A stretch of 45,929 nt of DNA, taken from the IMG/VR virus record IMGVR_UViG_3300045918_000389, positions 1 through 45,929 of that record; one strand, given 5' to 3'. Origin of the DNA: a virus. Shown here one piece after another: positions 1 to 45,929 of the stretch. The translations under genes and the position numbers were made by a program. Numbering within the stretch: the first letter of the stretch is position 1; every line of letters begins with the position of its first letter. The notes under the pieces were generated by a model. That model did not search any database, was not told the DNA's origin, and saw nothing but the letters and a program-made list of their open reading frames with translations.

Positions 1-91
1 GCACCAGGCTGACCGTGCTGAGATTGCCTGGCTGCTGGCCAAGACGGAGCGGCGCGTGCGTGGGAAGCGGCGGGGTGTGCGCCATGTGTGA
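1..91 (+). CDS. 3' end of small membrane protein (partial, continues from 45675)
   Basis: These bases repeat 45803-45893 and encode the charged C-terminal tail of the 72-residue membrane protein described at 45675-45893. The reading frame enters from the left edge and stops at TGA 89-91. The gene is only split by the choice of contig ends; it is not truncated in the circular molecule. Confidence 0.75.
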   Translation, partial: HQADRAEIAWLLAKTERRVRGKRRGVRHV

Positions 92-127
92 CCAGGTGTA
101 CCGCATTGGCGACCTGCGCAAGAAGGT
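1..127. repeat. Terminal direct repeat, left copy
   Basis: Bases 1-127 are identical to 45803-45929. A 127-base overlap matches a common assembler k-mer length, so it most likely marks a circular contig (45,802 unique bp), not a biological terminal repeat. It contains the 3' end of the membrane-peptide gene that starts at 45675 (its stop TGA is at 89-91) and the start of the gene at 84. Confidence 0.93.
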
Positions 128-323
128 GGTGGACGCGCTGCGCAAGCGCAATGCGCCAACCACCAGTGGCGCCCTGTGTGTGGAGCTGGGCCTGCCGCTG
201 TGGGCGGTTGCCGCCGGGCTGGATGCGGCCGCAGTGGCGGGGATGGTGGACTTTTCTTCGCCGCTGGGGTACCGGGCTGTGCCGGTGGGTGGGGTGGCCG
301 GTGTCTGCGGGGGCAAGCGATGA
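84..323 (+). CDS. Small early-operon protein, unknown function
   Basis: An ATG at 84 opens a 79-residue frame that overlaps the stop of the preceding membrane-peptide gene (TGA 89-91) and ends in an ATGA overlap with the HNH gene at 320. The N-terminal half is basic (several Lys/Arg pairs near residues 8-20) and the middle is predicted helical, with a spacing that would suit a small winged-helix fold, but no family is recognised. Position in a tightly packed early operon is the main support that it is expressed. It is repeated in part at 45886-45929 because of the contig overlap. Confidence 0.6.
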   Translation: MCDQVYRIGDLRKKVVDALRKRNAPTTSGALCVELGLPLWAVAAGLDAAAVAGMVDFSSPLGYRAVPVGGVAGVCGGKR

Positions 324-1018
324 CGAAGAGCCGCCACATCATTGCGCCCAAGGCGCCATGGAGCCCGGAGCGCGAGGCGTTGATGCGGGAGTTTTACCCC
401 CATGTTCCCGCGCTGGAGATTGCCAAGGCGCTGGGGGTGTCGAAGCCTCAGGTGTACCGCAGGGCGCGTGCGTTGGGCTTGGTCAAGAGCGAGGCCTTTT
501 TGCAGAGCGAGCTGAGCGGGCGGGTGCAGCGGGGCAAGCAACACCCGGGCATCGTGGGAAACCAGTTCAAGCCCGGCCTGGTGCCCTGGAACAAGGGCAA
601 GCACGTGGTAGCCGGTGGGCGCAGCGCGGAGACGCGTTTTAAGACCGGCGACCGGCCCGTGAACTGGATGCCGCTGGGTGCTGTGCGGGTGAATTACTAC
701 GGTGTGCTGGAGCGCAAGGTGCGCGAGGGCAACAACGGCGGAAAGAACTGGGAGGGGGTGCACCGCCTGGTTTGGAAGGAGCACCACGGCCCGATTCCTC
801 GGGGGCATATGGTGGCCTTTAAGGGCGGCAAGCCGCTCACGAAGCTCGAAGAGATTACCCCCGACGCACTGGAGTGCATCAGCCACGCCGAGAACCTGCG
901 GCGCAACGGCATTTGGACCAAGTCCCCCGAACTGGCGCAGCTGTACCAGCTGAAGGGGCAAATCAACCGGCAAGTAAACCGAATCAAAAAGGAAAAGCAA
1001 TGCCTGGATTGCACATAG
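320..1018 (+). CDS. HNH homing-type endonuclease
   Basis: The 232-residue product has a basic helix-turn-helix-like N-terminus (roughly residues 14-50, with an EIAKALGVSKPQVYRRARAL motif) followed by an HNH-type region. The stretch HRLVWKEHHGPIPRGH near residues 147-162, then a Val-x-Phe-x-Gly-Gly segment and the SHAENLRRN ending, is the signature of phage HNH_3-type nucleases. These enzymes nick or cut double-stranded DNA at long sites and often act as free-standing homing endonucleases. The first His of the usual pair after PxGH is replaced by Ala-Phe, as in a known prophage subgroup. Start chosen at ATG 320 because it overlaps the previous stop (ATGA). Confidence 0.82.
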   Translation: MTKSRHIIAPKAPWSPEREALMREFYPHVPALEIAKALGVSKPQVYRRARALGLVKSEAFLQSELSGRVQRGKQHPGIVGNQFKPGLVPWNKGKHVVAGGRSAETRFKTGDRPVNWMPLGAVRVNYYGVLERKVREGNNGGKNWEGVHRLVWKEHHGPIPRGHMVAFKGGKPLTKLEEITPDALECISHAENLRRNGIWTKSPELAQLYQLKGQINRQVNRIKKEKQCLDCT

Positions 1019-1293
1019 ACGGCGTGCGTAGCGCGCTGATGGACACGCTGCGCGACCTGCGCGATCGCGACCACCCGATGGACCTAGAGCGCGCCAAGAC
1101 GGTGGCCACGGTGGCCAGTGTGTTGGTGGACACGGCGAAGGTGGAGAACGAGTTTTTGAAGATTACCGGGGAGTCGCAGTCGTCGTTTCTGGCGCCATCG
1201 ATGGACGGCGCACCGCCGCGGATCCCGCACACCGATGGACCGAGCGCGCACCAGCCTTTCCCCGTGAGCGCACAGCACCGGCTGGTGGGGTAG
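1000..1293 (+). CDS. Small phage protein with helical N-terminus
   Basis: This 97-residue product starts at ATG 1000 behind an AAAAAGGA ribosome-binding site inside the tail of the HNH gene. The first 60 residues are rich in Leu, Asp and Arg with regular helical spacing (LMDTLRDLRDRDHPMDLERA) and resemble a small protein common in lambdoid-type early operons. The C-terminal third is Pro/Ser-rich and probably disordered. No function is known. It overlaps the HNH gene by 19 bp and sits directly before the DUF4406 gene. Confidence 0.65.
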   Translation: MPGLHIDGVRSALMDTLRDLRDRDHPMDLERAKTVATVASVLVDTAKVENEFLKITGESQSSFLAPSMDGAPPRIPHTDGPSAHQPFPVSAQHRLVG

Positions 1294-1302
1294 GGCCTGG
1301 CC

Positions 1303-1647
1303 ATGAAGATTTATCTAGCCGGGCCTATGACGGGGTTGCCCGATTTCAACTACCCCGCGTTTCACGCCGCAGCGGCCAAGTTGCGGGCAATGGGGCACGA
1401 GGTGTTGAACCCTGCCGAGAACCCCACGCCACCGTGCGGTACCTGGCAGGCCTATATGCGCATGGCGCTGGCGCAGCTGGTTCAGTGCGAGGGCATTGCG
1501 TTGCTGCCGGGCTGGGTGGATAGCCGGGGCGCGCTGATCGAGCGCAAGTTGGCCCAGGTGCTGGGTATGCGGGTTTTTACAGCGGCTGACCTGGAAGGGC
1601 TGGCCGTGGAGTCGACACATTTCAAATTGATTGGGCTTTCTTTATGA
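1303..1647 (+). CDS. DUF4406 family (nucleoside 2-deoxyribosyltransferase-like) protein
   Basis: The 114-residue product opens with MKIYLAGPMTG, followed by a Tyr-Pro-Ala-Phe segment, LNPAE near residue 40 and ALLPGW near residue 66. These are the hallmarks of DUF4406, a Rossmann-like family related to nucleoside 2-deoxyribosyltransferases that is frequent in phage early operons. Family relatives are thought to act on nucleotides or modified bases, but substrate and activity are unproven here. Stop overlaps the next start (ATGA at 1644). Confidence 0.85.
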   Translation: MKIYLAGPMTGLPDFNYPAFHAAAAKLRAMGHEVLNPAENPTPPCGTWQAYMRMALAQLVQCEGIALLPGWVDSRGALIERKLAQVLGMRVFTAADLEGLAVESTHFKLIGLSL

Positions 1648-1862
1648 CAACTGAAAAATTGGCCTTCTACAAGGTGCAGCTGCACCGCCTTGGAGGGAAG
1701 ACGAAGGGCTGCGTTACGGTGCAGGCCCGCAGTGAACAGCATGCCGGGCGCGTGGCTGTGGAGCAGACGATTGAGGTGAGTTTCCCCAAGTCGAAGAAGG
1801 CGGACTGGGTGGTGGACTCGGTGTTGGTGGTGGCTGAGGTTGGGGAGGTGGCCAGCGTATGA
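1644..1862 (+). CDS. Small protein, unknown function
   Basis: A 72-residue frame linked to both neighbours by ATGA overlaps (1644 and 1859). It alternates short beta-like stretches (FYKVQLHRL, GCVTVQA, DSVLVVAEV) with a helical middle, suggesting a compact alpha/beta fold. No family is recognised. Support is translational coupling and typical codon use. Confidence 0.6.
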   Translation: MTTEKLAFYKVQLHRLGGKTKGCVTVQARSEQHAGRVAVEQTIEVSFPKSKKADWVVDSVLVVAEVGEVASV

Positions 1863-2167
1863 CTATCCACTCACAAAGCAAAGTCGATGCGCCGATCTCA
1901 GTGGCAGCACTGCTCGCGGCAATGACCACCAAAGCCGCCAAGCGCAATCCGCAAATTGCGGTGGCCGCCTGGAACAACGCGGTGTCTGTGGGCACCTGGG
2001 TTGAGTACCGAAGTGTGATCGGGGTATCAGAGCCTAAGCGCTTCAAGACGCAAACCCCTGCGCAGATGGTCTGTGGGCCCAAGGCCGTGGTGTGGCTTGA
2101 GGGTAAGAGCGGGTGCGTGCTTTGCACCCATTGCACGCCGGTGGTTGAGGAAGGCGGTGCAGCTTGA
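1859..2167 (+). CDS. Hypothetical early protein
   Basis: The 102-residue product is coupled to the gene before it (ATGA) and its stop TGA overlaps the TTG start of the next gene at 2164. It has two close Cys residues near the end (CVLCTHC) that could bind a metal but form no recognisable motif. Function unknown. Confidence 0.6.
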   Translation: MTIHSQSKVDAPISVAALLAAMTTKAAKRNPQIAVAAWNNAVSVGTWVEYRSVIGVSEPKRFKTQTPAQMVCGPKAVVWLEGKSGCVLCTHCTPVVEEGGAA

Positions 2168-2826
2168 TCAACTACCAAAAATTCTGCGCCGTGGGTGAAT
2201 ACCGGGGCTACCTGAACGCGCCATTCAAGATCGAGGGCGACCCCAGGACTATTTATTGCAACGGGTATCTGCTGGTGGCTGTGGCGGACGATGCCAGCAC
2301 CGCGCCGGTAGTTGGTGAGGAGCTGACTCCGGTTGCGCGAGAAAACTTCGTCAGAAAGCTGGCCTACAAGCCCGAAGCTGATGCCCCGCGCTTCCCAGGC
2401 AGTTCGCTGATTTTCCCGTCGCAAGTTGTTTGCAAAGTCTGCGCCGGCGTGGGCGTGGTGCACGCGGTGGCGTGCGAAGACTGCGATGGCACAGGCGAAG
2501 TTGAGTCCGGGCGGCACACCTACAACTGCAAAGAATGCCACGGTAGCGGTGTGTGGCTGTGCAAGTATGCGAGGTCTGATAGCAAGCCCCGTACATGCAG
2601 CGACTGCCGTGGTTGCGGCAAGGTGTTCACCGGCAGCGCCATGCTTATTGGCGGCGCAAACTTCACGGCTGAGCTGGTCAGCATGCTGATGGAGCTGCCC
2701 AACGTGCACTACACCTTGGCGCCTTTAACTAATGAGCAAATTGCAGCGCGGGGCGGTAGCTGTGCGGCAGACGCCTATTTTGAGTTTGATGGCGGTACCG
2801 GCTATTTGATGGGGAGGGTTTGGTGA
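2164..2826 (+). CDS. DnaJ-type cysteine-rich zinc-ring protein
   Basis: About residues 89-160 of this 220-residue protein hold four CxxCxGxG-like repeats (CKVCAGVG, CEDCDGTG, CKECHGSG, CSDCRGCG), the pattern of the DnaJ zinc-binding central domain, which binds two zinc ions. There is no J domain in this protein; a separate HPD-containing J-domain protein is encoded at 4688. The start is a TTG at 2164: it overlaps the previous stop (TTGA), is preceded by GAGGAAGGCGG, and no in-frame ATG lies upstream of the zinc ring. The flanks are unlike known DnaJ proteins, so function is open. Confidence 0.75.
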   Translation: MINYQKFCAVGEYRGYLNAPFKIEGDPRTIYCNGYLLVAVADDASTAPVVGEELTPVARENFVRKLAYKPEADAPRFPGSSLIFPSQVVCKVCAGVGVVHAVACEDCDGTGEVESGRHTYNCKECHGSGVWLCKYARSDSKPRTCSDCRGCGKVFTGSAMLIGGANFTAELVSMLMELPNVHYTLAPLTNEQIAARGGSCAADAYFEFDGGTGYLMGRVW

Positions 2827-2999
2827 TGGCGTATCACTTGCCCAACTCATCAAAAGGCACCTTCATGCCCAGCCCGCGCCCCGGCGCCGCTGCGGCCTTG
2901 CAGGTGCCCAGCCTGGCCAACGGCAAGCGCACCCCCTACAAACCGCCAGTAGCCCAGTGCGTGGGGCTGAACCGGGGATCGACGGGGTTGGCGGAATGA
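2826..2999 (+). CDS. Small basic protein, 57 aa, unknown function
   Basis: An ATG at 2826 overlaps the stop of the zinc-ring gene (TGATG), and the frame runs 57 codons to TGA 2997-2999, which overlaps the next ATG at 2996. This exact fit between neighbours is the main support. The product is rich in Pro, Gly, Ala and Lys (GTFMPSPRPGAAA, NGKRTPYKPP), so it is probably largely unstructured or a small nucleic-acid or partner-binding peptide. Confidence 0.62.
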   Translation: MAYHLPNSSKGTFMPSPRPGAAAALQVPSLANGKRTPYKPPVAQCVGLNRGSTGLAE

Positions 3000-3313
3000 A
3001 GAAATTTTCATTCATCCCTGCGGGGCAAAAAGAATTCAACAAGCACGTTGCAGCTTGTGCAGAGCTGATCCGGCCAGAGCTGAAGCTCTGCACCCTGCAG
3101 GTGAATGTCGGTACCGGCGCCTGGCGGTCGGTTATGGACTTTGAGGTGGAAGACTCGGACGAGGTGATGGACCTGGCTGAAAAGCTCTTCGAGTGGGGCT
3201 ACACCGCCAGCACCAAAGGCATCCGGCTGCGCATCATGAAGCCGGGAGACACCGCGCCGCTGATGAACTGGAGTGAGAACGAGGGCTGGAAGGAATGGAG
3301 GGGCGCGGCGTGA
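2996..3313 (+). CDS. Hypothetical protein before DUF5131 gene
   Basis: The 105-residue product starts at ATG 2996 and ends in a GTGA overlap with the DUF5131 gene. Acidic and basic blocks alternate (VEDSDEVMDLAEKLFEWGY) in a likely alpha/beta fold. No family recognised. Translational coupling suggests it is made with the DUF5131 and ASCH-like proteins. Confidence 0.6.
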   Translation: MKKFSFIPAGQKEFNKHVAACAELIRPELKLCTLQVNVGTGAWRSVMDFEVEDSDEVMDLAEKLFEWGYTASTKGIRLRIMKPGDTAPLMNWSENEGWKEWRGAA

Positions 3314-4326
3314 GCGAGAACACCAAAATCGAATGGGCGACGCACACTTTCAACCCGTGGGAGGGTTGCCAGAAAGTAGGCCCAGGCTGCGACAACTGCT
3401 ATGCGGAGGCGCGCAATCGGCGCTTTGGCGGTGGTGTGGCGGTCAACTGGGGGCCAGGTGCACCGCGGCGCATCACCAGCGCCGCCAACTGGGCGAAGCC
3501 GCTGGCTTGGGAGAAAAACCACCAGGCCTTTTTTGAAGAGCATGGTCACCGGCAGCGGGTGTTCTGTGCGAGCCTCGCAGACTGGGCCGATCCTGCTGTG
3601 CCACCTGCCTGGCGCGGTGCTTTGGCAACGGTCATTGTGGCAACGCCCAACCTGATTTGGCTGTTGTTGACCAAGCGCATTGGCAACGCCAAGGCCATGC
3701 TCGCGAAGATGTTCCCGGAAGGGATGCCGCCCAACGTCTGGATCGGCGCCACGATCTGCAACCAAGCAGAGGCTGACCGCGACATTCCGAAGCTGCTGGA
3801 GGTGCCTGCGGCCAAGCGGTTTTTGAGCGTGGAGCCGCTGTTAGGGCCGGTGGATCTGGCCCAGCTGCTGTACCGCCCTTGCCGCAGCTTTCACATGGCG
3901 GGTGTGGACCCCGAAACTGGCGCGATTGAGTGTTGCAAGGCCTGCGACTACACCGGCATCGGCGAGGACCTTGCACTTGACTGGGTAATCGTCGGCGGCG
4001 AAAGCGGCCCAGGCGCGCGGCCTATGCACCCCGACTGGGCCCGAAGCCTGCGCGATCAGTGTGTGGCTGCGGGCGTTCCGTTTTTCTTTAAGCAGTGGGG
4101 AGAGTGGCTTCCCCGCATGGCTGTGCATCACACATTCCAGGACGGTAAATCCCTTGCGGATATCGACCCAAATCAAGAATGGGGCCTAAGACGCCTGACG
4201 CTTGCCGGAGGCTCCGGGCCGATCATGCCATTTGCAACCAATGGCGATGCGTACTTGCAAAACGTGGGCAAGAAGATGGCTGGCCGCCTGCTCGATGGCC
4301 GCACCTGGGACGAGGTGCCGTCGTGA
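3310..4326 (+). CDS. DUF5131 family protein (phage Gp37/Gp68), radical-SAM-like cysteine motif
   Basis: The 338-residue product begins SENTKIEWATHTFNPWEGC and carries Cys20, Cys27 and Cys30 in a CX6CX2C arrangement typical of the phage Gp37/Gp68 family (PF07505). The family is distantly radical-SAM-like and often sits in defence or DNA-modification islands and phages; its chemistry is not established. Later motifs FLSVEPLLGPV (about residue 175), VIVGGESGPGARPMHPDW and FFFKQWGEW are characteristic of the family and confirm it is full length. The GTG at 3310 is preferred to the ATG at 3295 because it overlaps the previous stop, follows GGAGGGG, and gives the family-standard N-terminus. Confidence 0.9.
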   Translation: MSENTKIEWATHTFNPWEGCQKVGPGCDNCYAEARNRRFGGGVAVNWGPGAPRRITSAANWAKPLAWEKNHQAFFEEHGHRQRVFCASLADWADPAVPPAWRGALATVIVATPNLIWLLLTKRIGNAKAMLAKMFPEGMPPNVWIGATICNQAEADRDIPKLLEVPAAKRFLSVEPLLGPVDLAQLLYRPCRSFHMAGVDPETGAIECCKACDYTGIGEDLALDWVIVGGESGPGARPMHPDWARSLRDQCVAAGVPFFFKQWGEWLPRMAVHHTFQDGKSLADIDPNQEWGLRRLTLAGGSGPIMPFATNGDAYLQNVGKKMAGRLLDGRTWDEVPS

Positions 4327-4691
4327 GAAATATGTCCTTTGCCCTCACCACCAGCCAGGTGCTAGACAAATCCAAGGACGTGACGCGCCGCCTGGGTTGG
4401 CTGAATCTGAAGCCCGGCGATCTGATCCAGCCCGTAAAAAAGTGCATGGGCTTGAAGCCTGGCGAGAAGGTGGAAAAGCTGCGTCGCCCGGTGCGTGTGG
4501 TGAGCGTGCGCCGGGAGCGCCTGGACGAGATGACGTCGCGCTTGCATTACGGGATTGACGAGTGCCGGCGCGAGGGCTTTCCGCGCATGTTGCCCACCGA
4601 TTTTGTTGCCATGTTCTGCAGCAGCCACAAGGGTTGCAAGCCTGACAGCGTGGTGACGCGAATTGAATTTATCTACGAGGTGACACCATGA
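4323..4691 (+). CDS. ASCH/PUA-like domain protein
   Basis: The 122-residue product has an N-terminal segment SKDVTRRLGWLNLKPGDLIQ followed by a basic stretch, PVRVVSVRRERL and a C-terminal RIEFIYEV strand. This is the layout of a phage ASCH-like (PUA-fold, putative RNA- or modified-nucleotide-binding) protein that often follows DUF5131. GTG 4323 overlaps the preceding stop and has GAGG eight bases upstream; ATG 4332 is a possible later start. It couples to the next gene by ATGA. Confidence 0.72.
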   Translation: MRNMSFALTTSQVLDKSKDVTRRLGWLNLKPGDLIQPVKKCMGLKPGEKVEKLRRPVRVVSVRRERLDEMTSRLHYGIDECRREGFPRMLPTDFVAMFCSSHKGCKPDSVVTRIEFIYEVTP

Positions 4692-5287
4692 AAACAGAAC
4701 GTCAGTACCCGCTGCAGTGGCCCGAGGGCTGGCAGCGGACCCAGAGCCCTGGCAAGTCGCAGTTCAGCACTGGCCTGGAGAAGGCCACACGGGGTTTGCT
4801 TGATGAGATCCGCAAGCTCGGCGGCACGCTGCCGGTGATCAGCAGCAACGGGCAGTACCGCAGCGATGGGATGCCCTATGCCAGGCAGAGTTACATCGCG
4901 GACTCGGGTGTGGCGGTTTATTTCCAGCGCGACGGCAAGCCGATGGTTTTTGCCTGCGACAGCTACTGGACGTTGCAGGACAACATTCACGCCATTGCCA
5001 AGACGATTGAGGCGCTGCGTGCCATTGAGCGGCATGGTTCGAGCAACATGATGGAGCGGGCTTTTACCGGCTTTGCCGCTCTGCCAGCACCGATTCAGGC
5101 GGGCGTGAAGCGGCCCTGGCGCGATGTGCTGGAGTATGGCAACGAGCCAGCGAATGAGGGGCGCATTTGCCGCCACTACCGGATATTGGCCAAGGGGCTG
5201 CACCCGGACCGCCAGGGCGGTGATGCCAACAAGATGGCTGAGCTGAATGTGGCCAGGGATGAGGCGCTTGTGGAGTGTGGGCGATGA
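4688..5287 (+). CDS. J-domain-like protein with C-terminal HPD motif
   Basis: The last 30 residues of this 199-residue protein read as a partial J domain: helix, then LHPDRQGGDANKMAELNVA, with HPD at residues 172-174. HPD is the site by which J proteins stimulate Hsp70/DnaK ATPase. The N-terminal 150 residues contain a beta-rich block (YIADSGVAVYFQRDGKPMVF) seen in other phage proteins and no zinc ring. It may recruit host DnaK to the replication complex, as lambda replication requires host DnaJ/DnaK; that role is inferred. The separate zinc-ring protein at 2164 could be a partner. Confidence 0.75.
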   Translation: MKTERQYPLQWPEGWQRTQSPGKSQFSTGLEKATRGLLDEIRKLGGTLPVISSNGQYRSDGMPYARQSYIADSGVAVYFQRDGKPMVFACDSYWTLQDNIHAIAKTIEALRAIERHGSSNMMERAFTGFAALPAPIQAGVKRPWRDVLEYGNEPANEGRICRHYRILAKGLHPDRQGGDANKMAELNVARDEALVECGR

Positions 5288-5667
5288 GTGGCGTGACCGC
5301 ATCCCCATTCCCCCACATGGTGTGCAGCTTGACGCTGCAGCCTGCCAGCAACTGGAAGCCCGCGCAGCAGGAGCCTGAACCGGCAGGCCTGAGCCGCACG
5401 GAGCGGATCCGGCGGCTGCTGCGGTCGGCCAGGCGCCCAGTTACTGCTGAGGAAATTGCTTTTGACATGGCGGAGCACTTTCCCAACTTCGGTAGCCACC
5501 TGGTGTGGCTGCTGCTGAAGTACGACATGGCCAAGGGCAGGGTGCTGCTAGACGGTGGCCTGTATCGCTGGAACGCTGAGTTCGACACCGCCGAGGCGCA
5601 AGCCATTCGCGCCGCTGAGAAGCTGCTGCGCCAGCACGGTTACCGGCTGAAGCCTCCCGCCCGCTAG
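5284..5667 (+). CDS. Probable winged-helix early protein
   Basis: ATG 5284 overlaps the previous stop. The 127-residue product has a Pro-rich N-terminus and a middle segment (residues about 42-98) of helices ending in GRVLLDGGLYRWN, which has the helix-helix-beta-wing order of a winged-helix DNA-binding domain. No specific family is recognised. It is the last gene before the primase and may be a replication or regulatory accessory protein. Confidence 0.6.
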   Translation: MSGVTASPFPHMVCSLTLQPASNWKPAQQEPEPAGLSRTERIRRLLRSARRPVTAEEIAFDMAEHFPNFGSHLVWLLLKYDMAKGRVLLDGGLYRWNAEFDTAEAQAIRAAEKLLRQHGYRLKPPAR

Positions 5668-5680
5668 CCCCCCGACCCCC

Positions 5681-5700
5681 GCCCACTTTGTACGGTGGGC
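5681..5700 (+). promoter_or_regulatory. Inverted repeat before the primase gene
   Basis: GCCCAC (5681-5686) and GTGGGC (5695-5700) form a perfect 6-bp stem with an 8-base loop between the gene ending at 5667 and the primase. No T-run follows, so it is not a classical terminator; it could attenuate readthrough or bind a protein. Confidence 0.45.
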
Positions 5701-5726
5701 CATTCCCGTCAATCACAACAACAACT

Positions 5727-8534
5727 ATGTCAACTAAAGAACCCGAAAGCCCCATCAAAGTGGCCTCGCAGGAGCTGAACAAGCGGGTGGACTGTGCGGA
5801 TCTGGCCGAGCGCCTGGGTCTGCCCCGCGATGGCAAGGCCGGCAGTTTTGAGAACCCGAACGACGTCGGACGCCCCAAGACGCTGAGGTGCTATCCAGCC
5901 GATGACAATGGCAGCGGGTGGAAAGACTTCCGCACCGGCGCCCATGGCGGGCCGGTGGACCTGCTGATGCTGGTGCGCGGCCTGGACTATGTGCCTGCCG
6001 TGAAGGAGCGGGCCAGCATGTACGGCGTGGTGATCGCCCAGCCCGGCCGCCCGGTGCAGGCGGCGCCCAAGACAACGGCCGAGTTCATTGCCGACAACGC
6101 GCTGCGTGATGCCCGGGGGCCGCGTGCCGAGGAGCTGGTGGCCTACCTGGTGGGCCGGGGCATTCAGCCTTTTGCCATTGAGGCGGCTATCAAGCGGGGC
6201 ACGCTGGGGCTCAACACCTGGCACAGCAACAAGGTGGAGAAGGGCGATGTGAACTGGGGCGGCGCTGCAGCTGCCTTTGTAGTGCGCGATCGGCTCACGC
6301 AGGGGGTGGTGGCGGTGGACATGCGCTACTTTGTGCCCGACGACAACGGCGGGGTAAAGACGCAGAGCCAGGGCGAGAAGGCGCGCTACCCCTGGGCGAG
6401 TGACTGGCGCAAGGTGGAGGCGGCTAAGACGGTGTATGTGGTGGAAAGCAGCATCAATGTGCTGAGCATTGAGAGCTGTTTTTTACCGGGCAGCGCGGCT
6501 ATCAGCATCCGGGGCACGGGCAACGTGGACACCATTGATTGGTCGTTTTTGCGGGGCAAGCAGGTGATTGGCGTGCTGGATAACGACCCGCCCCTGGGCG
6601 ATAAGCACCCCAAGGCGGGCTATTGCCCCGGCCTGATGGCGTTTTGGCGGCTGCACGAGCTGCTGACCGGGCTAGATATCAGCTGCCTGATGGTGGACCA
6701 GGCCGATTGGCTGGATGCCGATGGCCAGCCGGTGAACGATGTGAACGACTTGCTGAAGCTGCGCGGCCTCGATGACACGGCCAAGGCGCTCAAGAAGCTG
6801 CAGGACTGGATGATCCCCGGCATGGTGGGCGATGACACCCGCCTGGGCAAGCCGCGGCTGTTTTTGCCGAGCCACGATTACTTGGTGTACTGGAAGTACC
6901 GGGTGCAGCTGGACTTCACGAAGGTGATTGGCAAAACCACCAAGGACGACAACGGCACCGAGAAGCACGATTTTCATGACGTCTGCGGCTTTCGGGTGGC
7001 AGCAGTGAGCCGGGTGCGGATCGCCAGCGACGAGAGCACGATGACGGGCAACCAGGACAACGCGCCCACCACCATGTTTGCCCTGAGCGTGCAGACCGCC
7101 CGCCACGGCCCGGAGCTGCAGCGGGTGGTGGTGGACGATGAGCGGCTGCACAACGTCGATGTATGGAAGAAGCTGGGCCCGGTGTATGCCCCGACGCCGT
7201 TTAGCCGCATGGTGAACGTGTGGGAGCGGGCGGCCAGCATCGGTGCGCGGGACGCAATCAACTTTGTGGGCCTGGCCTGGCGCGACGGGCGCCTGGCGCT
7301 GAACGAGGGCACCGACTGCTTTTTTACCGAGCCGACCGAGCAATGCCCGTACTACAACCTGACGTTCCCGAGTGGTGTGCCCCGCGACGGTTTGGAGGTA
7401 GTGAGCCAGTTTCAAGGAACTTTTGGGGACAACGAGGCGGCAATACCGCTGGTGTGGGCACTGGGGGCGCACTTGAAGGCGTTCCTGGGCTACTGGCCGC
7501 ACTTTGTGATGCAGTCAGAGAAGGGCGCGGGTAAGAGCGCGGTTGTTAAGTCGATAGGCACGGCCGTGGCCATGAAGCAGTTCAGCCGCCAGACGCTGCA
7601 GAGCGAGTACCGGATTATTGGCAGCGTGAGCTACACCAGCCAGCCGGTGGCCTGGGGTGAGTTTAGCCTCAACAAAGCGGAGATCCTTGCCAAGGCTATC
7701 GGCACGCTGCAGGAGTGTTATCAGTACGAGTCCACCAGCCGGGGCATTGGCTTGAAGCGCAAGTTCTTGATGAGCGCCCCGGTTTTGATGAACGGTGAGG
7801 ACGTTCCCGTGGACACACTGGAAGGCAAGGTGATCCGCACCAGTCTGACTATTGCTAAGCGCGGACCATTGATCGAGGACGATTGCCCCATGTTCCCGAT
7901 GCGCCAGTGGCTGCAGTACCTGGCGGGCCAAGAGAAGCGCCAAGTACTGCAGATGCACTCCGCAGCCGTGGCCACGCTGCAAAACAGCAGTTTGGCCAAG
8001 GCCGACGACTCTGGCGCTCAGCGCATGGTGCAGAACTATGCCGGCGTGCACGTGGCCTGGCAGTTGGTGTGTGAGTTTTTGAATTTACACGTCGACACGG
8101 GTGGCTTTTTGGGCGATTTAACTGCCCAAATGAACCGCCACATTGCAGACACCAAGGCCACCCGCCACCCGTGGGTGTGGATTGTGGAGAAGCTGCTGAG
8201 CGAGATTGCGCGCGGCGAGTTCCGCTACCCCTATCTGTTTGACTCGGATGGCCAGGGCAAGGGCTGGCTGTGCATCCGCACCGGCCACATCATGGACCAC
8301 ATGAGCCAGAGCAGCGGCCTGCGCGCCTTTTGGGATGGTCTGCCGATCAAGAGCGACCGGGCGCTTAAGAAGCAGTTGGCCTTGGCCGGTGTGTTGGAGC
8401 TCGACGCCGCCGGTGACCTGGTGGAGTTTGAGCGCACGGTCCACGGCAAGCGTGTTGGCCACATGGTGGGCCTGAGCCTGGATGCGCTGCGCCAGTATGG
8501 CCTGCACGCCGTGGTGCCCTTGGAGACCATTTGA
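5727..8534 (+). CDS. Bifunctional TOPRIM primase / P-loop helicase
   Basis: This 935-residue protein is the main replication enzyme of the phage. An N-terminal region (to about 90) resembles a primase zinc-domain remnant without the cysteines (WKDFRTGAHGGPVDLLM). A TOPRIM-like block follows at about 235-290, with VYVVESSINVLS carrying the conserved acidic residue and GVLDNDPP the DxD-like pair. The C-terminal half has a Walker A motif EKGAGKSAV near residues 598-606 and resembles DUF927/plasmid primase-helicases. It should synthesise primers and unwind DNA at the phage origin. Start ATG 5727 is chosen over an upstream TTG. It directly precedes the iteron region, the likely origin. Confidence 0.85.
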   Translation: MSTKEPESPIKVASQELNKRVDCADLAERLGLPRDGKAGSFENPNDVGRPKTLRCYPADDNGSGWKDFRTGAHGGPVDLLMLVRGLDYVPAVKERASMYGVVIAQPGRPVQAAPKTTAEFIADNALRDARGPRAEELVAYLVGRGIQPFAIEAAIKRGTLGLNTWHSNKVEKGDVNWGGAAAAFVVRDRLTQGVVAVDMRYFVPDDNGGVKTQSQGEKARYPWASDWRKVEAAKTVYVVESSINVLSIESCFLPGSAAISIRGTGNVDTIDWSFLRGKQVIGVLDNDPPLGDKHPKAGYCPGLMAFWRLHELLTGLDISCLMVDQADWLDADGQPVNDVNDLLKLRGLDDTAKALKKLQDWMIPGMVGDDTRLGKPRLFLPSHDYLVYWKYRVQLDFTKVIGKTTKDDNGTEKHDFHDVCGFRVAAVSRVRIASDESTMTGNQDNAPTTMFALSVQTARHGPELQRVVVDDERLHNVDVWKKLGPVYAPTPFSRMVNVWERAASIGARDAINFVGLAWRDGRLALNEGTDCFFTEPTEQCPYYNLTFPSGVPRDGLEVVSQFQGTFGDNEAAIPLVWALGAHLKAFLGYWPHFVMQSEKGAGKSAVVKSIGTAVAMKQFSRQTLQSEYRIIGSVSYTSQPVAWGEFSLNKAEILAKAIGTLQECYQYESTSRGIGLKRKFLMSAPVLMNGEDVPVDTLEGKVIRTSLTIAKRGPLIEDDCPMFPMRQWLQYLAGQEKRQVLQMHSAAVATLQNSSLAKADDSGAQRMVQNYAGVHVAWQLVCEFLNLHVDTGGFLGDLTAQMNRHIADTKATRHPWVWIVEKLLSEIARGEFRYPYLFDSDGQGKGWLCIRTGHIMDHMSQSSGLRAFWDGLPIKSDRALKKQLALAGVLELDAAGDLVEFERTVHGKRVGHMVGLSLDALRQYGLHAVVPLETI

Positions 8535-9068
8535 TGGCTGCCTGGCTTGGTTCGTTTCCCCCCGCACCCCCCCACGATGAAAACGGCCCGGCTGGGGGTC
8601 AAGCCTGGCAGCGCGGAGGGGGGGCGATAGCTTTTGACGATCGAGGGAGATGGAGAGTGCGCCAAAAACCCGTGGATTACCCCCTTTGTCACCTTGCAAA
8701 CCCACGTGGCACTAAGCAAAACCCCTCCCCGAATAATTTTCAAAATCCCCGAGTTGTGCCATTTTTTCCCCGAGTTGTGTCCTTTTTTCCACGGGTTGGT
8801 TTTTGCGTTCTGCGGCCCGGACCCGTCTCTTTTTCTCTTTTTTCATTGGTAAAAGAGAGAGAGAGAGAGAGCCAGGCAGGGAAGGGAGCGATCCACGGGT
8901 TTTTGGGGCTGCTTAAAAAAGCATCCACGGGTTTGAGTGCCCATCCACGGGTTTTCGGGGGACTCTTTTTTGAGCAAAACCCAATGCTGGCGCGGGTTTG
9001 CGGGGCTTTTGCCCCCAATCCACGGGTCCACGGGTCGAAATGCCTATATCCCTGCCGAAAGGTTCGCA
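8535..9068 (+). repeat. Gene-free iteron region: candidate replication origin or recombinase arm-site array
   Basis: This 534-bp gap carries CCACGGGTT-type sites in one orientation at 8747 and 8768 (variant CCCCGAGTT), 8789, 8893, 8925, 8945, 9020 and 9028 (last two CCACGGGTC), plus an inverted copy AACCCGTGG at 8667. The first three lie in exact 21-bp tandem units, each with a T-tract. A T-rich stretch near 8800-8848 and a GA dinucleotide run (8854-8871) sit in the middle. Iterons beside an AT-rich tract and next to a primase-helicase gene suggest an origin; the location just upstream of a tyrosine recombinase equally allows arm-type binding sites. A 182-codon frame crossing the region is repeat-driven and not called. 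Confidence 0.75.
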
Positions 9069-10094
9069 ATGAGTGCTGAGAAAGACTTTGATGGCCAGCT
9101 GGTCGACGCCTGGCTGCTGTACATGGAGACGAGCCGTGGCCGCACGCAGCGCACCATCGAGACCTACCGCACGGCGCTGAAGTTCCTGCGAGAGTTCATG
9201 CAGGGCAAGCCCTTGGACCAGGCGGATGCTGCTGAGCTGGAGACGTTCTGCGGCCTGTGGCTGCACCGCAAAGGCAAGATCGCCAGCGGGCGCAAGCCCT
9301 ACATTTCGGCTGTGCGCGGCTTTTATGCCTGGTTGGCGTCGACCAAGAAGGTGCGGGCCAACATGGCCGCCCAGCTGCAGCACCCGATCACCGGCAAGCC
9401 GCTGCCGCGCTCGATCAGCTTGGCCAACGCCGAAAAGCTGATGTGGGCCCCTGACATGGGGACGTTCATCGGGATCCGCGATGCGTCCATGCTGAGCCTG
9501 CTGATCGGCTGCGGCCTGCGTGTCGGTGGCTTGACCGGCCTGAATGAGGGCGATCTGCAGACGGTGGAAATAGAGGGCCAAGTGCGCCTGACCCTGCGCA
9601 CCTTGGAGAAGGGCCAGCGCACCCGCATCATGCCGGTGCCCAAGGAAGCCGAAATGCTGTTGCGCGTGTACCTTGGCCACGAGGAGCTGGCCGCCGTCGA
9701 CCGCAATATCAAGGGCCGCGATGGTCATCCGGACAAAGTGCTTTTTGTGTCGGTCAGATCCACGGTGTTGCCAGCACACGAGCACATAGGGGAGAACCGC
9801 CGCCTTACCAGGAAGGCGATCCACGATGTGATCCAGCGCTACGGTAAGCGCCTCGACATTCCGGCCAACGAGCTGCACCCCCATGCCATGCGCCACCTGT
9901 TCGGTACTGAGCTGCAGGAAGAGGACACACCTACCCTGGCAATCCAGGAACTGATGGGCCATGCTGATCCGAAAAGCACAGCCGTCTATGCCCAGCTGGC
10001 CATGCGCAAGAAGATGGCCACCGTGGACCGCGCTGCCCCGCTTTCCAAGATGCGCACGCCGGTGAGCGAGCTGCTCAAGCGGCTCCCGCGCTAA
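9069..10094 (+). CDS. Tyrosine recombinase / integrase (full length)
   Basis: The 341-residue product has an N-terminal SAM-like core-binding domain (about 8-110, LLYMETSRGRTQRTIETY) and a C-terminal catalytic domain. The catalytic set is visible: Arg151 in GLRVGGLTGLN, His272-x-x-Arg275 in HPHAMRHLF, His298 in LMGHAD and the nucleophile Tyr307 nine residues later. It should perform conservative site-specific recombination between phage and host att sites, or resolve genome multimers like XerC/D. Start ATG 9069 follows a GAAAGG site; longer upstream frames run through the iterons. Two other recombinases (10877, 43868) make its exact role uncertain. Confidence 0.88.
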   Translation: MSAEKDFDGQLVDAWLLYMETSRGRTQRTIETYRTALKFLREFMQGKPLDQADAAELETFCGLWLHRKGKIASGRKPYISAVRGFYAWLASTKKVRANMAAQLQHPITGKPLPRSISLANAEKLMWAPDMGTFIGIRDASMLSLLIGCGLRVGGLTGLNEGDLQTVEIEGQVRLTLRTLEKGQRTRIMPVPKEAEMLLRVYLGHEELAAVDRNIKGRDGHPDKVLFVSVRSTVLPAHEHIGENRRLTRKAIHDVIQRYGKRLDIPANELHPHAMRHLFGTELQEEDTPTLAIQELMGHADPKSTAVYAQLAMRKKMATVDRAAPLSKMRTPVSELLKRLPR

Positions 10095-10135
10095 ACCCAC
10101 CCCCTACCACCCCGCTGCCTGAGAGGCCCATCCCC

Positions 10136-10342
10136 ATGCCCGAACCCACCTCACGGTTACCTAAAGCCTATTACCGCACCATGCAGGCCTGCTGCCTTCA
10201 GGCGTGGAGCACCGCAGAAACAGCCCGCTATCGAATTGATAGCAAGATCAGGCAGACTCGTACGCATGCGCTGCGCACTCTGTCAGAAAGCGCAGTGGTT
10301 CACGCTGCTGCCATAGCTACGAACAGGGGGCTTCATGGGTGA
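10136..10342 (+). CDS. Small hypothetical protein
   Basis: A 68-residue frame between the tyrosine and serine recombinases, ending in an overlap with the ATG at 10335. The product is basic with a helical middle; no family is recognised. The frame also spans a perfect inverted repeat GCTATC-GAATT-GATAGC (10227-10243), which looks like a binding site or intergenic repeat, so the region may be partly non-coding. Confidence 0.4.
   Translation: MPEPTSRLPKAYYRTMQACCLQAWSTAETARYRIDSKIRQTRTHALRTLSESAVVHAAAIATNRGLHG
10227..10243. promoter_or_regulatory. Perfect inverted repeat between recombinase genes
   Basis: GCTATC, five bases, GATAGC. It lies between two recombinase genes where an attachment site or regulator operator would be expected; no core crossover site could be defined. 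Confidence 0.35.
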
Positions 10343-10880
10343 AAAGCGAAGTGGTACACGTGCACAAGCGTGGGATCAGCTGGACTTGCTGCCTGCTGAC
10401 CCTGGGGTGGGGGCACGGCAGGGGCAAGGGCACGGCCTGGCCGGGGGGGGTGGGTACCTGAATGGATGCACCCCGTCAAAAGTTGGCCAACGGAGGTTAA
10501 AAAAAATCGCGAAAAATTTTTCGCAAAAACCGGAAGTGGATCCGCGCGAGGCGTCGTTGCTGGACGAGCTCGATGCCATGGGCCTGAGCAGCGTGATGCT
10601 GAACGTGGCCCGGACCATCGGCTTCGACAATTTCATGGCGATGTGGCGAATCCTGGACGGCGCGCACGAGGCGATATCGGAGAACGATTCGGGTATCTAT
10701 ATCCGGCTGCAGCGGCTGAGTGCGTACCGGCGGTACCAGCGCAACCGGTTCATTGAGGCCATGGCCGGCATGGGCATGTCGCACCCTGAAATCTCGTGGT
10801 CGGTCAAGCGTGATCTTGGTGAGGAAGTGAGCGATCGTCACATATGGCGGCTGATGGCCGGGGGTAGAGTCAAGCGATGA
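10335..10880 (+). CDS. Putative helix-turn-helix partner of the serine recombinase
   Basis: The 181-residue frame has a low-complexity N-terminus (to about residue 60) and a well-formed helical core: EASLLDELDAMGLSSVML, then RYQRNRFIEAMAGMGMSHP and DRHIWRLMAGG at the end, resembling a Mor/C-like or other HTH protein with a C-terminal recognition helix. Its stop overlaps the serine recombinase ATG (ATGA at 10877), so the two are co-translated. The N-terminal part crosses an eight-G run near 10443-10450 and a 16-bp palindrome GCGAAAAATTTTTCGC (10509-10524), so the true start may be internal. Confidence 0.55.
   Translation: MGEKRSGTRAQAWDQLDLLPADPGVGARQGQGHGLAGGGGYLNGCTPSKVGQRRLKKIAKNFSQKPEVDPREASLLDELDAMGLSSVMLNVARTIGFDNFMAMWRILDGAHEAISENDSGIYIRLQRLSAYRRYQRNRFIEAMAGMGMSHPEISWSVKRDLGEEVSDRHIWRLMAGGRVKR
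10509..10524. promoter_or_regulatory. 16-bp perfect palindrome
   Basis: GCGAAAAATTTTTCGC reads the same on both strands and sits in an A-rich stretch directly after CGGAGG. It is a strong candidate protein-binding site, possibly autoregulatory for the DNA-binding protein or serine recombinase that follow. Confidence 0.45.
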
Positions 10881-12502
10881 AGAAGGCGGTCATTTACGCG
10901 CGAGTTAGCACCCAGCGCCAGGCCGACGACGGCGTGAGCATGGAGAGCCAGATTGAGCAATGCCGCATCAAAGCGGCCTCGCTCGACGCGGAGGTGGTGC
11001 AGGTGTTCCGGGACGACGGCGTAAGTGGCCGCACGGACAACCGGCCAGGCTTTCAGGCGGCGCTTGCCTACTGTGCTGCGCACCGGGTGGGCTACTTTGT
11101 GTGCTGGAGTACTTCGCGCTTCGGGCGCAACCTGGAAGACGCCCTGAAGAACGCCAACCAGCTGCGCGACTGGGGCACCAAGGCGGCGTATGTGCACCAG
11201 GACATTGACCTTGAGACTGACGCGGGCTGGATGCTGGGCGTTATGACGGGGATGATGGACGAGATTTACTCCCGCAACGTCGCGCGCGACACGCTGCGCT
11301 CCATGATCACGGCCAGCAGGGACGGCTACTTTGTGGGCGGGCGGGCGCCGTTTGGCTACTGCATCGAGCGGGTAGGCAAGCGCTCTAAATTGGCGGTGTT
11401 TGAAGAGCATGCGGCCGTGGTGCGGTCCATGTTTGCGCTGGCGCTGAATGAGCGGCTTGGCGCGCAGGCCATTGCTTTGCGCTTGAACGGCACGGGCCTG
11501 CTGCGCCAGGGCAAGCCGTGGGGGAAAAGCTCGGTCGCGATGATCTTGAAAAACCCCAGTTACATGGGGGAACGGCTGTTCAACCAGACGCACAACCGCA
11601 CCTCGGAGCGTAAGCCTGCTGACCAGGTGGTACGGGTCGACAGCCACCCGGCGATTGTCAGCAAGGAAGATTTTGAAAGGGTCCAAGCCATGATGAAAGA
11701 CCGTATGCCCCACGAAATTGGCGGCGCACCCAAGAGCTGCTATGCCTTTACAGGCCTGCTGCGCTGCGGGATCTGCGGCGAGACGCTGCAGATCATCAAT
11801 GGCACCGGGCGAAAAAAGGTGTCTTACAGCTATTACGCCTGCATGGCGCACAAGCGTGGCGCTGCCCGCTGCTGCCTGAAGAACACGCCGGCGGCGGCTT
11901 TTGACACCTGGATGGTGGACGAGCTGCTGGCCAAGGTGCTGACTGTGAGCGTGGTGGAAAAGGTGGTGAACGATATTCGGGCCAACGGTGGGCGCTGGGC
12001 CGCTGAACGCGAGCTGAGGCGTAAGGCGCTGGTGGCCGAGCTGCGAACTGCAGAGCGCAAGCGTGAGGGCCTGTTTGAGGCGGTCGAGGAGATGGGCAAA
12101 GCCACGCCCGGCCTGAGCGGCATGGTGCAGCGCCTGGCTGAGCACGGCGAGACGATCAAGAACGTGGAGGCTGCGCTGTACGAGCTGGAGTCGCGCCCGG
12201 CACCGGATTACGACCTGGTTGACGTGGACCCACAGGTTGCGGTGGAGGCCATAACGGGGGTGATCAGGGCATGCCGAGACCCCAAGCAGCTGCGGCTGCT
12301 GTTGTCCACGTTCGTGGAGAAAATCACTCTGACCAACTCAACCGTTTTGGTTGAGTACCGCGAAGATGCTCTGCTTCGCAGTCCAACGCCGACGGTTCAC
12401 AGTGGCGTTAGATGGCTCCCCGAAAAAGCGTCACTACGAACCGGACGGCTTGAGATTGCACGGCCTCGGGAAGTGTCAAAGCGGGTACGTTTGGCTGCTT
12501 AA
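10877..12502 (+). CDS. Large serine recombinase / integrase
   Basis: The 541-residue protein starts KKAVIYARVS, placing the catalytic serine at residue 11, with the conserved QIEQCRIKA and DDGVSGRTDNRPGF motifs of the resolvase domain (to about 150). The recombinase domain follows (about 160-290, GYFVGGRAPFGYCIE), then a zinc ribbon with CGICG near residue 298 and two downstream Cys positions, then a long coiled coil (about 375-450). This is the standard large serine integrase plan; such enzymes integrate DNA directionally without host factors. It is full length. The upstream HTH-like gene is translationally coupled and could be its control or directionality partner (inferred). Confidence 0.9.
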   Translation: MKKAVIYARVSTQRQADDGVSMESQIEQCRIKAASLDAEVVQVFRDDGVSGRTDNRPGFQAALAYCAAHRVGYFVCWSTSRFGRNLEDALKNANQLRDWGTKAAYVHQDIDLETDAGWMLGVMTGMMDEIYSRNVARDTLRSMITASRDGYFVGGRAPFGYCIERVGKRSKLAVFEEHAAVVRSMFALALNERLGAQAIALRLNGTGLLRQGKPWGKSSVAMILKNPSYMGERLFNQTHNRTSERKPADQVVRVDSHPAIVSKEDFERVQAMMKDRMPHEIGGAPKSCYAFTGLLRCGICGETLQIINGTGRKKVSYSYYACMAHKRGAARCCLKNTPAAAFDTWMVDELLAKVLTVSVVEKVVNDIRANGGRWAAERELRRKALVAELRTAERKREGLFEAVEEMGKATPGLSGMVQRLAEHGETIKNVEAALYELESRPAPDYDLVDVDPQVAVEAITGVIRACRDPKQLRLLLSTFVEKITLTNSTVLVEYREDALLRSPTPTVHSGVRWLPEKASLRTGRLEIARPREVSKRVRLAA

Positions 12503-12550
12503 AGTTGGGTTCGGTTGGTAGACTTTTCCATTTTGAAATGGGGGCTATCA

Positions 12551-12754
12551 ATGGAACTTGTGGGCGGGTTGTTGCTTTTTTGTCTTGCGATGGTCCTGTA
12601 CTTTTTGCCCGCAATCCTGGCTGACAAAAGAGGGCATTCGAGACTGGTGCCGATTTTCATTTTGAATTTCTTTTTGGGTTGGACCTTGGTGGGGTGGGTC
12701 ATTGCTCTGATGTGGGTCTACATGGAAGAGAAAAGCAGGCCAAACAGATTCTGA
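12551..12754 (+). CDS. Superinfection immunity-like membrane protein
   Basis: The 67-residue product has two hydrophobic segments (about 3-20 and 36-58) around a short basic loop LADKRGHSRL, ending FFLGWTLVGWVIALMWVY. The NFFLGWTLVGWVIAL motif is typical of the T4 Imm-like superinfection immunity family (PF14373), small inner-membrane proteins that block DNA entry of related phages. ATG 12551 follows a GGGGG site and is preferred to a TTG at 12515. Placed beside the recombinases and a C4-like locus, it may be expressed from the prophage; that is inferred. Confidence 0.75.
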   Translation: MELVGGLLLFCLAMVLYFLPAILADKRGHSRLVPIFILNFFLGWTLVGWVIALMWVYMEEKSRPNRF

Positions 12755-12773
12755 GAACGCCTGAAAACCTCCT

Positions 12774-12802
12774 GTTTCACTGCGCCTTTCGTGTGTTACA
12801 TT
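12774..12802 (+). promoter_or_regulatory. Promoter of C4-like RNA 1
   Basis: A -35-like GTTTCA (12774-12779) and a -10-like TACATT (12797-12802) are separated by 17 bp. The spacer begins CTGCGCCTTTC, exactly as in the promoter of the second C4-like locus (23268-23278), so the whole promoter is a paralogous copy. Confidence 0.6.
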
Positions 12803-12808
12803 TCGCCT

Positions 12809-12894
12809 ATTCCGAAAGGAATCGGGCTTGGACGCCCGGTTGCAAGGCGCAAAAGCCGCGCCTTCACTGAAGAGTTAATCGCGGCTCTTTTTTT
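12809..12894 (+). ncRNA. C4-like antisense RNA, locus 1
   Basis: The predicted transcript of about 86 nt has a hairpin CGGGC-TTGGAC-GCCCG (12823-12838) that presents the a' sequence TTGGACG (12828-12834). The b' sequence GCAAGG follows at 12842-12847. A terminator stem AGCCGCG/CGCGGCT (12854-12860 with 12880-12886) and a T7 run (12888-12894) end it. Layout and the GGGCTTGGA loop match the phage P1/P7 C4 antisense RNA family, which controls antirepressor operons. Its a' and b' match perfectly the a and b boxes downstream (CGTCCAA 12962-12968, CCTTGC 12951-12956). Confidence 0.72.
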
Positions 12895-12923
12895 GCGCGC
12901 ACGCGCTCGTTTTGGCGGGCCGT

Positions 12924-13034
12924 GCAGGACACCCGCAAGGGTGTGCCGGTCCTTGCCCGGTCGTCCAACCTGCGCGGTCTGCCTCCTATGCTTGGACGCA
13001 TAGGGAGCAGGTTTTTTTGACCTAGTGCAAGGAG
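12924..13034 (+). promoter_or_regulatory. Target leader of C4-like RNA 1
   Basis: Box b CCTTGC (12951-12956) and box a CGTCCAA (12962-12968) are complementary to the C4-like RNA upstream. The same leader holds its own TTGGACG (12992-12998) and GCAAGG as the ribosome-binding site of the gene at 13044 (13027-13032). The leader can therefore fold with a pairing to its own TTGGACG and b pairing to the ribosome-binding site in one nested hairpin. A further GCAAGG at 12935-12940 gives b an alternative partner. Confidence 0.65.
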
Positions 13035-13043
13035 AAATACACG

Positions 13044-13322
13044 ATGAATTCCCTATCCAATGACGTTGAACCCGACGTGGTTTTGAACGACGATTTGCGT
13101 TTGCTCGCCAGTGATGCGCAAGGCTGTTTTTGCGCGGTTGCCGCGCTGGTTTTGATGCTGCAAAGGGCTGGTTCCGAGGCTGAGCCTGTCGGGCTGGTGG
13201 ACGCGGAGCGGCGGGGCCTGGCTGAGTTGTTGGATGGGGTGCGGCTGCGGTTGGAAGGGGTGGTGGAGATGTCGGAGCAACTGGTGCGGGTGTTTGTGGG
13301 GGAGGAGTCCCCAGGCGCCTGA
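13044..13322 (+). CDS. Small acidic protein controlled by C4-like locus 1
   Basis: The 92-residue product follows an AAGGAG site and a structured C4-target leader. It is helical and acidic, with DAQGCFCAVAALVLML and LLDGVRLRLEGVVEM as clear helices. It shows a weak but ordered similarity to the 79-residue product at 24080, downstream of the antirepressor in locus 2 (shared D-Q, V-ALV-L, LL-VR-LE-V positions). Locus 1 therefore looks like a C4 cassette that keeps this small gene but lacks the BRO antirepressor. Function unknown; it may modulate antirepression. Confidence 0.65.
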   Translation: MNSLSNDVEPDVVLNDDLRLLASDAQGCFCAVAALVLMLQRAGSEAEPVGLVDAERRGLAELLDGVRLRLEGVVEMSEQLVRVFVGEESPGA

Positions 13323-13349
13323 CTTTTCACGCACATTTGGGAGGCGGTG

Positions 13350-14246
13350 ATGGGAGATTGCGTTTTTTGCGGGAAATCTGCGGGTCTTTTTCGGTCCCGG
13401 CATGCGGCCTGCGCGGCGATAGAAAACGAACGGCTGGCAGCAATGGACGCGCAGCGGCGCGCTGCGGATATCGAACGGGATCGGCTGATGCGCGAGTTGC
13501 AGCAAGAAGCGTTTGACACTTTGCACACCGGGGCGGACCTACGAACGCTTGAAGCGCGGGTTTTAGATGCGATCGCGGCCGGCAAGATCGACTACACCCA
13601 CCGGCGTAAGTTGTTGGTGGCCGCATGGTTGCAGGGGGTCGAGCGCTTTCTCGATGATTCTGTCCTGGAAACTCACGAAGAGCACTTGCTGGTTACTTAC
13701 CAAAATCATTTTGGTTTGTCGATGGAAGACTTGAACCAAAGGGGCACATATTCCCGTTTGGCGAAGTCAAGTGTGTTGCGCCGGGTCCTCGCGGGAGAGC
13801 TGGAAGACTTTGCGCAAACTGGCAACTTCGCCGGAGTGAACTTCGAGCGTGGTGAAGTTGCAGTTTGGTCGTTTCAGGATGTGCAGCACCTGGAGGACGT
13901 GGAGCGGCGCCAAGTCGTGGGCCGCTCGCAAGGGGTGAGCGTGCGGGTGATGAGCGGCGTGTACTACCGAGTGGGTGGTTTTAAGGGTGAGCCCGTGGTC
14001 ACCACGGAGCGCAAGGACTTGGGCACCGGAACGCTGATTGCAACCAACATCAACCTGTACTTCATCGGTGAGAGCAAGACCACGAAAATTCCATACCGAA
14101 AAGTGGTTTCGTACACCCCATATAGCAATGGAATCGGTCTGGTGCGCGACACGCTGACGGCTAAGCCGCAGATTTTCATCATTGACGATGGTTGGTTTGC
14201 TTTCAACTTGGTGACCAACCTGTCGAGCCTGCGCTGCCAAGCCTGA
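13350..14246 (+). CDS. Zinc-finger protein with C-terminal GRAM/PH-like domain
   Basis: The 298-residue product starts with a short Cys motif (CVFC at residues 4-7, then His and Cys near 18-21) and a coiled coil (about 26-60, rich in Glu and Arg). The middle is helical. The last 100 residues alternate beta strands: VYYRVGGFKGEP, TLIATNINLYFIGESKTTKIPYRKVVSY, then FIIDDGWFAFNL. This resembles a GRAM/bacterial-PH-like fold used for lipid or protein binding. ATG 13350 follows GGGAGG. It is the last gene before the packaging block and may belong to the prophage-expressed accessory set. Confidence 0.6.
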   Translation: MGDCVFCGKSAGLFRSRHAACAAIENERLAAMDAQRRAADIERDRLMRELQQEAFDTLHTGADLRTLEARVLDAIAAGKIDYTHRRKLLVAAWLQGVERFLDDSVLETHEEHLLVTYQNHFGLSMEDLNQRGTYSRLAKSSVLRRVLAGELEDFAQTGNFAGVNFERGEVAVWSFQDVQHLEDVERRQVVGRSQGVSVRVMSGVYYRVGGFKGEPVVTTERKDLGTGTLIATNINLYFIGESKTTKIPYRKVVSYTPYSNGIGLVRDTLTAKPQIFIIDDGWFAFNLVTNLSSLRCQA

Positions 14247-14336
14247 GTTTGCTTGTTTTGCCCTGTTGGGCTGAATACAGTGGCGGCACGTACATGGTGT
14301 GCGTGTCTCCCTGAGCGTTTGCAAAGACGATCATTT

Positions 14337-14370
14337 GGCCTGTGCTGGCAACGGTACGGGCCATTTTTTT
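14337..14370 (+). terminator. Intrinsic terminator before the packaging genes
   Basis: GGCCTGT (14337-14343) pairs with ACGGGCC (14356-14362), with one G-U pair, and is followed by A-T7 (14363-14370). It ends transcription from the C4-locus-1 genes just before the C7T7 element. Confidence 0.65.
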
Positions 14371-14374
14371 GCGC

Positions 14375-14396
14375 CAATTCCCCCCCTTTTTTTGTC
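14375..14396 (+). repeat. C7T7 element, copy 1 (late-block leader)
   Basis: CAATT, seven C, seven T, GTC. The same 22 bases recur at 24387-24408. Both copies follow an intrinsic terminator closely and precede the first gene of a late block (14421 and 24462). Similarity extends about 15 bases past the repeat (TGAT then a CGCT-like stretch). It is a candidate late promoter or activator site. Confidence 0.65.
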
Positions 14397-14420
14397 GCTG
14401 TGATGCGCTGACCATGTGGC

Positions 14421-15371
14421 ATGGCAAAGGACTGGACGGCTCGACAGACCACCGTGGATTTTCGCTGCGGGGTGTGTAAGCACGCCTGGGAGGATGAGCC
14501 CGATGTAATTGAGGACGCCCCGGAGCTGGAGCACCACCCATATCGGTACTTTGGCGATTGCCCGTCATGCCACGCTGAGCACCAGCCGCAGGCGGGCTGG
14601 GCACGGGCGCTGATGAAGGCGCACCAGATGAGCACCGGCCCGAAGACGCCCGAGGGCATGGCGGCTGTGCGCAAGAACCTAGAAGGGCACCCGAACGGCG
14701 AGGCGGTGCTGCGCACCCGCTTCAACGCCATGAAACACGGGATGGCAGCGAAAACGGCGACTTACTTCCCTGCGAAGCCCGACGGCTACAGCTTTTGCAA
14801 GCAGTGCGACGTGAACCGCGACTGGTGCGGCCAGCAGGCGGCGTGCAGCAAGCAGACCGAGATTTTTATGTTGCACCACGCGGCGTTCGAGAGCCGTAAC
14901 CCGCGTGTGCTGGCGGGCATCCATGCGGACCTGCAGGCGGGCCTGACCGCCATGCTGCAGATGCTGATGCAGCAGGTGTTGGGCGACGGTGTGGTGATTA
15001 CCCAGCCGCGTGTTGAGCTGGACCGCGAGGGCAACAGCCAGACGCTGAGCTACCTGGATGAGCAAGGGAAACGCCAGTACATCTACGACCGCCAGGCGCA
15101 CCCCGCGCTCAAAGCAATCAGCGACTTTGTGAGCCGCCTGGGCCTGAGCATGAACGACCTGGGCATGACGGTGCGGGCAGCTGAGCCCGAAGAGGCGGAT
15201 GCCGGTGGCGTGCTCAAGCTCGATGACAAGACACGGGAAACGCTGGTGGAGTTCAACCAGCGAATGCTGGGGGCCATGGGTAACGCCCGCTCGATGTTGG
15301 CTGCGGCTGACAAGGCGACGAAGGAAGACCCTGTTTTGGTGGCGCATGAGGCGCGGGAAGGTAAATCATGA
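14421..15371 (+). CDS. Putative terminase small subunit / zinc-binding packaging protein
   Basis: The 316-residue product opens with a CxxC...CxxC zinc motif (Cys16, Cys19, then CPSC near 48-51), followed by a basic segment (STGPKTPEGMAAVRKNL and TRFNAMKHGM) characteristic of a phage family found directly upstream of terminase genes. A second Cys cluster (FCKQCDVNRDWC) lies near residue 127. The C-terminal half is helical. Position immediately before TerL suggests a DNA-recognition role in packaging, but this is inferred from context. ATGA overlap with the next gene. Confidence 0.65.
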   Translation: MAKDWTARQTTVDFRCGVCKHAWEDEPDVIEDAPELEHHPYRYFGDCPSCHAEHQPQAGWARALMKAHQMSTGPKTPEGMAAVRKNLEGHPNGEAVLRTRFNAMKHGMAAKTATYFPAKPDGYSFCKQCDVNRDWCGQQAACSKQTEIFMLHHAAFESRNPRVLAGIHADLQAGLTAMLQMLMQQVLGDGVVITQPRVELDREGNSQTLSYLDEQGKRQYIYDRQAHPALKAISDFVSRLGLSMNDLGMTVRAAEPEEADAGGVLKLDDKTRETLVEFNQRMLGAMGNARSMLAAADKATKEDPVLVAHEAREGKS

Positions 15372-15796
15372 AGAGATACATCGGCAATCAAGTGATCAAG
15401 GCAAAGCCCATGACTCGGCTGGCTTACAACCAGTTGCGCGGCTGGGCATTGCCTGCGGATGAAAACGGCGCAGACGCCGGGTATTTGGTGGAGTACACCG
15501 ACGGCGGGAAGCCCAATCTGGAGGGCTATGCCGGTTATGTGAGCTGGTCGCCAGCGGAGCAGTTTGAATGGGCTTACAGAGAGCGCCCGGCCATCGATGG
15601 CCTGCAGCTGCACCAGCAGCGTGTCGTTGATGAAAAGGCCGATCTAGAAGTGAAGGCTAAAGCACTGAGCCAGTTCATTGGCCATAACCCCGTCTTTGAA
15701 AAGCTCGACGAGGAAGAAAAAGAGCTGTTGAAACTGCAGAACGATGTGATGTTTCAGTACTACGAAATCCTTGCCGCGCGCATCGCAGCGTTCTGA
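15368..15796 (+). CDS. Gp49/66-like plus crAss001_48-like small phage protein
   Basis: The 142-residue product combines two known phage modules. Residues 1-70 (KRYIGNQVIKAKPMTRLAYN, GYLVEYTDGGKP, GYVSWSPAEQFEWAYR) match the phage Gp49/66 family. Residues 80-142 (helix-rich, LHQQRVVDEKADLEVKAKAL, FYKL-type heptads, EILAARIAAF) match the crAss001_48-related helical module. Both are of unknown function and commonly encoded by siphoviruses. It is coupled to its neighbour by ATGA. Confidence 0.75.
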   Translation: MKRYIGNQVIKAKPMTRLAYNQLRGWALPADENGADAGYLVEYTDGGKPNLEGYAGYVSWSPAEQFEWAYRERPAIDGLQLHQQRVVDEKADLEVKAKALSQFIGHNPVFEKLDEEEKELLKLQNDVMFQYYEILAARIAAF

Positions 15797-15802
15797 TAAG
15801 CC

Positions 15803-17389
15803 ATGCGCTCCACCGCCACCGAACGCAAAAAGTCTTCGCTCGTTGCTGAGCGGGAGATCATGCGTTTTGCGGTGGCGGACCCTGAGACGGGGTTGAAGCC
15901 GCATGCGCTGTGGCACAAGCATGTGCACAACGTCGAGCTGGACCCGATGCAGTGCTTGAAGATGGCGGAGATGGATGTGCACCCGAATACGGTGGACTAT
16001 TCATCGCGCCGGACCGGCAAGACGGCGGTGAAGGAGATTTACATCCTGGAGCAGCTGGCCACCAACTCGCACCAGGAGTGCGGCATCGTGGCGCCACGGA
16101 TGCAGCAGAGCCAAAACAACCTGAATTACCAGACGGATGCGATCAAGCGCAGCCCGATGCTCAAAGCGTTCATCCAGTACACCAACGGCCGCCAGCAGCT
16201 GCGCGATACGGGGTACCAGTTTGTGAACCTGAGCAAGTCGAGCGCCTACGGGATCATGAGCCAGATTGACGGTGACTCGATCACGATCGCCAGCCTGGAA
16301 GAGACGGACGACATGCCGCAGGACCGGCTGTTGAGCCGCTTTTTGCCGATGCTGGGCGCAGCGCGCAGGCTGGGGGTGGACACGCGGGAGAAGAAGTTCA
16401 GCCCGTCGATCCGGATCAGCGGGGTGTTTAAGGGTGCGGACGTGCTGCAGCGGCTGATTGACACCGGCGAGTACCACCGCCTGCCCGCTGTGAACGTGCA
16501 CCTGGGCGTGCAGATGGGCATGGTGGATGCTGAGTGGGCCAAGAGCATGCAGCTGCAGCAGAGCCCGGAGGAGTACATACGGCAGTTTTTGTGCAAGAAC
16601 ATCAAGGCGCGCAACTGGATTTGGGAAGAGCACATTCGTCGGGCCTGCGCCCTGGGCCTGGAAGCGAACCTGCAGCGCGCGGAGCCGATGCCTGGCCAGC
16701 GCTACAAGCGCCGGGGGCTGATTGGCCTGGGGTACGACCACACCGGCCACGGCGAGACGCCCGAGGCCTCGAAAAGCGCGCTGGTGATTACCGAGGTGAT
16801 GGGCAACTGGCTGACCTTTCCCTACGTGAAGCTGTGGCCACCGGGCACGAGCGACAGCACGTTACGCCGGGACATTGTGGCGATTTGGGACTACTTCCGG
16901 CCCGACTACGCCATTGGCGACGCCTACGGCGTGGGGATGATGACCGCGGTGAACGACGACCTGTACCGCCAGGGCCTGACCGAGATCAACCGCGAAACCG
17001 TGGCCGATGGCCAGAGCAATGCCAGCGCTTGGGGCGGCTGGGCGTTTGCGCCGATGCGGTTTGAGGGCATGACCAAGCACGTGATGGCCAGCGCGGTGCG
17101 CGAGGCCTTCCACAACAACCGGGCGGCTTTCCCCTACGTGGATACGGGCTGGGACCAGGAAGACAAGGACTGGCTGACCTTTATGCGCCAGCTGGGGAAT
17201 ATGAAGGCGCTGCCTACGCAGGCGAGCTACAGCAGCTTCCAGATGGTGGACCAAAAGATTGGCGACGACTTGTTTGACGCGATTTGCGCCAGCGTTTACG
17301 CCTTGCTGACCCGAGGGCTTGCCGATGCGCCAGCGGTGATACAGGCCCGCAAGGTGAGCCGTGAAAGCCTGCTGGGCCTGAGCGTTTAG
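15803..17389 (+). CDS. terL: Terminase large subunit
   Basis: The 528-residue protein has a packaging ATPase N-half with a Walker-A-like SSRRTGKTAV (about residues 68-77) and a Walker-B-type acidic patch in SITIASLEETDDMP (about 155-168). A RNase-H-like nuclease C-half follows: GLGYDHTGHGE (about 311), DYAIGDAYG (about 372) and KIGDDLFDAICASVYAL near residue 490 supply the acidic metal-binding residues. It translocates DNA into the prohead and cuts concatemers, docking on the portal encoded next. Length is normal for TerL. Confidence 0.88.
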   Translation: MRSTATERKKSSLVAEREIMRFAVADPETGLKPHALWHKHVHNVELDPMQCLKMAEMDVHPNTVDYSSRRTGKTAVKEIYILEQLATNSHQECGIVAPRMQQSQNNLNYQTDAIKRSPMLKAFIQYTNGRQQLRDTGYQFVNLSKSSAYGIMSQIDGDSITIASLEETDDMPQDRLLSRFLPMLGAARRLGVDTREKKFSPSIRISGVFKGADVLQRLIDTGEYHRLPAVNVHLGVQMGMVDAEWAKSMQLQQSPEEYIRQFLCKNIKARNWIWEEHIRRACALGLEANLQRAEPMPGQRYKRRGLIGLGYDHTGHGETPEASKSALVITEVMGNWLTFPYVKLWPPGTSDSTLRRDIVAIWDYFRPDYAIGDAYGVGMMTAVNDDLYRQGLTEINRETVADGQSNASAWGGWAFAPMRFEGMTKHVMASAVREAFHNNRAAFPYVDTGWDQEDKDWLTFMRQLGNMKALPTQASYSSFQMVDQKIGDDLFDAICASVYALLTRGLADAPAVIQARKVSRESLLGLSV

Positions 17390-17411
17390 CTGATTTTTGA
17401 AAGACCCGAAC

Positions 17412-18818
17412 ATGAGTTACCTGAAGACCGTGGCTGAGAACGTGGCTAAAAAGTGGGGCGAGATGTTCCCCAGTAGCGCCCGCCTGGCTGGCGAGACCGG
17501 GGGGCGTATCGACAGCGATAAAGCCATGCGCCGGGCGATGAAGAACGAGATGTTTGTGGACTACGAGCGCCGCGAGCTGGTGCGCCTGATGCGCGAGATG
17601 GACCTTAAAGATGGCCGCGTGAAGCAGGTGCACAACCGAACGGCGTCGGACGTGATTCGGGGCGGGCTGGTGATGCAGACCAACAGCGAGACGCTGGGCC
17701 GGGAGTGGGAGGCCTTTGAGGCGCGGCTGCAGCTGAACAACTGGGAGAAGCTCAAGAGCGACGCGCGCGGCATCATCATGGAGGGCAACCTGCCGCTGCA
17801 GCTGGTGCTGGACGCCGGCAAGATTGCCGCCGGTGTGCGTATGCCCAGCGACACGATCGTGCCGGTGGTGGACATGGGCGGGCGATTTAAGAACCCGGCT
17901 GTGGCGTATGAGCAGCGCGATGTGCTGAACGGCGGCGTGATAGCCGGGTTTGCAGCCTGGCAGATGGCCATGGGCCGACTGGACCCCGACAACTGGGACG
18001 ACCTGGGCAGCATGGGGCGCCCGCTGCTGGACGGCTGCGCCAGTGTGTGGCGCAAGCTGGTGATGACGGAGGAGGACCTGGTGATACGCCGCCGGGTGCG
18101 GGCCCCGCTGCGCCTGGCCCACGTGCTGGAGGGTGCCGACGAACCTACGCTGAATGCTTACCGCAAAACGACGGATAGCGAGAAAGGCGAGATCACCACC
18201 GACTTTTACCTCAACCGCAAGGGCGGTGTGCAGGCCATACAGGGAGACGCAACGCTGGGCGATATCGGCGACGTGGCCCACCTGCTGAGCACGTTTTTTG
18301 CCGGAAGCCCAGCGCCCAAGGCCATGTTTGGCTACACCGACGGCGTGGCGCGCGATGTACTCGAGGACATGAAGCGCAGCTACTACGACACGGTGGACGG
18401 CCTGCAGGACGCGGTGGGCGGGGTGTATGCGTTTAGCTTCCGGATGCACTTGTTATTCCAGGGCATTGACCCTGGCCCGGACGACTTTTACCTGCGCTTT
18501 GCCACGCGGCGCACCGAGAGCAGCAACCAGATTGCCGACCTGGCACTCAAGTACATGGCGCTGGGCCTGCCGGACGAACATATCCACAGCGAGATGGGCC
18601 TGAACCCCGAAAAAATTCGGGCGATGAAGATCAAGCAGGCACAGAGCACCGACCCGTACCCCAACGCCTTGAAGATTGGGGCGGACGGTGCCGCACAGGG
18701 CGCGCCTGGTGCACCTGGTGGCCAGAAGGTGAGCATTACGCCGGGCAATGCGCCCAAGGGTGAAAGCGGCACCAGCGTGTCGAACCCCGGCAGCAATGGC
18801 GGGAGGGGCCGGGCGTGA
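17412..18818 (+). CDS. Portal protein
   Basis: The 468-residue product lies between TerL and the MuF gene, the usual portal position, and has the usual size. It shows a basic wing/stem region (VKQVHNRTASDVIRGGLVM), a helical crown and a Gly/Pro/Ala-rich disordered C-terminus (residues about 425-468), as seen in many siphovirus portals. The portal forms the dodecameric DNA channel at one capsid vertex. No single diagnostic motif was read, so the call rests on context and composition. ATG 17412 is preferred to an upstream TTG. Confidence 0.78.
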   Translation: MSYLKTVAENVAKKWGEMFPSSARLAGETGGRIDSDKAMRRAMKNEMFVDYERRELVRLMREMDLKDGRVKQVHNRTASDVIRGGLVMQTNSETLGREWEAFEARLQLNNWEKLKSDARGIIMEGNLPLQLVLDAGKIAAGVRMPSDTIVPVVDMGGRFKNPAVAYEQRDVLNGGVIAGFAAWQMAMGRLDPDNWDDLGSMGRPLLDGCASVWRKLVMTEEDLVIRRRVRAPLRLAHVLEGADEPTLNAYRKTTDSEKGEITTDFYLNRKGGVQAIQGDATLGDIGDVAHLLSTFFAGSPAPKAMFGYTDGVARDVLEDMKRSYYDTVDGLQDAVGGVYAFSFRMHLLFQGIDPGPDDFYLRFATRRTESSNQIADLALKYMALGLPDEHIHSEMGLNPEKIRAMKIKQAQSTDPYPNALKIGADGAAQGAPGAPGGQKVSITPGNAPKGESGTSVSNPGSNGGRGRA

Positions 18819-20374
18819 ACACAGCGGCTACCCGGGCGGCGATCAAACGCGCCAGCCAGCAGGCACGCAACGCCATGCGCGAGCTGGACGCCCAGGCGCT
18901 GGCTGAGCTGGTGGCGCTGTACCAGGACGCGGTCGAGCAGGTGAAGGCGGCCATTGCGGCCCGGGCCGATGGCGACAACATGGTGCCGCTGGACCAGCTG
19001 CGCGGTCTGCTGCGCCAGGTGGAAGACGTGTTGGCCAACCTGGGCCAACTGCGTGATGCGCTGCTGCTGCAGGGCCTGCAGGACGCGGCCACGTTGGGCG
19101 TGCGCCCGTACACCGCTGCCGGGGTGGGTGCCACCGGCATGGCGGGCCAGGCTGTGCTGGGCACGGAAGCGGCCATGCGGATCCACACTGAGGCGGTGGA
19201 TTTTGTGCGCAGCTTCAAAGCTGCAGACGGCCTGACGCTGAGCGACCGGGTATGGCGGCTGGACCAGGGCGCCAAGGAGGCGCTGACCCGTGCCATTGGC
19301 CGGGCGGTGGTGAGCGGGTGGGATGCGCAGCGCGCGGCCCGCAGCTTTATGGCCAGCGGCCAGCCGGTGCCGCTGGATGTGCAGCAGCGCTTGCGTGCGG
19401 GCCGGGTGGATGCACTGCAAACCGGGGCGGACCTGCTGGTTGGAAGCGAAACGACCGGCGGCGAGGTGTGGAAGGCCCAGCGGGTAATGCGCACCGAGAT
19501 TAACCGCGCCCACGGCACGGCCTACATGGCCGCAGCTGAGGGCACGCCGGGGTTTGTGGGGTTTAGGTTTTTGCTGAGCCCGCTGCACCCGAAGCCGGAC
19601 ATTTGCGACCTGCTGGCCGCGCAGAACCTGTATGGCCTGGGTGCCGGTGTGTACCCCACTGCAAAGGAGTGCCCGTGGCCAGCGCACCCGAACACGCTGA
19701 GCTTTGTGGTGATGGTGTTTGAGGCTGAGGTGACGGTTGCGGACCGGGCGGGTAAAGAAACTGCGACGCAGGCCATGGGCAGGCTCAGTTCAGATGTGCG
19801 AGATGGGGTGTTGGGCAAAACCAAGGCGACGTATTTTGACCAAGGGCTATTGGGGAAGGGTGCTATCCGGAGCCCGCTGAGCGCGGTGGAGGAACGGTTG
19901 GGGCGCCAAGGCATTACCCCATCAATGGAAGTGAAGAAAACAGACACTGCAGCAGCTGCGGCCATACAGCGGTTTATTGATGAAAGCCGGGGCGGGAAGG
20001 TGGACCGGCGCATGGTTGTTGGGCCGATTGGGGGCGAAGCGGCGCGCTTTGTCCGTGAGGAATTGGGACGCGACCCCGCCAACCTGGTGCGCTCACTGGA
20101 GGCCAGTGCAGTGCGCCACACGTTTAAACACCATGGAAATGCGACCACTGAGGCTTTGCGTGGCCAGGTGGCTATTACGGACGCGGATTTTGAGCGGCTG
20201 CAGAAGATTGCGGCTGGGGGCAAGCGGGAGTTGTCAGAACGTACCAACCGGGGCAGTCCGGTGGTGACGGTGCAAATGACGCTGGGGGGGTATGACTACA
20301 CGGTGCAGGAGGTGGTGCGCCGGGATGATGTGACGCTGGTCACGATGTGGAAGAAGAAATCCAAGACCCAATGA
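18815..20374 (+). CDS. MuF-type minor head protein fused to a C-terminal PBECR-like nuclease toxin domain
   Basis: The GTG start (18815) follows GGGAGGGG and overlaps the portal stop. Residues about 150-310 carry the MuF core (RVWRLDQGAKEAL, VMRTEINRAHGTAY, then HPKPDICD and ECPWPAHPN), which lines the portal and is ejected with DNA. Residues about 340-519 are extra. They end in VRHTFKHHGN, ITDADFERLQKIAAGG and YTVQEVVRRDDVTLVTMWKKK, resembling the PBECR (barnase/EndoU/colicin-E5/RelE) toxin group known on MuF proteins. Such a domain could act as an RNase in the infected cell. The toxin assignment is by motif memory and needs a profile search. Confidence 0.78.
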   Translation: MNTAATRAAIKRASQQARNAMRELDAQALAELVALYQDAVEQVKAAIAARADGDNMVPLDQLRGLLRQVEDVLANLGQLRDALLLQGLQDAATLGVRPYTAAGVGATGMAGQAVLGTEAAMRIHTEAVDFVRSFKAADGLTLSDRVWRLDQGAKEALTRAIGRAVVSGWDAQRAARSFMASGQPVPLDVQQRLRAGRVDALQTGADLLVGSETTGGEVWKAQRVMRTEINRAHGTAYMAAAEGTPGFVGFRFLLSPLHPKPDICDLLAAQNLYGLGAGVYPTAKECPWPAHPNTLSFVVMVFEAEVTVADRAGKETATQAMGRLSSDVRDGVLGKTKATYFDQGLLGKGAIRSPLSAVEERLGRQGITPSMEVKKTDTAAAAAIQRFIDESRGGKVDRRMVVGPIGGEAARFVREELGRDPANLVRSLEASAVRHTFKHHGNATTEALRGQVAITDADFERLQKIAAGGKRELSERTNRGSPVVTVQMTLGGYDYTVQEVVRRDDVTLVTMWKKKSKTQ

Positions 20375-20378
20375 AAAA

Positions 20379-20435
20379 CCCCACGGGAGCTACCTGAGTG
20401 AACCGGTTGCCAAACGCCCGAAGCGTACCGTGGGG
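20379..20435. repeat. Long-loop inverted repeat after the MuF-toxin gene
   Basis: CCCCACGG (20379-20386) is matched by CCGTGGGG (20428-20435) with 41 bases between. It begins five bases after the toxin gene stop. It could be a transcription-attenuating stem or the scar of a removed element; no T-run follows. The gap to the next start (20545) holds only a 27-codon frame. Confidence 0.45.
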
Positions 20436-20544
20436 AAGCCGCATTTTAGTGGAATTTTTGGAATTATTCAAATGACCAATTTAGTAAATGCAAGTCTGGC
20501 CGGTGCGCCACTGCCAAGGCTGGGCAGGATACGAGGGCAGTCCG

Positions 20545-20889
20545 ATGGACTTTGACGAGTTGTTGGAGTGCTACCAGCGCGATTTCAAGGCCTACCGTGC
20601 GCTGATCGTGCTGGACGACAAAATATTGCGGCGATACGTGCTGTGCTGGAACCCACACCTGGTGCAGCGGGTGCACAGCTTTCCCATGGGCGAATCTGTC
20701 AAAGACCTGTGGGACTGCGTGGCCGTTGACTACAAGGCCCTGGGCGAACTGACTGGCGACAGCCTGCCCGACGTTATGGCCCGCTTCCGGCAAGTGCAGG
20801 GGCAGCAACTGATATGGCCGGATGGCACAGTGAACGGTTCTGTAGCGAGCATTCTGGCAAACAAGATGGCCGAAATCACTGGCCTGTAA
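20545..20889 (+). CDS. Small protein after MuF-toxin, possible immunity or head accessory
   Basis: ATG 20545 follows a GAGGG site. The 114-residue acidic product (MDFDELLECYQRDFKAYRAL at the start) has an alpha/beta composition and no recognised family. Polymorphic-toxin genes are often followed by an immunity gene, so that role is possible, but a head-accessory role is equally compatible. An in-frame ATG at 20488 exists without a ribosome-binding site. Confidence 0.6.
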   Translation: MDFDELLECYQRDFKAYRALIVLDDKILRRYVLCWNPHLVQRVHSFPMGESVKDLWDCVAVDYKALGELTGDSLPDVMARFRQVQGQQLIWPDGTVNGSVASILANKMAEITGL

Positions 20890-20926
20890 GCTAGGCTGCG
20901 CAGTCCAAAACCAAACCAAGCCCGCC

Positions 20927-21334
20927 ATGAAAAACAGTACTTTTGCCACCTGCATTGCCCTGCTGGTTGCCGCAGCGCTGTCCGCCTGCTCAACCCCTGA
21001 AGATTTGAAGCGCTCAAACCCGCCCGTGTCGTTCCAGGTAAACGCCAATTACCAGCTGGTGCTTAAACGCTTTGTTGACAACTATCAATAATGCTATGTC
21101 GGCCCGATATTGCCAATCGGGCAGGTTATCAATGAGGTGCAAAACTATCCCGATTTGAGAATGGCCACCATCGTGCGCGGCGCAAGTGGTGTGGGCTCGC
21201 AAACGCACCAAGTGTTTGAAATCAAGGAGACAGCCGCCAACACCACGGTGGTGAGCTTCACCCAACGGTTTGCAATACAAAAGTTCGCTGACTTTTACGA
21301 GCGCATTGCCAACGGCGCCACTGGCTGCCTGTAG
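20927..21334 (+). pseudogene. Lipoprotein gene interrupted by an in-frame TAA
   Basis: ATG 20927 opens a signal peptide ending in the lipobox LSAC with Cys21, so the product is a lipoprotein anchored in the membrane. The frame meets TAA at 21089-21091 after 54 residues. The same frame then continues open for 80 more codons with protein-like composition (VINEVQNYPDLRMATIVRGA, QHQVFEIKET-type strands, then FYERIANGATGC) to TAG 21332-21334. Codon use shows no change across the stop. Either the gene has been inactivated by one substitution, the stop is read through, or only the short peptide is used. Two bases separate its end from the nuclease start. Confidence 0.68.
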
Positions 21335-21336
21335 CT

Positions 21337-21768
21337 GTGAGCGCGCTGGCGCTGTGCATCGCGATCGCCATTGCTGATGGCGACACGCTCACCGTGCGCT
21401 GCGGGGCACCAGGTGCGTACACGCAAACCAAAATCCGGATTGCCGAGATCGATGCGCCCGAGCGCCGACAGGCCTACGGCGAGCGGGCGCACCAGACGCT
21501 GGCCACGCTTTGCCACCAGCAAACCGCTGAGGTAACCCCGCAAACCCTTGATCGCTATGGTCGCACCGTTGCCCGCGTGCGGTGCCAAGGGCAAGACGTC
21601 AGCGCCGCAATGGTCAAGGCAGGTATGGCATGGGCCTACGCGAAGTATTTGACAGACCCTGAAATCAAGCGACTGGAAGGGCTCTCACGCACGGGAAAGG
21701 TCGGGCTATGGTCTGACACTGCGCCCGTGCCCCCATGGGAGTATCGGCACCGAAAGGTCGGCGAGTGA
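21337..21768 (+). CDS. Thermonuclease (SNase-like)
   Basis: The 143-residue product is a staphylococcal-nuclease-fold enzyme. The calcium/catalytic residues are present in order: Asp14 and Asp16 in IADGDTL, Arg34 and Asp39/Glu42 in KIRIAEIDAPE, and Arg76 in DRYGRTVARV. The C-terminal GLWSD and PPWEYR segments are typical. SNase-like proteins hydrolyse DNA and RNA, usually outside the cytoplasm. The hydrophobic first 12 residues may be part of a signal sequence. GTG 21337 lies two bases after the interrupted lipoprotein frame, so the pair was likely co-translated. Confidence 0.85.
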   Translation: MSALALCIAIAIADGDTLTVRCGAPGAYTQTKIRIAEIDAPERRQAYGERAHQTLATLCHQQTAEVTPQTLDRYGRTVARVRCQGQDVSAAMVKAGMAWAYAKYLTDPEIKRLEGLSRTGKVGLWSDTAPVPPWEYRHRKVGE

Positions 21769-21770
21769 CG

Positions 21771-21804
21771 AAAAAAAAGGGCAAGCCGTTGCCGACTTGC
21801 CCTT
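21771..21804 (-). terminator. Intrinsic terminator for the leftward 39-aa gene
   Basis: AAGGGCAAG (21777-21785) and CTTGCCCTT (21796-21804) form a perfect 9-bp stem. Eight A on the + strand at 21771-21778 become a U-run on the leftward transcript, so it terminates leftward transcription. Confidence 0.82.
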
Positions 21805-21871
21805 CCCATCGTGGCCAACCTATTGACCACCACCGCCACCCTGGCGGGCGCCACTTGGACCCGTGCTGCCA

Positions 21872-21991
21872 CTAGTCCTTAACCCAGAACCGGAAGAAAC
21901 GAGCGTTCTTCGGATAGATTACACGGCCGTTCTTGGTGATAGAACGAGCGTAAACCCAGCGCCCACCGCTCTGATTTTCATTGGTAGTCAT
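21872..21991 (-). CDS. 39-residue basic aromatic peptide
   Basis: A leftward ATG (21991) with a strong AAGGAG site seven bases upstream opens a 39-codon frame that stops at TAG (21874-21872). The product ends NGRVIYPKNARFFRFWVKD, strongly basic and aromatic. A strong ribosome-binding site and a dedicated terminator (21771-21804) support real expression as a single gene. It is divergent from the candidate small RNA at 22036. No family is known; candidates are a regulator-binding or membrane-active peptide. Confidence 0.72.
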   Translation of the reverse strand: MTTNENQSGGRWVYARSITKNGRVIYPKNARFFRFWVKD

Positions 21992-22001
21992 GGCTGACTC
22001 C

Positions 22002-22030
22002 TTGAATTAATGTCTGTCGCGAGGGGTTAT
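22002..22030 (+). promoter_or_regulatory. Candidate rightward promoter of small RNA
   Basis: TTGAAT (22002-22007) and GGTTAT (22025-22030) with a 17-bp spacer. It overlaps the leader of the leftward peptide gene, so the two transcription units may interfere. Confidence 0.4.
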
Positions 22031-22035
22031 GAAAA

Positions 22036-22151
22036 GCTGCTGTAAGGTAGTTGGAGTAGCATCCACCCGCTTTGAGAAGCAACCGGTACCCCACCCTTGG
22101 TCGGTACCCGGGCAGGCAAGAAGGTCGAAGTTCTTGCCTGCCCATTTTTTT
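22036..22151 (+). ncRNA. Candidate rightward small RNA, antisense to the 3' side of the ImmA transcript
   Basis: There is no coding frame here, yet the stretch has three hairpins on the + strand: GCTGCT/AGTAGC (22036-22041 with 22055-22060), GGTACC/GGTACC (22085-22090 with 22103-22108) and a perfect 13-bp terminator stem GGGCAGGCAAGAA/TTCTTGCCTGCCC (22110-22143) followed by A-T7 (22144-22151). The T-run lies only on the + side, so the terminator serves a rightward transcript although flanking genes run leftward. Start estimated from the promoter at 22002. Confidence 0.55.
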
Positions 22152-22152
22152 G

Positions 22153-22692
22153 TCAGTGCATCCCCCAAACGTTTTTGACGCGTATCTCAGCCGCCTGGTA
22201 CGAAACTTTGAAGTGTTTTTCCACAGCTTGCGGTGTCCGCAAGTTGAGGAAACGAATCTCGGATTCCGGCATCAAAAACTCTGATGCGAAGGTATTTGCT
22301 TGCCACTCTGAGTTTTCATACTTCTTCATGTCCACTGCAGAAGATTCCCGGTTGGCAGTCGTTTGATGCGCCAGGATGATGTGACCAAGCTCATGAGCCA
22401 CAGTGAAGCGACCACGTGGCCCGCCCGAGCAAATGTCTGCATATACGGTATCGCGGATGTACAGCGTGTTGGCTGATGGAACCCAGCACGCCTCGACCTC
22501 TTTAGGAACTGGAGCGGACGCCCTGTCAAACACGTCAACCACAATCCCGAAGGCGTGCAGCCGCTCCAATAGCCGTTCGGCATCAAGTGGGCCGGCAGGT
22601 AAGTTCAATGCGGCTCGCGCATTGTTGGCAATCGTTTGGATCTTGTTTTTCGACTGGGGTGGAACCCGAAATCCCATGTGCAAGCCGGTCAT
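22153..22692 (-). CDS. ImmA/IrrE-type metallopeptidase (repressor-cleaving)
   Basis: The 179-residue leftward product has the zinc protease motif HELGH at residues 100-104 (FTVAHELGHIILAHQ) and a helical C-terminus with ASEFLMPE, typical of the ImmA/IrrE family. In mobile elements such as ICEBs1, ImmA cleaves the ImmR repressor and triggers induction. Its gene lies five bases after the XRE repressor gene in the same leftward operon, the standard pairing. It should therefore relieve repression upon a stress signal. Full length. Confidence 0.87.
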   Translation of the reverse strand: MTGLHMGFRVPPQSKNKIQTIANNARAALNLPAGPLDAERLLERLHAFGIVVDVFDRASAPVPKEVEACWVPSANTLYIRDTVYADICSGGPRGRFTVAHELGHIILAHQTTANRESSAVDMKKYENSEWQANTFASEFLMPESEIRFLNLRTPQAVEKHFKVSYQAAEIRVKNVWGMH

Positions 22693-22697
22693 ACAAA

Positions 22698-23051
22698 TTA
22701 ACCTTTCATGCTTTTACTCAAAAGCTGTTCAAATTTCTTGAGCTGCTCGGAGTCCAAATTAGTGCGCGCAAAACCTGCCACCAGCATTTGCTGGGCGGGT
22801 GATAAGCCAGCTACGCTGACTTCCCCGTTGGCCACCGTGGCCAGCTCCTGAAGGTGGGGTATTACCTTGCCTTGGTGCTTGAAAAAGGTGTCAATTTTTT
22901 CAATCCACACCAAGGGGATTTTCTTGCGGCCGGTTTCGATAGCGCTTAAGAAAGCGGGGGTCGCACCAATGGCATCAGCCATTTGTGACAACGTTGCATC
23001 GGTCTCGATCCGTGCGGTGCGGATCGCCTTTCCAAAGTCAGTTAGTGCCAT
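22698..23051 (-). CDS. XRE-family repressor (ImmR-like)
   Basis: The 117-residue product has an N-terminal helix-turn-helix (FGKAIRTARIETDATLSQMADAIG then TPAFLSAIETGRKKIP, residues about 6-45). The C-terminal half is helical and could be the dimer or protease-recognition part. It is transcribed leftward, divergent from the C4-2/antirepressor operon, with candidate operators in the 210 bp between. It is probably the prophage repressor cleaved by the adjacent ImmA-like protease and countered by the BRO antirepressor. Confidence 0.85.
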   Translation of the reverse strand: MALTDFGKAIRTARIETDATLSQMADAIGATPAFLSAIETGRKKIPLVWIEKIDTFFKHQGKVIPHLQELATVANGEVSVAGLSPAQQMLVAGFARTNLDSEQLKKFEQLLSKSMKG

Positions 23052-23261
23052 GTCGAACTCCTTGCAGTTGATGGGTATAGTTAGATCGTCTTTTTGCGAT
23101 GTGGTTAAATTTTAAACCGAAAAGGTTAATTTTGTGCAAGTTTATTTGATATTTGTTTTGGTGGGCGGGGGGCGCTTGTCAGCATCAAGAATTGATGCCA
23201 CAACACCGCCAGCCCAAGCCAGCACTGCATTGGACGCTATAAAAACTGCGAAAAAAAGCCG
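23052..23261. promoter_or_regulatory. Divergent control region with candidate repressor operators
   Basis: Between the leftward repressor and rightward C4-2 lie a near-palindrome GGTTAAATTTTAAACC (23103-23118) and a second GGTTAATTTTG (23124-23134), AT-rich and unlike the GC-rich surroundings. A perfect repeat GCATCAA-GAA-TTGATGC lies at 23182-23198. TATAAA at 23238-23243 may be an extra -10. The XRE repressor is the expected ligand; which site it uses cannot be told from sequence. Confidence 0.55.
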
Positions 23262-23290
23262 TTGACACTGCGCCTTTCACCTGTCACAGT
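23262..23290 (+). promoter_or_regulatory. Promoter of C4-like RNA 2
   Basis: A consensus -35 TTGACA (23262-23267) is followed after 17 bp by a poor -10 CACAGT (23285-23290). The spacer starts CTGCGCCTTTC, as in locus 1. A perfect -35 with a weak -10 may mean activator dependence. Confidence 0.6.
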
Positions 23291-23296
23291 GGCGCT

Positions 23297-23375
23297 GCCT
23301 GTGAAAACAGGCCGGGCTTGGAATCCCGAATGGAGCGGCGACAGGCCGCACGGTTTTACACTGGAGCGGCTTTTT
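23297..23375 (+). ncRNA. C4-like antisense RNA, locus 2
   Basis: The predicted 79-nt RNA shows hairpin CGGG-C-TTGGAAT-CCCG (23313-23328) with a' TTGGAAT (23318-23324). The b' sequence TGGAGC follows at 23331-23336 and again at 23362-23367. A terminator stem GCCGC/GCGGC (23345-23349 with 23366-23370) plus T5 ends it. It lies directly upstream of a BRO antirepressor gene, the known C4 context in phages P1 and P7. Its pairing sequences differ from locus 1 but match its own target (ATTCCAA 23444-23450, GCTCCA 23433-23438). Confidence 0.78.
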
Positions 23376-23410
23376 CTTCGTCTGTGCCCCTTTTCGGCGG
23401 CCCGGGCGGG

Positions 23411-23515
23411 TGGAGCCGCAAGGCTCGCCGGTGCTCCATCGGTATTCCAACGCCCGTTTCGGGCTGCCACCCTCGATTGGAATCGCGGGTGGCGGTTTTT
23501 AACCGCAACTGGAGC
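23411..23515 (+). promoter_or_regulatory. Target leader of C4-like RNA 2
   Basis: Box b GCTCCA (23433-23438) and box a ATTCCAA (23444-23450) lie 11 bases apart, as in locus 1. The leader also contains its own TTGGAAT (23477-23483) and TGGAGC at the antirepressor ribosome-binding site (23510-23515), so a and b can fold onto these in a nested hairpin that hides the start. Another TGGAGC at 23411-23416 competes for b. Confidence 0.68.
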
Positions 23516-23522
23516 AAGTTCT

Positions 23523-24083
23523 ATGAACACACGCACTCGCGCCCCCAAAACGGCGCTTTCTTTCCAAACCACCGCTTTTGAAGTCGTCGACCATGATGGC
23601 GAACCCTGGCTAAGGGGCTTGCAGGTTGCAAGTGCCTTGGGCCTCAAAAACCCGTCCGCAGACTTGACCAACCTGTACAACCGCAACGCCGACGAATTCA
23701 CCGAGCACATGACCCAAGTGATCGACCTGCGCACCGCCGGGGGCATGCAGAAGGTGCGCATCTTCAGCCTGCGCGGTGCCCACATGCTGGGCATGTTGGC
23801 CAAGACGGAGAACGCCAAGGCCTTCCGCCAGTGGGTGCTTGACATTCTGGAGGGCGCGGTGGCCCCGCAAGAAACCGGTCGCATGACCTACCCGCAGCGC
23901 CTGGCCTACCTGAAAGAGCGGCGCTGGCTTGCGCAGCAGTTGTCCAACTGCACAGAGCAGGGCCTTGCCGGCGAGCTGTATGACAACCTGGTGCACGTGT
24001 CCCGCCTGCTGGGCATTACCCCGCGCAGTATCGAGATGCTGGCCCCCGGCCTGAAGCAAAAAACCCTGTTGGTGACTGCATGA
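23523..24083 (+). CDS. BRO-N domain antirepressor
   Basis: The 186-residue product has an N-terminal BRO-N domain (about residues 14-110; EVVDHDGEPWLRGLQVASAL, LYNRNADEFTEHM, then FSLRGAHMLGMLAKTENAKAFRQWVL) common in phage antirepressors. The C-terminal part carries helices probably for oligomerisation or repressor binding. Antirepressors inactivate the prophage repressor and favour lysis. The C4-like RNA and target leader upstream imply RNA control, as for ant of P1/P7. ATG 23523 follows TGGAGCAAG. ATGA overlap with the next gene. Confidence 0.85.
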   Translation: MNTRTRAPKTALSFQTTAFEVVDHDGEPWLRGLQVASALGLKNPSADLTNLYNRNADEFTEHMTQVIDLRTAGGMQKVRIFSLRGAHMLGMLAKTENAKAFRQWVLDILEGAVAPQETGRMTYPQRLAYLKERRWLAQQLSNCTEQGLAGELYDNLVHVSRLLGITPRSIEMLAPGLKQKTLLVTA

Positions 24084-24319
24084 GCGCCGGGGCTGATAAC
24101 GGCCTCGATGCCGATGACGATGGCGCCCCCCTGCACGATGTGCAGGCCGCACACCGCCGGGTGAGTGCGCTGGTGGAGCTGCTGGGCGGCTGTGAGCCGG
24201 GGCAGCAGGTGACGGGCATTTTCATCCGCAGCTTGCTCGAAGATGTGCGCATGTACCTGGAGCTGGCCGTGGACAATTTGCGCCCCGTCGGTAAACTGCC
24301 CGACTCGCCAGCCGCATAG
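24080..24319 (+). CDS. Small antirepressor-partner protein
   Basis: The 79-residue acidic helical protein is coupled to the antirepressor by ATGA. It resembles in pattern the 92-residue product of C4 locus 1 (see 13044): VSALVELL then LLEDVRMYLELAVDNL. This suggests both cassettes carry a related small gene. Function unknown; translational coupling suggests it acts with the antirepressor. Confidence 0.65.
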   Translation: MSAGADNGLDADDDGAPLHDVQAAHRRVSALVELLGGCEPGQQVTGIFIRSLLEDVRMYLELAVDNLRPVGKLPDSPAA

Positions 24320-24338
24320 TCTGCGCGACCTGCCACAC

Positions 24339-24381
24339 GCGCCCCGCACTGGCTTTTGCCGCTGCGGGGCGCGCTGTTTTT
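24339..24381 (+). terminator. Intrinsic terminator after the antirepressor operon
   Basis: GCGCCCCGCA (24339-24348) and TGCGGGGCGC (24363-24372) form a perfect 10-bp stem, followed by a T-rich tract to 24381. It separates the immunity-control operon from the late capsid operon. Confidence 0.8.
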
Positions 24382-24386
24382 GCTGA

Positions 24387-24408
24387 CAATTCCCCCCCTT
24401 TTTTTGTC
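24387..24408 (+). repeat. C7T7 element, copy 2 (late-block leader)
   Basis: Identical to 14375-14396 (CAATT, C7, T7, GTC). It lies just after a terminator and 54 bp before the capsid gene, as copy 1 does before the packaging genes. In this copy GACAA and TTGTC also flank the C/T tract as an inverted repeat. Confidence 0.65.
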
Positions 24409-24461
24409 CGTTTGATCGCTTGAAACTGCTTTGCATCGGGTAGTCCGATGCGAGGTGTTTT

Positions 24462-27095
24462 ATGCAGCGGTCAGTGCGGTCTTTGGCTTTACTTGCGGCG
24501 GCTTTGGCGGTGGTGCATGCACCACCGCCTGCAGCGGGCCGCCACATTCTTTTGGCGGGGGAGGACGTGCCCGGACGGGTGCGGTTTCTTAGCCAATCTG
24601 TGCAGCTGGCCGAAGGCGCCACGCAGAGCTGGGTGACGTTGACCCGCACGGGCAACTTCACGGACCCGCGCTATGGCGAGTTTGCAATTACCGCCGACAT
24701 GCTGGGGCAGATGGTGGCCAACTTTGATAAGCGCGTGCTGGGGCAGGACGTGTTTATTGATGTGAGCCACAAGCCCAGCGATGGTGCTGCGGGCAAGGTG
24801 CTGAAGCTGTCGGTGGAGTCCGGCCGCTTGCGTGCACTGGTGGAGTGGACGCCGTTTGGTCTGGATGCGATCAAGCAGCGGGGCTTTACCTACCTGAGCG
24901 CTGAATACCACGAGGCCTGGAAGGACAACGAGGCGCAAAAGCCGCACGGTTGTGTGCTGCTGGGCGCTGGCCTGACGGTGCGCCCCGTGATCAAGCACCT
25001 GGAGCCGGTGCAGCTCTCTGACGACTACGACCATGCCACGGATGTGCGCACGGCAATTTCCCCATCCCTGATTAAAGAACTTACGGAGTTTTCCATGAAC
25101 AAGCATTTGCAAGCGCTGTTGGCGCGCCTGATTACCCTGGGCTTCACTGAAGCCACTGCCAAGCCCTTTTTGGATGCCGCTACGCCCGGCATTGCCGCTG
25201 CAGGTACCGACGAGGCCAAGTGCCTGGCCGTGGTGGAGACCTTTGCCACGCTGGGTGGCACTGCTGCCACGCAGACCAAGGCCGCAGGCGGCGACCCCAA
25301 GACGGTGACGATTACCCTGGCCGCGCCGAATGTGGATGTTGCCGGTGAGCTGACCAAGCTGCTGGCTGCGCGCGATGCCGCTGCCGCGACGGATGCCGCT
25401 ACGCTGGCCACCAAGGTAAAGCTGTTGAGCGACACCATTGCCGCCGGTGACAAGACGCTGACGCCCGAGGGTGTGAAGAAGTTTGCCGACGACTACGCCC
25501 CGCTGGTGACTGCTGCCACTACGGACGACCAGGTGAAGCACCTGGCCAGCCTGGCTGTGAAGCAGGCGCAGGAGCTGGGCGCTGCCAAGAAGCTGGCCGG
25601 GCTGGGCTATGTGCCTGCGAGTGGCAATGTGCACATTAGCGTGGACAGCAGCAACGGCATTAAGGCGCTGCAGGAGCAGGCTGATTTGCGCCTGGGCCTG
25701 GTGGCGGATGACCCGCGCCGCTTTGCCCGCACCGGCGGCATTTTGCTGGCGGCGAACAAGGCGTTTGCCGAGAAGGCGTTGGCGCAGTTTGACAGCCTGC
25801 GGGGTGTGGACCTGGATGCCGAGCACAAGCAACTGTCTGGCGGCCTGGGCAACCTGAGCGACAACAAGCTGCCTGCAGTGTTTGAGCGCACGGTGTTGCG
25901 CGAGATGCTTTACAACCTGACGAGCCTGAGCTTTATGGATGTGGGCACCTACCCGTTTGCGGCGACGGTGACGATTCCCTACAGCTACCGCGACACGACG
26001 GCGGCTGGCGTGAGCGGGCTGCGGGTGTATGAGCGTGGCGCGGTGCAAAACGCCGGTGTGGTGCAGACGGCTGAGAATGCCTACCCGATCCCGCAGAAGC
26101 TGGGGTTTGACGTATCCAACGAGATGCGCTACCTGGTGGCGGCGGCACCCATTGACTTTGACGTGATTGCGGAGAACACCCGCAACGCGATTCGGGTGGT
26201 GGCTGAAGACACCGAGGCGCTGAACATGAACGAGCTGCTGCGCTCTGCTGACGAGCACCTGGCGGTGGCGGTGACTGGTGAGGCGTTGACTGCAAACGTG
26301 AACGGCACCAACAAGACGTTTGTGCTGGCGCAGTACCCGGTGGTGCGCCCGCGCAAGCTGTATGACCTGCAGGGCACGCAGATTGGCAGCACGACAAACC
26401 CGATTGTGGTGACGCTGAACAGTGTGGTGCGCGAGGAGTATGACGGCACTGGCACGCAGGCCACCGGCACCTACTACACCCTGGACTACAACCTGGGCGA
26501 GTTGCGTTTTGTGACGCAGGCCGGTGTAAGCGTGACGCCCACCAGCGCCTGGGCGCTGACCGTGAGCTACAGCTACACCCAGAACGTGAGCAAGTTCGAC
26601 ACGGACCTGGGAACGCTGACGGTGAAGGACAAGTACGACCTGCTGTTGACTGCCATTGGCAGCCGCAAGGTGGTGATTGGCAATGACCGCTACTACAACC
26701 CGAACATGGCGCTGTGGAGCGCTGCGGTGGACAACATGCTGACCCAAGCGGGAACGTTCACCGCCAACGGCGCGCGCCTGGGCACGAGCCTGAACGCTGA
26801 CGGCAGCGTGGGTGTGACCAAGGGCATTGGCACCTTTAACACCACGGCGCCCAACCTGTTTATGGGTGACACGCGCATTTTGGTGGGCGAGCGCTACAAC
26901 AGCCGGTACCGGATGCTCAAGCCGTTCAGCATGAACGCCATGGAGCAGAAGAAGGACAGCAACGGCAAGTTTGTGGGCGCGATGACTGCCTACGGCGACC
27001 AGTACGTGGCGGTGCACACCCCGACGATGCGCCGCAATGCGTTGACCGGCATCGTGCTGTACAGCGCCACTGGCCGCGTCAACCGCACGACCTGA
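24462..27095 (+). CDS. Head maturation protease - scaffold - major capsid fusion
   Basis: One 877-codon frame contains three normally separate functions. Residues 1-205 resemble the Mu gpI-type protease: SWVTLTRTGNF, FIDVSHKPSDGAAGKV with a likely catalytic His, and FTYLSAEYHEAW with a likely Ser. Residues about 212-390 are Ala/Thr/Lys-rich and helical, like a scaffold. Residues about 388-877 resemble a major capsid protein (DLRLGLVADDPRRFARTGGI, then YPFAATVTIPYSY, NEMRYLVAAAPIDF). In most phages these are cleaved or encoded apart; here protease self-cleavage would have to free the capsid. A signal-peptide-like N-terminus is odd. A strong internal start lies at 25095. Confidence 0.82.
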   Translation: MQRSVRSLALLAAALAVVHAPPPAAGRHILLAGEDVPGRVRFLSQSVQLAEGATQSWVTLTRTGNFTDPRYGEFAITADMLGQMVANFDKRVLGQDVFIDVSHKPSDGAAGKVLKLSVESGRLRALVEWTPFGLDAIKQRGFTYLSAEYHEAWKDNEAQKPHGCVLLGAGLTVRPVIKHLEPVQLSDDYDHATDVRTAISPSLIKELTEFSMNKHLQALLARLITLGFTEATAKPFLDAATPGIAAAGTDEAKCLAVVETFATLGGTAATQTKAAGGDPKTVTITLAAPNVDVAGELTKLLAARDAAAATDAATLATKVKLLSDTIAAGDKTLTPEGVKKFADDYAPLVTAATTDDQVKHLASLAVKQAQELGAAKKLAGLGYVPASGNVHISVDSSNGIKALQEQADLRLGLVADDPRRFARTGGILLAANKAFAEKALAQFDSLRGVDLDAEHKQLSGGLGNLSDNKLPAVFERTVLREMLYNLTSLSFMDVGTYPFAATVTIPYSYRDTTAAGVSGLRVYERGAVQNAGVVQTAENAYPIPQKLGFDVSNEMRYLVAAAPIDFDVIAENTRNAIRVVAEDTEALNMNELLRSADEHLAVAVTGEALTANVNGTNKTFVLAQYPVVRPRKLYDLQGTQIGSTTNPIVVTLNSVVREEYDGTGTQATGTYYTLDYNLGELRFVTQAGVSVTPTSAWALTVSYSYTQNVSKFDTDLGTLTVKDKYDLLLTAIGSRKVVIGNDRYYNPNMALWSAAVDNMLTQAGTFTANGARLGTSLNADGSVGVTKGIGTFNTTAPNLFMGDTRILVGERYNSRYRMLKPFSMNAMEQKKDSNGKFVGAMTAYGDQYVAVHTPTMRRNALTGIVLYSATGRVNRTT
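25095..27095 (+). CDS. Likely nested scaffold-capsid product (internal start)
   Basis: Within the fusion frame, ATG 25095 (codon 212) follows ACGGAG with a 7-base spacing, an excellent ribosome-binding site that would be coincidental in coding sequence. It would produce a 666-residue scaffold-capsid protein starting NKHLQALLARLITLGF without the protease. Phage Mu and lambda use the same nested trick (Z in I, Nu3 in C) to make much more scaffold than protease. Mass spectrometry would show which products exist. Confidence 0.6.
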   Translation: MNKHLQALLARLITLGFTEATAKPFLDAATPGIAAAGTDEAKCLAVVETFATLGGTAATQTKAAGGDPKTVTITLAAPNVDVAGELTKLLAARDAAAATDAATLATKVKLLSDTIAAGDKTLTPEGVKKFADDYAPLVTAATTDDQVKHLASLAVKQAQELGAAKKLAGLGYVPASGNVHISVDSSNGIKALQEQADLRLGLVADDPRRFARTGGILLAANKAFAEKALAQFDSLRGVDLDAEHKQLSGGLGNLSDNKLPAVFERTVLREMLYNLTSLSFMDVGTYPFAATVTIPYSYRDTTAAGVSGLRVYERGAVQNAGVVQTAENAYPIPQKLGFDVSNEMRYLVAAAPIDFDVIAENTRNAIRVVAEDTEALNMNELLRSADEHLAVAVTGEALTANVNGTNKTFVLAQYPVVRPRKLYDLQGTQIGSTTNPIVVTLNSVVREEYDGTGTQATGTYYTLDYNLGELRFVTQAGVSVTPTSAWALTVSYSYTQNVSKFDTDLGTLTVKDKYDLLLTAIGSRKVVIGNDRYYNPNMALWSAAVDNMLTQAGTFTANGARLGTSLNADGSVGVTKGIGTFNTTAPNLFMGDTRILVGERYNSRYRMLKPFSMNAMEQKKDSNGKFVGAMTAYGDQYVAVHTPTMRRNALTGIVLYSATGRVNRTT

Positions 27096-27131
27096 TAACC
27101 ACCAAGGGCCATTGGCCCGCTATGCGTAGCC

Positions 27132-27155
27132 CCCCGGCGCCCTGGTGCGCCGGGG
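27132..27155 (+). terminator. GC-rich stem-loop after the capsid gene
   Basis: CCCCGGCGC and GCGCCGGGG form a perfect 9-bp stem with loop CCTGGT. Only a short T-rich tail follows, so it probably gives partial termination or protects the capsid mRNA end. Confidence 0.6.
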
Positions 27156-27186
27156 TTGGACTTTGTAAGTTGACTGGAGATGCGCG

Positions 27187-27612
27187 ATGCCCAAGAAGTA
27201 CCAAGAGAACACGACCAACAGCCCGATTTGGGTGAGTGGCGTGATGATTCCGCCCGGCGAAGGCCGCGAGGTGGAAGTGGCTGACGAAGCCCAGGTGGTG
27301 GAAGAGGCCCCTGCCGACGAGGATCCGGACGACGCGCTGCGCGAGCTGCTGGCGGGCAATGTGGCCAGCGTGAAGGCCAGCCTGGCGGGCCTGAGCGAGG
27401 CCACCCTGCAGCGCCTGCAGGCTATGGAAGCCGAAGCCGAGAAACCCCGCAAGGGTGTGCAGGAAGCCTTGGCCGATGCGCTGATTGCCATTGCCGATGA
27501 AAAGCTCACGAGCGATGACCTGGGCCAGGACAAGGGTGAAGGCGGTGGCGAGGGCGGCGACGACGCCGGTGGCGACACCAACCCCAACGCCGACGCACCC
27601 CCAGCGGCTTAA
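27187..27612 (+). CDS. Acidic head protein candidate
   Basis: The 141-residue product follows GGAGATG and has a beta-like N-terminus (PIWVSGVMIPPGEGREVEV), a helical middle and a Gly/Asp-rich tail (GEGGGEGGDDAGGD). Similar short acidic proteins directly after the major capsid gene occur in Mu-like and related siphoviruses, where they are head-completion or decoration candidates. Not otherwise recognised. Confidence 0.6.
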   Translation: MPKKYQENTTNSPIWVSGVMIPPGEGREVEVADEAQVVEEAPADEDPDDALRELLAGNVASVKASLAGLSEATLQRLQAMEAEAEKPRKGVQEALADALIAIADEKLTSDDLGQDKGEGGGEGGDDAGGDTNPNADAPPAA

Positions 27613-27624
27613 GGGCATAGCACC

Positions 27625-28254
27625 ATGGCCGGCACGATGGCGCTTGAAGATTTGGTAGCGGACCTGAAGGTTTCGCTGCACAGCAGCGCCAGCGTGTTTG
27701 ACTCGGACGCCGATGCGGACTACCTGCGGTTTTTGAACCAGGCCCTGCCCGACATGGCGGTGAAGCGCCGCCTGACCCGGCTGGGCCAGGTAACGGTGGA
27801 TTACGCCACGGTGCGCTACGCACTGAGCGAGTACCCGGATTTGGTGACCTACAAAACGCACCTGTGGGACTTGCGGGGCTACTGCCCGCAGCCTTGGGAG
27901 CCAGGCTACCCCGGCGCATTGCCCCGTGTGACTGCAGAGCATGACGGCAGCGCGCACTGGCTGGTGTTTGACCCTGCACCCAGTGCTGAGCACATTGCCC
28001 TGCGGGGTAGCACGTTTAAGTTTTGGTACTTTGCCCGGCACACCTTGGGTGCTGAGGCCTCTGGTACGACGGTGCTGGCCGATGACCGCGGCTTGCTGCT
28101 GCTGCGTGCGCAGGCTGAGGCCATGCGTGAGCTGGCGTTGAACCAGGGGAACAAGCCGATCAACTTGCGCGACGGGCTGAGCGGCACGCCGCGCAACAGT
28201 ACGCCCGCTGCGCTGCATGAGATGCTGCTGCGCCTGTTTTGGGAGGCACGCTAG
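27625..28254 (+). CDS. Head-tail connector candidate
   Basis: The 209-residue product begins with helices LEDLVADLKVSLHSSASVF and DYLRFLNQALPDMAVKRR, and has a beta-rich middle and a helical C-terminus. Its place between capsid and the gp10-like gene is where siphoviruses encode the gp6-type adaptor. The call is contextual. ATG 27637 is an alternative start. Confidence 0.6.
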   Translation: MAGTMALEDLVADLKVSLHSSASVFDSDADADYLRFLNQALPDMAVKRRLTRLGQVTVDYATVRYALSEYPDLVTYKTHLWDLRGYCPQPWEPGYPGALPRVTAEHDGSAHWLVFDPAPSAEHIALRGSTFKFWYFARHTLGAEASGTTVLADDRGLLLLRAQAEAMRELALNQGNKPINLRDGLSGTPRNSTPAALHEMLLRLFWEAR

Positions 28255-28256
28255 CC

Positions 28257-28799
28257 ATGGCCACGACGGTGCACACCACTGCCGAGCGGGTTGCGCTGAT
28301 GCTGGAGGGCATGGGCCCTGCGGTGGACGCGCAGGTGCTGCCTGAGCTGAGCGCACAGGCGCAGGCCATTGCGCAAACCATGCGGCAGCGGGCGCCGAAG
28401 TTTCAAACGGTGTTGGCCAACTCGATCCACGTTGAGCAACCTTCGCTTTATGTGCGGGTGATTGCGCCGGGGGTGGACTATGCCCAGGCGCAGGAGGATG
28501 GCATTGCGCCTGGTGGCAAGGGCTTGCCCCGGTTTTTTGACCCTGCAAGCGCGCCGATTGTTGCGTGGCTGCAGAGCAAGCTGGGTGTTTTACCGGCCAA
28601 GCGTGCGAAGAAAAAGCGCCAGACCTTTGAGCTGGAGCTGCGCGACCGCTACGAGGGCTTGGCCTGGCACATACGCCACAAGGGCATGAAGGGCACGCCG
28701 TTTGTGCGGCCGACGTTTGAGGCCCATGCGGGCAAGGTGGCTGCTGCGCTGAAGGCTGCGGTGGTGCGTGGCCTGGAGCCCCGAGGCGGTGCTGCATGA
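28257..28799 (+). CDS. HK97 gp10-like neck / tail-completion protein
   Basis: The 180-residue protein has helical N- and C-terminal parts around SIHVEQPSLYVRVIAPGVDYAQAQEDG and GTPFVRPTFEAH. The sequence order (antiparallel strand, YA--QE-G, PFVRPAF-type ending) is characteristic of HK97 gp10-like proteins that close the neck. ATG 28257 follows GGGAGG; ATGA overlap with the next gene. Confidence 0.75.
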   Translation: MATTVHTTAERVALMLEGMGPAVDAQVLPELSAQAQAIAQTMRQRAPKFQTVLANSIHVEQPSLYVRVIAPGVDYAQAQEDGIAPGGKGLPRFFDPASAPIVAWLQSKLGVLPAKRAKKKRQTFELELRDRYEGLAWHIRHKGMKGTPFVRPTFEAHAGKVAAALKAAVVRGLEPRGGAA

Positions 28800-29212
28800 C
28801 GCAAGACGAAATTCTGCTTGCCGTGAAGGCCAGCCTGGCAGAGAAGCTGCCCGAGCGGCATGTGCAGCGCAGCCTAGTGAACCCGGCCACCGAGAAAGAC
28901 ACCCGGCTGCTGGACGGTGTGGTGTGCGTAGTGGCCACTGGCGGCGGCAACTTTGCCAACTGGCAGGGGCGCGAGGGCGAGTTGGGCACCATCAATGTGA
29001 CTTTGGTGGCGTATGTGAAGGTGAGTGACAAGAGCTTGCCGGAAGCGGTGGAAGCGGCTGAGCTGGCGCTGCTGAGCGATTTGCTGGGCTGGTGCCAGGA
29101 CATTAAGGACGAGCCGCTGGACAGCGTGTACCCAATGACTTGGGAGACGAGCAAGCAGCTTGCGCACCCGGTGGGTTACCTGGTGCTGAACATTGAGGTG
29201 AAGTACACATGA
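28796..29212 (+). CDS. Tail terminator candidate
   Basis: The 138-residue product has an N-terminal helix (EILLAVKASLAEKLPE) and alternating strands (VVCVVATGGGNF, TINVTLVAYVKV, VGYLVLNIEVKY), the alpha/beta pattern of a siphovirus tail-terminator (lambda gpU-like) that caps the tail tube. Position between the neck gene and the lysis genes is slightly unusual but compatible. Coupled to neighbours by ATGA at both ends. Confidence 0.65.
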   Translation: MTQDEILLAVKASLAEKLPERHVQRSLVNPATEKDTRLLDGVVCVVATGGGNFANWQGREGELGTINVTLVAYVKVSDKSLPEAVEAAELALLSDLLGWCQDIKDEPLDSVYPMTWETSKQLAHPVGYLVLNIEVKYT

Positions 29213-29376
29213 ACAACGAGCCAACTTCCACGATTGCCGTTAAGGCCGCGCTGATCTGGATGGGAACGCTGTTTGGCGGTGTGACGCTGTCAAGCCTGGT
29301 GCTGGGTGCGACGCTGGTCTACACGGTGCTGCAGATCGTGGTGCTGGTGCGCAAGATTTGGAAGGGCCAGGCATGA
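29209..29376 (+). CDS. Small two-segment membrane protein, holin candidate 1
   Basis: The 55-residue product has a short polar N-terminus and two hydrophobic segments (about 10-25 and 27-45) with a basic tail VRKIWKGQA. It is coupled by ATGA to the tail gene before it and the endolysin after it. Size and place suggest a class II holin, which permits endolysin release; an antiholin is also possible because a second holin-like gene follows at 29849. Confidence 0.65.
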   Translation: MNNEPTSTIAVKAALIWMGTLFGGVTLSSLVLGATLVYTVLQIVVLVRKIWKGQA

Positions 29377-29846
29377 ACTTTGACCAAGCATTCACCCGCC
29401 TGATGGGCCACGAGGGCGGTTATGTGAACCACCCGGCGGACCCGGGCGGGGAGACGAACTGGGGTATCAGCAAGCGGAGTTATCCGCAGGTGGATATCAA
29501 GGCGCTGACGCGGGACCAGGCCAAGTCCATTTACTTTCGGGACTTTTGGGAGCCGCTGGGCGATGCGCACCCGGCGATCAAGTTCCAGGTGTTTGACTTT
29601 GCGGTGAACAGCGGTGTGCAGACCGCTGTGCGCAAGCTGCAGGCGGCTGTGGGTGTGGCAGACGATGGCCATTGGGGCCCCTTGAGCGCGAAGGCGTTGG
29701 CCGCCATGGATGTGAATGACGTGCTGATGCGCTTTATGGCGCAGCGGCTGCGGTTTTGGGTGAAGTGTTCGGCCTGGCCAACGATGGGCGCGGGCTGGGT
29801 GAACCGGGCGGCCATGCAGCTCGACTTTGCTGCAAAGGACAACTAG
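29373..29846 (+). CDS. Endolysin, GH108 N-acetylmuramidase
   Basis: The 157-residue enzyme has the GH108 signature HEGGYVNHPADPGGETNWGI with catalytic Glu14. Residues about 95-157 form the linked peptidoglycan-binding_3 domain (GVADDGHWGPLSAKAL). It cleaves the glycan strands of peptidoglycan at lysis. No signal peptide is present, so it depends on a holin. Start ATG 29373 overlaps the preceding gene. Length is standard. Confidence 0.9.
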   Translation: MNFDQAFTRLMGHEGGYVNHPADPGGETNWGISKRSYPQVDIKALTRDQAKSIYFRDFWEPLGDAHPAIKFQVFDFAVNSGVQTAVRKLQAAVGVADDGHWGPLSAKALAAMDVNDVLMRFMAQRLRFWVKCSAWPTMGAGWVNRAAMQLDFAAKDN

Positions 29847-29848
29847 CC

Positions 29849-30403
29849 ATGGACTTTTTGAAGCAACTGGCCCCGACCGCTGCAACGCTTTTGCTGGGGC
29901 CGCTGTCGGGCCTGGCGGTGAAGTTTTTAGGCGATGCGCTGGGCGCTCCGGAGGCTACTACCGACGCTGTAACCACCGCGCTGAAAGACTTGTCTGCCAC
30001 GCCAGAGGGGCGCATTCGCCTGGCTGAGCTGGATGCGCAGCTGCGCACCCATGCGGTGAATGCCGGTGTGGACCTGGAGCGGCTGGCCGTGCAGAACGCC
30101 GGCGACGTGAACAAGACGATGCAGGCCGAAGGCGCAGCAGAGCACTGGCCTACCTACAGCTGGCGGCCTGCGATTGGCTTTGCAGTGGCGCTGAATGTGC
30201 TGATGACGTCTGCCACCGCGGCGGCGGCTTACATGCTGGTGATTTTTATGGGCAAGGACGCCCAGGTGCTGAGCTATGTGCCTGCGATGGTGGGCTCGAT
30301 GGCTGCGCTGGTGGGTGTGGTGGCGCCGATTTTGGGGATTGCGAGCTGGTTTCGTGGCAAGGCGCAGGCTGACCCGGCCATTGCCACGAGCAATAAGGGC
30401 TGA
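29849..30403 (+). CDS. Three-TM holin-like protein
   Basis: The 184-residue product has a weakly hydrophobic N-terminal segment, a helical region, and then two strong membrane segments (about 108-135 and 145-170) ending in SWFRGKAQ. It matches the 3TM holin group (PF11351-like) found in gene-transfer agents and phages. It lies immediately after the endolysin. Together with the small protein at 29209 it may form a holin/antiholin pair. Confidence 0.75.
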   Translation: MDFLKQLAPTAATLLLGPLSGLAVKFLGDALGAPEATTDAVTTALKDLSATPEGRIRLAELDAQLRTHAVNAGVDLERLAVQNAGDVNKTMQAEGAAEHWPTYSWRPAIGFAVALNVLMTSATAAAAYMLVIFMGKDAQVLSYVPAMVGSMAALVGVVAPILGIASWFRGKAQADPAIATSNKG

Positions 30404-30439
30404 AGGCCAAGGCTGACATTTTTTTGAAGGACTGATGCG

Positions 30440-30589
30440 ATGGAAAACGATCAAACCGACGCTATGGAAGCAGCACCGCTACCCGCCAAGGGCGGTGTGT
30501 ATGACTACGTGGACGGCGTGCTGGTGCCACTGGACGGCGGGCCGGTGGTGGATGGCACAACTGAAGAAACCTTGGGAGAAGACGCATGA
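30440..30589 (+). CDS. 49-residue acidic protein
   Basis: ATG 30440 follows GAAGGACTGATG and the frame ends in an ATGA overlap with the tail-tube gene. The product is acidic (KGGVYDYVDGVLVPLDGGP, EETLGEDA). Precise coupling supports a real gene; function unknown. Confidence 0.58.
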   Translation: MENDQTDAMEAAPLPAKGGVYDYVDGVLVPLDGGPVVDGTTEETLGEDA

Positions 30590-31521
30590 AAAGCGAACGC
30601 AAAGTGATTATGTTGAAGGCGGAAACCGTGGCCGGTACCGACCCGGTGCCGGTGGTTGGCACCGATGGCTTTGCCGCCATTGACTTTGCCTGGGGGAGTG
30701 CGGCCAAGGCCACGACCGATGAGTTTGACTATGCGGCGAGCTATTTGGGTGCGCGTGATCAGTTCACGGTGAACCTGCAGCGGGACTGCAGTTTTGTGCT
30801 GCCGGTGATTGGTGCGGGCACGCCGCTGGGTACTACCTACCCTGCAGCGCTGCTGGCCGCCTACCGGGCGTGTGGCCACGCCTCGACCGTGGTGGCGAGC
30901 ACCAGCGTGACTTTGAACCCGGTGAGCACGGGGGAGGAGACTGCCACTCTGTACGCCAACGAAGACGGTTTCCTGCGCAAGATGACGTATTGCCGGGGCA
31001 GCATGAAGTGGATGTTTGAAGAGAACAAGGTGCCACGCTGCCAGGTGGCGCTGGCCGGGGTGTACAGCACGCCGGCAGATGCCACGCTGGCCGCGCTGAC
31101 CCTGCCCACGCTGCAAAAGCCGGTGGGCTTTAACAAGACCAACACCACGGTGACCTTGGGTGCTTTGGCGCTGAAGTGCAGCAGCGTGCAGATTGATGGT
31201 GGGCGCACCAACGCTTACATGAACGCGGCAGGCTTTGAGGGCATGGTGGTGCAGGACTGTAAGCCGCTGGTGGAGCTGAAGTTTGAGTTGCCCACTGCCA
31301 CGCAAAAGAACATTTACCAGGAGCTGGAGACCACGGTTTCGCAGGCTTTGACGGTGGTGCATGGCACGGTGTCGGGCAACAAGTTCACGTTCAACGGCGC
31401 GCGGGCGCAGCTGGTGGACTTGAGCGAGCAAAAGGACCGTGGGCAGATTTTTGTGACTGCCAAGTTTGCCCTGCAGCCAAGCACCACAGGCAACGACCAG
31501 TACACGATTGTTTTGACCTGA
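30586..31521 (+). CDS. Major tail tube protein
   Basis: The 311-residue product begins VIMLKAETVAGTDPVPV, followed by beta-rich segments and repeated polar loops. This is the size and composition expected of a siphovirus tail tube subunit, and it is followed immediately by the frameshifting tail chaperone pair and the tape measure, the invariant order. It polymerises into the DNA-conducting tube. Confidence 0.82.
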   Translation: MKSERKVIMLKAETVAGTDPVPVVGTDGFAAIDFAWGSAAKATTDEFDYAASYLGARDQFTVNLQRDCSFVLPVIGAGTPLGTTYPAALLAAYRACGHASTVVASTSVTLNPVSTGEETATLYANEDGFLRKMTYCRGSMKWMFEENKVPRCQVALAGVYSTPADATLAALTLPTLQKPVGFNKTNTTVTLGALALKCSSVQIDGGRTNAYMNAAGFEGMVVQDCKPLVELKFELPTATQKNIYQELETTVSQALTVVHGTVSGNKFTFNGARAQLVDLSEQKDRGQIFVTAKFALQPSTTGNDQYTIVLT

Positions 31522-31542
31522 CCCACTTTTTAGAGCTGAACC

Positions 31543-31917
31543 ATGCCCCCAAAAGACGACGTTGTTTTGTATGTGATGGAGGAGCCCGCCAGCTTTGCCT
31601 GGCCGGTGAAGGTGCCAGTGCCGGTGGATGGCAAGTATGTGCGGGGTGAGTTCACCGCCGTGTTTGCGAATCTGCAGGGCGACGCGCTCGATGAGCTGAC
31701 AGCGACCGAAGCCGACGCCAAGCAGAAATTTACCGACCTGGAGATTGCCAACCGCGTGCTGTTGGGCTGGGGCGATGACCTGAAAGGCGGTAACGGCAAG
31801 CCGCTTGAATTTAACGATGTGAATAAGGCTCGGTTGCTGGCCAACATTCGGGTGCGTATGGCGGTGGTCGGCACCTTTCTGGCCGCAACGCGGGGAGTGG
31901 CAGCGGAAAAAAACTAG
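31543..31917 (+). CDS. Tail assembly chaperone, short form (gpG-like)
   Basis: The 124-residue product is acidic and helical at its C-terminus. Its gene ends in A AAA AAC TAG, a classic slippery sequence at the stop. Most ribosomes terminate to give this short form; a fraction shift to make the longer GT-like product ending at 32309. Such chaperones wrap the tape measure during tail assembly and are absent from the virion. Confidence 0.82.
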   Translation: MPPKDDVVLYVMEEPASFAWPVKVPVPVDGKYVRGEFTAVFANLQGDALDELTATEADAKQKFTDLEIANRVLLGWGDDLKGGNGKPLEFNDVNKARLLANIRVRMAVVGTFLAATRGVAAEKN

Positions 31918-32309
31918 CGCAGGCTGCGCAGCACTGGGCCCGCTTGGTGGCGGGAGTGGCGGCGCAGCCTGAGCAGGCACAGAGGCAAGACGATGAAGCC
32001 AGTGAGCGAGAGGCGTGGGGTGTTGATGAACAGGCCTGGGCCGATGCCTTTGCCTGGGCTGACGAAGCGCCCGCGCCTGCTGCTGCCCCTGATGGGCCGT
32101 TTGCAGTTTGGCGGTGCAACTGGCCTGCCATTGGCTGCTGGCTGGCGCTGGAAACGCAGTGGCAATTTTCGCCCATGGGGCGTGTGATGGGCCTGGATTA
32201 CACGGCGGTGGAGATTGTGATGCGCCGCCGCGCGGTGACTAACAAGAACCAGATGTTTGCGGACCTGCAGACGATGGAGCAAGCTGCTTTGGAGGTTTTG
32301 CGTGGCTGA
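31543..32309 (+). CDS. Frameshifted tail assembly chaperone, long form (gpGT-like)
   Basis: After the slippery site at 31908-31914 a -1 shift reads CTA GCG CAG and continues open to 32309 in a frame of about 130 codons (AQPEQAQRQDDEASEREAW, then the DUF1799-like GLDYTAVEIVMRRRAV). The second frame lacks a good independent start with a ribosome-binding site before 31944. The phase difference is -1, matching the slip direction. Confidence 0.82.
31908..31914 (+). promoter_or_regulatory. -1 ribosomal frameshift slippery site
   Basis: A AAA AAC in the zero frame, immediately followed by TAG 31915-31917. Tandem slippage on AAA and AAC codons moves the ribosome back one base into the downstream frame. 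A GC-rich stretch follows, which could form a stimulating stem. Confidence 0.82.
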
Positions 32310-35091
32310 CCAGGTGGAAAAACTGTCGGTCGTAGTGGACTACGACGGCACCCGGCTAAGTAACGGGTTGAAGGTTTCGGCTGGGAACTTGCGCGGCTTG
32401 GGGCAGGAGGCCACTACCGCAGGTGCGGCTTTGGACCGCGCCGCAGAAAAAACCACCGAGGCGGGAAATGCGGCCAAAGCGGCGGGCACGAGCTTTCAGG
32501 TGATGGAGCAAAACCTGCCCGTGGGCGGACTACGGAATTTCGGCGCTGAGCTGAACAACACGACATTTGGCATTGGCTCAACAGCGTCGGCATTTGGCAA
32601 GATGAGCGTTGCAGGTGTGGCAAGCGTGATGGCGGTTGTGACGACTGCCGGCCTGATGACCAAGGCGATGTTTGATGCAAGCGCGGCTGCGCAGCGGCTT
32701 GCGACACAGCTCAACTTTGCGACCGATGGCAATGGCGCGCGGGAACTGGGCTTTGTAAGCGAGATGGCCAACCGCTTAGGGTTGGAATTGAATTCAACGG
32801 CGAAGGCGTATGCAGGGTTTGCGTCTGCAGCGCGTGGCACTGCGCTTGCGGGCGATGCCACACGCAAGGTTTTTGAGAGCATTGCAGGCGCGAGTGCGGT
32901 GATGGGTCTGAGTGCCGCTGAGACTCAGGGCGCGCTGCTGGCGGTGCAGCAGATGATGAGCAAGGGGACCGTGCAGGCCGAAGAATTTCGCGGCCAGCTA
33001 GGTGAGCGCATGCCGATTGCGCTGCAGGCCGGGGCCAATGCGTTGGGTGTGACGACCGCCGAATTCAACAAGATGATGGAAACCGGGCAAGTGGTAGCTG
33101 AAGACTTTTTGCCCAAGTTTGCAAGCGCGATCAACACGATGCTGGGTGACAGCGTGGAGCAGGCGGCTAACCGGCTGGATGCTTCGACCGCGCGCATGGG
33201 GAACGCTTGGGAGCGGCTGAATAAGACGCTGGGCGATAGCGGGGTTTCCAAAACCTTAGCGGCTGGGGCAAACGGCGCCTCGAATGACATGACTGCGCTG
33301 AGTGAGGCAATGGAGGCTGCGCGGTTGTCAGGTAGCGGATTTTTTGGGCAGATGAACGCTGGCTTTGGCATGCTTCTGGGCCGCGCCTTGCAGTTGCAAA
33401 CGGTCAACCGGGACTTTATGACGCTGGCCGGAGCGGCTGCGGATGCGTCTGCGACTATTGCCCGCTACAACGAGCAGGAGCAGCGCCTGGGTAGCCTGAG
33501 CATTTACGGAATCAGCGCGCGCGCAGAGGCCTACCGAGACTTGGCTCGGGCGCAGGCGCTGATGGCTGCAACGCAACCGACGGTTGCGGGTGTTGGGCAA
33601 GGGCGGGGCACGGTGAACCCGCAGACGGTGGGGCAGTCTGACGAGGCTTTGAACAAGAACCTGGAGGCCAAGAACAATTTGTTGTTGAAGATTAACGGGG
33701 TGTCTGAGGGTTACATCAAGGACATGAACGAGATCATTCGGCTCAACCAGGCGGGTGTGTTGGTGGGCGATGAGTACAACAAAGTGCTGGCCACGATGCA
33801 GCAGACGCTGCTGAAAAAAGGCGGTGAAGGCAATCAGGGCCAGCCAGATCCAGAAATTGAAGCCCGCCGACGCGTGCTGGCAGAAATGTCCGGCTTTGCG
33901 GCCGACTACGAGGAGAAGGCCCGGCGCCTGGTGGCGCTGCGCAACGCGGGAACCTTGTCGGAACAGGCGTACACCGCTGCTGTGCAGGCGCTGCTGGACA
34001 AGCAGCCGCTGATGCAGGCCGCCGCGCGCCAGCAGGACCTGGCTGCGCGTGAGAGCTTGCGCAACCGCGAGGCTGCAGCCGCTGCGGCCAGCAAAGACTA
34101 TGAGGCGCACGAGCGCGAGATTGCGAGCCTGCTGCAGGGCACCCTGGCGCTGGAGCTGCAGATTGAGTCGGTGGGCAAGACGAAGGGGCAGATTGACGAG
34201 CTGAAGGCTGCACGGATTGACCATGCGATTGCCATCGAGCGCGAACGCCTGGCCCTGCTGGGCAACTTTGACGGCAGCGAGCAGGCCCGGGGGCAGATAG
34301 AGCGGCAGATTGCCGCCTTGGAGCGCCAGCGGGACCTGACCCGCACCCTGGGCCAAACGCAGCAGAACGACGAGGTGCGCCGGGCCAACGAGACCGAGAG
34401 CAAGCGCTACAGCGAGGACTTGCGGCGCGACTTGAGCAGCGCGCTGATGCGGGCGTTTGAGTCGGGCAAAAGCCCTGCAGAGGCCTTGGCCGATACGGTG
34501 GCCAACACCATGCAGAGCCGCGTGACTGCTGCGCTGGTGAACGCCATGCTGGACCCGATGCTCAAGCCCATGGAGCAGGCGATGGGCAATGCGGGCAGCA
34601 ACATGTTTAGCGGGCTGTTTGACGGATTGTTTGGCGGCGCAAGCGGTGGGGCCGCACAAACGACGGTGGATCCGTTTGGAATGATCGTGCCGGTGAACCA
34701 CACCGGGGGAATTGCCGGTGTGGAGGCGCGTGAGACGCGGGCGGTGCGTGCCGATATGTTCCAGGGCGCCCGCAGGCGGCACACCGGGGGCATGGTGGAC
34801 GAGGTGCCGATCATTGCCAAAAAGGGCGAGGGCATTTTTACTGCCGGGCAGATGGCGGCGCTGGCGCCGGTGGGCGCGGGTGGTGGCGGTGGCGAGATTA
34901 CGGTGAATGTGTACCCCGCTGCCGGGCAGACGGCGCAGGTGCAGCAAAAGCCCACTGCCGGGGGCGGCATGTCGATTGACGTGCTGATAGTGCAGGTGGA
35001 AGACGCGCTGGGTGAGCGGGCGGCCGCAGGTGTGGGGCGGCTGGTGTCAGGCATGGCGGGCCGGTTTGGCCTGCAGACGGCGGTGGGCTAA
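32302..35091 (+). CDS. Tail tape measure protein
   Basis: The 929-residue product starts at GTG 32302 behind GGAGG, overlapping the chaperone stop. The N-terminal quarter contains the tape-measure segment MMSKGTVQAEEFRGQLGERM (near residue 220) and coiled-coil stretches. Long heptad-rich regions (about 540-720) and a Gly-rich C-terminal region follow. It sets tail length and travels into the cell during DNA injection. Its length predicts a tail of roughly 130-140 nm by the usual residue-to-length relation. Confidence 0.9.
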   Translation: MADQVEKLSVVVDYDGTRLSNGLKVSAGNLRGLGQEATTAGAALDRAAEKTTEAGNAAKAAGTSFQVMEQNLPVGGLRNFGAELNNTTFGIGSTASAFGKMSVAGVASVMAVVTTAGLMTKAMFDASAAAQRLATQLNFATDGNGARELGFVSEMANRLGLELNSTAKAYAGFASAARGTALAGDATRKVFESIAGASAVMGLSAAETQGALLAVQQMMSKGTVQAEEFRGQLGERMPIALQAGANALGVTTAEFNKMMETGQVVAEDFLPKFASAINTMLGDSVEQAANRLDASTARMGNAWERLNKTLGDSGVSKTLAAGANGASNDMTALSEAMEAARLSGSGFFGQMNAGFGMLLGRALQLQTVNRDFMTLAGAAADASATIARYNEQEQRLGSLSIYGISARAEAYRDLARAQALMAATQPTVAGVGQGRGTVNPQTVGQSDEALNKNLEAKNNLLLKINGVSEGYIKDMNEIIRLNQAGVLVGDEYNKVLATMQQTLLKKGGEGNQGQPDPEIEARRRVLAEMSGFAADYEEKARRLVALRNAGTLSEQAYTAAVQALLDKQPLMQAAARQQDLAARESLRNREAAAAAASKDYEAHEREIASLLQGTLALELQIESVGKTKGQIDELKAARIDHAIAIERERLALLGNFDGSEQARGQIERQIAALERQRDLTRTLGQTQQNDEVRRANETESKRYSEDLRRDLSSALMRAFESGKSPAEALADTVANTMQSRVTAALVNAMLDPMLKPMEQAMGNAGSNMFSGLFDGLFGGASGGAAQTTVDPFGMIVPVNHTGGIAGVEARETRAVRADMFQGARRRHTGGMVDEVPIIAKKGEGIFTAGQMAALAPVGAGGGGGEITVNVYPAAGQTAQVQQKPTAGGGMSIDVLIVQVEDALGERAAAGVGRLVSGMAGRFGLQTAVG

Positions 35092-35094
35092 GCC

Positions 35095-35463
35095 ATGGCG
35101 ACATTCCCGACCTACGTGAAGCTGGGCTGGCAAGACACCAGCGAGGCTGCGCAGCCGATTGTGGAGCGCACGGAGATGGAGCGCGGTGTGCCCAAGCAGC
35201 GGCGCACGCAGTCGGACGTGCTGGTGCAGATGCCGGTGACGCTGTACTTTTTGACCGCAGCGGATGCGACCAGTTTTGAGACCTGGTTTTACACCGACAT
35301 TAACGCCGGGGCGGACTGGTTTAGCTTTACCAGCCTGCGCACGGGCGGCACGCTGCAGGTGCGCATTGTGGGTGGTGACATGGGCAAGCTGGTGCCTGCG
35401 CAGCGCACCTGGGCGCGCAGCCAGCGCACCCTGACCCTTGAGTACTTGAAGAGCGTGGTATGA
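35095..35463 (+). CDS. Minor tail protein (lambda M-like)
   Basis: The 122-residue beta-rich product (SDVLVQMPVTLYFLTAADAT, FETWFYTDINAG, RTLTLEYL) lies directly after the tape measure, the position of lambda M and similar distal tail proteins. Coupled to the next gene by ATGA. Confidence 0.72.
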   Translation: MATFPTYVKLGWQDTSEAAQPIVERTEMERGVPKQRRTQSDVLVQMPVTLYFLTAADATSFETWFYTDINAGADWFSFTSLRTGGTLQVRIVGGDMGKLVPAQRTWARSQRTLTLEYLKSVV

Positions 35464-35936
35464 CCCTATCGAGCGCGACCCGCAAGAAGCTGCACCAGGT
35501 GGATGACAACCAGGGTGTGCTGGTGCTGCTGGAGATGGACTACACGAGCTTTACCAGCCCGATCTATGTGGCTAGCGACACCCGCAACCACACGATTGGT
35601 GGCGTGGTGTATGTGGGCATACCGTTTAGCTGCACGTTGCCCGACGACAAGGCGGGCGAGGTGCCGCGTGCCAAGCTGGTGCTGGACAACGTGGGCCGCG
35701 ATATGACGGCAACGCTTGAGAGTTTGCCCCCCGGTGCTGCGCTGACGGCCACGCTGAAGGTGGTGCACCGGGCCACACCCGAGGTGGTGGACTACCAGTT
35801 TGTGGCGCCCATGAGTGGCGTGCGGGTGACGATGAACACGATGAGCGCGACGATGGGGCCCGACGACCTGATGCGCCGCCCGGCGGTGCTGCGCCGGTTT
35901 GACCCGACGACGACGCCTTCGCTGTTCCCCGACTGA
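35460..35936 (+). CDS. DUF1833-type tail tip protein (lambda L-like position)
   Basis: The 158-residue product has VLVLLEMDYTSFTSPIYVAS, a central beta block and GVRVTMNTMSATMGPDDLM, the pattern of the DUF1833 family of siphovirus tail proteins found between the M-like and K-like genes. It probably forms part of the distal tail hub. Confidence 0.78.
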   Translation: MTLSSATRKKLHQVDDNQGVLVLLEMDYTSFTSPIYVASDTRNHTIGGVVYVGIPFSCTLPDDKAGEVPRAKLVLDNVGRDMTATLESLPPGAALTATLKVVHRATPEVVDYQFVAPMSGVRVTMNTMSATMGPDDLMRRPAVLRRFDPTTTPSLFPD

Positions 35937-35943
35937 GGCCGCA

Positions 35944-36402
35944 ATGACTGAGCCCATGACTGTGCAAATGACTGTGCCAATGACCAAGCGCCCAACCCCG
36001 ACCCTGAAAGACGCCGAACGCTACGTGGGTACGCCGTATGTGGACGGGGTTTTTGACTGCAGCGACCTGACTGCCAAAGTGCAGCTTGAGCTGTGGGGCC
36101 GCACTGTGGCCCTGCCCACCCACAGCAGCCGCCCGGCGCTAGCGCCCGATGGCGTGTGGGCCGGTGCGGTAGCGCAGCGCATTGAAGCGCCGGTGCATGG
36201 CTGTGTGGTGCTGCTGCACTGGCTTAGCGGCCTGGGGGGCGAGCTGCGTTGGCACGTGGGCACGGTGTTTATGCAAACCGGCCAAACCTGGGTGCTGCAC
36301 AACAGCCGCCTGCACGGCAAAACAGTGCTGCACACGCTGGCTGAACTGCGCCGCCAGCAGCTGCGCCTGGACGGCTTTTACACACTGCGGGTGCTTGCAT
36401 GA
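35944..36402 (+). CDS. NlpC/P60-like tail peptidase (lambda K-like)
   Basis: The 152-residue product has a likely catalytic Cys39 in VFDCSDL and His in ELRWHVGTVF near residue 103, with a third polar residue in LHNSRLHG, the arrangement of NlpC/P60 cysteine peptidases. In lambda K and relatives this domain opens peptidoglycan at the tail tip. The start contains four 12-bp near-repeats, each beginning ATGAC, so several in-frame starts exist. ATGA overlap with the tip gene. Confidence 0.75.
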   Translation: MTEPMTVQMTVPMTKRPTPTLKDAERYVGTPYVDGVFDCSDLTAKVQLELWGRTVALPTHSSRPALAPDGVWAGAVAQRIEAPVHGCVVLLHWLSGLGGELRWHVGTVFMQTGQTWVLHNSRLHGKTVLHTLAELRRQQLRLDGFYTLRVLA

Positions 36403-39400
36403 GCCAGTGCACTGCCGTGGCCAAACGACCTGAAACCGCGCTGGTGGTGAGCCCGCACCCTTTTGGCGTGCAGGGACAGGTGACGCTGGACTGTGCTGCT
36501 GCGCCGCTGCTGAGCGGTGACACGCTGGCGGTGTACCTGGCACGCCACGGGGTGGAGCCCGATGGCCAGTGGGTGGTGTGGCTGGGCGGGCTGGAGGTGC
36601 CACAAGAGCTGTGGAGCCGTGTGCGGCCCAAGCCCGGCCACCTGGTGCAGGCGCGTAAGGTTGTGCAGAACGACCTGGGAAGCCTAGTGAAGCTGGGGGC
36701 CACGATGTGGCTGGCCTATAACACCTTCGGCCTAGGTGGCATGGCGGGTGGCTCGTTTATGACGCTGTCGGGTGCTGCCGGGTATATGGCGGCAGGAGCT
36801 GCGTACTTTGGCGGCAGCATGTTGATCAACAAGCTGACGCCCAAGGCCACGGCGGCCAGCAACAACCGGGTAACGACCACCACCAACCCGAGCTATGCCC
36901 TGACAGGGGGGCGCAACACGGCGCGGCCCTATGAACCTATGGGCCTGGTGCTGGGCGAGCCGTATTGCCTGCCGGACATGGCGGCCAGTGCCTGGACGTA
37001 TTACAGCGGGGGTGAGCAGTACCTTTGGCAGTTGCTGCATGCGGGGCTGAACTGTGCGAGTGTGAACACGATTCGCATAGGGCAGACGGCGATTGGCTAC
37101 TACCAGGACGTGAGCCTGCACTACACCGGCTTTACCAGTGGCAACACGGGTTTGCCGGTGTTCAGCGCGGCGGTGGATACGGTGGCCGGGGCCTTGCTGG
37201 ATGCGCCGAGTGGCAACGGGCCGTGGGTGACGCGCACCAGCAGCGAAAACACCATTCGCCTGGCGGTGGACATTGAGGGCTTGCTCACCAGCGTGAACGC
37301 CCAAACCGGCGCTTACGAGACGACGGACGTGTTTATCGTTATTGAGTACCGATTGGTTGGGGCCATGACGTGGCTGCCGTTTGTGGGCAGCAATGCCTTT
37401 GTGACCCTGACCAACAGCGACTCGAAGCCCGTGCGTGTGAGCTATGAGCGGGATGTGGCCAGCGGCCAGTATGAGGTGCAGGCCCGCAAGAGCAACGCGA
37501 ACACCACCTCATCGAGCCAGCAGAACGCGATCACCTGGACGACGCTGCGCAGCTACCAGGAGGACACGGGCAACTACAGCGGGCAGGCACGGGTGGGGCT
37601 GAACATTCGGGCCAGCGGGCAGCTGAGCGGAACGGTGGACCAGGTGAACTGGATGTCGACCATGAAGCCTTGCCCCTACTGGAACGGCAGCGCATGGACT
37701 ACGGCTACGAACCGCAGCAACGGCCTGAGCAACCCGGGGGCGCTGATTTTGCTGCTGTGCCGGGGCATTTATGACGACGACGGCACGCTGATTGCCGGGC
37801 TGGGCTATGACGATGCGCAGATTGATGTGGAGGGGCTGAAGGCCTTTATGGTGCACTGTGCGGCGCACGGGTTCACCTTCGACTACTTTTTGCAGGAAAC
37901 GATGGCTGTAGGCGAGCTGATCGACGCGATTGCCGCTGCGGGCATGGGCGTGAAGAGCTGGCACACGGGTGCGCTGGGGGTGATTTACTTCAGCGACGAC
38001 GACCCGGTGCAGGACGTGCTGAACATGGCCACGAACAAGGCCAAGAGCTTTGCGGTGGAGTACGACACGCAGCAGACGGCTGACGAGATTGAGTACCAGT
38101 ACTTTGACCGCGACCGCGACAACACCTGGAAGAGTGTGCGGGTGCTGGCCCCCGATGTGACCACCCCGACGCTGACGAGCCGCCAGAAGTTTATGGGCGT
38201 AACCACCGAGAGCCATGCCGCCGTGCTGGCCCGGTTTGCCATGGCGCAGAACGTGTACCAGCGCAAAACGGTGCACTGCGAGCAGGACCTGCAGCACATG
38301 ACCCTGCGCCGTGGCACGGTGGTGGCGCTTAGCCATGACCTGACGCAATGGGGGTATGGCGGGAGGGTGAAGGCGGCGGTGAAGCGGGAGAACTTGCTGA
38401 AGTACTCGGAGGACATTTCTAACGCAGCCTGGACCAAGCGCAACGGCATGACGGTGGTGACCAACAGCGTTACTGCGCCCGATGGCACAACAACAGCAGA
38501 CAAAATAGTTGTTGGCTCAAGCATTGACGCCGGTGTGTCTCAGCTCGTGGCAACAACAAGCGCATTGGCTGGAAAGACATTTACGTGGTCCGTGTGGCTT
38601 TGGACAGACGCCAGTCAGTTACCCGCCACGAGTTGGAGCTTGTTTTGCTACGACTCTTCATTTCAGCAGATACACCGGCTGGATTTTGACCTCACTGCGG
38701 TAGCCACACGCTACACGTTCACGTTTACCTTTGCGGCCTATGTGACCCAATCCAGCATCGTTGCCCGCTTTGACTCGCTGGACGGCGCGGCGTCTGGCAA
38801 GTACTTTTACGCCTGGGGTGCCCAGCTAGAGCAAAGCAGCGCAGCAACCGACTACATCCCCACCACCACCAGCGCCGCCAACGTGGTGACCCTGACCCTG
38901 GACGACCTGGTGCCCGCCACGTCGCCCACTGGGTCCACCAGCCGGTATATCGGCTTGCGCCTGCCGGGGGAGAGCCAGTACCGGGTGTTTGCGGTGGCGA
39001 CTTTTACCGGCAGCAGCCGCACGCTGAGCCTGGACAGCAACTGGCCGGATGGCGTGGCGCTGCCAGGCGATGCCACTGATAACCCGGCGTGGGATACGGT
39101 GTGGATTTACGACTTTAAGACCACGCCGGGGCAGAAGCTGCGGGTGTCAGAGATTGGGCCGAGCGGCAATATGGCTGGCGCCAAGATTGCGCTGGTGCCT
39201 GAGACGGATGAGTTTTGGACGTATGTGTGGGACGGCACTTACACAGCGCCGCCGAACACGAGCCTGCTGGATACGACGCTGGTGGTGCTGAGCGCGGTGG
39301 TGACGGAGAAGTTTTTGGATGTGGTTGGCGACTTTCAGCGGGAGTTGACGCTGAATTTCACGGTGCGGGGCACTTTTGTGCGGGCTGAGCTGTGGGGGAG

Positions 39401-40565
39401 CACAAGCGGCGGCGACCTTGCGTTGGTGGCTATCAGCATGGGTACACAGTTTGTGTGGGAGTCGGGCCGAGCTGATGTGTGGACGCTTGAGGTGCGGTGC
39501 TATGGCCTGGTTACCACGGCGACGCCGTACCGGTTTGTGCACGATATTGCGCTGCCGCCCGATGTGACTGGCCTTACCTACAACGACAGTACTTTGACAT
39601 GGACGGCGCTCAGCGCTGGCAACGTGTCGGGCTACAAAATCAAGTTCCATTACGGCAACAACCTTGACTGGGGCGTGGCCAACGAGCTGCACACCGGCAT
39701 CATTACCGGTAGCCCGTACAGCATGGCGGTGAAGCCGGTGGGTACGGTGACGTTGATGGTGAAGGCGGTGGAGATTCTTTTGGGCCTGGAGTCCGCCAAC
39801 ATTGCCTATGTCATCGTCAATTTGGGCGATGCTTTGGTTGCTAACGTGGTGGAGAGCAAAGACTATGCTGCGCTGGGTTTCCCTGGAACGGTCACCGGCG
39901 GCGCGGTCACAGGCGGTGTGCTGCAGGCAGATCAGCCGGACGCCTTTTACATTGCCGATGCGGCGCAGTTCTACGGGCTAGATGGCGCCGCTTTTTATTC
40001 CGACAACTACGGCGCCATGGAGTGGGTCAGTGGCGGCTTTACGCCAAGCACTGCGGCTGACGGCTCACGCATGACCGCCGCGTGGACCCTCACCGGCGAC
40101 AGCGTAGCCATTGCCTACCGCGAGACCGGCCCGGGCATTTTTTACAGCGCGGACCTTGATTCCTTCTACGGCGCCGACTCCGACACCTTTTACAGCGGCG
40201 CGGGTGACTGGGCAGCATGGCCCGGCGCCATTGATGCTGCGCAAACCGAATACCAGTGGCGCGTCAGCACCGCCGCTGGCGCCACGTCGGGCACGCTGTC
40301 CGCCTTTACAGCCAGCGTCGACGTGCCCGACCTGTCCATGCGCCTGAGCGACGTAGCAATCGCCAGCGGCGGCACCCGCCTCACTGCTGCGGCGGGCTAT
40401 TTCTCAGTGCTGCAAAACGTGCAACTAACCCTGCAGGGCGGCAGCACCGCCACCTACCTGGAAGTGACCGACAAGTCGGCCACTCTGGGCCCCCTCATCG
40501 CCGCCAAAAACGACGCTCGCACCGGCGTGGCGGCAATCGTCGACGCCTATTTACAAGGATATTAA
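36399..40565 (+). CDS. Tail tip attachment / host specificity protein (J-like) with inserted carbohydrate-binding-like domain
   Basis: This 1388-residue protein is the largest in the phage and follows the K-like gene. An N-terminal lambda-I-like segment with two Gly/Ala-rich hydrophobic stretches (about 95-150) is fused to a J-like tip body. Residues about 664-827 form an inserted module: ENLLKYSEDISNAAWTKRN, then TTTADKIVV and FYAWGAQLEQSSAATDYIP, typical of carbohydrate-binding jelly-roll domains of phage fibres. The C-terminal part has fibronectin-like strands and FYxxD repeats (FYIADAAQFYGLDGAAFY). It should bind the cell receptor. Confidence 0.87.
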   Translation: MSQCTAVAKRPETALVVSPHPFGVQGQVTLDCAAAPLLSGDTLAVYLARHGVEPDGQWVVWLGGLEVPQELWSRVRPKPGHLVQARKVVQNDLGSLVKLGATMWLAYNTFGLGGMAGGSFMTLSGAAGYMAAGAAYFGGSMLINKLTPKATAASNNRVTTTTNPSYALTGGRNTARPYEPMGLVLGEPYCLPDMAASAWTYYSGGEQYLWQLLHAGLNCASVNTIRIGQTAIGYYQDVSLHYTGFTSGNTGLPVFSAAVDTVAGALLDAPSGNGPWVTRTSSENTIRLAVDIEGLLTSVNAQTGAYETTDVFIVIEYRLVGAMTWLPFVGSNAFVTLTNSDSKPVRVSYERDVASGQYEVQARKSNANTTSSSQQNAITWTTLRSYQEDTGNYSGQARVGLNIRASGQLSGTVDQVNWMSTMKPCPYWNGSAWTTATNRSNGLSNPGALILLLCRGIYDDDGTLIAGLGYDDAQIDVEGLKAFMVHCAAHGFTFDYFLQETMAVGELIDAIAAAGMGVKSWHTGALGVIYFSDDDPVQDVLNMATNKAKSFAVEYDTQQTADEIEYQYFDRDRDNTWKSVRVLAPDVTTPTLTSRQKFMGVTTESHAAVLARFAMAQNVYQRKTVHCEQDLQHMTLRRGTVVALSHDLTQWGYGGRVKAAVKRENLLKYSEDISNAAWTKRNGMTVVTNSVTAPDGTTTADKIVVGSSIDAGVSQLVATTSALAGKTFTWSVWLWTDASQLPATSWSLFCYDSSFQQIHRLDFDLTAVATRYTFTFTFAAYVTQSSIVARFDSLDGAASGKYFYAWGAQLEQSSAATDYIPTTTSAANVVTLTLDDLVPATSPTGSTSRYIGLRLPGESQYRVFAVATFTGSSRTLSLDSNWPDGVALPGDATDNPAWDTVWIYDFKTTPGQKLRVSEIGPSGNMAGAKIALVPETDEFWTYVWDGTYTAPPNTSLLDTTLVVLSAVVTEKFLDVVGDFQRELTLNFTVRGTFVRAELWGSTSGGDLALVAISMGTQFVWESGRADVWTLEVRCYGLVTTATPYRFVHDIALPPDVTGLTYNDSTLTWTALSAGNVSGYKIKFHYGNNLDWGVANELHTGIITGSPYSMAVKPVGTVTLMVKAVEILLGLESANIAYVIVNLGDALVANVVESKDYAALGFPGTVTGGAVTGGVLQADQPDAFYIADAAQFYGLDGAAFYSDNYGAMEWVSGGFTPSTAADGSRMTAAWTLTGDSVAIAYRETGPGIFYSADLDSFYGADSDTFYSGAGDWAAWPGAIDAAQTEYQWRVSTAAGATSGTLSAFTASVDVPDLSMRLSDVAIASGGTRLTAAAGYFSVLQNVQLTLQGGSTATYLEVTDKSATLGPLIAAKNDARTGVAAIVDAYLQGY

Positions 40566-40567
40566 TC

Positions 40568-41659
40568 ATGGCAACCTTACCCGACCGCAGCGTCCTTGAC
40601 GGCTCCGGCACACCAACCACCAGCGCCATGAAAACGGCGATGGGCAGCCTGCGGGATTTCCTTGCAGGGCTGCTTGGCACCGACGGCACGCCTGCCACGG
40701 CGCGCACTACGCTGGGGGTTGCTGAAATCGGCTCATTTGGTAATCGAATAAAAAACGGCAACAAGTTAATTGCCCAACGCGCCACGTCTGCCACGGTGGT
40801 GGCGGGGATGGGTGTTCCAACTGCCTCTGCTGGGTACTACACCACAGATCGCTTTTACGCCTACAGCGTGGGCGCTAACGTCGCACTGGCACAGGTTTCT
40901 GGTAGCAATGCCACCCACAAGCGAGACCAATTTACCGGTGCTGCGTCAGTCACGGCTATTGGGCATGGGACACGCTTGGAAGCATCTGAGACAGCGCACA
41001 TGGCGGGGCGGGATTGCACCTACTCGGTCGAGCTTTCGAACTCTCTGTTGACGGCTGTGACCTGGACGGCTTACTACGCCAAAACCGAAAACACATTTGG
41101 CACTGTCGGCATACCTACGCGCACTCAGATTGCCACCGGCACATTCACGGTTAACTCAAGCTTGACAAAGTACAGCGCGCCAATTTCGTTGCCTTCTGCC
41201 GCAACTACTGGCATAGAAATTGTGCTGACGGTGGGCGCTCAAAGCTCGGGAACATGGACTATCGGGGACGAAGATTTCAGGGTTGGCGCTGTGTCTCCAA
41301 CCTACTTTGAAGTGCCCGATGCTGCTCAAGAACTGATCCGTTGCGCGCGGCATTATCGATACACCTTCACGTCCGGACGAGTTACATCCAATTTGCAGGG
41401 TGTCGCTACAAGCATTGACGCTTCTGGAATGTTTGCCGCTCCTGTTTTGGGGGTTTATGCGGGAGGTACCAGCAGAACCACCGCTGACTCCATCCGCAAC
41501 AGTGTTTCATCCGGCGTTTCATCTAGGGCAAACACTTTGCTTTATTTGGGTAATCAATTAGGTATTGCTTTGATTTATACGGTTTCCGGCTGGACTCCTG
41601 CGCTGGTAAACAACGACACCTATGACTTCGGTGTTGAACTTATTTCGGAGATTCCATGA
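40568..41659 (+). CDS. Tail fibre protein
   Basis: The 363-residue product has a short conserved N-terminus (LDGSGTPTTSAMKTAMGSLR) that may dock onto the tail tip. The rest is Ser/Thr/Gly-rich beta structure ending in VNNDTYDFGVELISEIP. Base composition is less GC-rich than the tail operon around it, as expected of a recently exchanged receptor-binding gene. It is followed by a chaperone-like gene, standard for tail fibres. Confidence 0.8.
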   Translation: MATLPDRSVLDGSGTPTTSAMKTAMGSLRDFLAGLLGTDGTPATARTTLGVAEIGSFGNRIKNGNKLIAQRATSATVVAGMGVPTASAGYYTTDRFYAYSVGANVALAQVSGSNATHKRDQFTGAASVTAIGHGTRLEASETAHMAGRDCTYSVELSNSLLTAVTWTAYYAKTENTFGTVGIPTRTQIATGTFTVNSSLTKYSAPISLPSAATTGIEIVLTVGAQSSGTWTIGDEDFRVGAVSPTYFEVPDAAQELIRCARHYRYTFTSGRVTSNLQGVATSIDASGMFAAPVLGVYAGGTSRTTADSIRNSVSSGVSSRANTLLYLGNQLGIALIYTVSGWTPALVNNDTYDFGVELISEIP

Positions 41660-42027
41660 GTTACAAACTTGCAATAGATGGCGTCATTGACACAGCTCAA
41701 GACATTTTTCTTAACAAAGACAGTTCTTTATACAAGGACTATCTTGCTTGGATTGACGCTGGCAACACACCAGAAGCCGCTGACGTAGCACCTGAACCTT
41801 CTGCCCTCGATCAAATCCGCGCCCTGGAAGCGCAGCATGCCGACGCCCAAGCCCGCATGACCCGAAAGACCACTCTGGCGAGCGATCTCGATAGAGCTTG
41901 CGCTGCGCCCGACGCTGCGGGTATGAGCCGGGCGGAGGTGCATGAGCAGTTGATGGAAACGGACCCGGGCTACGCCGCGCTGTACACGCTGGAGCAGCTG
42001 GTGGCCGATCTGCGGGAGCAGATGTGA
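41656..42027 (+). CDS. Tail fibre assembly-like protein
   Basis: The 123-residue product is coupled to the fibre gene by ATGA. An N-terminal alpha/beta segment is followed by coiled-coil-like helices (ALDQIRALEAQHADAQARM, EQLVADLREQ). The context matches tail fibre chaperones; no exact family was recognised. It is the last gene of the late operon and faces a leftward gene 45 bp away. Confidence 0.62.
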   Translation: MSYKLAIDGVIDTAQDIFLNKDSSLYKDYLAWIDAGNTPEAADVAPEPSALDQIRALEAQHADAQARMTRKTTLASDLDRACAAPDAAGMSRAEVHEQLMETDPGYAALYTLEQLVADLREQM

Positions 42028-42072
42028 GTGACTTGCTCCGCACCCAGCGGCAAGCGCGTGGAGTTGTAGCGG

Positions 42073-42405
42073 TTACTTGAAGAGCGATAGCAGCGCGAGC
42101 TGCTTTTCGGCGGGTAGACGCCGGAAGACGTCGAGCATGGCTCGGTCGTGGTCTGTGAGGACCGTGGCCGGGCCTTTTTCGTTTGTGGTGTGCGCTGTGG
42201 CGGTGTGGTTGGTGGGGTAGGGGGCGCCGGGTGCAATGCCTGGTTGGCCTTGGTGGCCTGGTGTGGGGGTGAGGCTTTCACGCAGGCGCAGAACGATTTC
42301 CCCGGTGAGGGTGCGGCCGTGGCCTTTGGCTGTGCGTAGTAGGTCGGCTTTGAGCGCGTTTTCCATGCGCACCAAGACGGGGGAATGGGTGTCTTTAGAG
42401 GTCAT
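42073..42405 (-). CDS. Arc-family ribbon-helix-helix repressor
   Basis: The 110-residue leftward product has an N-terminal ribbon-helix-helix (VLVRMENALKADLLRTAKGHGRTLTGEIVLRLRE) of the Arc/MetJ type. The middle is Pro/Thr-rich and probably disordered, and a C-terminal helix (RLPAEKQLALLSLF) may mediate oligomerisation. It faces the early operon across two perfect operators. It likely represses the early promoter and its own. Confidence 0.78.
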   Translation of the reverse strand: MTSKDTHSPVLVRMENALKADLLRTAKGHGRTLTGEIVLRLRESLTPTPGHQGQPGIAPGAPYPTNHTATAHTTNEKGPATVLTDHDRAMLDVFRRLPAEKQLALLSLFK

Positions 42406-42414
42406 GGCTCGAAA

Positions 42415-42456
42415 TGCAATAGAAATATTGCAAAAAAGGCTTGCAATCTATTGCAA
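42415..42456. promoter_or_regulatory. Two adjacent perfect operators
   Basis: TGCAATA-GAAA-TATTGCA (42415-42432) and TTGCAAT-CT-ATTGCAA (42441-42456) share the half-site TTGCAATA. Centres are 25 bp apart. They lie between the divergent Arc-family gene and the early operon, so they are the likely binding sites of one of the ribbon-helix-helix proteins. Confidence 0.75.
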
Positions 42457-42478
42457 AGGCCTTGGAAATTGATATAGT
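42451..42478 (+). promoter_or_regulatory. Early rightward promoter
   Basis: TTGCAA (42451-42456) and TATAGT (42473-42478), 16-bp spacer. The -35 is inside the second operator, so a bound repressor would block it. It would drive the whole operon to 8534 across the junction. Confidence 0.6.
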
Positions 42479-42514
42479 CCATATGACTTTCTCATAAATT
42501 TATATAGATTTTCT

Positions 42515-42685
42515 ATGGCAAAACCCCCGACAAAAAACATTCTAGTCAGTGTGCCCGTTCCGCTGTTGAAAAAGTTGGACACGAGCGCCCGCAAGCAAAT
42601 GCGCAGCCGCACCAAGGAGGTGTGTTTGCGGCTTGAGTTGAGCCTGAAGGCACAGAAGACGGTTAGCGCCGAGGTGTCAGCTTGA
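42515..42685 (+). CDS. Arc-like ribbon-helix-helix protein, 56 aa
   Basis: The 56-residue product (TKNILVSVPVPLLKKLDTSA, then SRTKEVCLRLELSLKAQ) has the strand-helix-helix order of Arc-like DNA-binding proteins and is of minimal size. It is the first rightward gene after the operator region and overlaps the next by TTGA. It probably competes with or helps the leftward Arc-family repressor in an early switch. Confidence 0.72.
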   Translation: MAKPPTKNILVSVPVPLLKKLDTSARKQMRSRTKEVCLRLELSLKAQKTVSAEVSA

Positions 42686-42936
42686 GCGCCGGTTTGTCTG
42701 TGCAGATGTTGGACCGCCGCCAGTTCAACGGGGCCAAGGCCTTGCACCCAGGCGGGCGCACCGTGTTGTGTGTGCGCTTGCCGCCAGAGCTGCTGGAAAA
42801 GATTGATGCCGCCGCACAGGCCGGGTACCGAAGCCGCAATGCTGAGATTCAGCGCCGGTTGGAGTTGTCTGTTGAAAACGAGTCGATTGACGAGCATGGC
42901 GTGATCGTTGCCCATGGCCCGCAATCGATCAAGTGA
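42682..42936 (+). CDS. Arc-like ribbon-helix-helix protein, 84 aa
   Basis: The 84-residue product contains RTVLCVRLPPELLEKIDAAAQ and RSRNAEIQRRLELSV, a clear ribbon-helix-helix. TTG 42682 overlaps the previous stop; ATG 42706 is an alternative start. Three Arc-like genes around one operator pair suggest paralogous regulation. Confidence 0.72.
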   Translation: MSAGLSVQMLDRRQFNGAKALHPGGRTVLCVRLPPELLEKIDAAAQAGYRSRNAEIQRRLELSVENESIDEHGVIVAHGPQSIK

Positions 42937-42957
42937 CTTCAGGGAGAGGACTTACCC

Positions 42958-43431
42958 ATGAAACACAAACACGTACCACTTGGCCACCCGGCTGACCCGT
43001 TTGAGGCGTTCCGGCAGCTGGTTTATGGCTTTGGTGTGCCGGAGTTGGCCAAGTTGATGGTCATGAAGCCGGGCACGCTCTACAACAAGGCGGACGCAGA
43101 CGAGGACACGCACCACCAGCCGACCTTGCGCGATGTGGTGCTGGCGACCCGCCTGAGTGGCGATATGCGGGTGCTGGATTCCCTGGATGAGGGTTTTGGC
43201 AGGGCTGCGTTTGATGTAGCGCACCTGGCCGATGTGAGCGATGAGGCGCTGCTGGACTTGCTGGCCAAGCTGGGCCGTGAGAGCGGCGAGTTTCACGCCG
43301 AGCTGCAGATGGCGCTGAGTAACCGCGCCTTTACCACCAAGAACATGGGGCGCATTCGGGCTGAGGCCTTCGACATGGTTTCGGCCCTGATGACGCTGGT
43401 GGCCCGCTTGGAGGGCCTGGTGGATGACTAG
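42958..43431 (+). CDS. CII-like phage regulatory protein
   Basis: The 157-residue product (DPFEAFRQLVYGFGVPELAKLMVMKPGTLYNKADAD) matches the phage regulatory protein CII family (PF06892) known from P2-like and related phages. These bind DNA through a helix-turn-helix and steer lysogeny. The start follows GGGAGAGG. It overlaps the downstream ATG at 43424. Confidence 0.8.
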   Translation: MKHKHVPLGHPADPFEAFRQLVYGFGVPELAKLMVMKPGTLYNKADADEDTHHQPTLRDVVLATRLSGDMRVLDSLDEGFGRAAFDVAHLADVSDEALLDLLAKLGRESGEFHAELQMALSNRAFTTKNMGRIRAEAFDMVSALMTLVARLEGLVDD

Positions 43432-43768
43432 GCCTGTGGCGCATGCCATTCCTCCCGGTTTTGAAGTGGACGCCGCACGGGGCCTGTTGGGCCTGTTCGG
43501 TGCCGAGATTGCCATTGCCCTGAAAGCGAGGTGCCTTGATGCCAACAAAACAGTTTTGCCAGCCACGGCAGTTGCCGCTGGATGCGGCGATGGAGGAGGA
43601 GCTGGTGCTGCGCCAGGCCCGGGTGATGTTTACCAGCTCAAAGCTGTTGAGCGGGCGGTATGCGTCGTTCGAGAAGGCGATGGCGGACCCGGTGCAGGGC
43701 AGGTGTTTGCGTTTGTGCGCAACCCAGCTGCTGCGGCTGGGCAAAAGAACACGGGGCTGATTGCGTGA
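43424..43768 (+). CDS. Possible overlapping small ORF
   Basis: ATG 43424 overlaps the CII-like stop and the first 35 residues look protein-like (AIPPGFEVDAARGLLGLFGAEIAIALKARCL). The rest runs Gly/Ala-rich through the whole of the 43539 gene in another frame, which is unlikely. A frameshift or a shortened gene ending near 43540 may be the true situation. No family. Confidence 0.3.
   Translation: MTRPVAHAIPPGFEVDAARGLLGLFGAEIAIALKARCLDANKTVLPATAVAAGCGDGGGAGAAPGPGDVYQLKAVERAVCVVREGDGGPGAGQVFAFVRNPAAAAGQKNTGLIA
43539..43760 (+). CDS. Small conserved phage protein
   Basis: The 73-residue product (LPLDAAMEEELVLRQARVMF, then SFEKAMADPVQGRCLRLCAT) has a pattern seen in small early proteins of betaproteobacterial prophages. 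ATG 43539 has GAGG upstream. No function known. Confidence 0.6.
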   Translation: MPTKQFCQPRQLPLDAAMEEELVLRQARVMFTSSKLLSGRYASFEKAMADPVQGRCLRLCATQLLRLGKRTRG

Positions 43769-43867
43769 CGGAGATTGCGCGTTGGCTGTGTGCGGGGGCG
43801 TTGGCCTGGGCCACGGGGTGGCTTGGGTTGGCGCTGGATTGTGGTTTGCAAAACATGGGACACGACT

Positions 43868-44554
43868 ATGAGCTTGAACAAGCGGTATTTGACGGAGGAG
43901 GAGCAGCGCCGGCTGCTGCAGGTGGCCAAGGGGCAGACGGCGATGCTGGCGCAGCGGGACTATGCCTGGATGCGCCTGCTGATCGAGACGGGGATGCGGG
44001 TGAACGAACTTGCGACGCTGAAGTACCGGCAGGCGACTTTGGCGCTGGCCACGGGCTGGCTGGTGGTTAATAAGGAGCAGCGCAAGGGTAAGCGCCGGGG
44101 GCATGAGTACTTGGTGACTGAGCCGGTGCGCCAGTGTCTGGTGAAGCTGATGGAGCTGCAGGAGGAGTTGCGCCCTATGGGGTGCAGTGCCGACGGCTTG
44201 CCGCCGTTGCTGTGGGGGCGCTGCGGGATGGTGGGTGGCAAGTGGCTGTGTGAGCACATGAGTGTGCGCAGCTTTCAGGCCCGCATGAAGCACTGGGCTT
44301 ACCTGGCTGGCCTGCCGGATGGGGTGAGCCCGCATTGGCTGCGGCACACCCGGGGGGTGAACATCATTCAGCGTAGCCGGGGCAAGAACCCGCTAAAGGT
44401 GGCCCAGTTGGCGCTGGGGCATGCGTCGATTGCCAGCACCGGCATTTACACCCAAATGAGCCGCCAGGCGTATGAGCAGGAGCTGCATGGCGTGGCGGGT
44501 ACCCGGATGCGCAAGGCGGATGCCCGGGCTGTGGGGAAGGCGGGTGTGCTGTGA
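43868..44554 (+). CDS. Tyrosine recombinase, catalytic domain only
   Basis: The 228-residue protein has the full catalytic set: Arg44 (GMRVNELATL), His156-x-x-Arg159 (HWLRHTR), His185 (LGHAS) and Tyr194 nine residues later. It lacks most of the N-terminal core-binding domain, with only about 30 residues before the catalytic core, unlike the 341-residue enzyme at 9069. Such short enzymes can resolve multimers or act in integrated-element control. Start ATG 43868 lacks a good ribosome-binding site; the next gene overlaps it by GTGA. Confidence 0.85.
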   Translation: MSLNKRYLTEEEQRRLLQVAKGQTAMLAQRDYAWMRLLIETGMRVNELATLKYRQATLALATGWLVVNKEQRKGKRRGHEYLVTEPVRQCLVKLMELQEELRPMGCSADGLPPLLWGRCGMVGGKWLCEHMSVRSFQARMKHWAYLAGLPDGVSPHWLRHTRGVNIIQRSRGKNPLKVAQLALGHASIASTGIYTQMSRQAYEQELHGVAGTRMRKADARAVGKAGVL

Positions 44555-44592
44555 ACTTAGTTAAGTTGTGTGATGTGAACTTAGTTCAGTTG
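44551..44592 (+). repeat. 24-bp tandem duplication at a start codon
   Basis: GTGAACTTAGTTAAGTTG (44551-44568) is repeated 24 bases on as 44575-44592 with one change (A to C). The second unit also starts with GTG. AACTTA-GT-TAAGTT within unit 1 is a perfect palindrome, so the repeat may also be an operator. Confidence 0.75.
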
Positions 44593-45045
44593 AAACGCGC
44601 GGAGGATGCCGCTGAATTGGCCCTCTCCGTGGAGGAGGTGTTTGACCTTGGAAATGCGTGGGCCGTGGGCTTTTTTAACAACAAGTTTCCGGACCTGATA
44701 TTCGAAGCGGAAATGTGCCAACCGAAGGATGAAAGCATTTCCCGCCTGTTGAATCTGTCGAACGATAAAGACAACGAGACTTCTTTTGAACTTGGCCTTT
44801 CGTTGAGTCGCAATGGCTTTATGGGCCTGCTTATGAAAGCGTCCATCGCGATGCGGAGTTGGGATGACGAATCAACATTCCATACCAACGGCCATTTCCA
44901 CTGTTTTGTTGTGTACGGGGATACCTACGAAGCCGCTTGGGAACGCGCTGTTGTCGTTGCTGAGGGCTTGCATGCCAAATCCTTGAGCCGCTTTAAACGC
45001 CGCCGCCGTCGGGCCTTGGCTAAGTCGAAGGAGGTGGCGCTGTGA
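44551..45045 (+). CDS. Hypothetical protein with duplicated start region
   Basis: GTG 44551 overlaps the recombinase stop. The 164-residue product begins with a repeated MNLVKLCD / VNLVQLKR and has a strongly basic tail (SRFKRRRRRALAKSKEVAL). Middle is alpha/beta. Composition is less GC-rich than neighbours in the middle part, suggesting separate acquisition. Function unknown. Confidence 0.6.
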   Translation: MNLVKLCDVNLVQLKRAEDAAELALSVEEVFDLGNAWAVGFFNNKFPDLIFEAEMCQPKDESISRLLNLSNDKDNETSFELGLSLSRNGFMGLLMKASIAMRSWDDESTFHTNGHFHCFVVYGDTYEAAWERAVVVAEGLHAKSLSRFKRRRRRALAKSKEVAL

Positions 45046-45491
45046 GCCTGCTATCGAACTACTCCGACAAGCAGCTGATGGCCATTTACCGGGTGTTTGA
45101 GGTGGCGCAGAAGCACTTGGACACGGGCGGCGGTGGTACCTGTGCCATGTTGCTGCTGGGCCTGTACAACGGGCGCCGCTTTCCGTTTGACCTGACGAAC
45201 CTGCGCCGCTTGGATGGCCTGACTCTTGAGTATGCGATGACGGTGTTGCACATGGATGCCTACCGCTGCTTTGCTGAGGTGCATGTGGTGCTGGATGAGG
45301 TGCGGCTGAACATGCACAAGCATTTGCCCGTGAACACGCAGACGGAGCTGGAGGTGTGGGCCTATGAGCTGCGCCTGAAGAACCGTTGCACCAAGGCGGA
45401 GGTGGAGGACTTGCGGGAGCGCCAGCGGCGTGCCCGCATTCGCCAGCTCGAAGCCCCGAAGTTACCTGCGGAGGCCAGCCATGCTTTTTAA
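45042..45491 (+). CDS. DUF7673-like phage protein
   Basis: The 149-residue product (LDTGGGGTCAMLLLGLYNGRRFPFDLTNLRRLDGLTLEYAMTVL) resembles the DUF7673 family of short proteobacterial phage proteins; the C-terminal third is basic and coiled-coil-like. Function is unknown. GTG 45042 overlaps the preceding stop (GTGA). Confidence 0.65.
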   Translation: MSLLSNYSDKQLMAIYRVFEVAQKHLDTGGGGTCAMLLLGLYNGRRFPFDLTNLRRLDGLTLEYAMTVLHMDAYRCFAEVHVVLDEVRLNMHKHLPVNTQTELEVWAYELRLKNRCTKAEVEDLRERQRRARIRQLEAPKLPAEASHAF

Positions 45492-45684
45492 GGTGACCCA
45501 CATTTCAGCCCGGGGCAAGCTGACCCGCATGCGGGTGGAGGCGCCCAACAACGCTGATGCGATGGACCAGGTGGAGCGGGCGTATGGCGATGCCCGAGTG
45601 ATGTTTTGCGTGAACCTGGCCCGCCGATCCCAGGCAGCTGCCCGTCTTCGGGTTGCTGCCCGCAGGGAGGGCCTATGCGCTTAG
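45481..45684 (+). CDS. Small hypothetical protein
   Basis: The 67-residue product (MLFKVTHISARGKLTRMRVEAPN, then DAMDQVERAYGDARVMFCVNL) has a beta-alpha-beta layout seen in small early proteins of related prophages. It overlaps both neighbours. Function unknown. Confidence 0.6.
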   Translation: MLFKVTHISARGKLTRMRVEAPNNADAMDQVERAYGDARVMFCVNLARRSQAAARLRVAARREGLCA

Positions 45685-45710
45685 ATATGCGCTTAGATAT
45701 GCGCTTAGCA
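45675..45710 (+). repeat. 12-bp tandem repeat at a start codon
   Basis: ATGCGCTTAGAT occurs twice and then as ATGCGCTTAGCA. Each unit supplies an in-frame ATG. The same kind of 12-bp start repeat occurs at 35944. Confidence 0.85.
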
Positions 45711-45893
45711 CTGCTGGGTCTGTTGATGGTGCTGGCGGCGTGGGCCTATTGGGTTGCGCACCAGGGCCTGCAGCTGGGCATGGTGCTGGTGTTTTGGCTG
45801 CAGCACCAGGCTGACCGTGCTGAGATTGCCTGGCTGCTGGCCAAGACGGAGCGGCGCGTGCGTGGGAAGCGGCGGGGTGTGCGCCATGTGTGA
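45675..45893 (+). CDS. Small membrane protein with repeated start (crosses contig end)
   Basis: The 72-residue product starts MRLDMRLDMRLA, encoded by three near-identical 12-bp units each beginning ATG, after a GGAGGG site. One hydrophobic segment follows (about 12-30, LALLGLLMVLAAWAYWVAH), then a basic tail (KTERRVRGKRRGVR). It is probably an inner-membrane peptide. The frame continues identically at bases 1-91 because of the contig overlap. Confidence 0.62.
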   Translation: MRLDMRLDMRLALLGLLMVLAAWAYWVAHQGLQLGMVLVFWLQHQADRAEIAWLLAKTERRVRGKRRGVRHV

Positions 45894-45929
45894 CCAGGTG
45901 TACCGCATTGGCGACCTGCGCAAGAAGGT
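45803..45929. repeat. Terminal direct repeat, right copy
   Basis: Identical to bases 1-127. It includes the first 44 bases of the gene called at 84 (start at 45886), incomplete here only because the contig ends. Confidence 0.93.

Follow-up and report, generated by a model that had tools for sequence, protein, structure and literature searches.

A protease, scaffold and HK97-fold capsid gene in a single frame, with a conserved internal start signal, in a family of phages and prophages

A single gene that encodes a head maturation protease, a scaffold and an HK97-fold capsid protein in one frame is present at positions 24462–27095 (+ strand) of a viral DNA of 45,929 nucleotides (IMG/VR record IMGVR_UViG_3300045918_000389; hereafter the window). 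The fusion is real, and its frame, the conservation of that frame, the assignment of its domains and a conserved initiation signal inside the gene were all observed. We consider it likely, with a probability of roughly 85%, that one mRNA directs synthesis of a minor 94-kDa protease-scaffold-capsid protein together with a 71-kDa scaffold-capsid protein, and that the two co-assemble before the scaffold is removed by the protease. The coordinates of the elements involved are given in Table 1.

Table 1. Features of the fused head gene and its upstream flank in the window
Feature	Coordinates	Strand	Residues	Basis or property
Hairpin GCATCGG-GTAGT-CCGATGC	24433..24451	+		Abuts first Shine-Dalgarno sequence
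Shine-Dalgarno GAGGTG of full-length product	24452..24457	+		-7.2 kcal/mol
Fused protease-scaffold-major capsid gene	24462..27095	+	877 codons, 93.7 kDa	Open frame; ~126 full-length single-frame relatives
Head maturation protease domain, PF10123/U35 type	24606..24986	+	~49-175	Pfam, phrog, conserved residues, predicted fold
Scaffold region, all-helical with long coil	25062..25601	+	~201-380	Model secondary structure; position by Mu/lambda analogy
Internal Shine-Dalgarno ACGGAG	25083..25088	+		Position conserved across 128 genes
Internal ATG	25095..25097	+	212	In frame; start of predicted 666-aa scaffold-capsid product, 70.7 kDa
Conserved linker/helical region	25602..25841	+	~381-460	Alignment, model
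HK97-fold major capsid domain	25842..27092	+	~461-877	Structure model and PDB matches

The reading frame, its relatives and its surroundings

Translation of 24462–27095 gave one open frame of 877 codons that contains no stop, in agreement with the original prediction. A single-sequence scan of IMG/VR recovered 12 relatives with 57–77% identity, nearly all of them matching over their full length and two cut by contig ends. A profile scan of the same resource recovered 221, of which 80 were kept, and a scan of GTDB genomes yielded 52, mostly from Beta- and Gammaproteobacteria and including finished or isolate genomes. A single frame of at least 780 codons was found at 124 of the 134 loci with matches, and two more (L045 and L100) were added after the frame had been read from inside the match, for a total of ~126. 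Loci that were not intact had been cut by contig ends (L011, L018, L123, L126 and L130), carried one in-frame stop (L061), were multiply frame-shifted (L131) or consisted of a short fragment (L134). A search with the capsid half alone added 57 new loci; 52 of them carried the fusion, many being contigs already recovered but cut at other points.

Most characterised Mu- and lambda-type phages, Mushuvirus for example, have a separate capsid gene, as would be expected if the long frame were an artefact of sequencing or assembly that had joined two genes. The same fusion in ~126 independent contigs, the complete chromosome of Polaromonas sp. P2-4 and the cultured Microcystis phage yong1 among them, refutes this explanation, and its probability is negligible. 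A missed stop near 25600, for which a check of the reads had been proposed, need not be invoked, as the frame is intact in these relatives. The opposite strand carries an 842-codon open reading frame (24489–27017, - strand) that mirrors the fused gene with near-complete overlap; it was rejected as a gene, since just 17 of 125 relatives keep it open and others interrupt it with up to 59 stops. Closure of the antisense frame in most relatives indicates that the + frame is the gene.

Of the five capsid-half matches that were not fused, four were truncated by contig ends. At the fifth (L155), a homologous capsid ORF at 4950–6428 begins with TTG near the equivalent of window residue 400, and neither protease nor scaffold was detectable in the 5 kb upstream of it. 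The upstream part is unrelated and contains an ORF that appeared resolvase-like by eye. This locus could represent a rearranged prophage, a chimera, or a true loss or split.

Several observations concern the neighbourhood of the gene. The fused head gene is separated from the head morphogenesis gene by about 4 kb (20375–24320) whose genes appear to be non-structural; they include a Bro-N/Ant-type antirepressor-like ORF at 23262–24083, and the other ORFs in this stretch were read by eye. The head morphogenesis protein (18815–20374) has a C-terminal PBECR3-type nuclease-like domain (residues 413–518; E 3e-5, below the Pfam cutoff). The C4 antisense RNA family (RF01695) is represented by two copies on the + strand, at 12908–12989 and at 23390–23474, the latter within the leader of the antirepressor-like ORF or its 5′ portion. 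A 22-bp tract, CAATTCCCCCCCTTTTTTTGTC, occurs twice in the window. One copy, around 14376–14397 (+), precedes an ORF at 14421, shortly before the terminase region; the other, around 24388–24409 (+), precedes the fused head gene. In 28 loci a C-run/T-run/G pattern falls within the ~100 nt preceding the head gene or at its start; elsewhere in the 1.7 Mb of loci it was seen just 8 times, three of these ~6.4 kb downstream. The pattern is possibly a late-operon control element.

Closer to the start codon, hairpins were found in relatives at the same place as that in Table 1, with other stems that still pair (CACGG/CCGTG in L009 and AACGG/CCGTT in L011). A hairpin near the start was present in 42 of 121 loci, compared with 15.6 +/- 3.9 in shuffles. 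The hairpin in the window is a possible modulator of full-length synthesis.

Domains of the fused protein

Residues 73–357 of the fused protein matched PF10123 (Mu-like_Pro; 1.3e-8, 35.2 bits against a cutoff of 25.2), and residues 44–378 matched phrog_328, a head maturation protease family (3.7e-13). His103 (24768–24770) and Ser146 (24897–24899), presumably the catalytic residues given what is known of Mu-like proteases (U35, herpes-protease-like clan), were kept in 127 and 128, respectively, of 128 aligned relatives, and L171, R174 and P175 of an AGLT-RP signature were each invariant in the same set (128/128). An AlphaFold model of residues 25–385, based on 101 relatives, had a pLDDT of 86.5; in it, long helices follow a compact alpha/beta domain. 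Foldseek comparison of this model with the PDB placed the proteases of KSHV, HCMV, EBV and pseudorabies virus (PRV) at the top, and T4 gp21 was matched too; probabilities were 0.99–1.00, but E-values were modest (1.6e-3), perhaps because the query included the scaffold as well. These family and fold matches bear out the protease motifs noticed earlier, and the N-terminal domain is predicted to be a Mu gpI-type protease with the fold of the herpesvirus and T4 gp21 enzymes. The middle of the protein, originally noted as Ala/Thr/Lys-rich and read as a scaffold, is Ala-rich and predicted to be helical. A reading of the Ala-rich N-terminus as a signal peptide was set aside, as this segment varies among relatives and is far shorter in several of them.

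The model of residues 381–877 had a pLDDT of 89.3 and a pTM of 0.87. It gave 313 PDB matches at E<=1e-3, the best at E ~1e-8 to 1e-6 with a probability of 1.00, and the best 50 of the 313 were all viral capsid structures, HK97 included. At the sequence level, a PDB search with profiles of both halves gave no relevant match, and a Pfam scan of the capsid half gave no match to a capsid family, PF25209 included. The lack of a PDB relative by sequence and of a Pfam capsid match would suit an arrangement in which the C-terminal half is a minor virion protein and the true capsid protein is encoded elsewhere in the window. Against this stand the strong HK97-fold match and the gene order, which runs from terminase through portal, head morphogenesis, fused gene and adaptor to tail, and none of the other window ORFs scanned is a candidate for the capsid; we regard such an arrangement as very improbable. 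The structure model makes the C-terminal half a confident HK97-fold capsid, and the capsid-like character first attributed to it was upheld by this comparison (E ~1e-8 against phage capsids). Taken together, the family and fold matches argue that the three-part reading, comprising a protease, a helical scaffold and an HK97-fold capsid, is right.

The region around residues 380–470 contains the conserved motifs GYxPxxG...HIxVD and LAxGxGxVSDxxVP, and the N-terminus of the mature capsid protein probably lies between about residue 380 and 470. The linker that precedes the capsid domain may also be removed on maturation, in the manner of a delta domain.

An internal start at the protease/scaffold border

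The original prediction placed an ATG at 25095 behind ACGGAG. This codon is in frame, at residue 212, with a gap of 6 nt between GGAG and ATG and a Shine-Dalgarno (SD) energy of -6.1 kcal/mol. A start codon is present at the protease/scaffold border in all 128 aligned genes (118 ATG and 10 GTG), where the SD:anti-SD energy averaged -6.6 kcal/mol and was <=-5 in 94% of the genes. As controls, 1,995 in-frame ATGs elsewhere in these genes averaged -2.1 kcal/mol, with 9% at <=-5, and the corresponding fraction at seven other conserved Met columns was 0–14%. When mean SD strength was ranked over 851 alignment columns with start codons ignored, columns 341 and 339, which hold most of the internal ATGs, came out on top. 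The peptide just upstream of the internal start is variable (LTEFS, LEHPD, QEVSI, NEVKDT and LQEIQ), and the SD is found at differing codon distances among relatives. In a synonymous-codon null the mean was -4.9, compared with the observed -6.6, and per-gene p values were not significant. Null SDs were fairly good because the encoded peptides are Glu-rich, which favours GGAG; the case for the internal start consequently rests on the control ATGs and the column ranking. By sequence comparison the internal start is the strongest signal in the family, far above chance, and it suggests that the scaffold-capsid part is also made alone.

Three genes outside the aligned family have a comparable signal. 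Mushuvirus, a split, Mu-style phage with a 343-codon protease gene and a separate capsid gene, has, at residue 157 of the protease gene, an in-frame ATG behind a strong SD (-11.7), where a nested scaffold would start. Brevibacillus phage Emery gp6 has an SD-ATG at residue 343 (AAGGAGG, -11.4), at its protease/scaffold border, and the fused gene gp30 of Rctr41k has a border SD-ATG at residue 293 (-8.5).

These results bear on whether the internal start is used at all. The frame is unbroken, cleavage by the protease in cis is plausible, and the synonymous null indicates that the peptide sequence by itself biases the DNA toward an SD-like stretch; only the full-length polyprotein might accordingly be made, processing itself in cis to equal amounts of protease, scaffold and capsid while the internal start stays silent. 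We think this unlikely, as a start codon with an SD is found in 128 of 128 genes despite its shifting position and a variable peptide, and the same signal appears again in independently fused and in split relatives. An internal sigma-70-type promoter for a separate short transcript of the herpesvirus kind was rejected as well: the scan, which covered promoters of this type, gave no match inside the gene, its one weak match (24270–24297) lying ahead of it. The additional scaffold-capsid form that was originally proposed has strong comparative support in the conserved start codon and SD; both proteins are presumably made and cleaved.

Expression from two starts, the origin of the fusion, and known systems

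On the reading we favour, the gene is a late one, and initiation at 24462 would yield the 877-aa polyprotein in minor amount, and initiation at the internal SD and ATG would yield the 666-aa scaffold-capsid protein. The two products would co-assemble through their identical scaffold and capsid parts. As these parts are common to both, a few subunits would carry the protease into the prohead as their N-terminal extension. During maturation it would cleave itself off and remove the scaffold, so that only the capsid domain would remain to form the shell. The existence of both products, their ratio, their co-assembly and the cleavages are inferred. If two products are indeed made from one gene, this would be a compact way to obtain many shells with few enzymes.

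The internal start in Mushuvirus suggests that the fusion probably kept a nested scaffold start. The simplest account is that a Mu-type protease gene with a nested scaffold was joined to a capsid gene and that the nested start was retained, perhaps because it sets the ratio of protease to capsid. The Emery and Rctr41k fusions, with internal starts of a similar kind, hint at repeated origin or spread from Mu-type nested genes. On balance, we lean toward a broader picture in which a large and mostly unannotated lineage of phages and prophages makes two co-terminal head isoforms from one gene, with the protease an N-terminal extension on a minority of subunits and its dose set by the relative strength of the two ribosome-binding sites and possibly the hairpin, this design having originated or spread repeatedly from nested genes of the Mu type. 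The cultured phages of the family offer systems in which protease dosage is measurable.

In both Mu and lambda the scaffold is nested in the protease gene; the lambda protease is of the ClpP/S49 type, and the lambda capsid gene, E, is separate. Herpesvirus UL26/UL26.5 gives nested, co-terminal protease-scaffold and scaffold products, and its protease has the same fold as that predicted for the window gene. The herpesvirus capsid protein is separate, and the nesting there arises from a separate transcript. Mu gpI/Z and Mushuvirus resemble the window gene in their PF10123-type protease and in having, at the border, a nested scaffold start that shares the frame of the protease, but their capsid gene is separate, whereas that of the window is fused behind the scaffold. 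The delta (scaffold) domain and capsid of HK97 gp5 have the layout of the predicted internal product, and there too a protease removes the scaffold; in HK97, however, the protease is the product of a separate gene, gp4. As in the window gene, lambda C/Nu3 combines a protease with a nested in-frame scaffold (PMC8508860).

The Microcystis phage vB_MaeS-yong1 (MT855965) has the same fused gene, with 40% identity and an internal ATG, annotated as a "hypothetical protein"; the accompanying note reads "Mu-like prophage I protein". A neighbouring 77-aa ORF (L013 11699–11932; MT855965 2979–3212) is labelled "major head protein"; this label is probably a misannotation, the adjoining fused gene being the capsid candidate. 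Emery gp6 (KC595516, 1006 aa), also annotated as a "hypothetical protein", has a capsid half homologous to that of the window gene along with its internal SD-ATG, but its protease is S77-like (a weak match, below cutoff). The likely major capsid protein is thereby identified for a family annotated as hypothetical in yong1 and Emery and misassigned in yong1.

The gene was originally put forward as a further fused version of the Mu and lambda arrangement. The fusion itself stands; the architecture is not new. It had been proposed earlier for MD8 gp5 (PMC8508860), fusions of protease and capsid had been described in thaumarchaeal proviruses (PMC6563490), and the GenBank annotation of Rctr41k gp30 reads "putative phage capsid protein and protease". 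Our literature search for other single-gene fusions found MD8 and the thaumarchaeal proviruses. A combined protease, scaffold and capsid gene was proposed for Pseudomonas phage MD8 gp5 in 2021 (PMC8508860). That protein (693 aa) would likewise carry a protease, a scaffold and an HK97-fold capsid in one frame, but its protease is ClpP-like (PF00574) and its capsid PF25209/Mu gpT-like, whereas the window gene matched PF10123 and gave no PF25209 match. The MD8 paper uses neither "internal" nor "start codon". Candidate SD-ATGs lie in frame in the MD8 gene, at residues 185 and 220 (L135 4923 and 5028), the first with the SD AAGGAGGAG inside the ClpP domain and the second with GGAG at the scaffold border. 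The thaumarchaeal proviruses Nvie-Pro1, NCAV2-Pro1 and NitIsl-Pro1 encode protease-major capsid protein fusions (PMC6563490); their protease is chymotrypsin-like or of the S78 family (PF04586), unlike the PF10123 protease of the window, and the passage that describes them mentions no internal start.

A conserved internal start in such fusions was not described in the literature searched, which covered few subscription papers. Its occurrence in more than 100 fused genes makes a sequence-level case that such a fusion retains an internal start and probably continues to yield two products. The window family differs from the known fusions in its protease class (PF10123), its capsid family, its wide distribution and this conserved internal start, and the fused gene links three designs: the nested scaffold of Mu and lambda, the scaffold-capsid fusion of HK97, and the protease-capsid fusion of MD8 and the archaeal proviruses.
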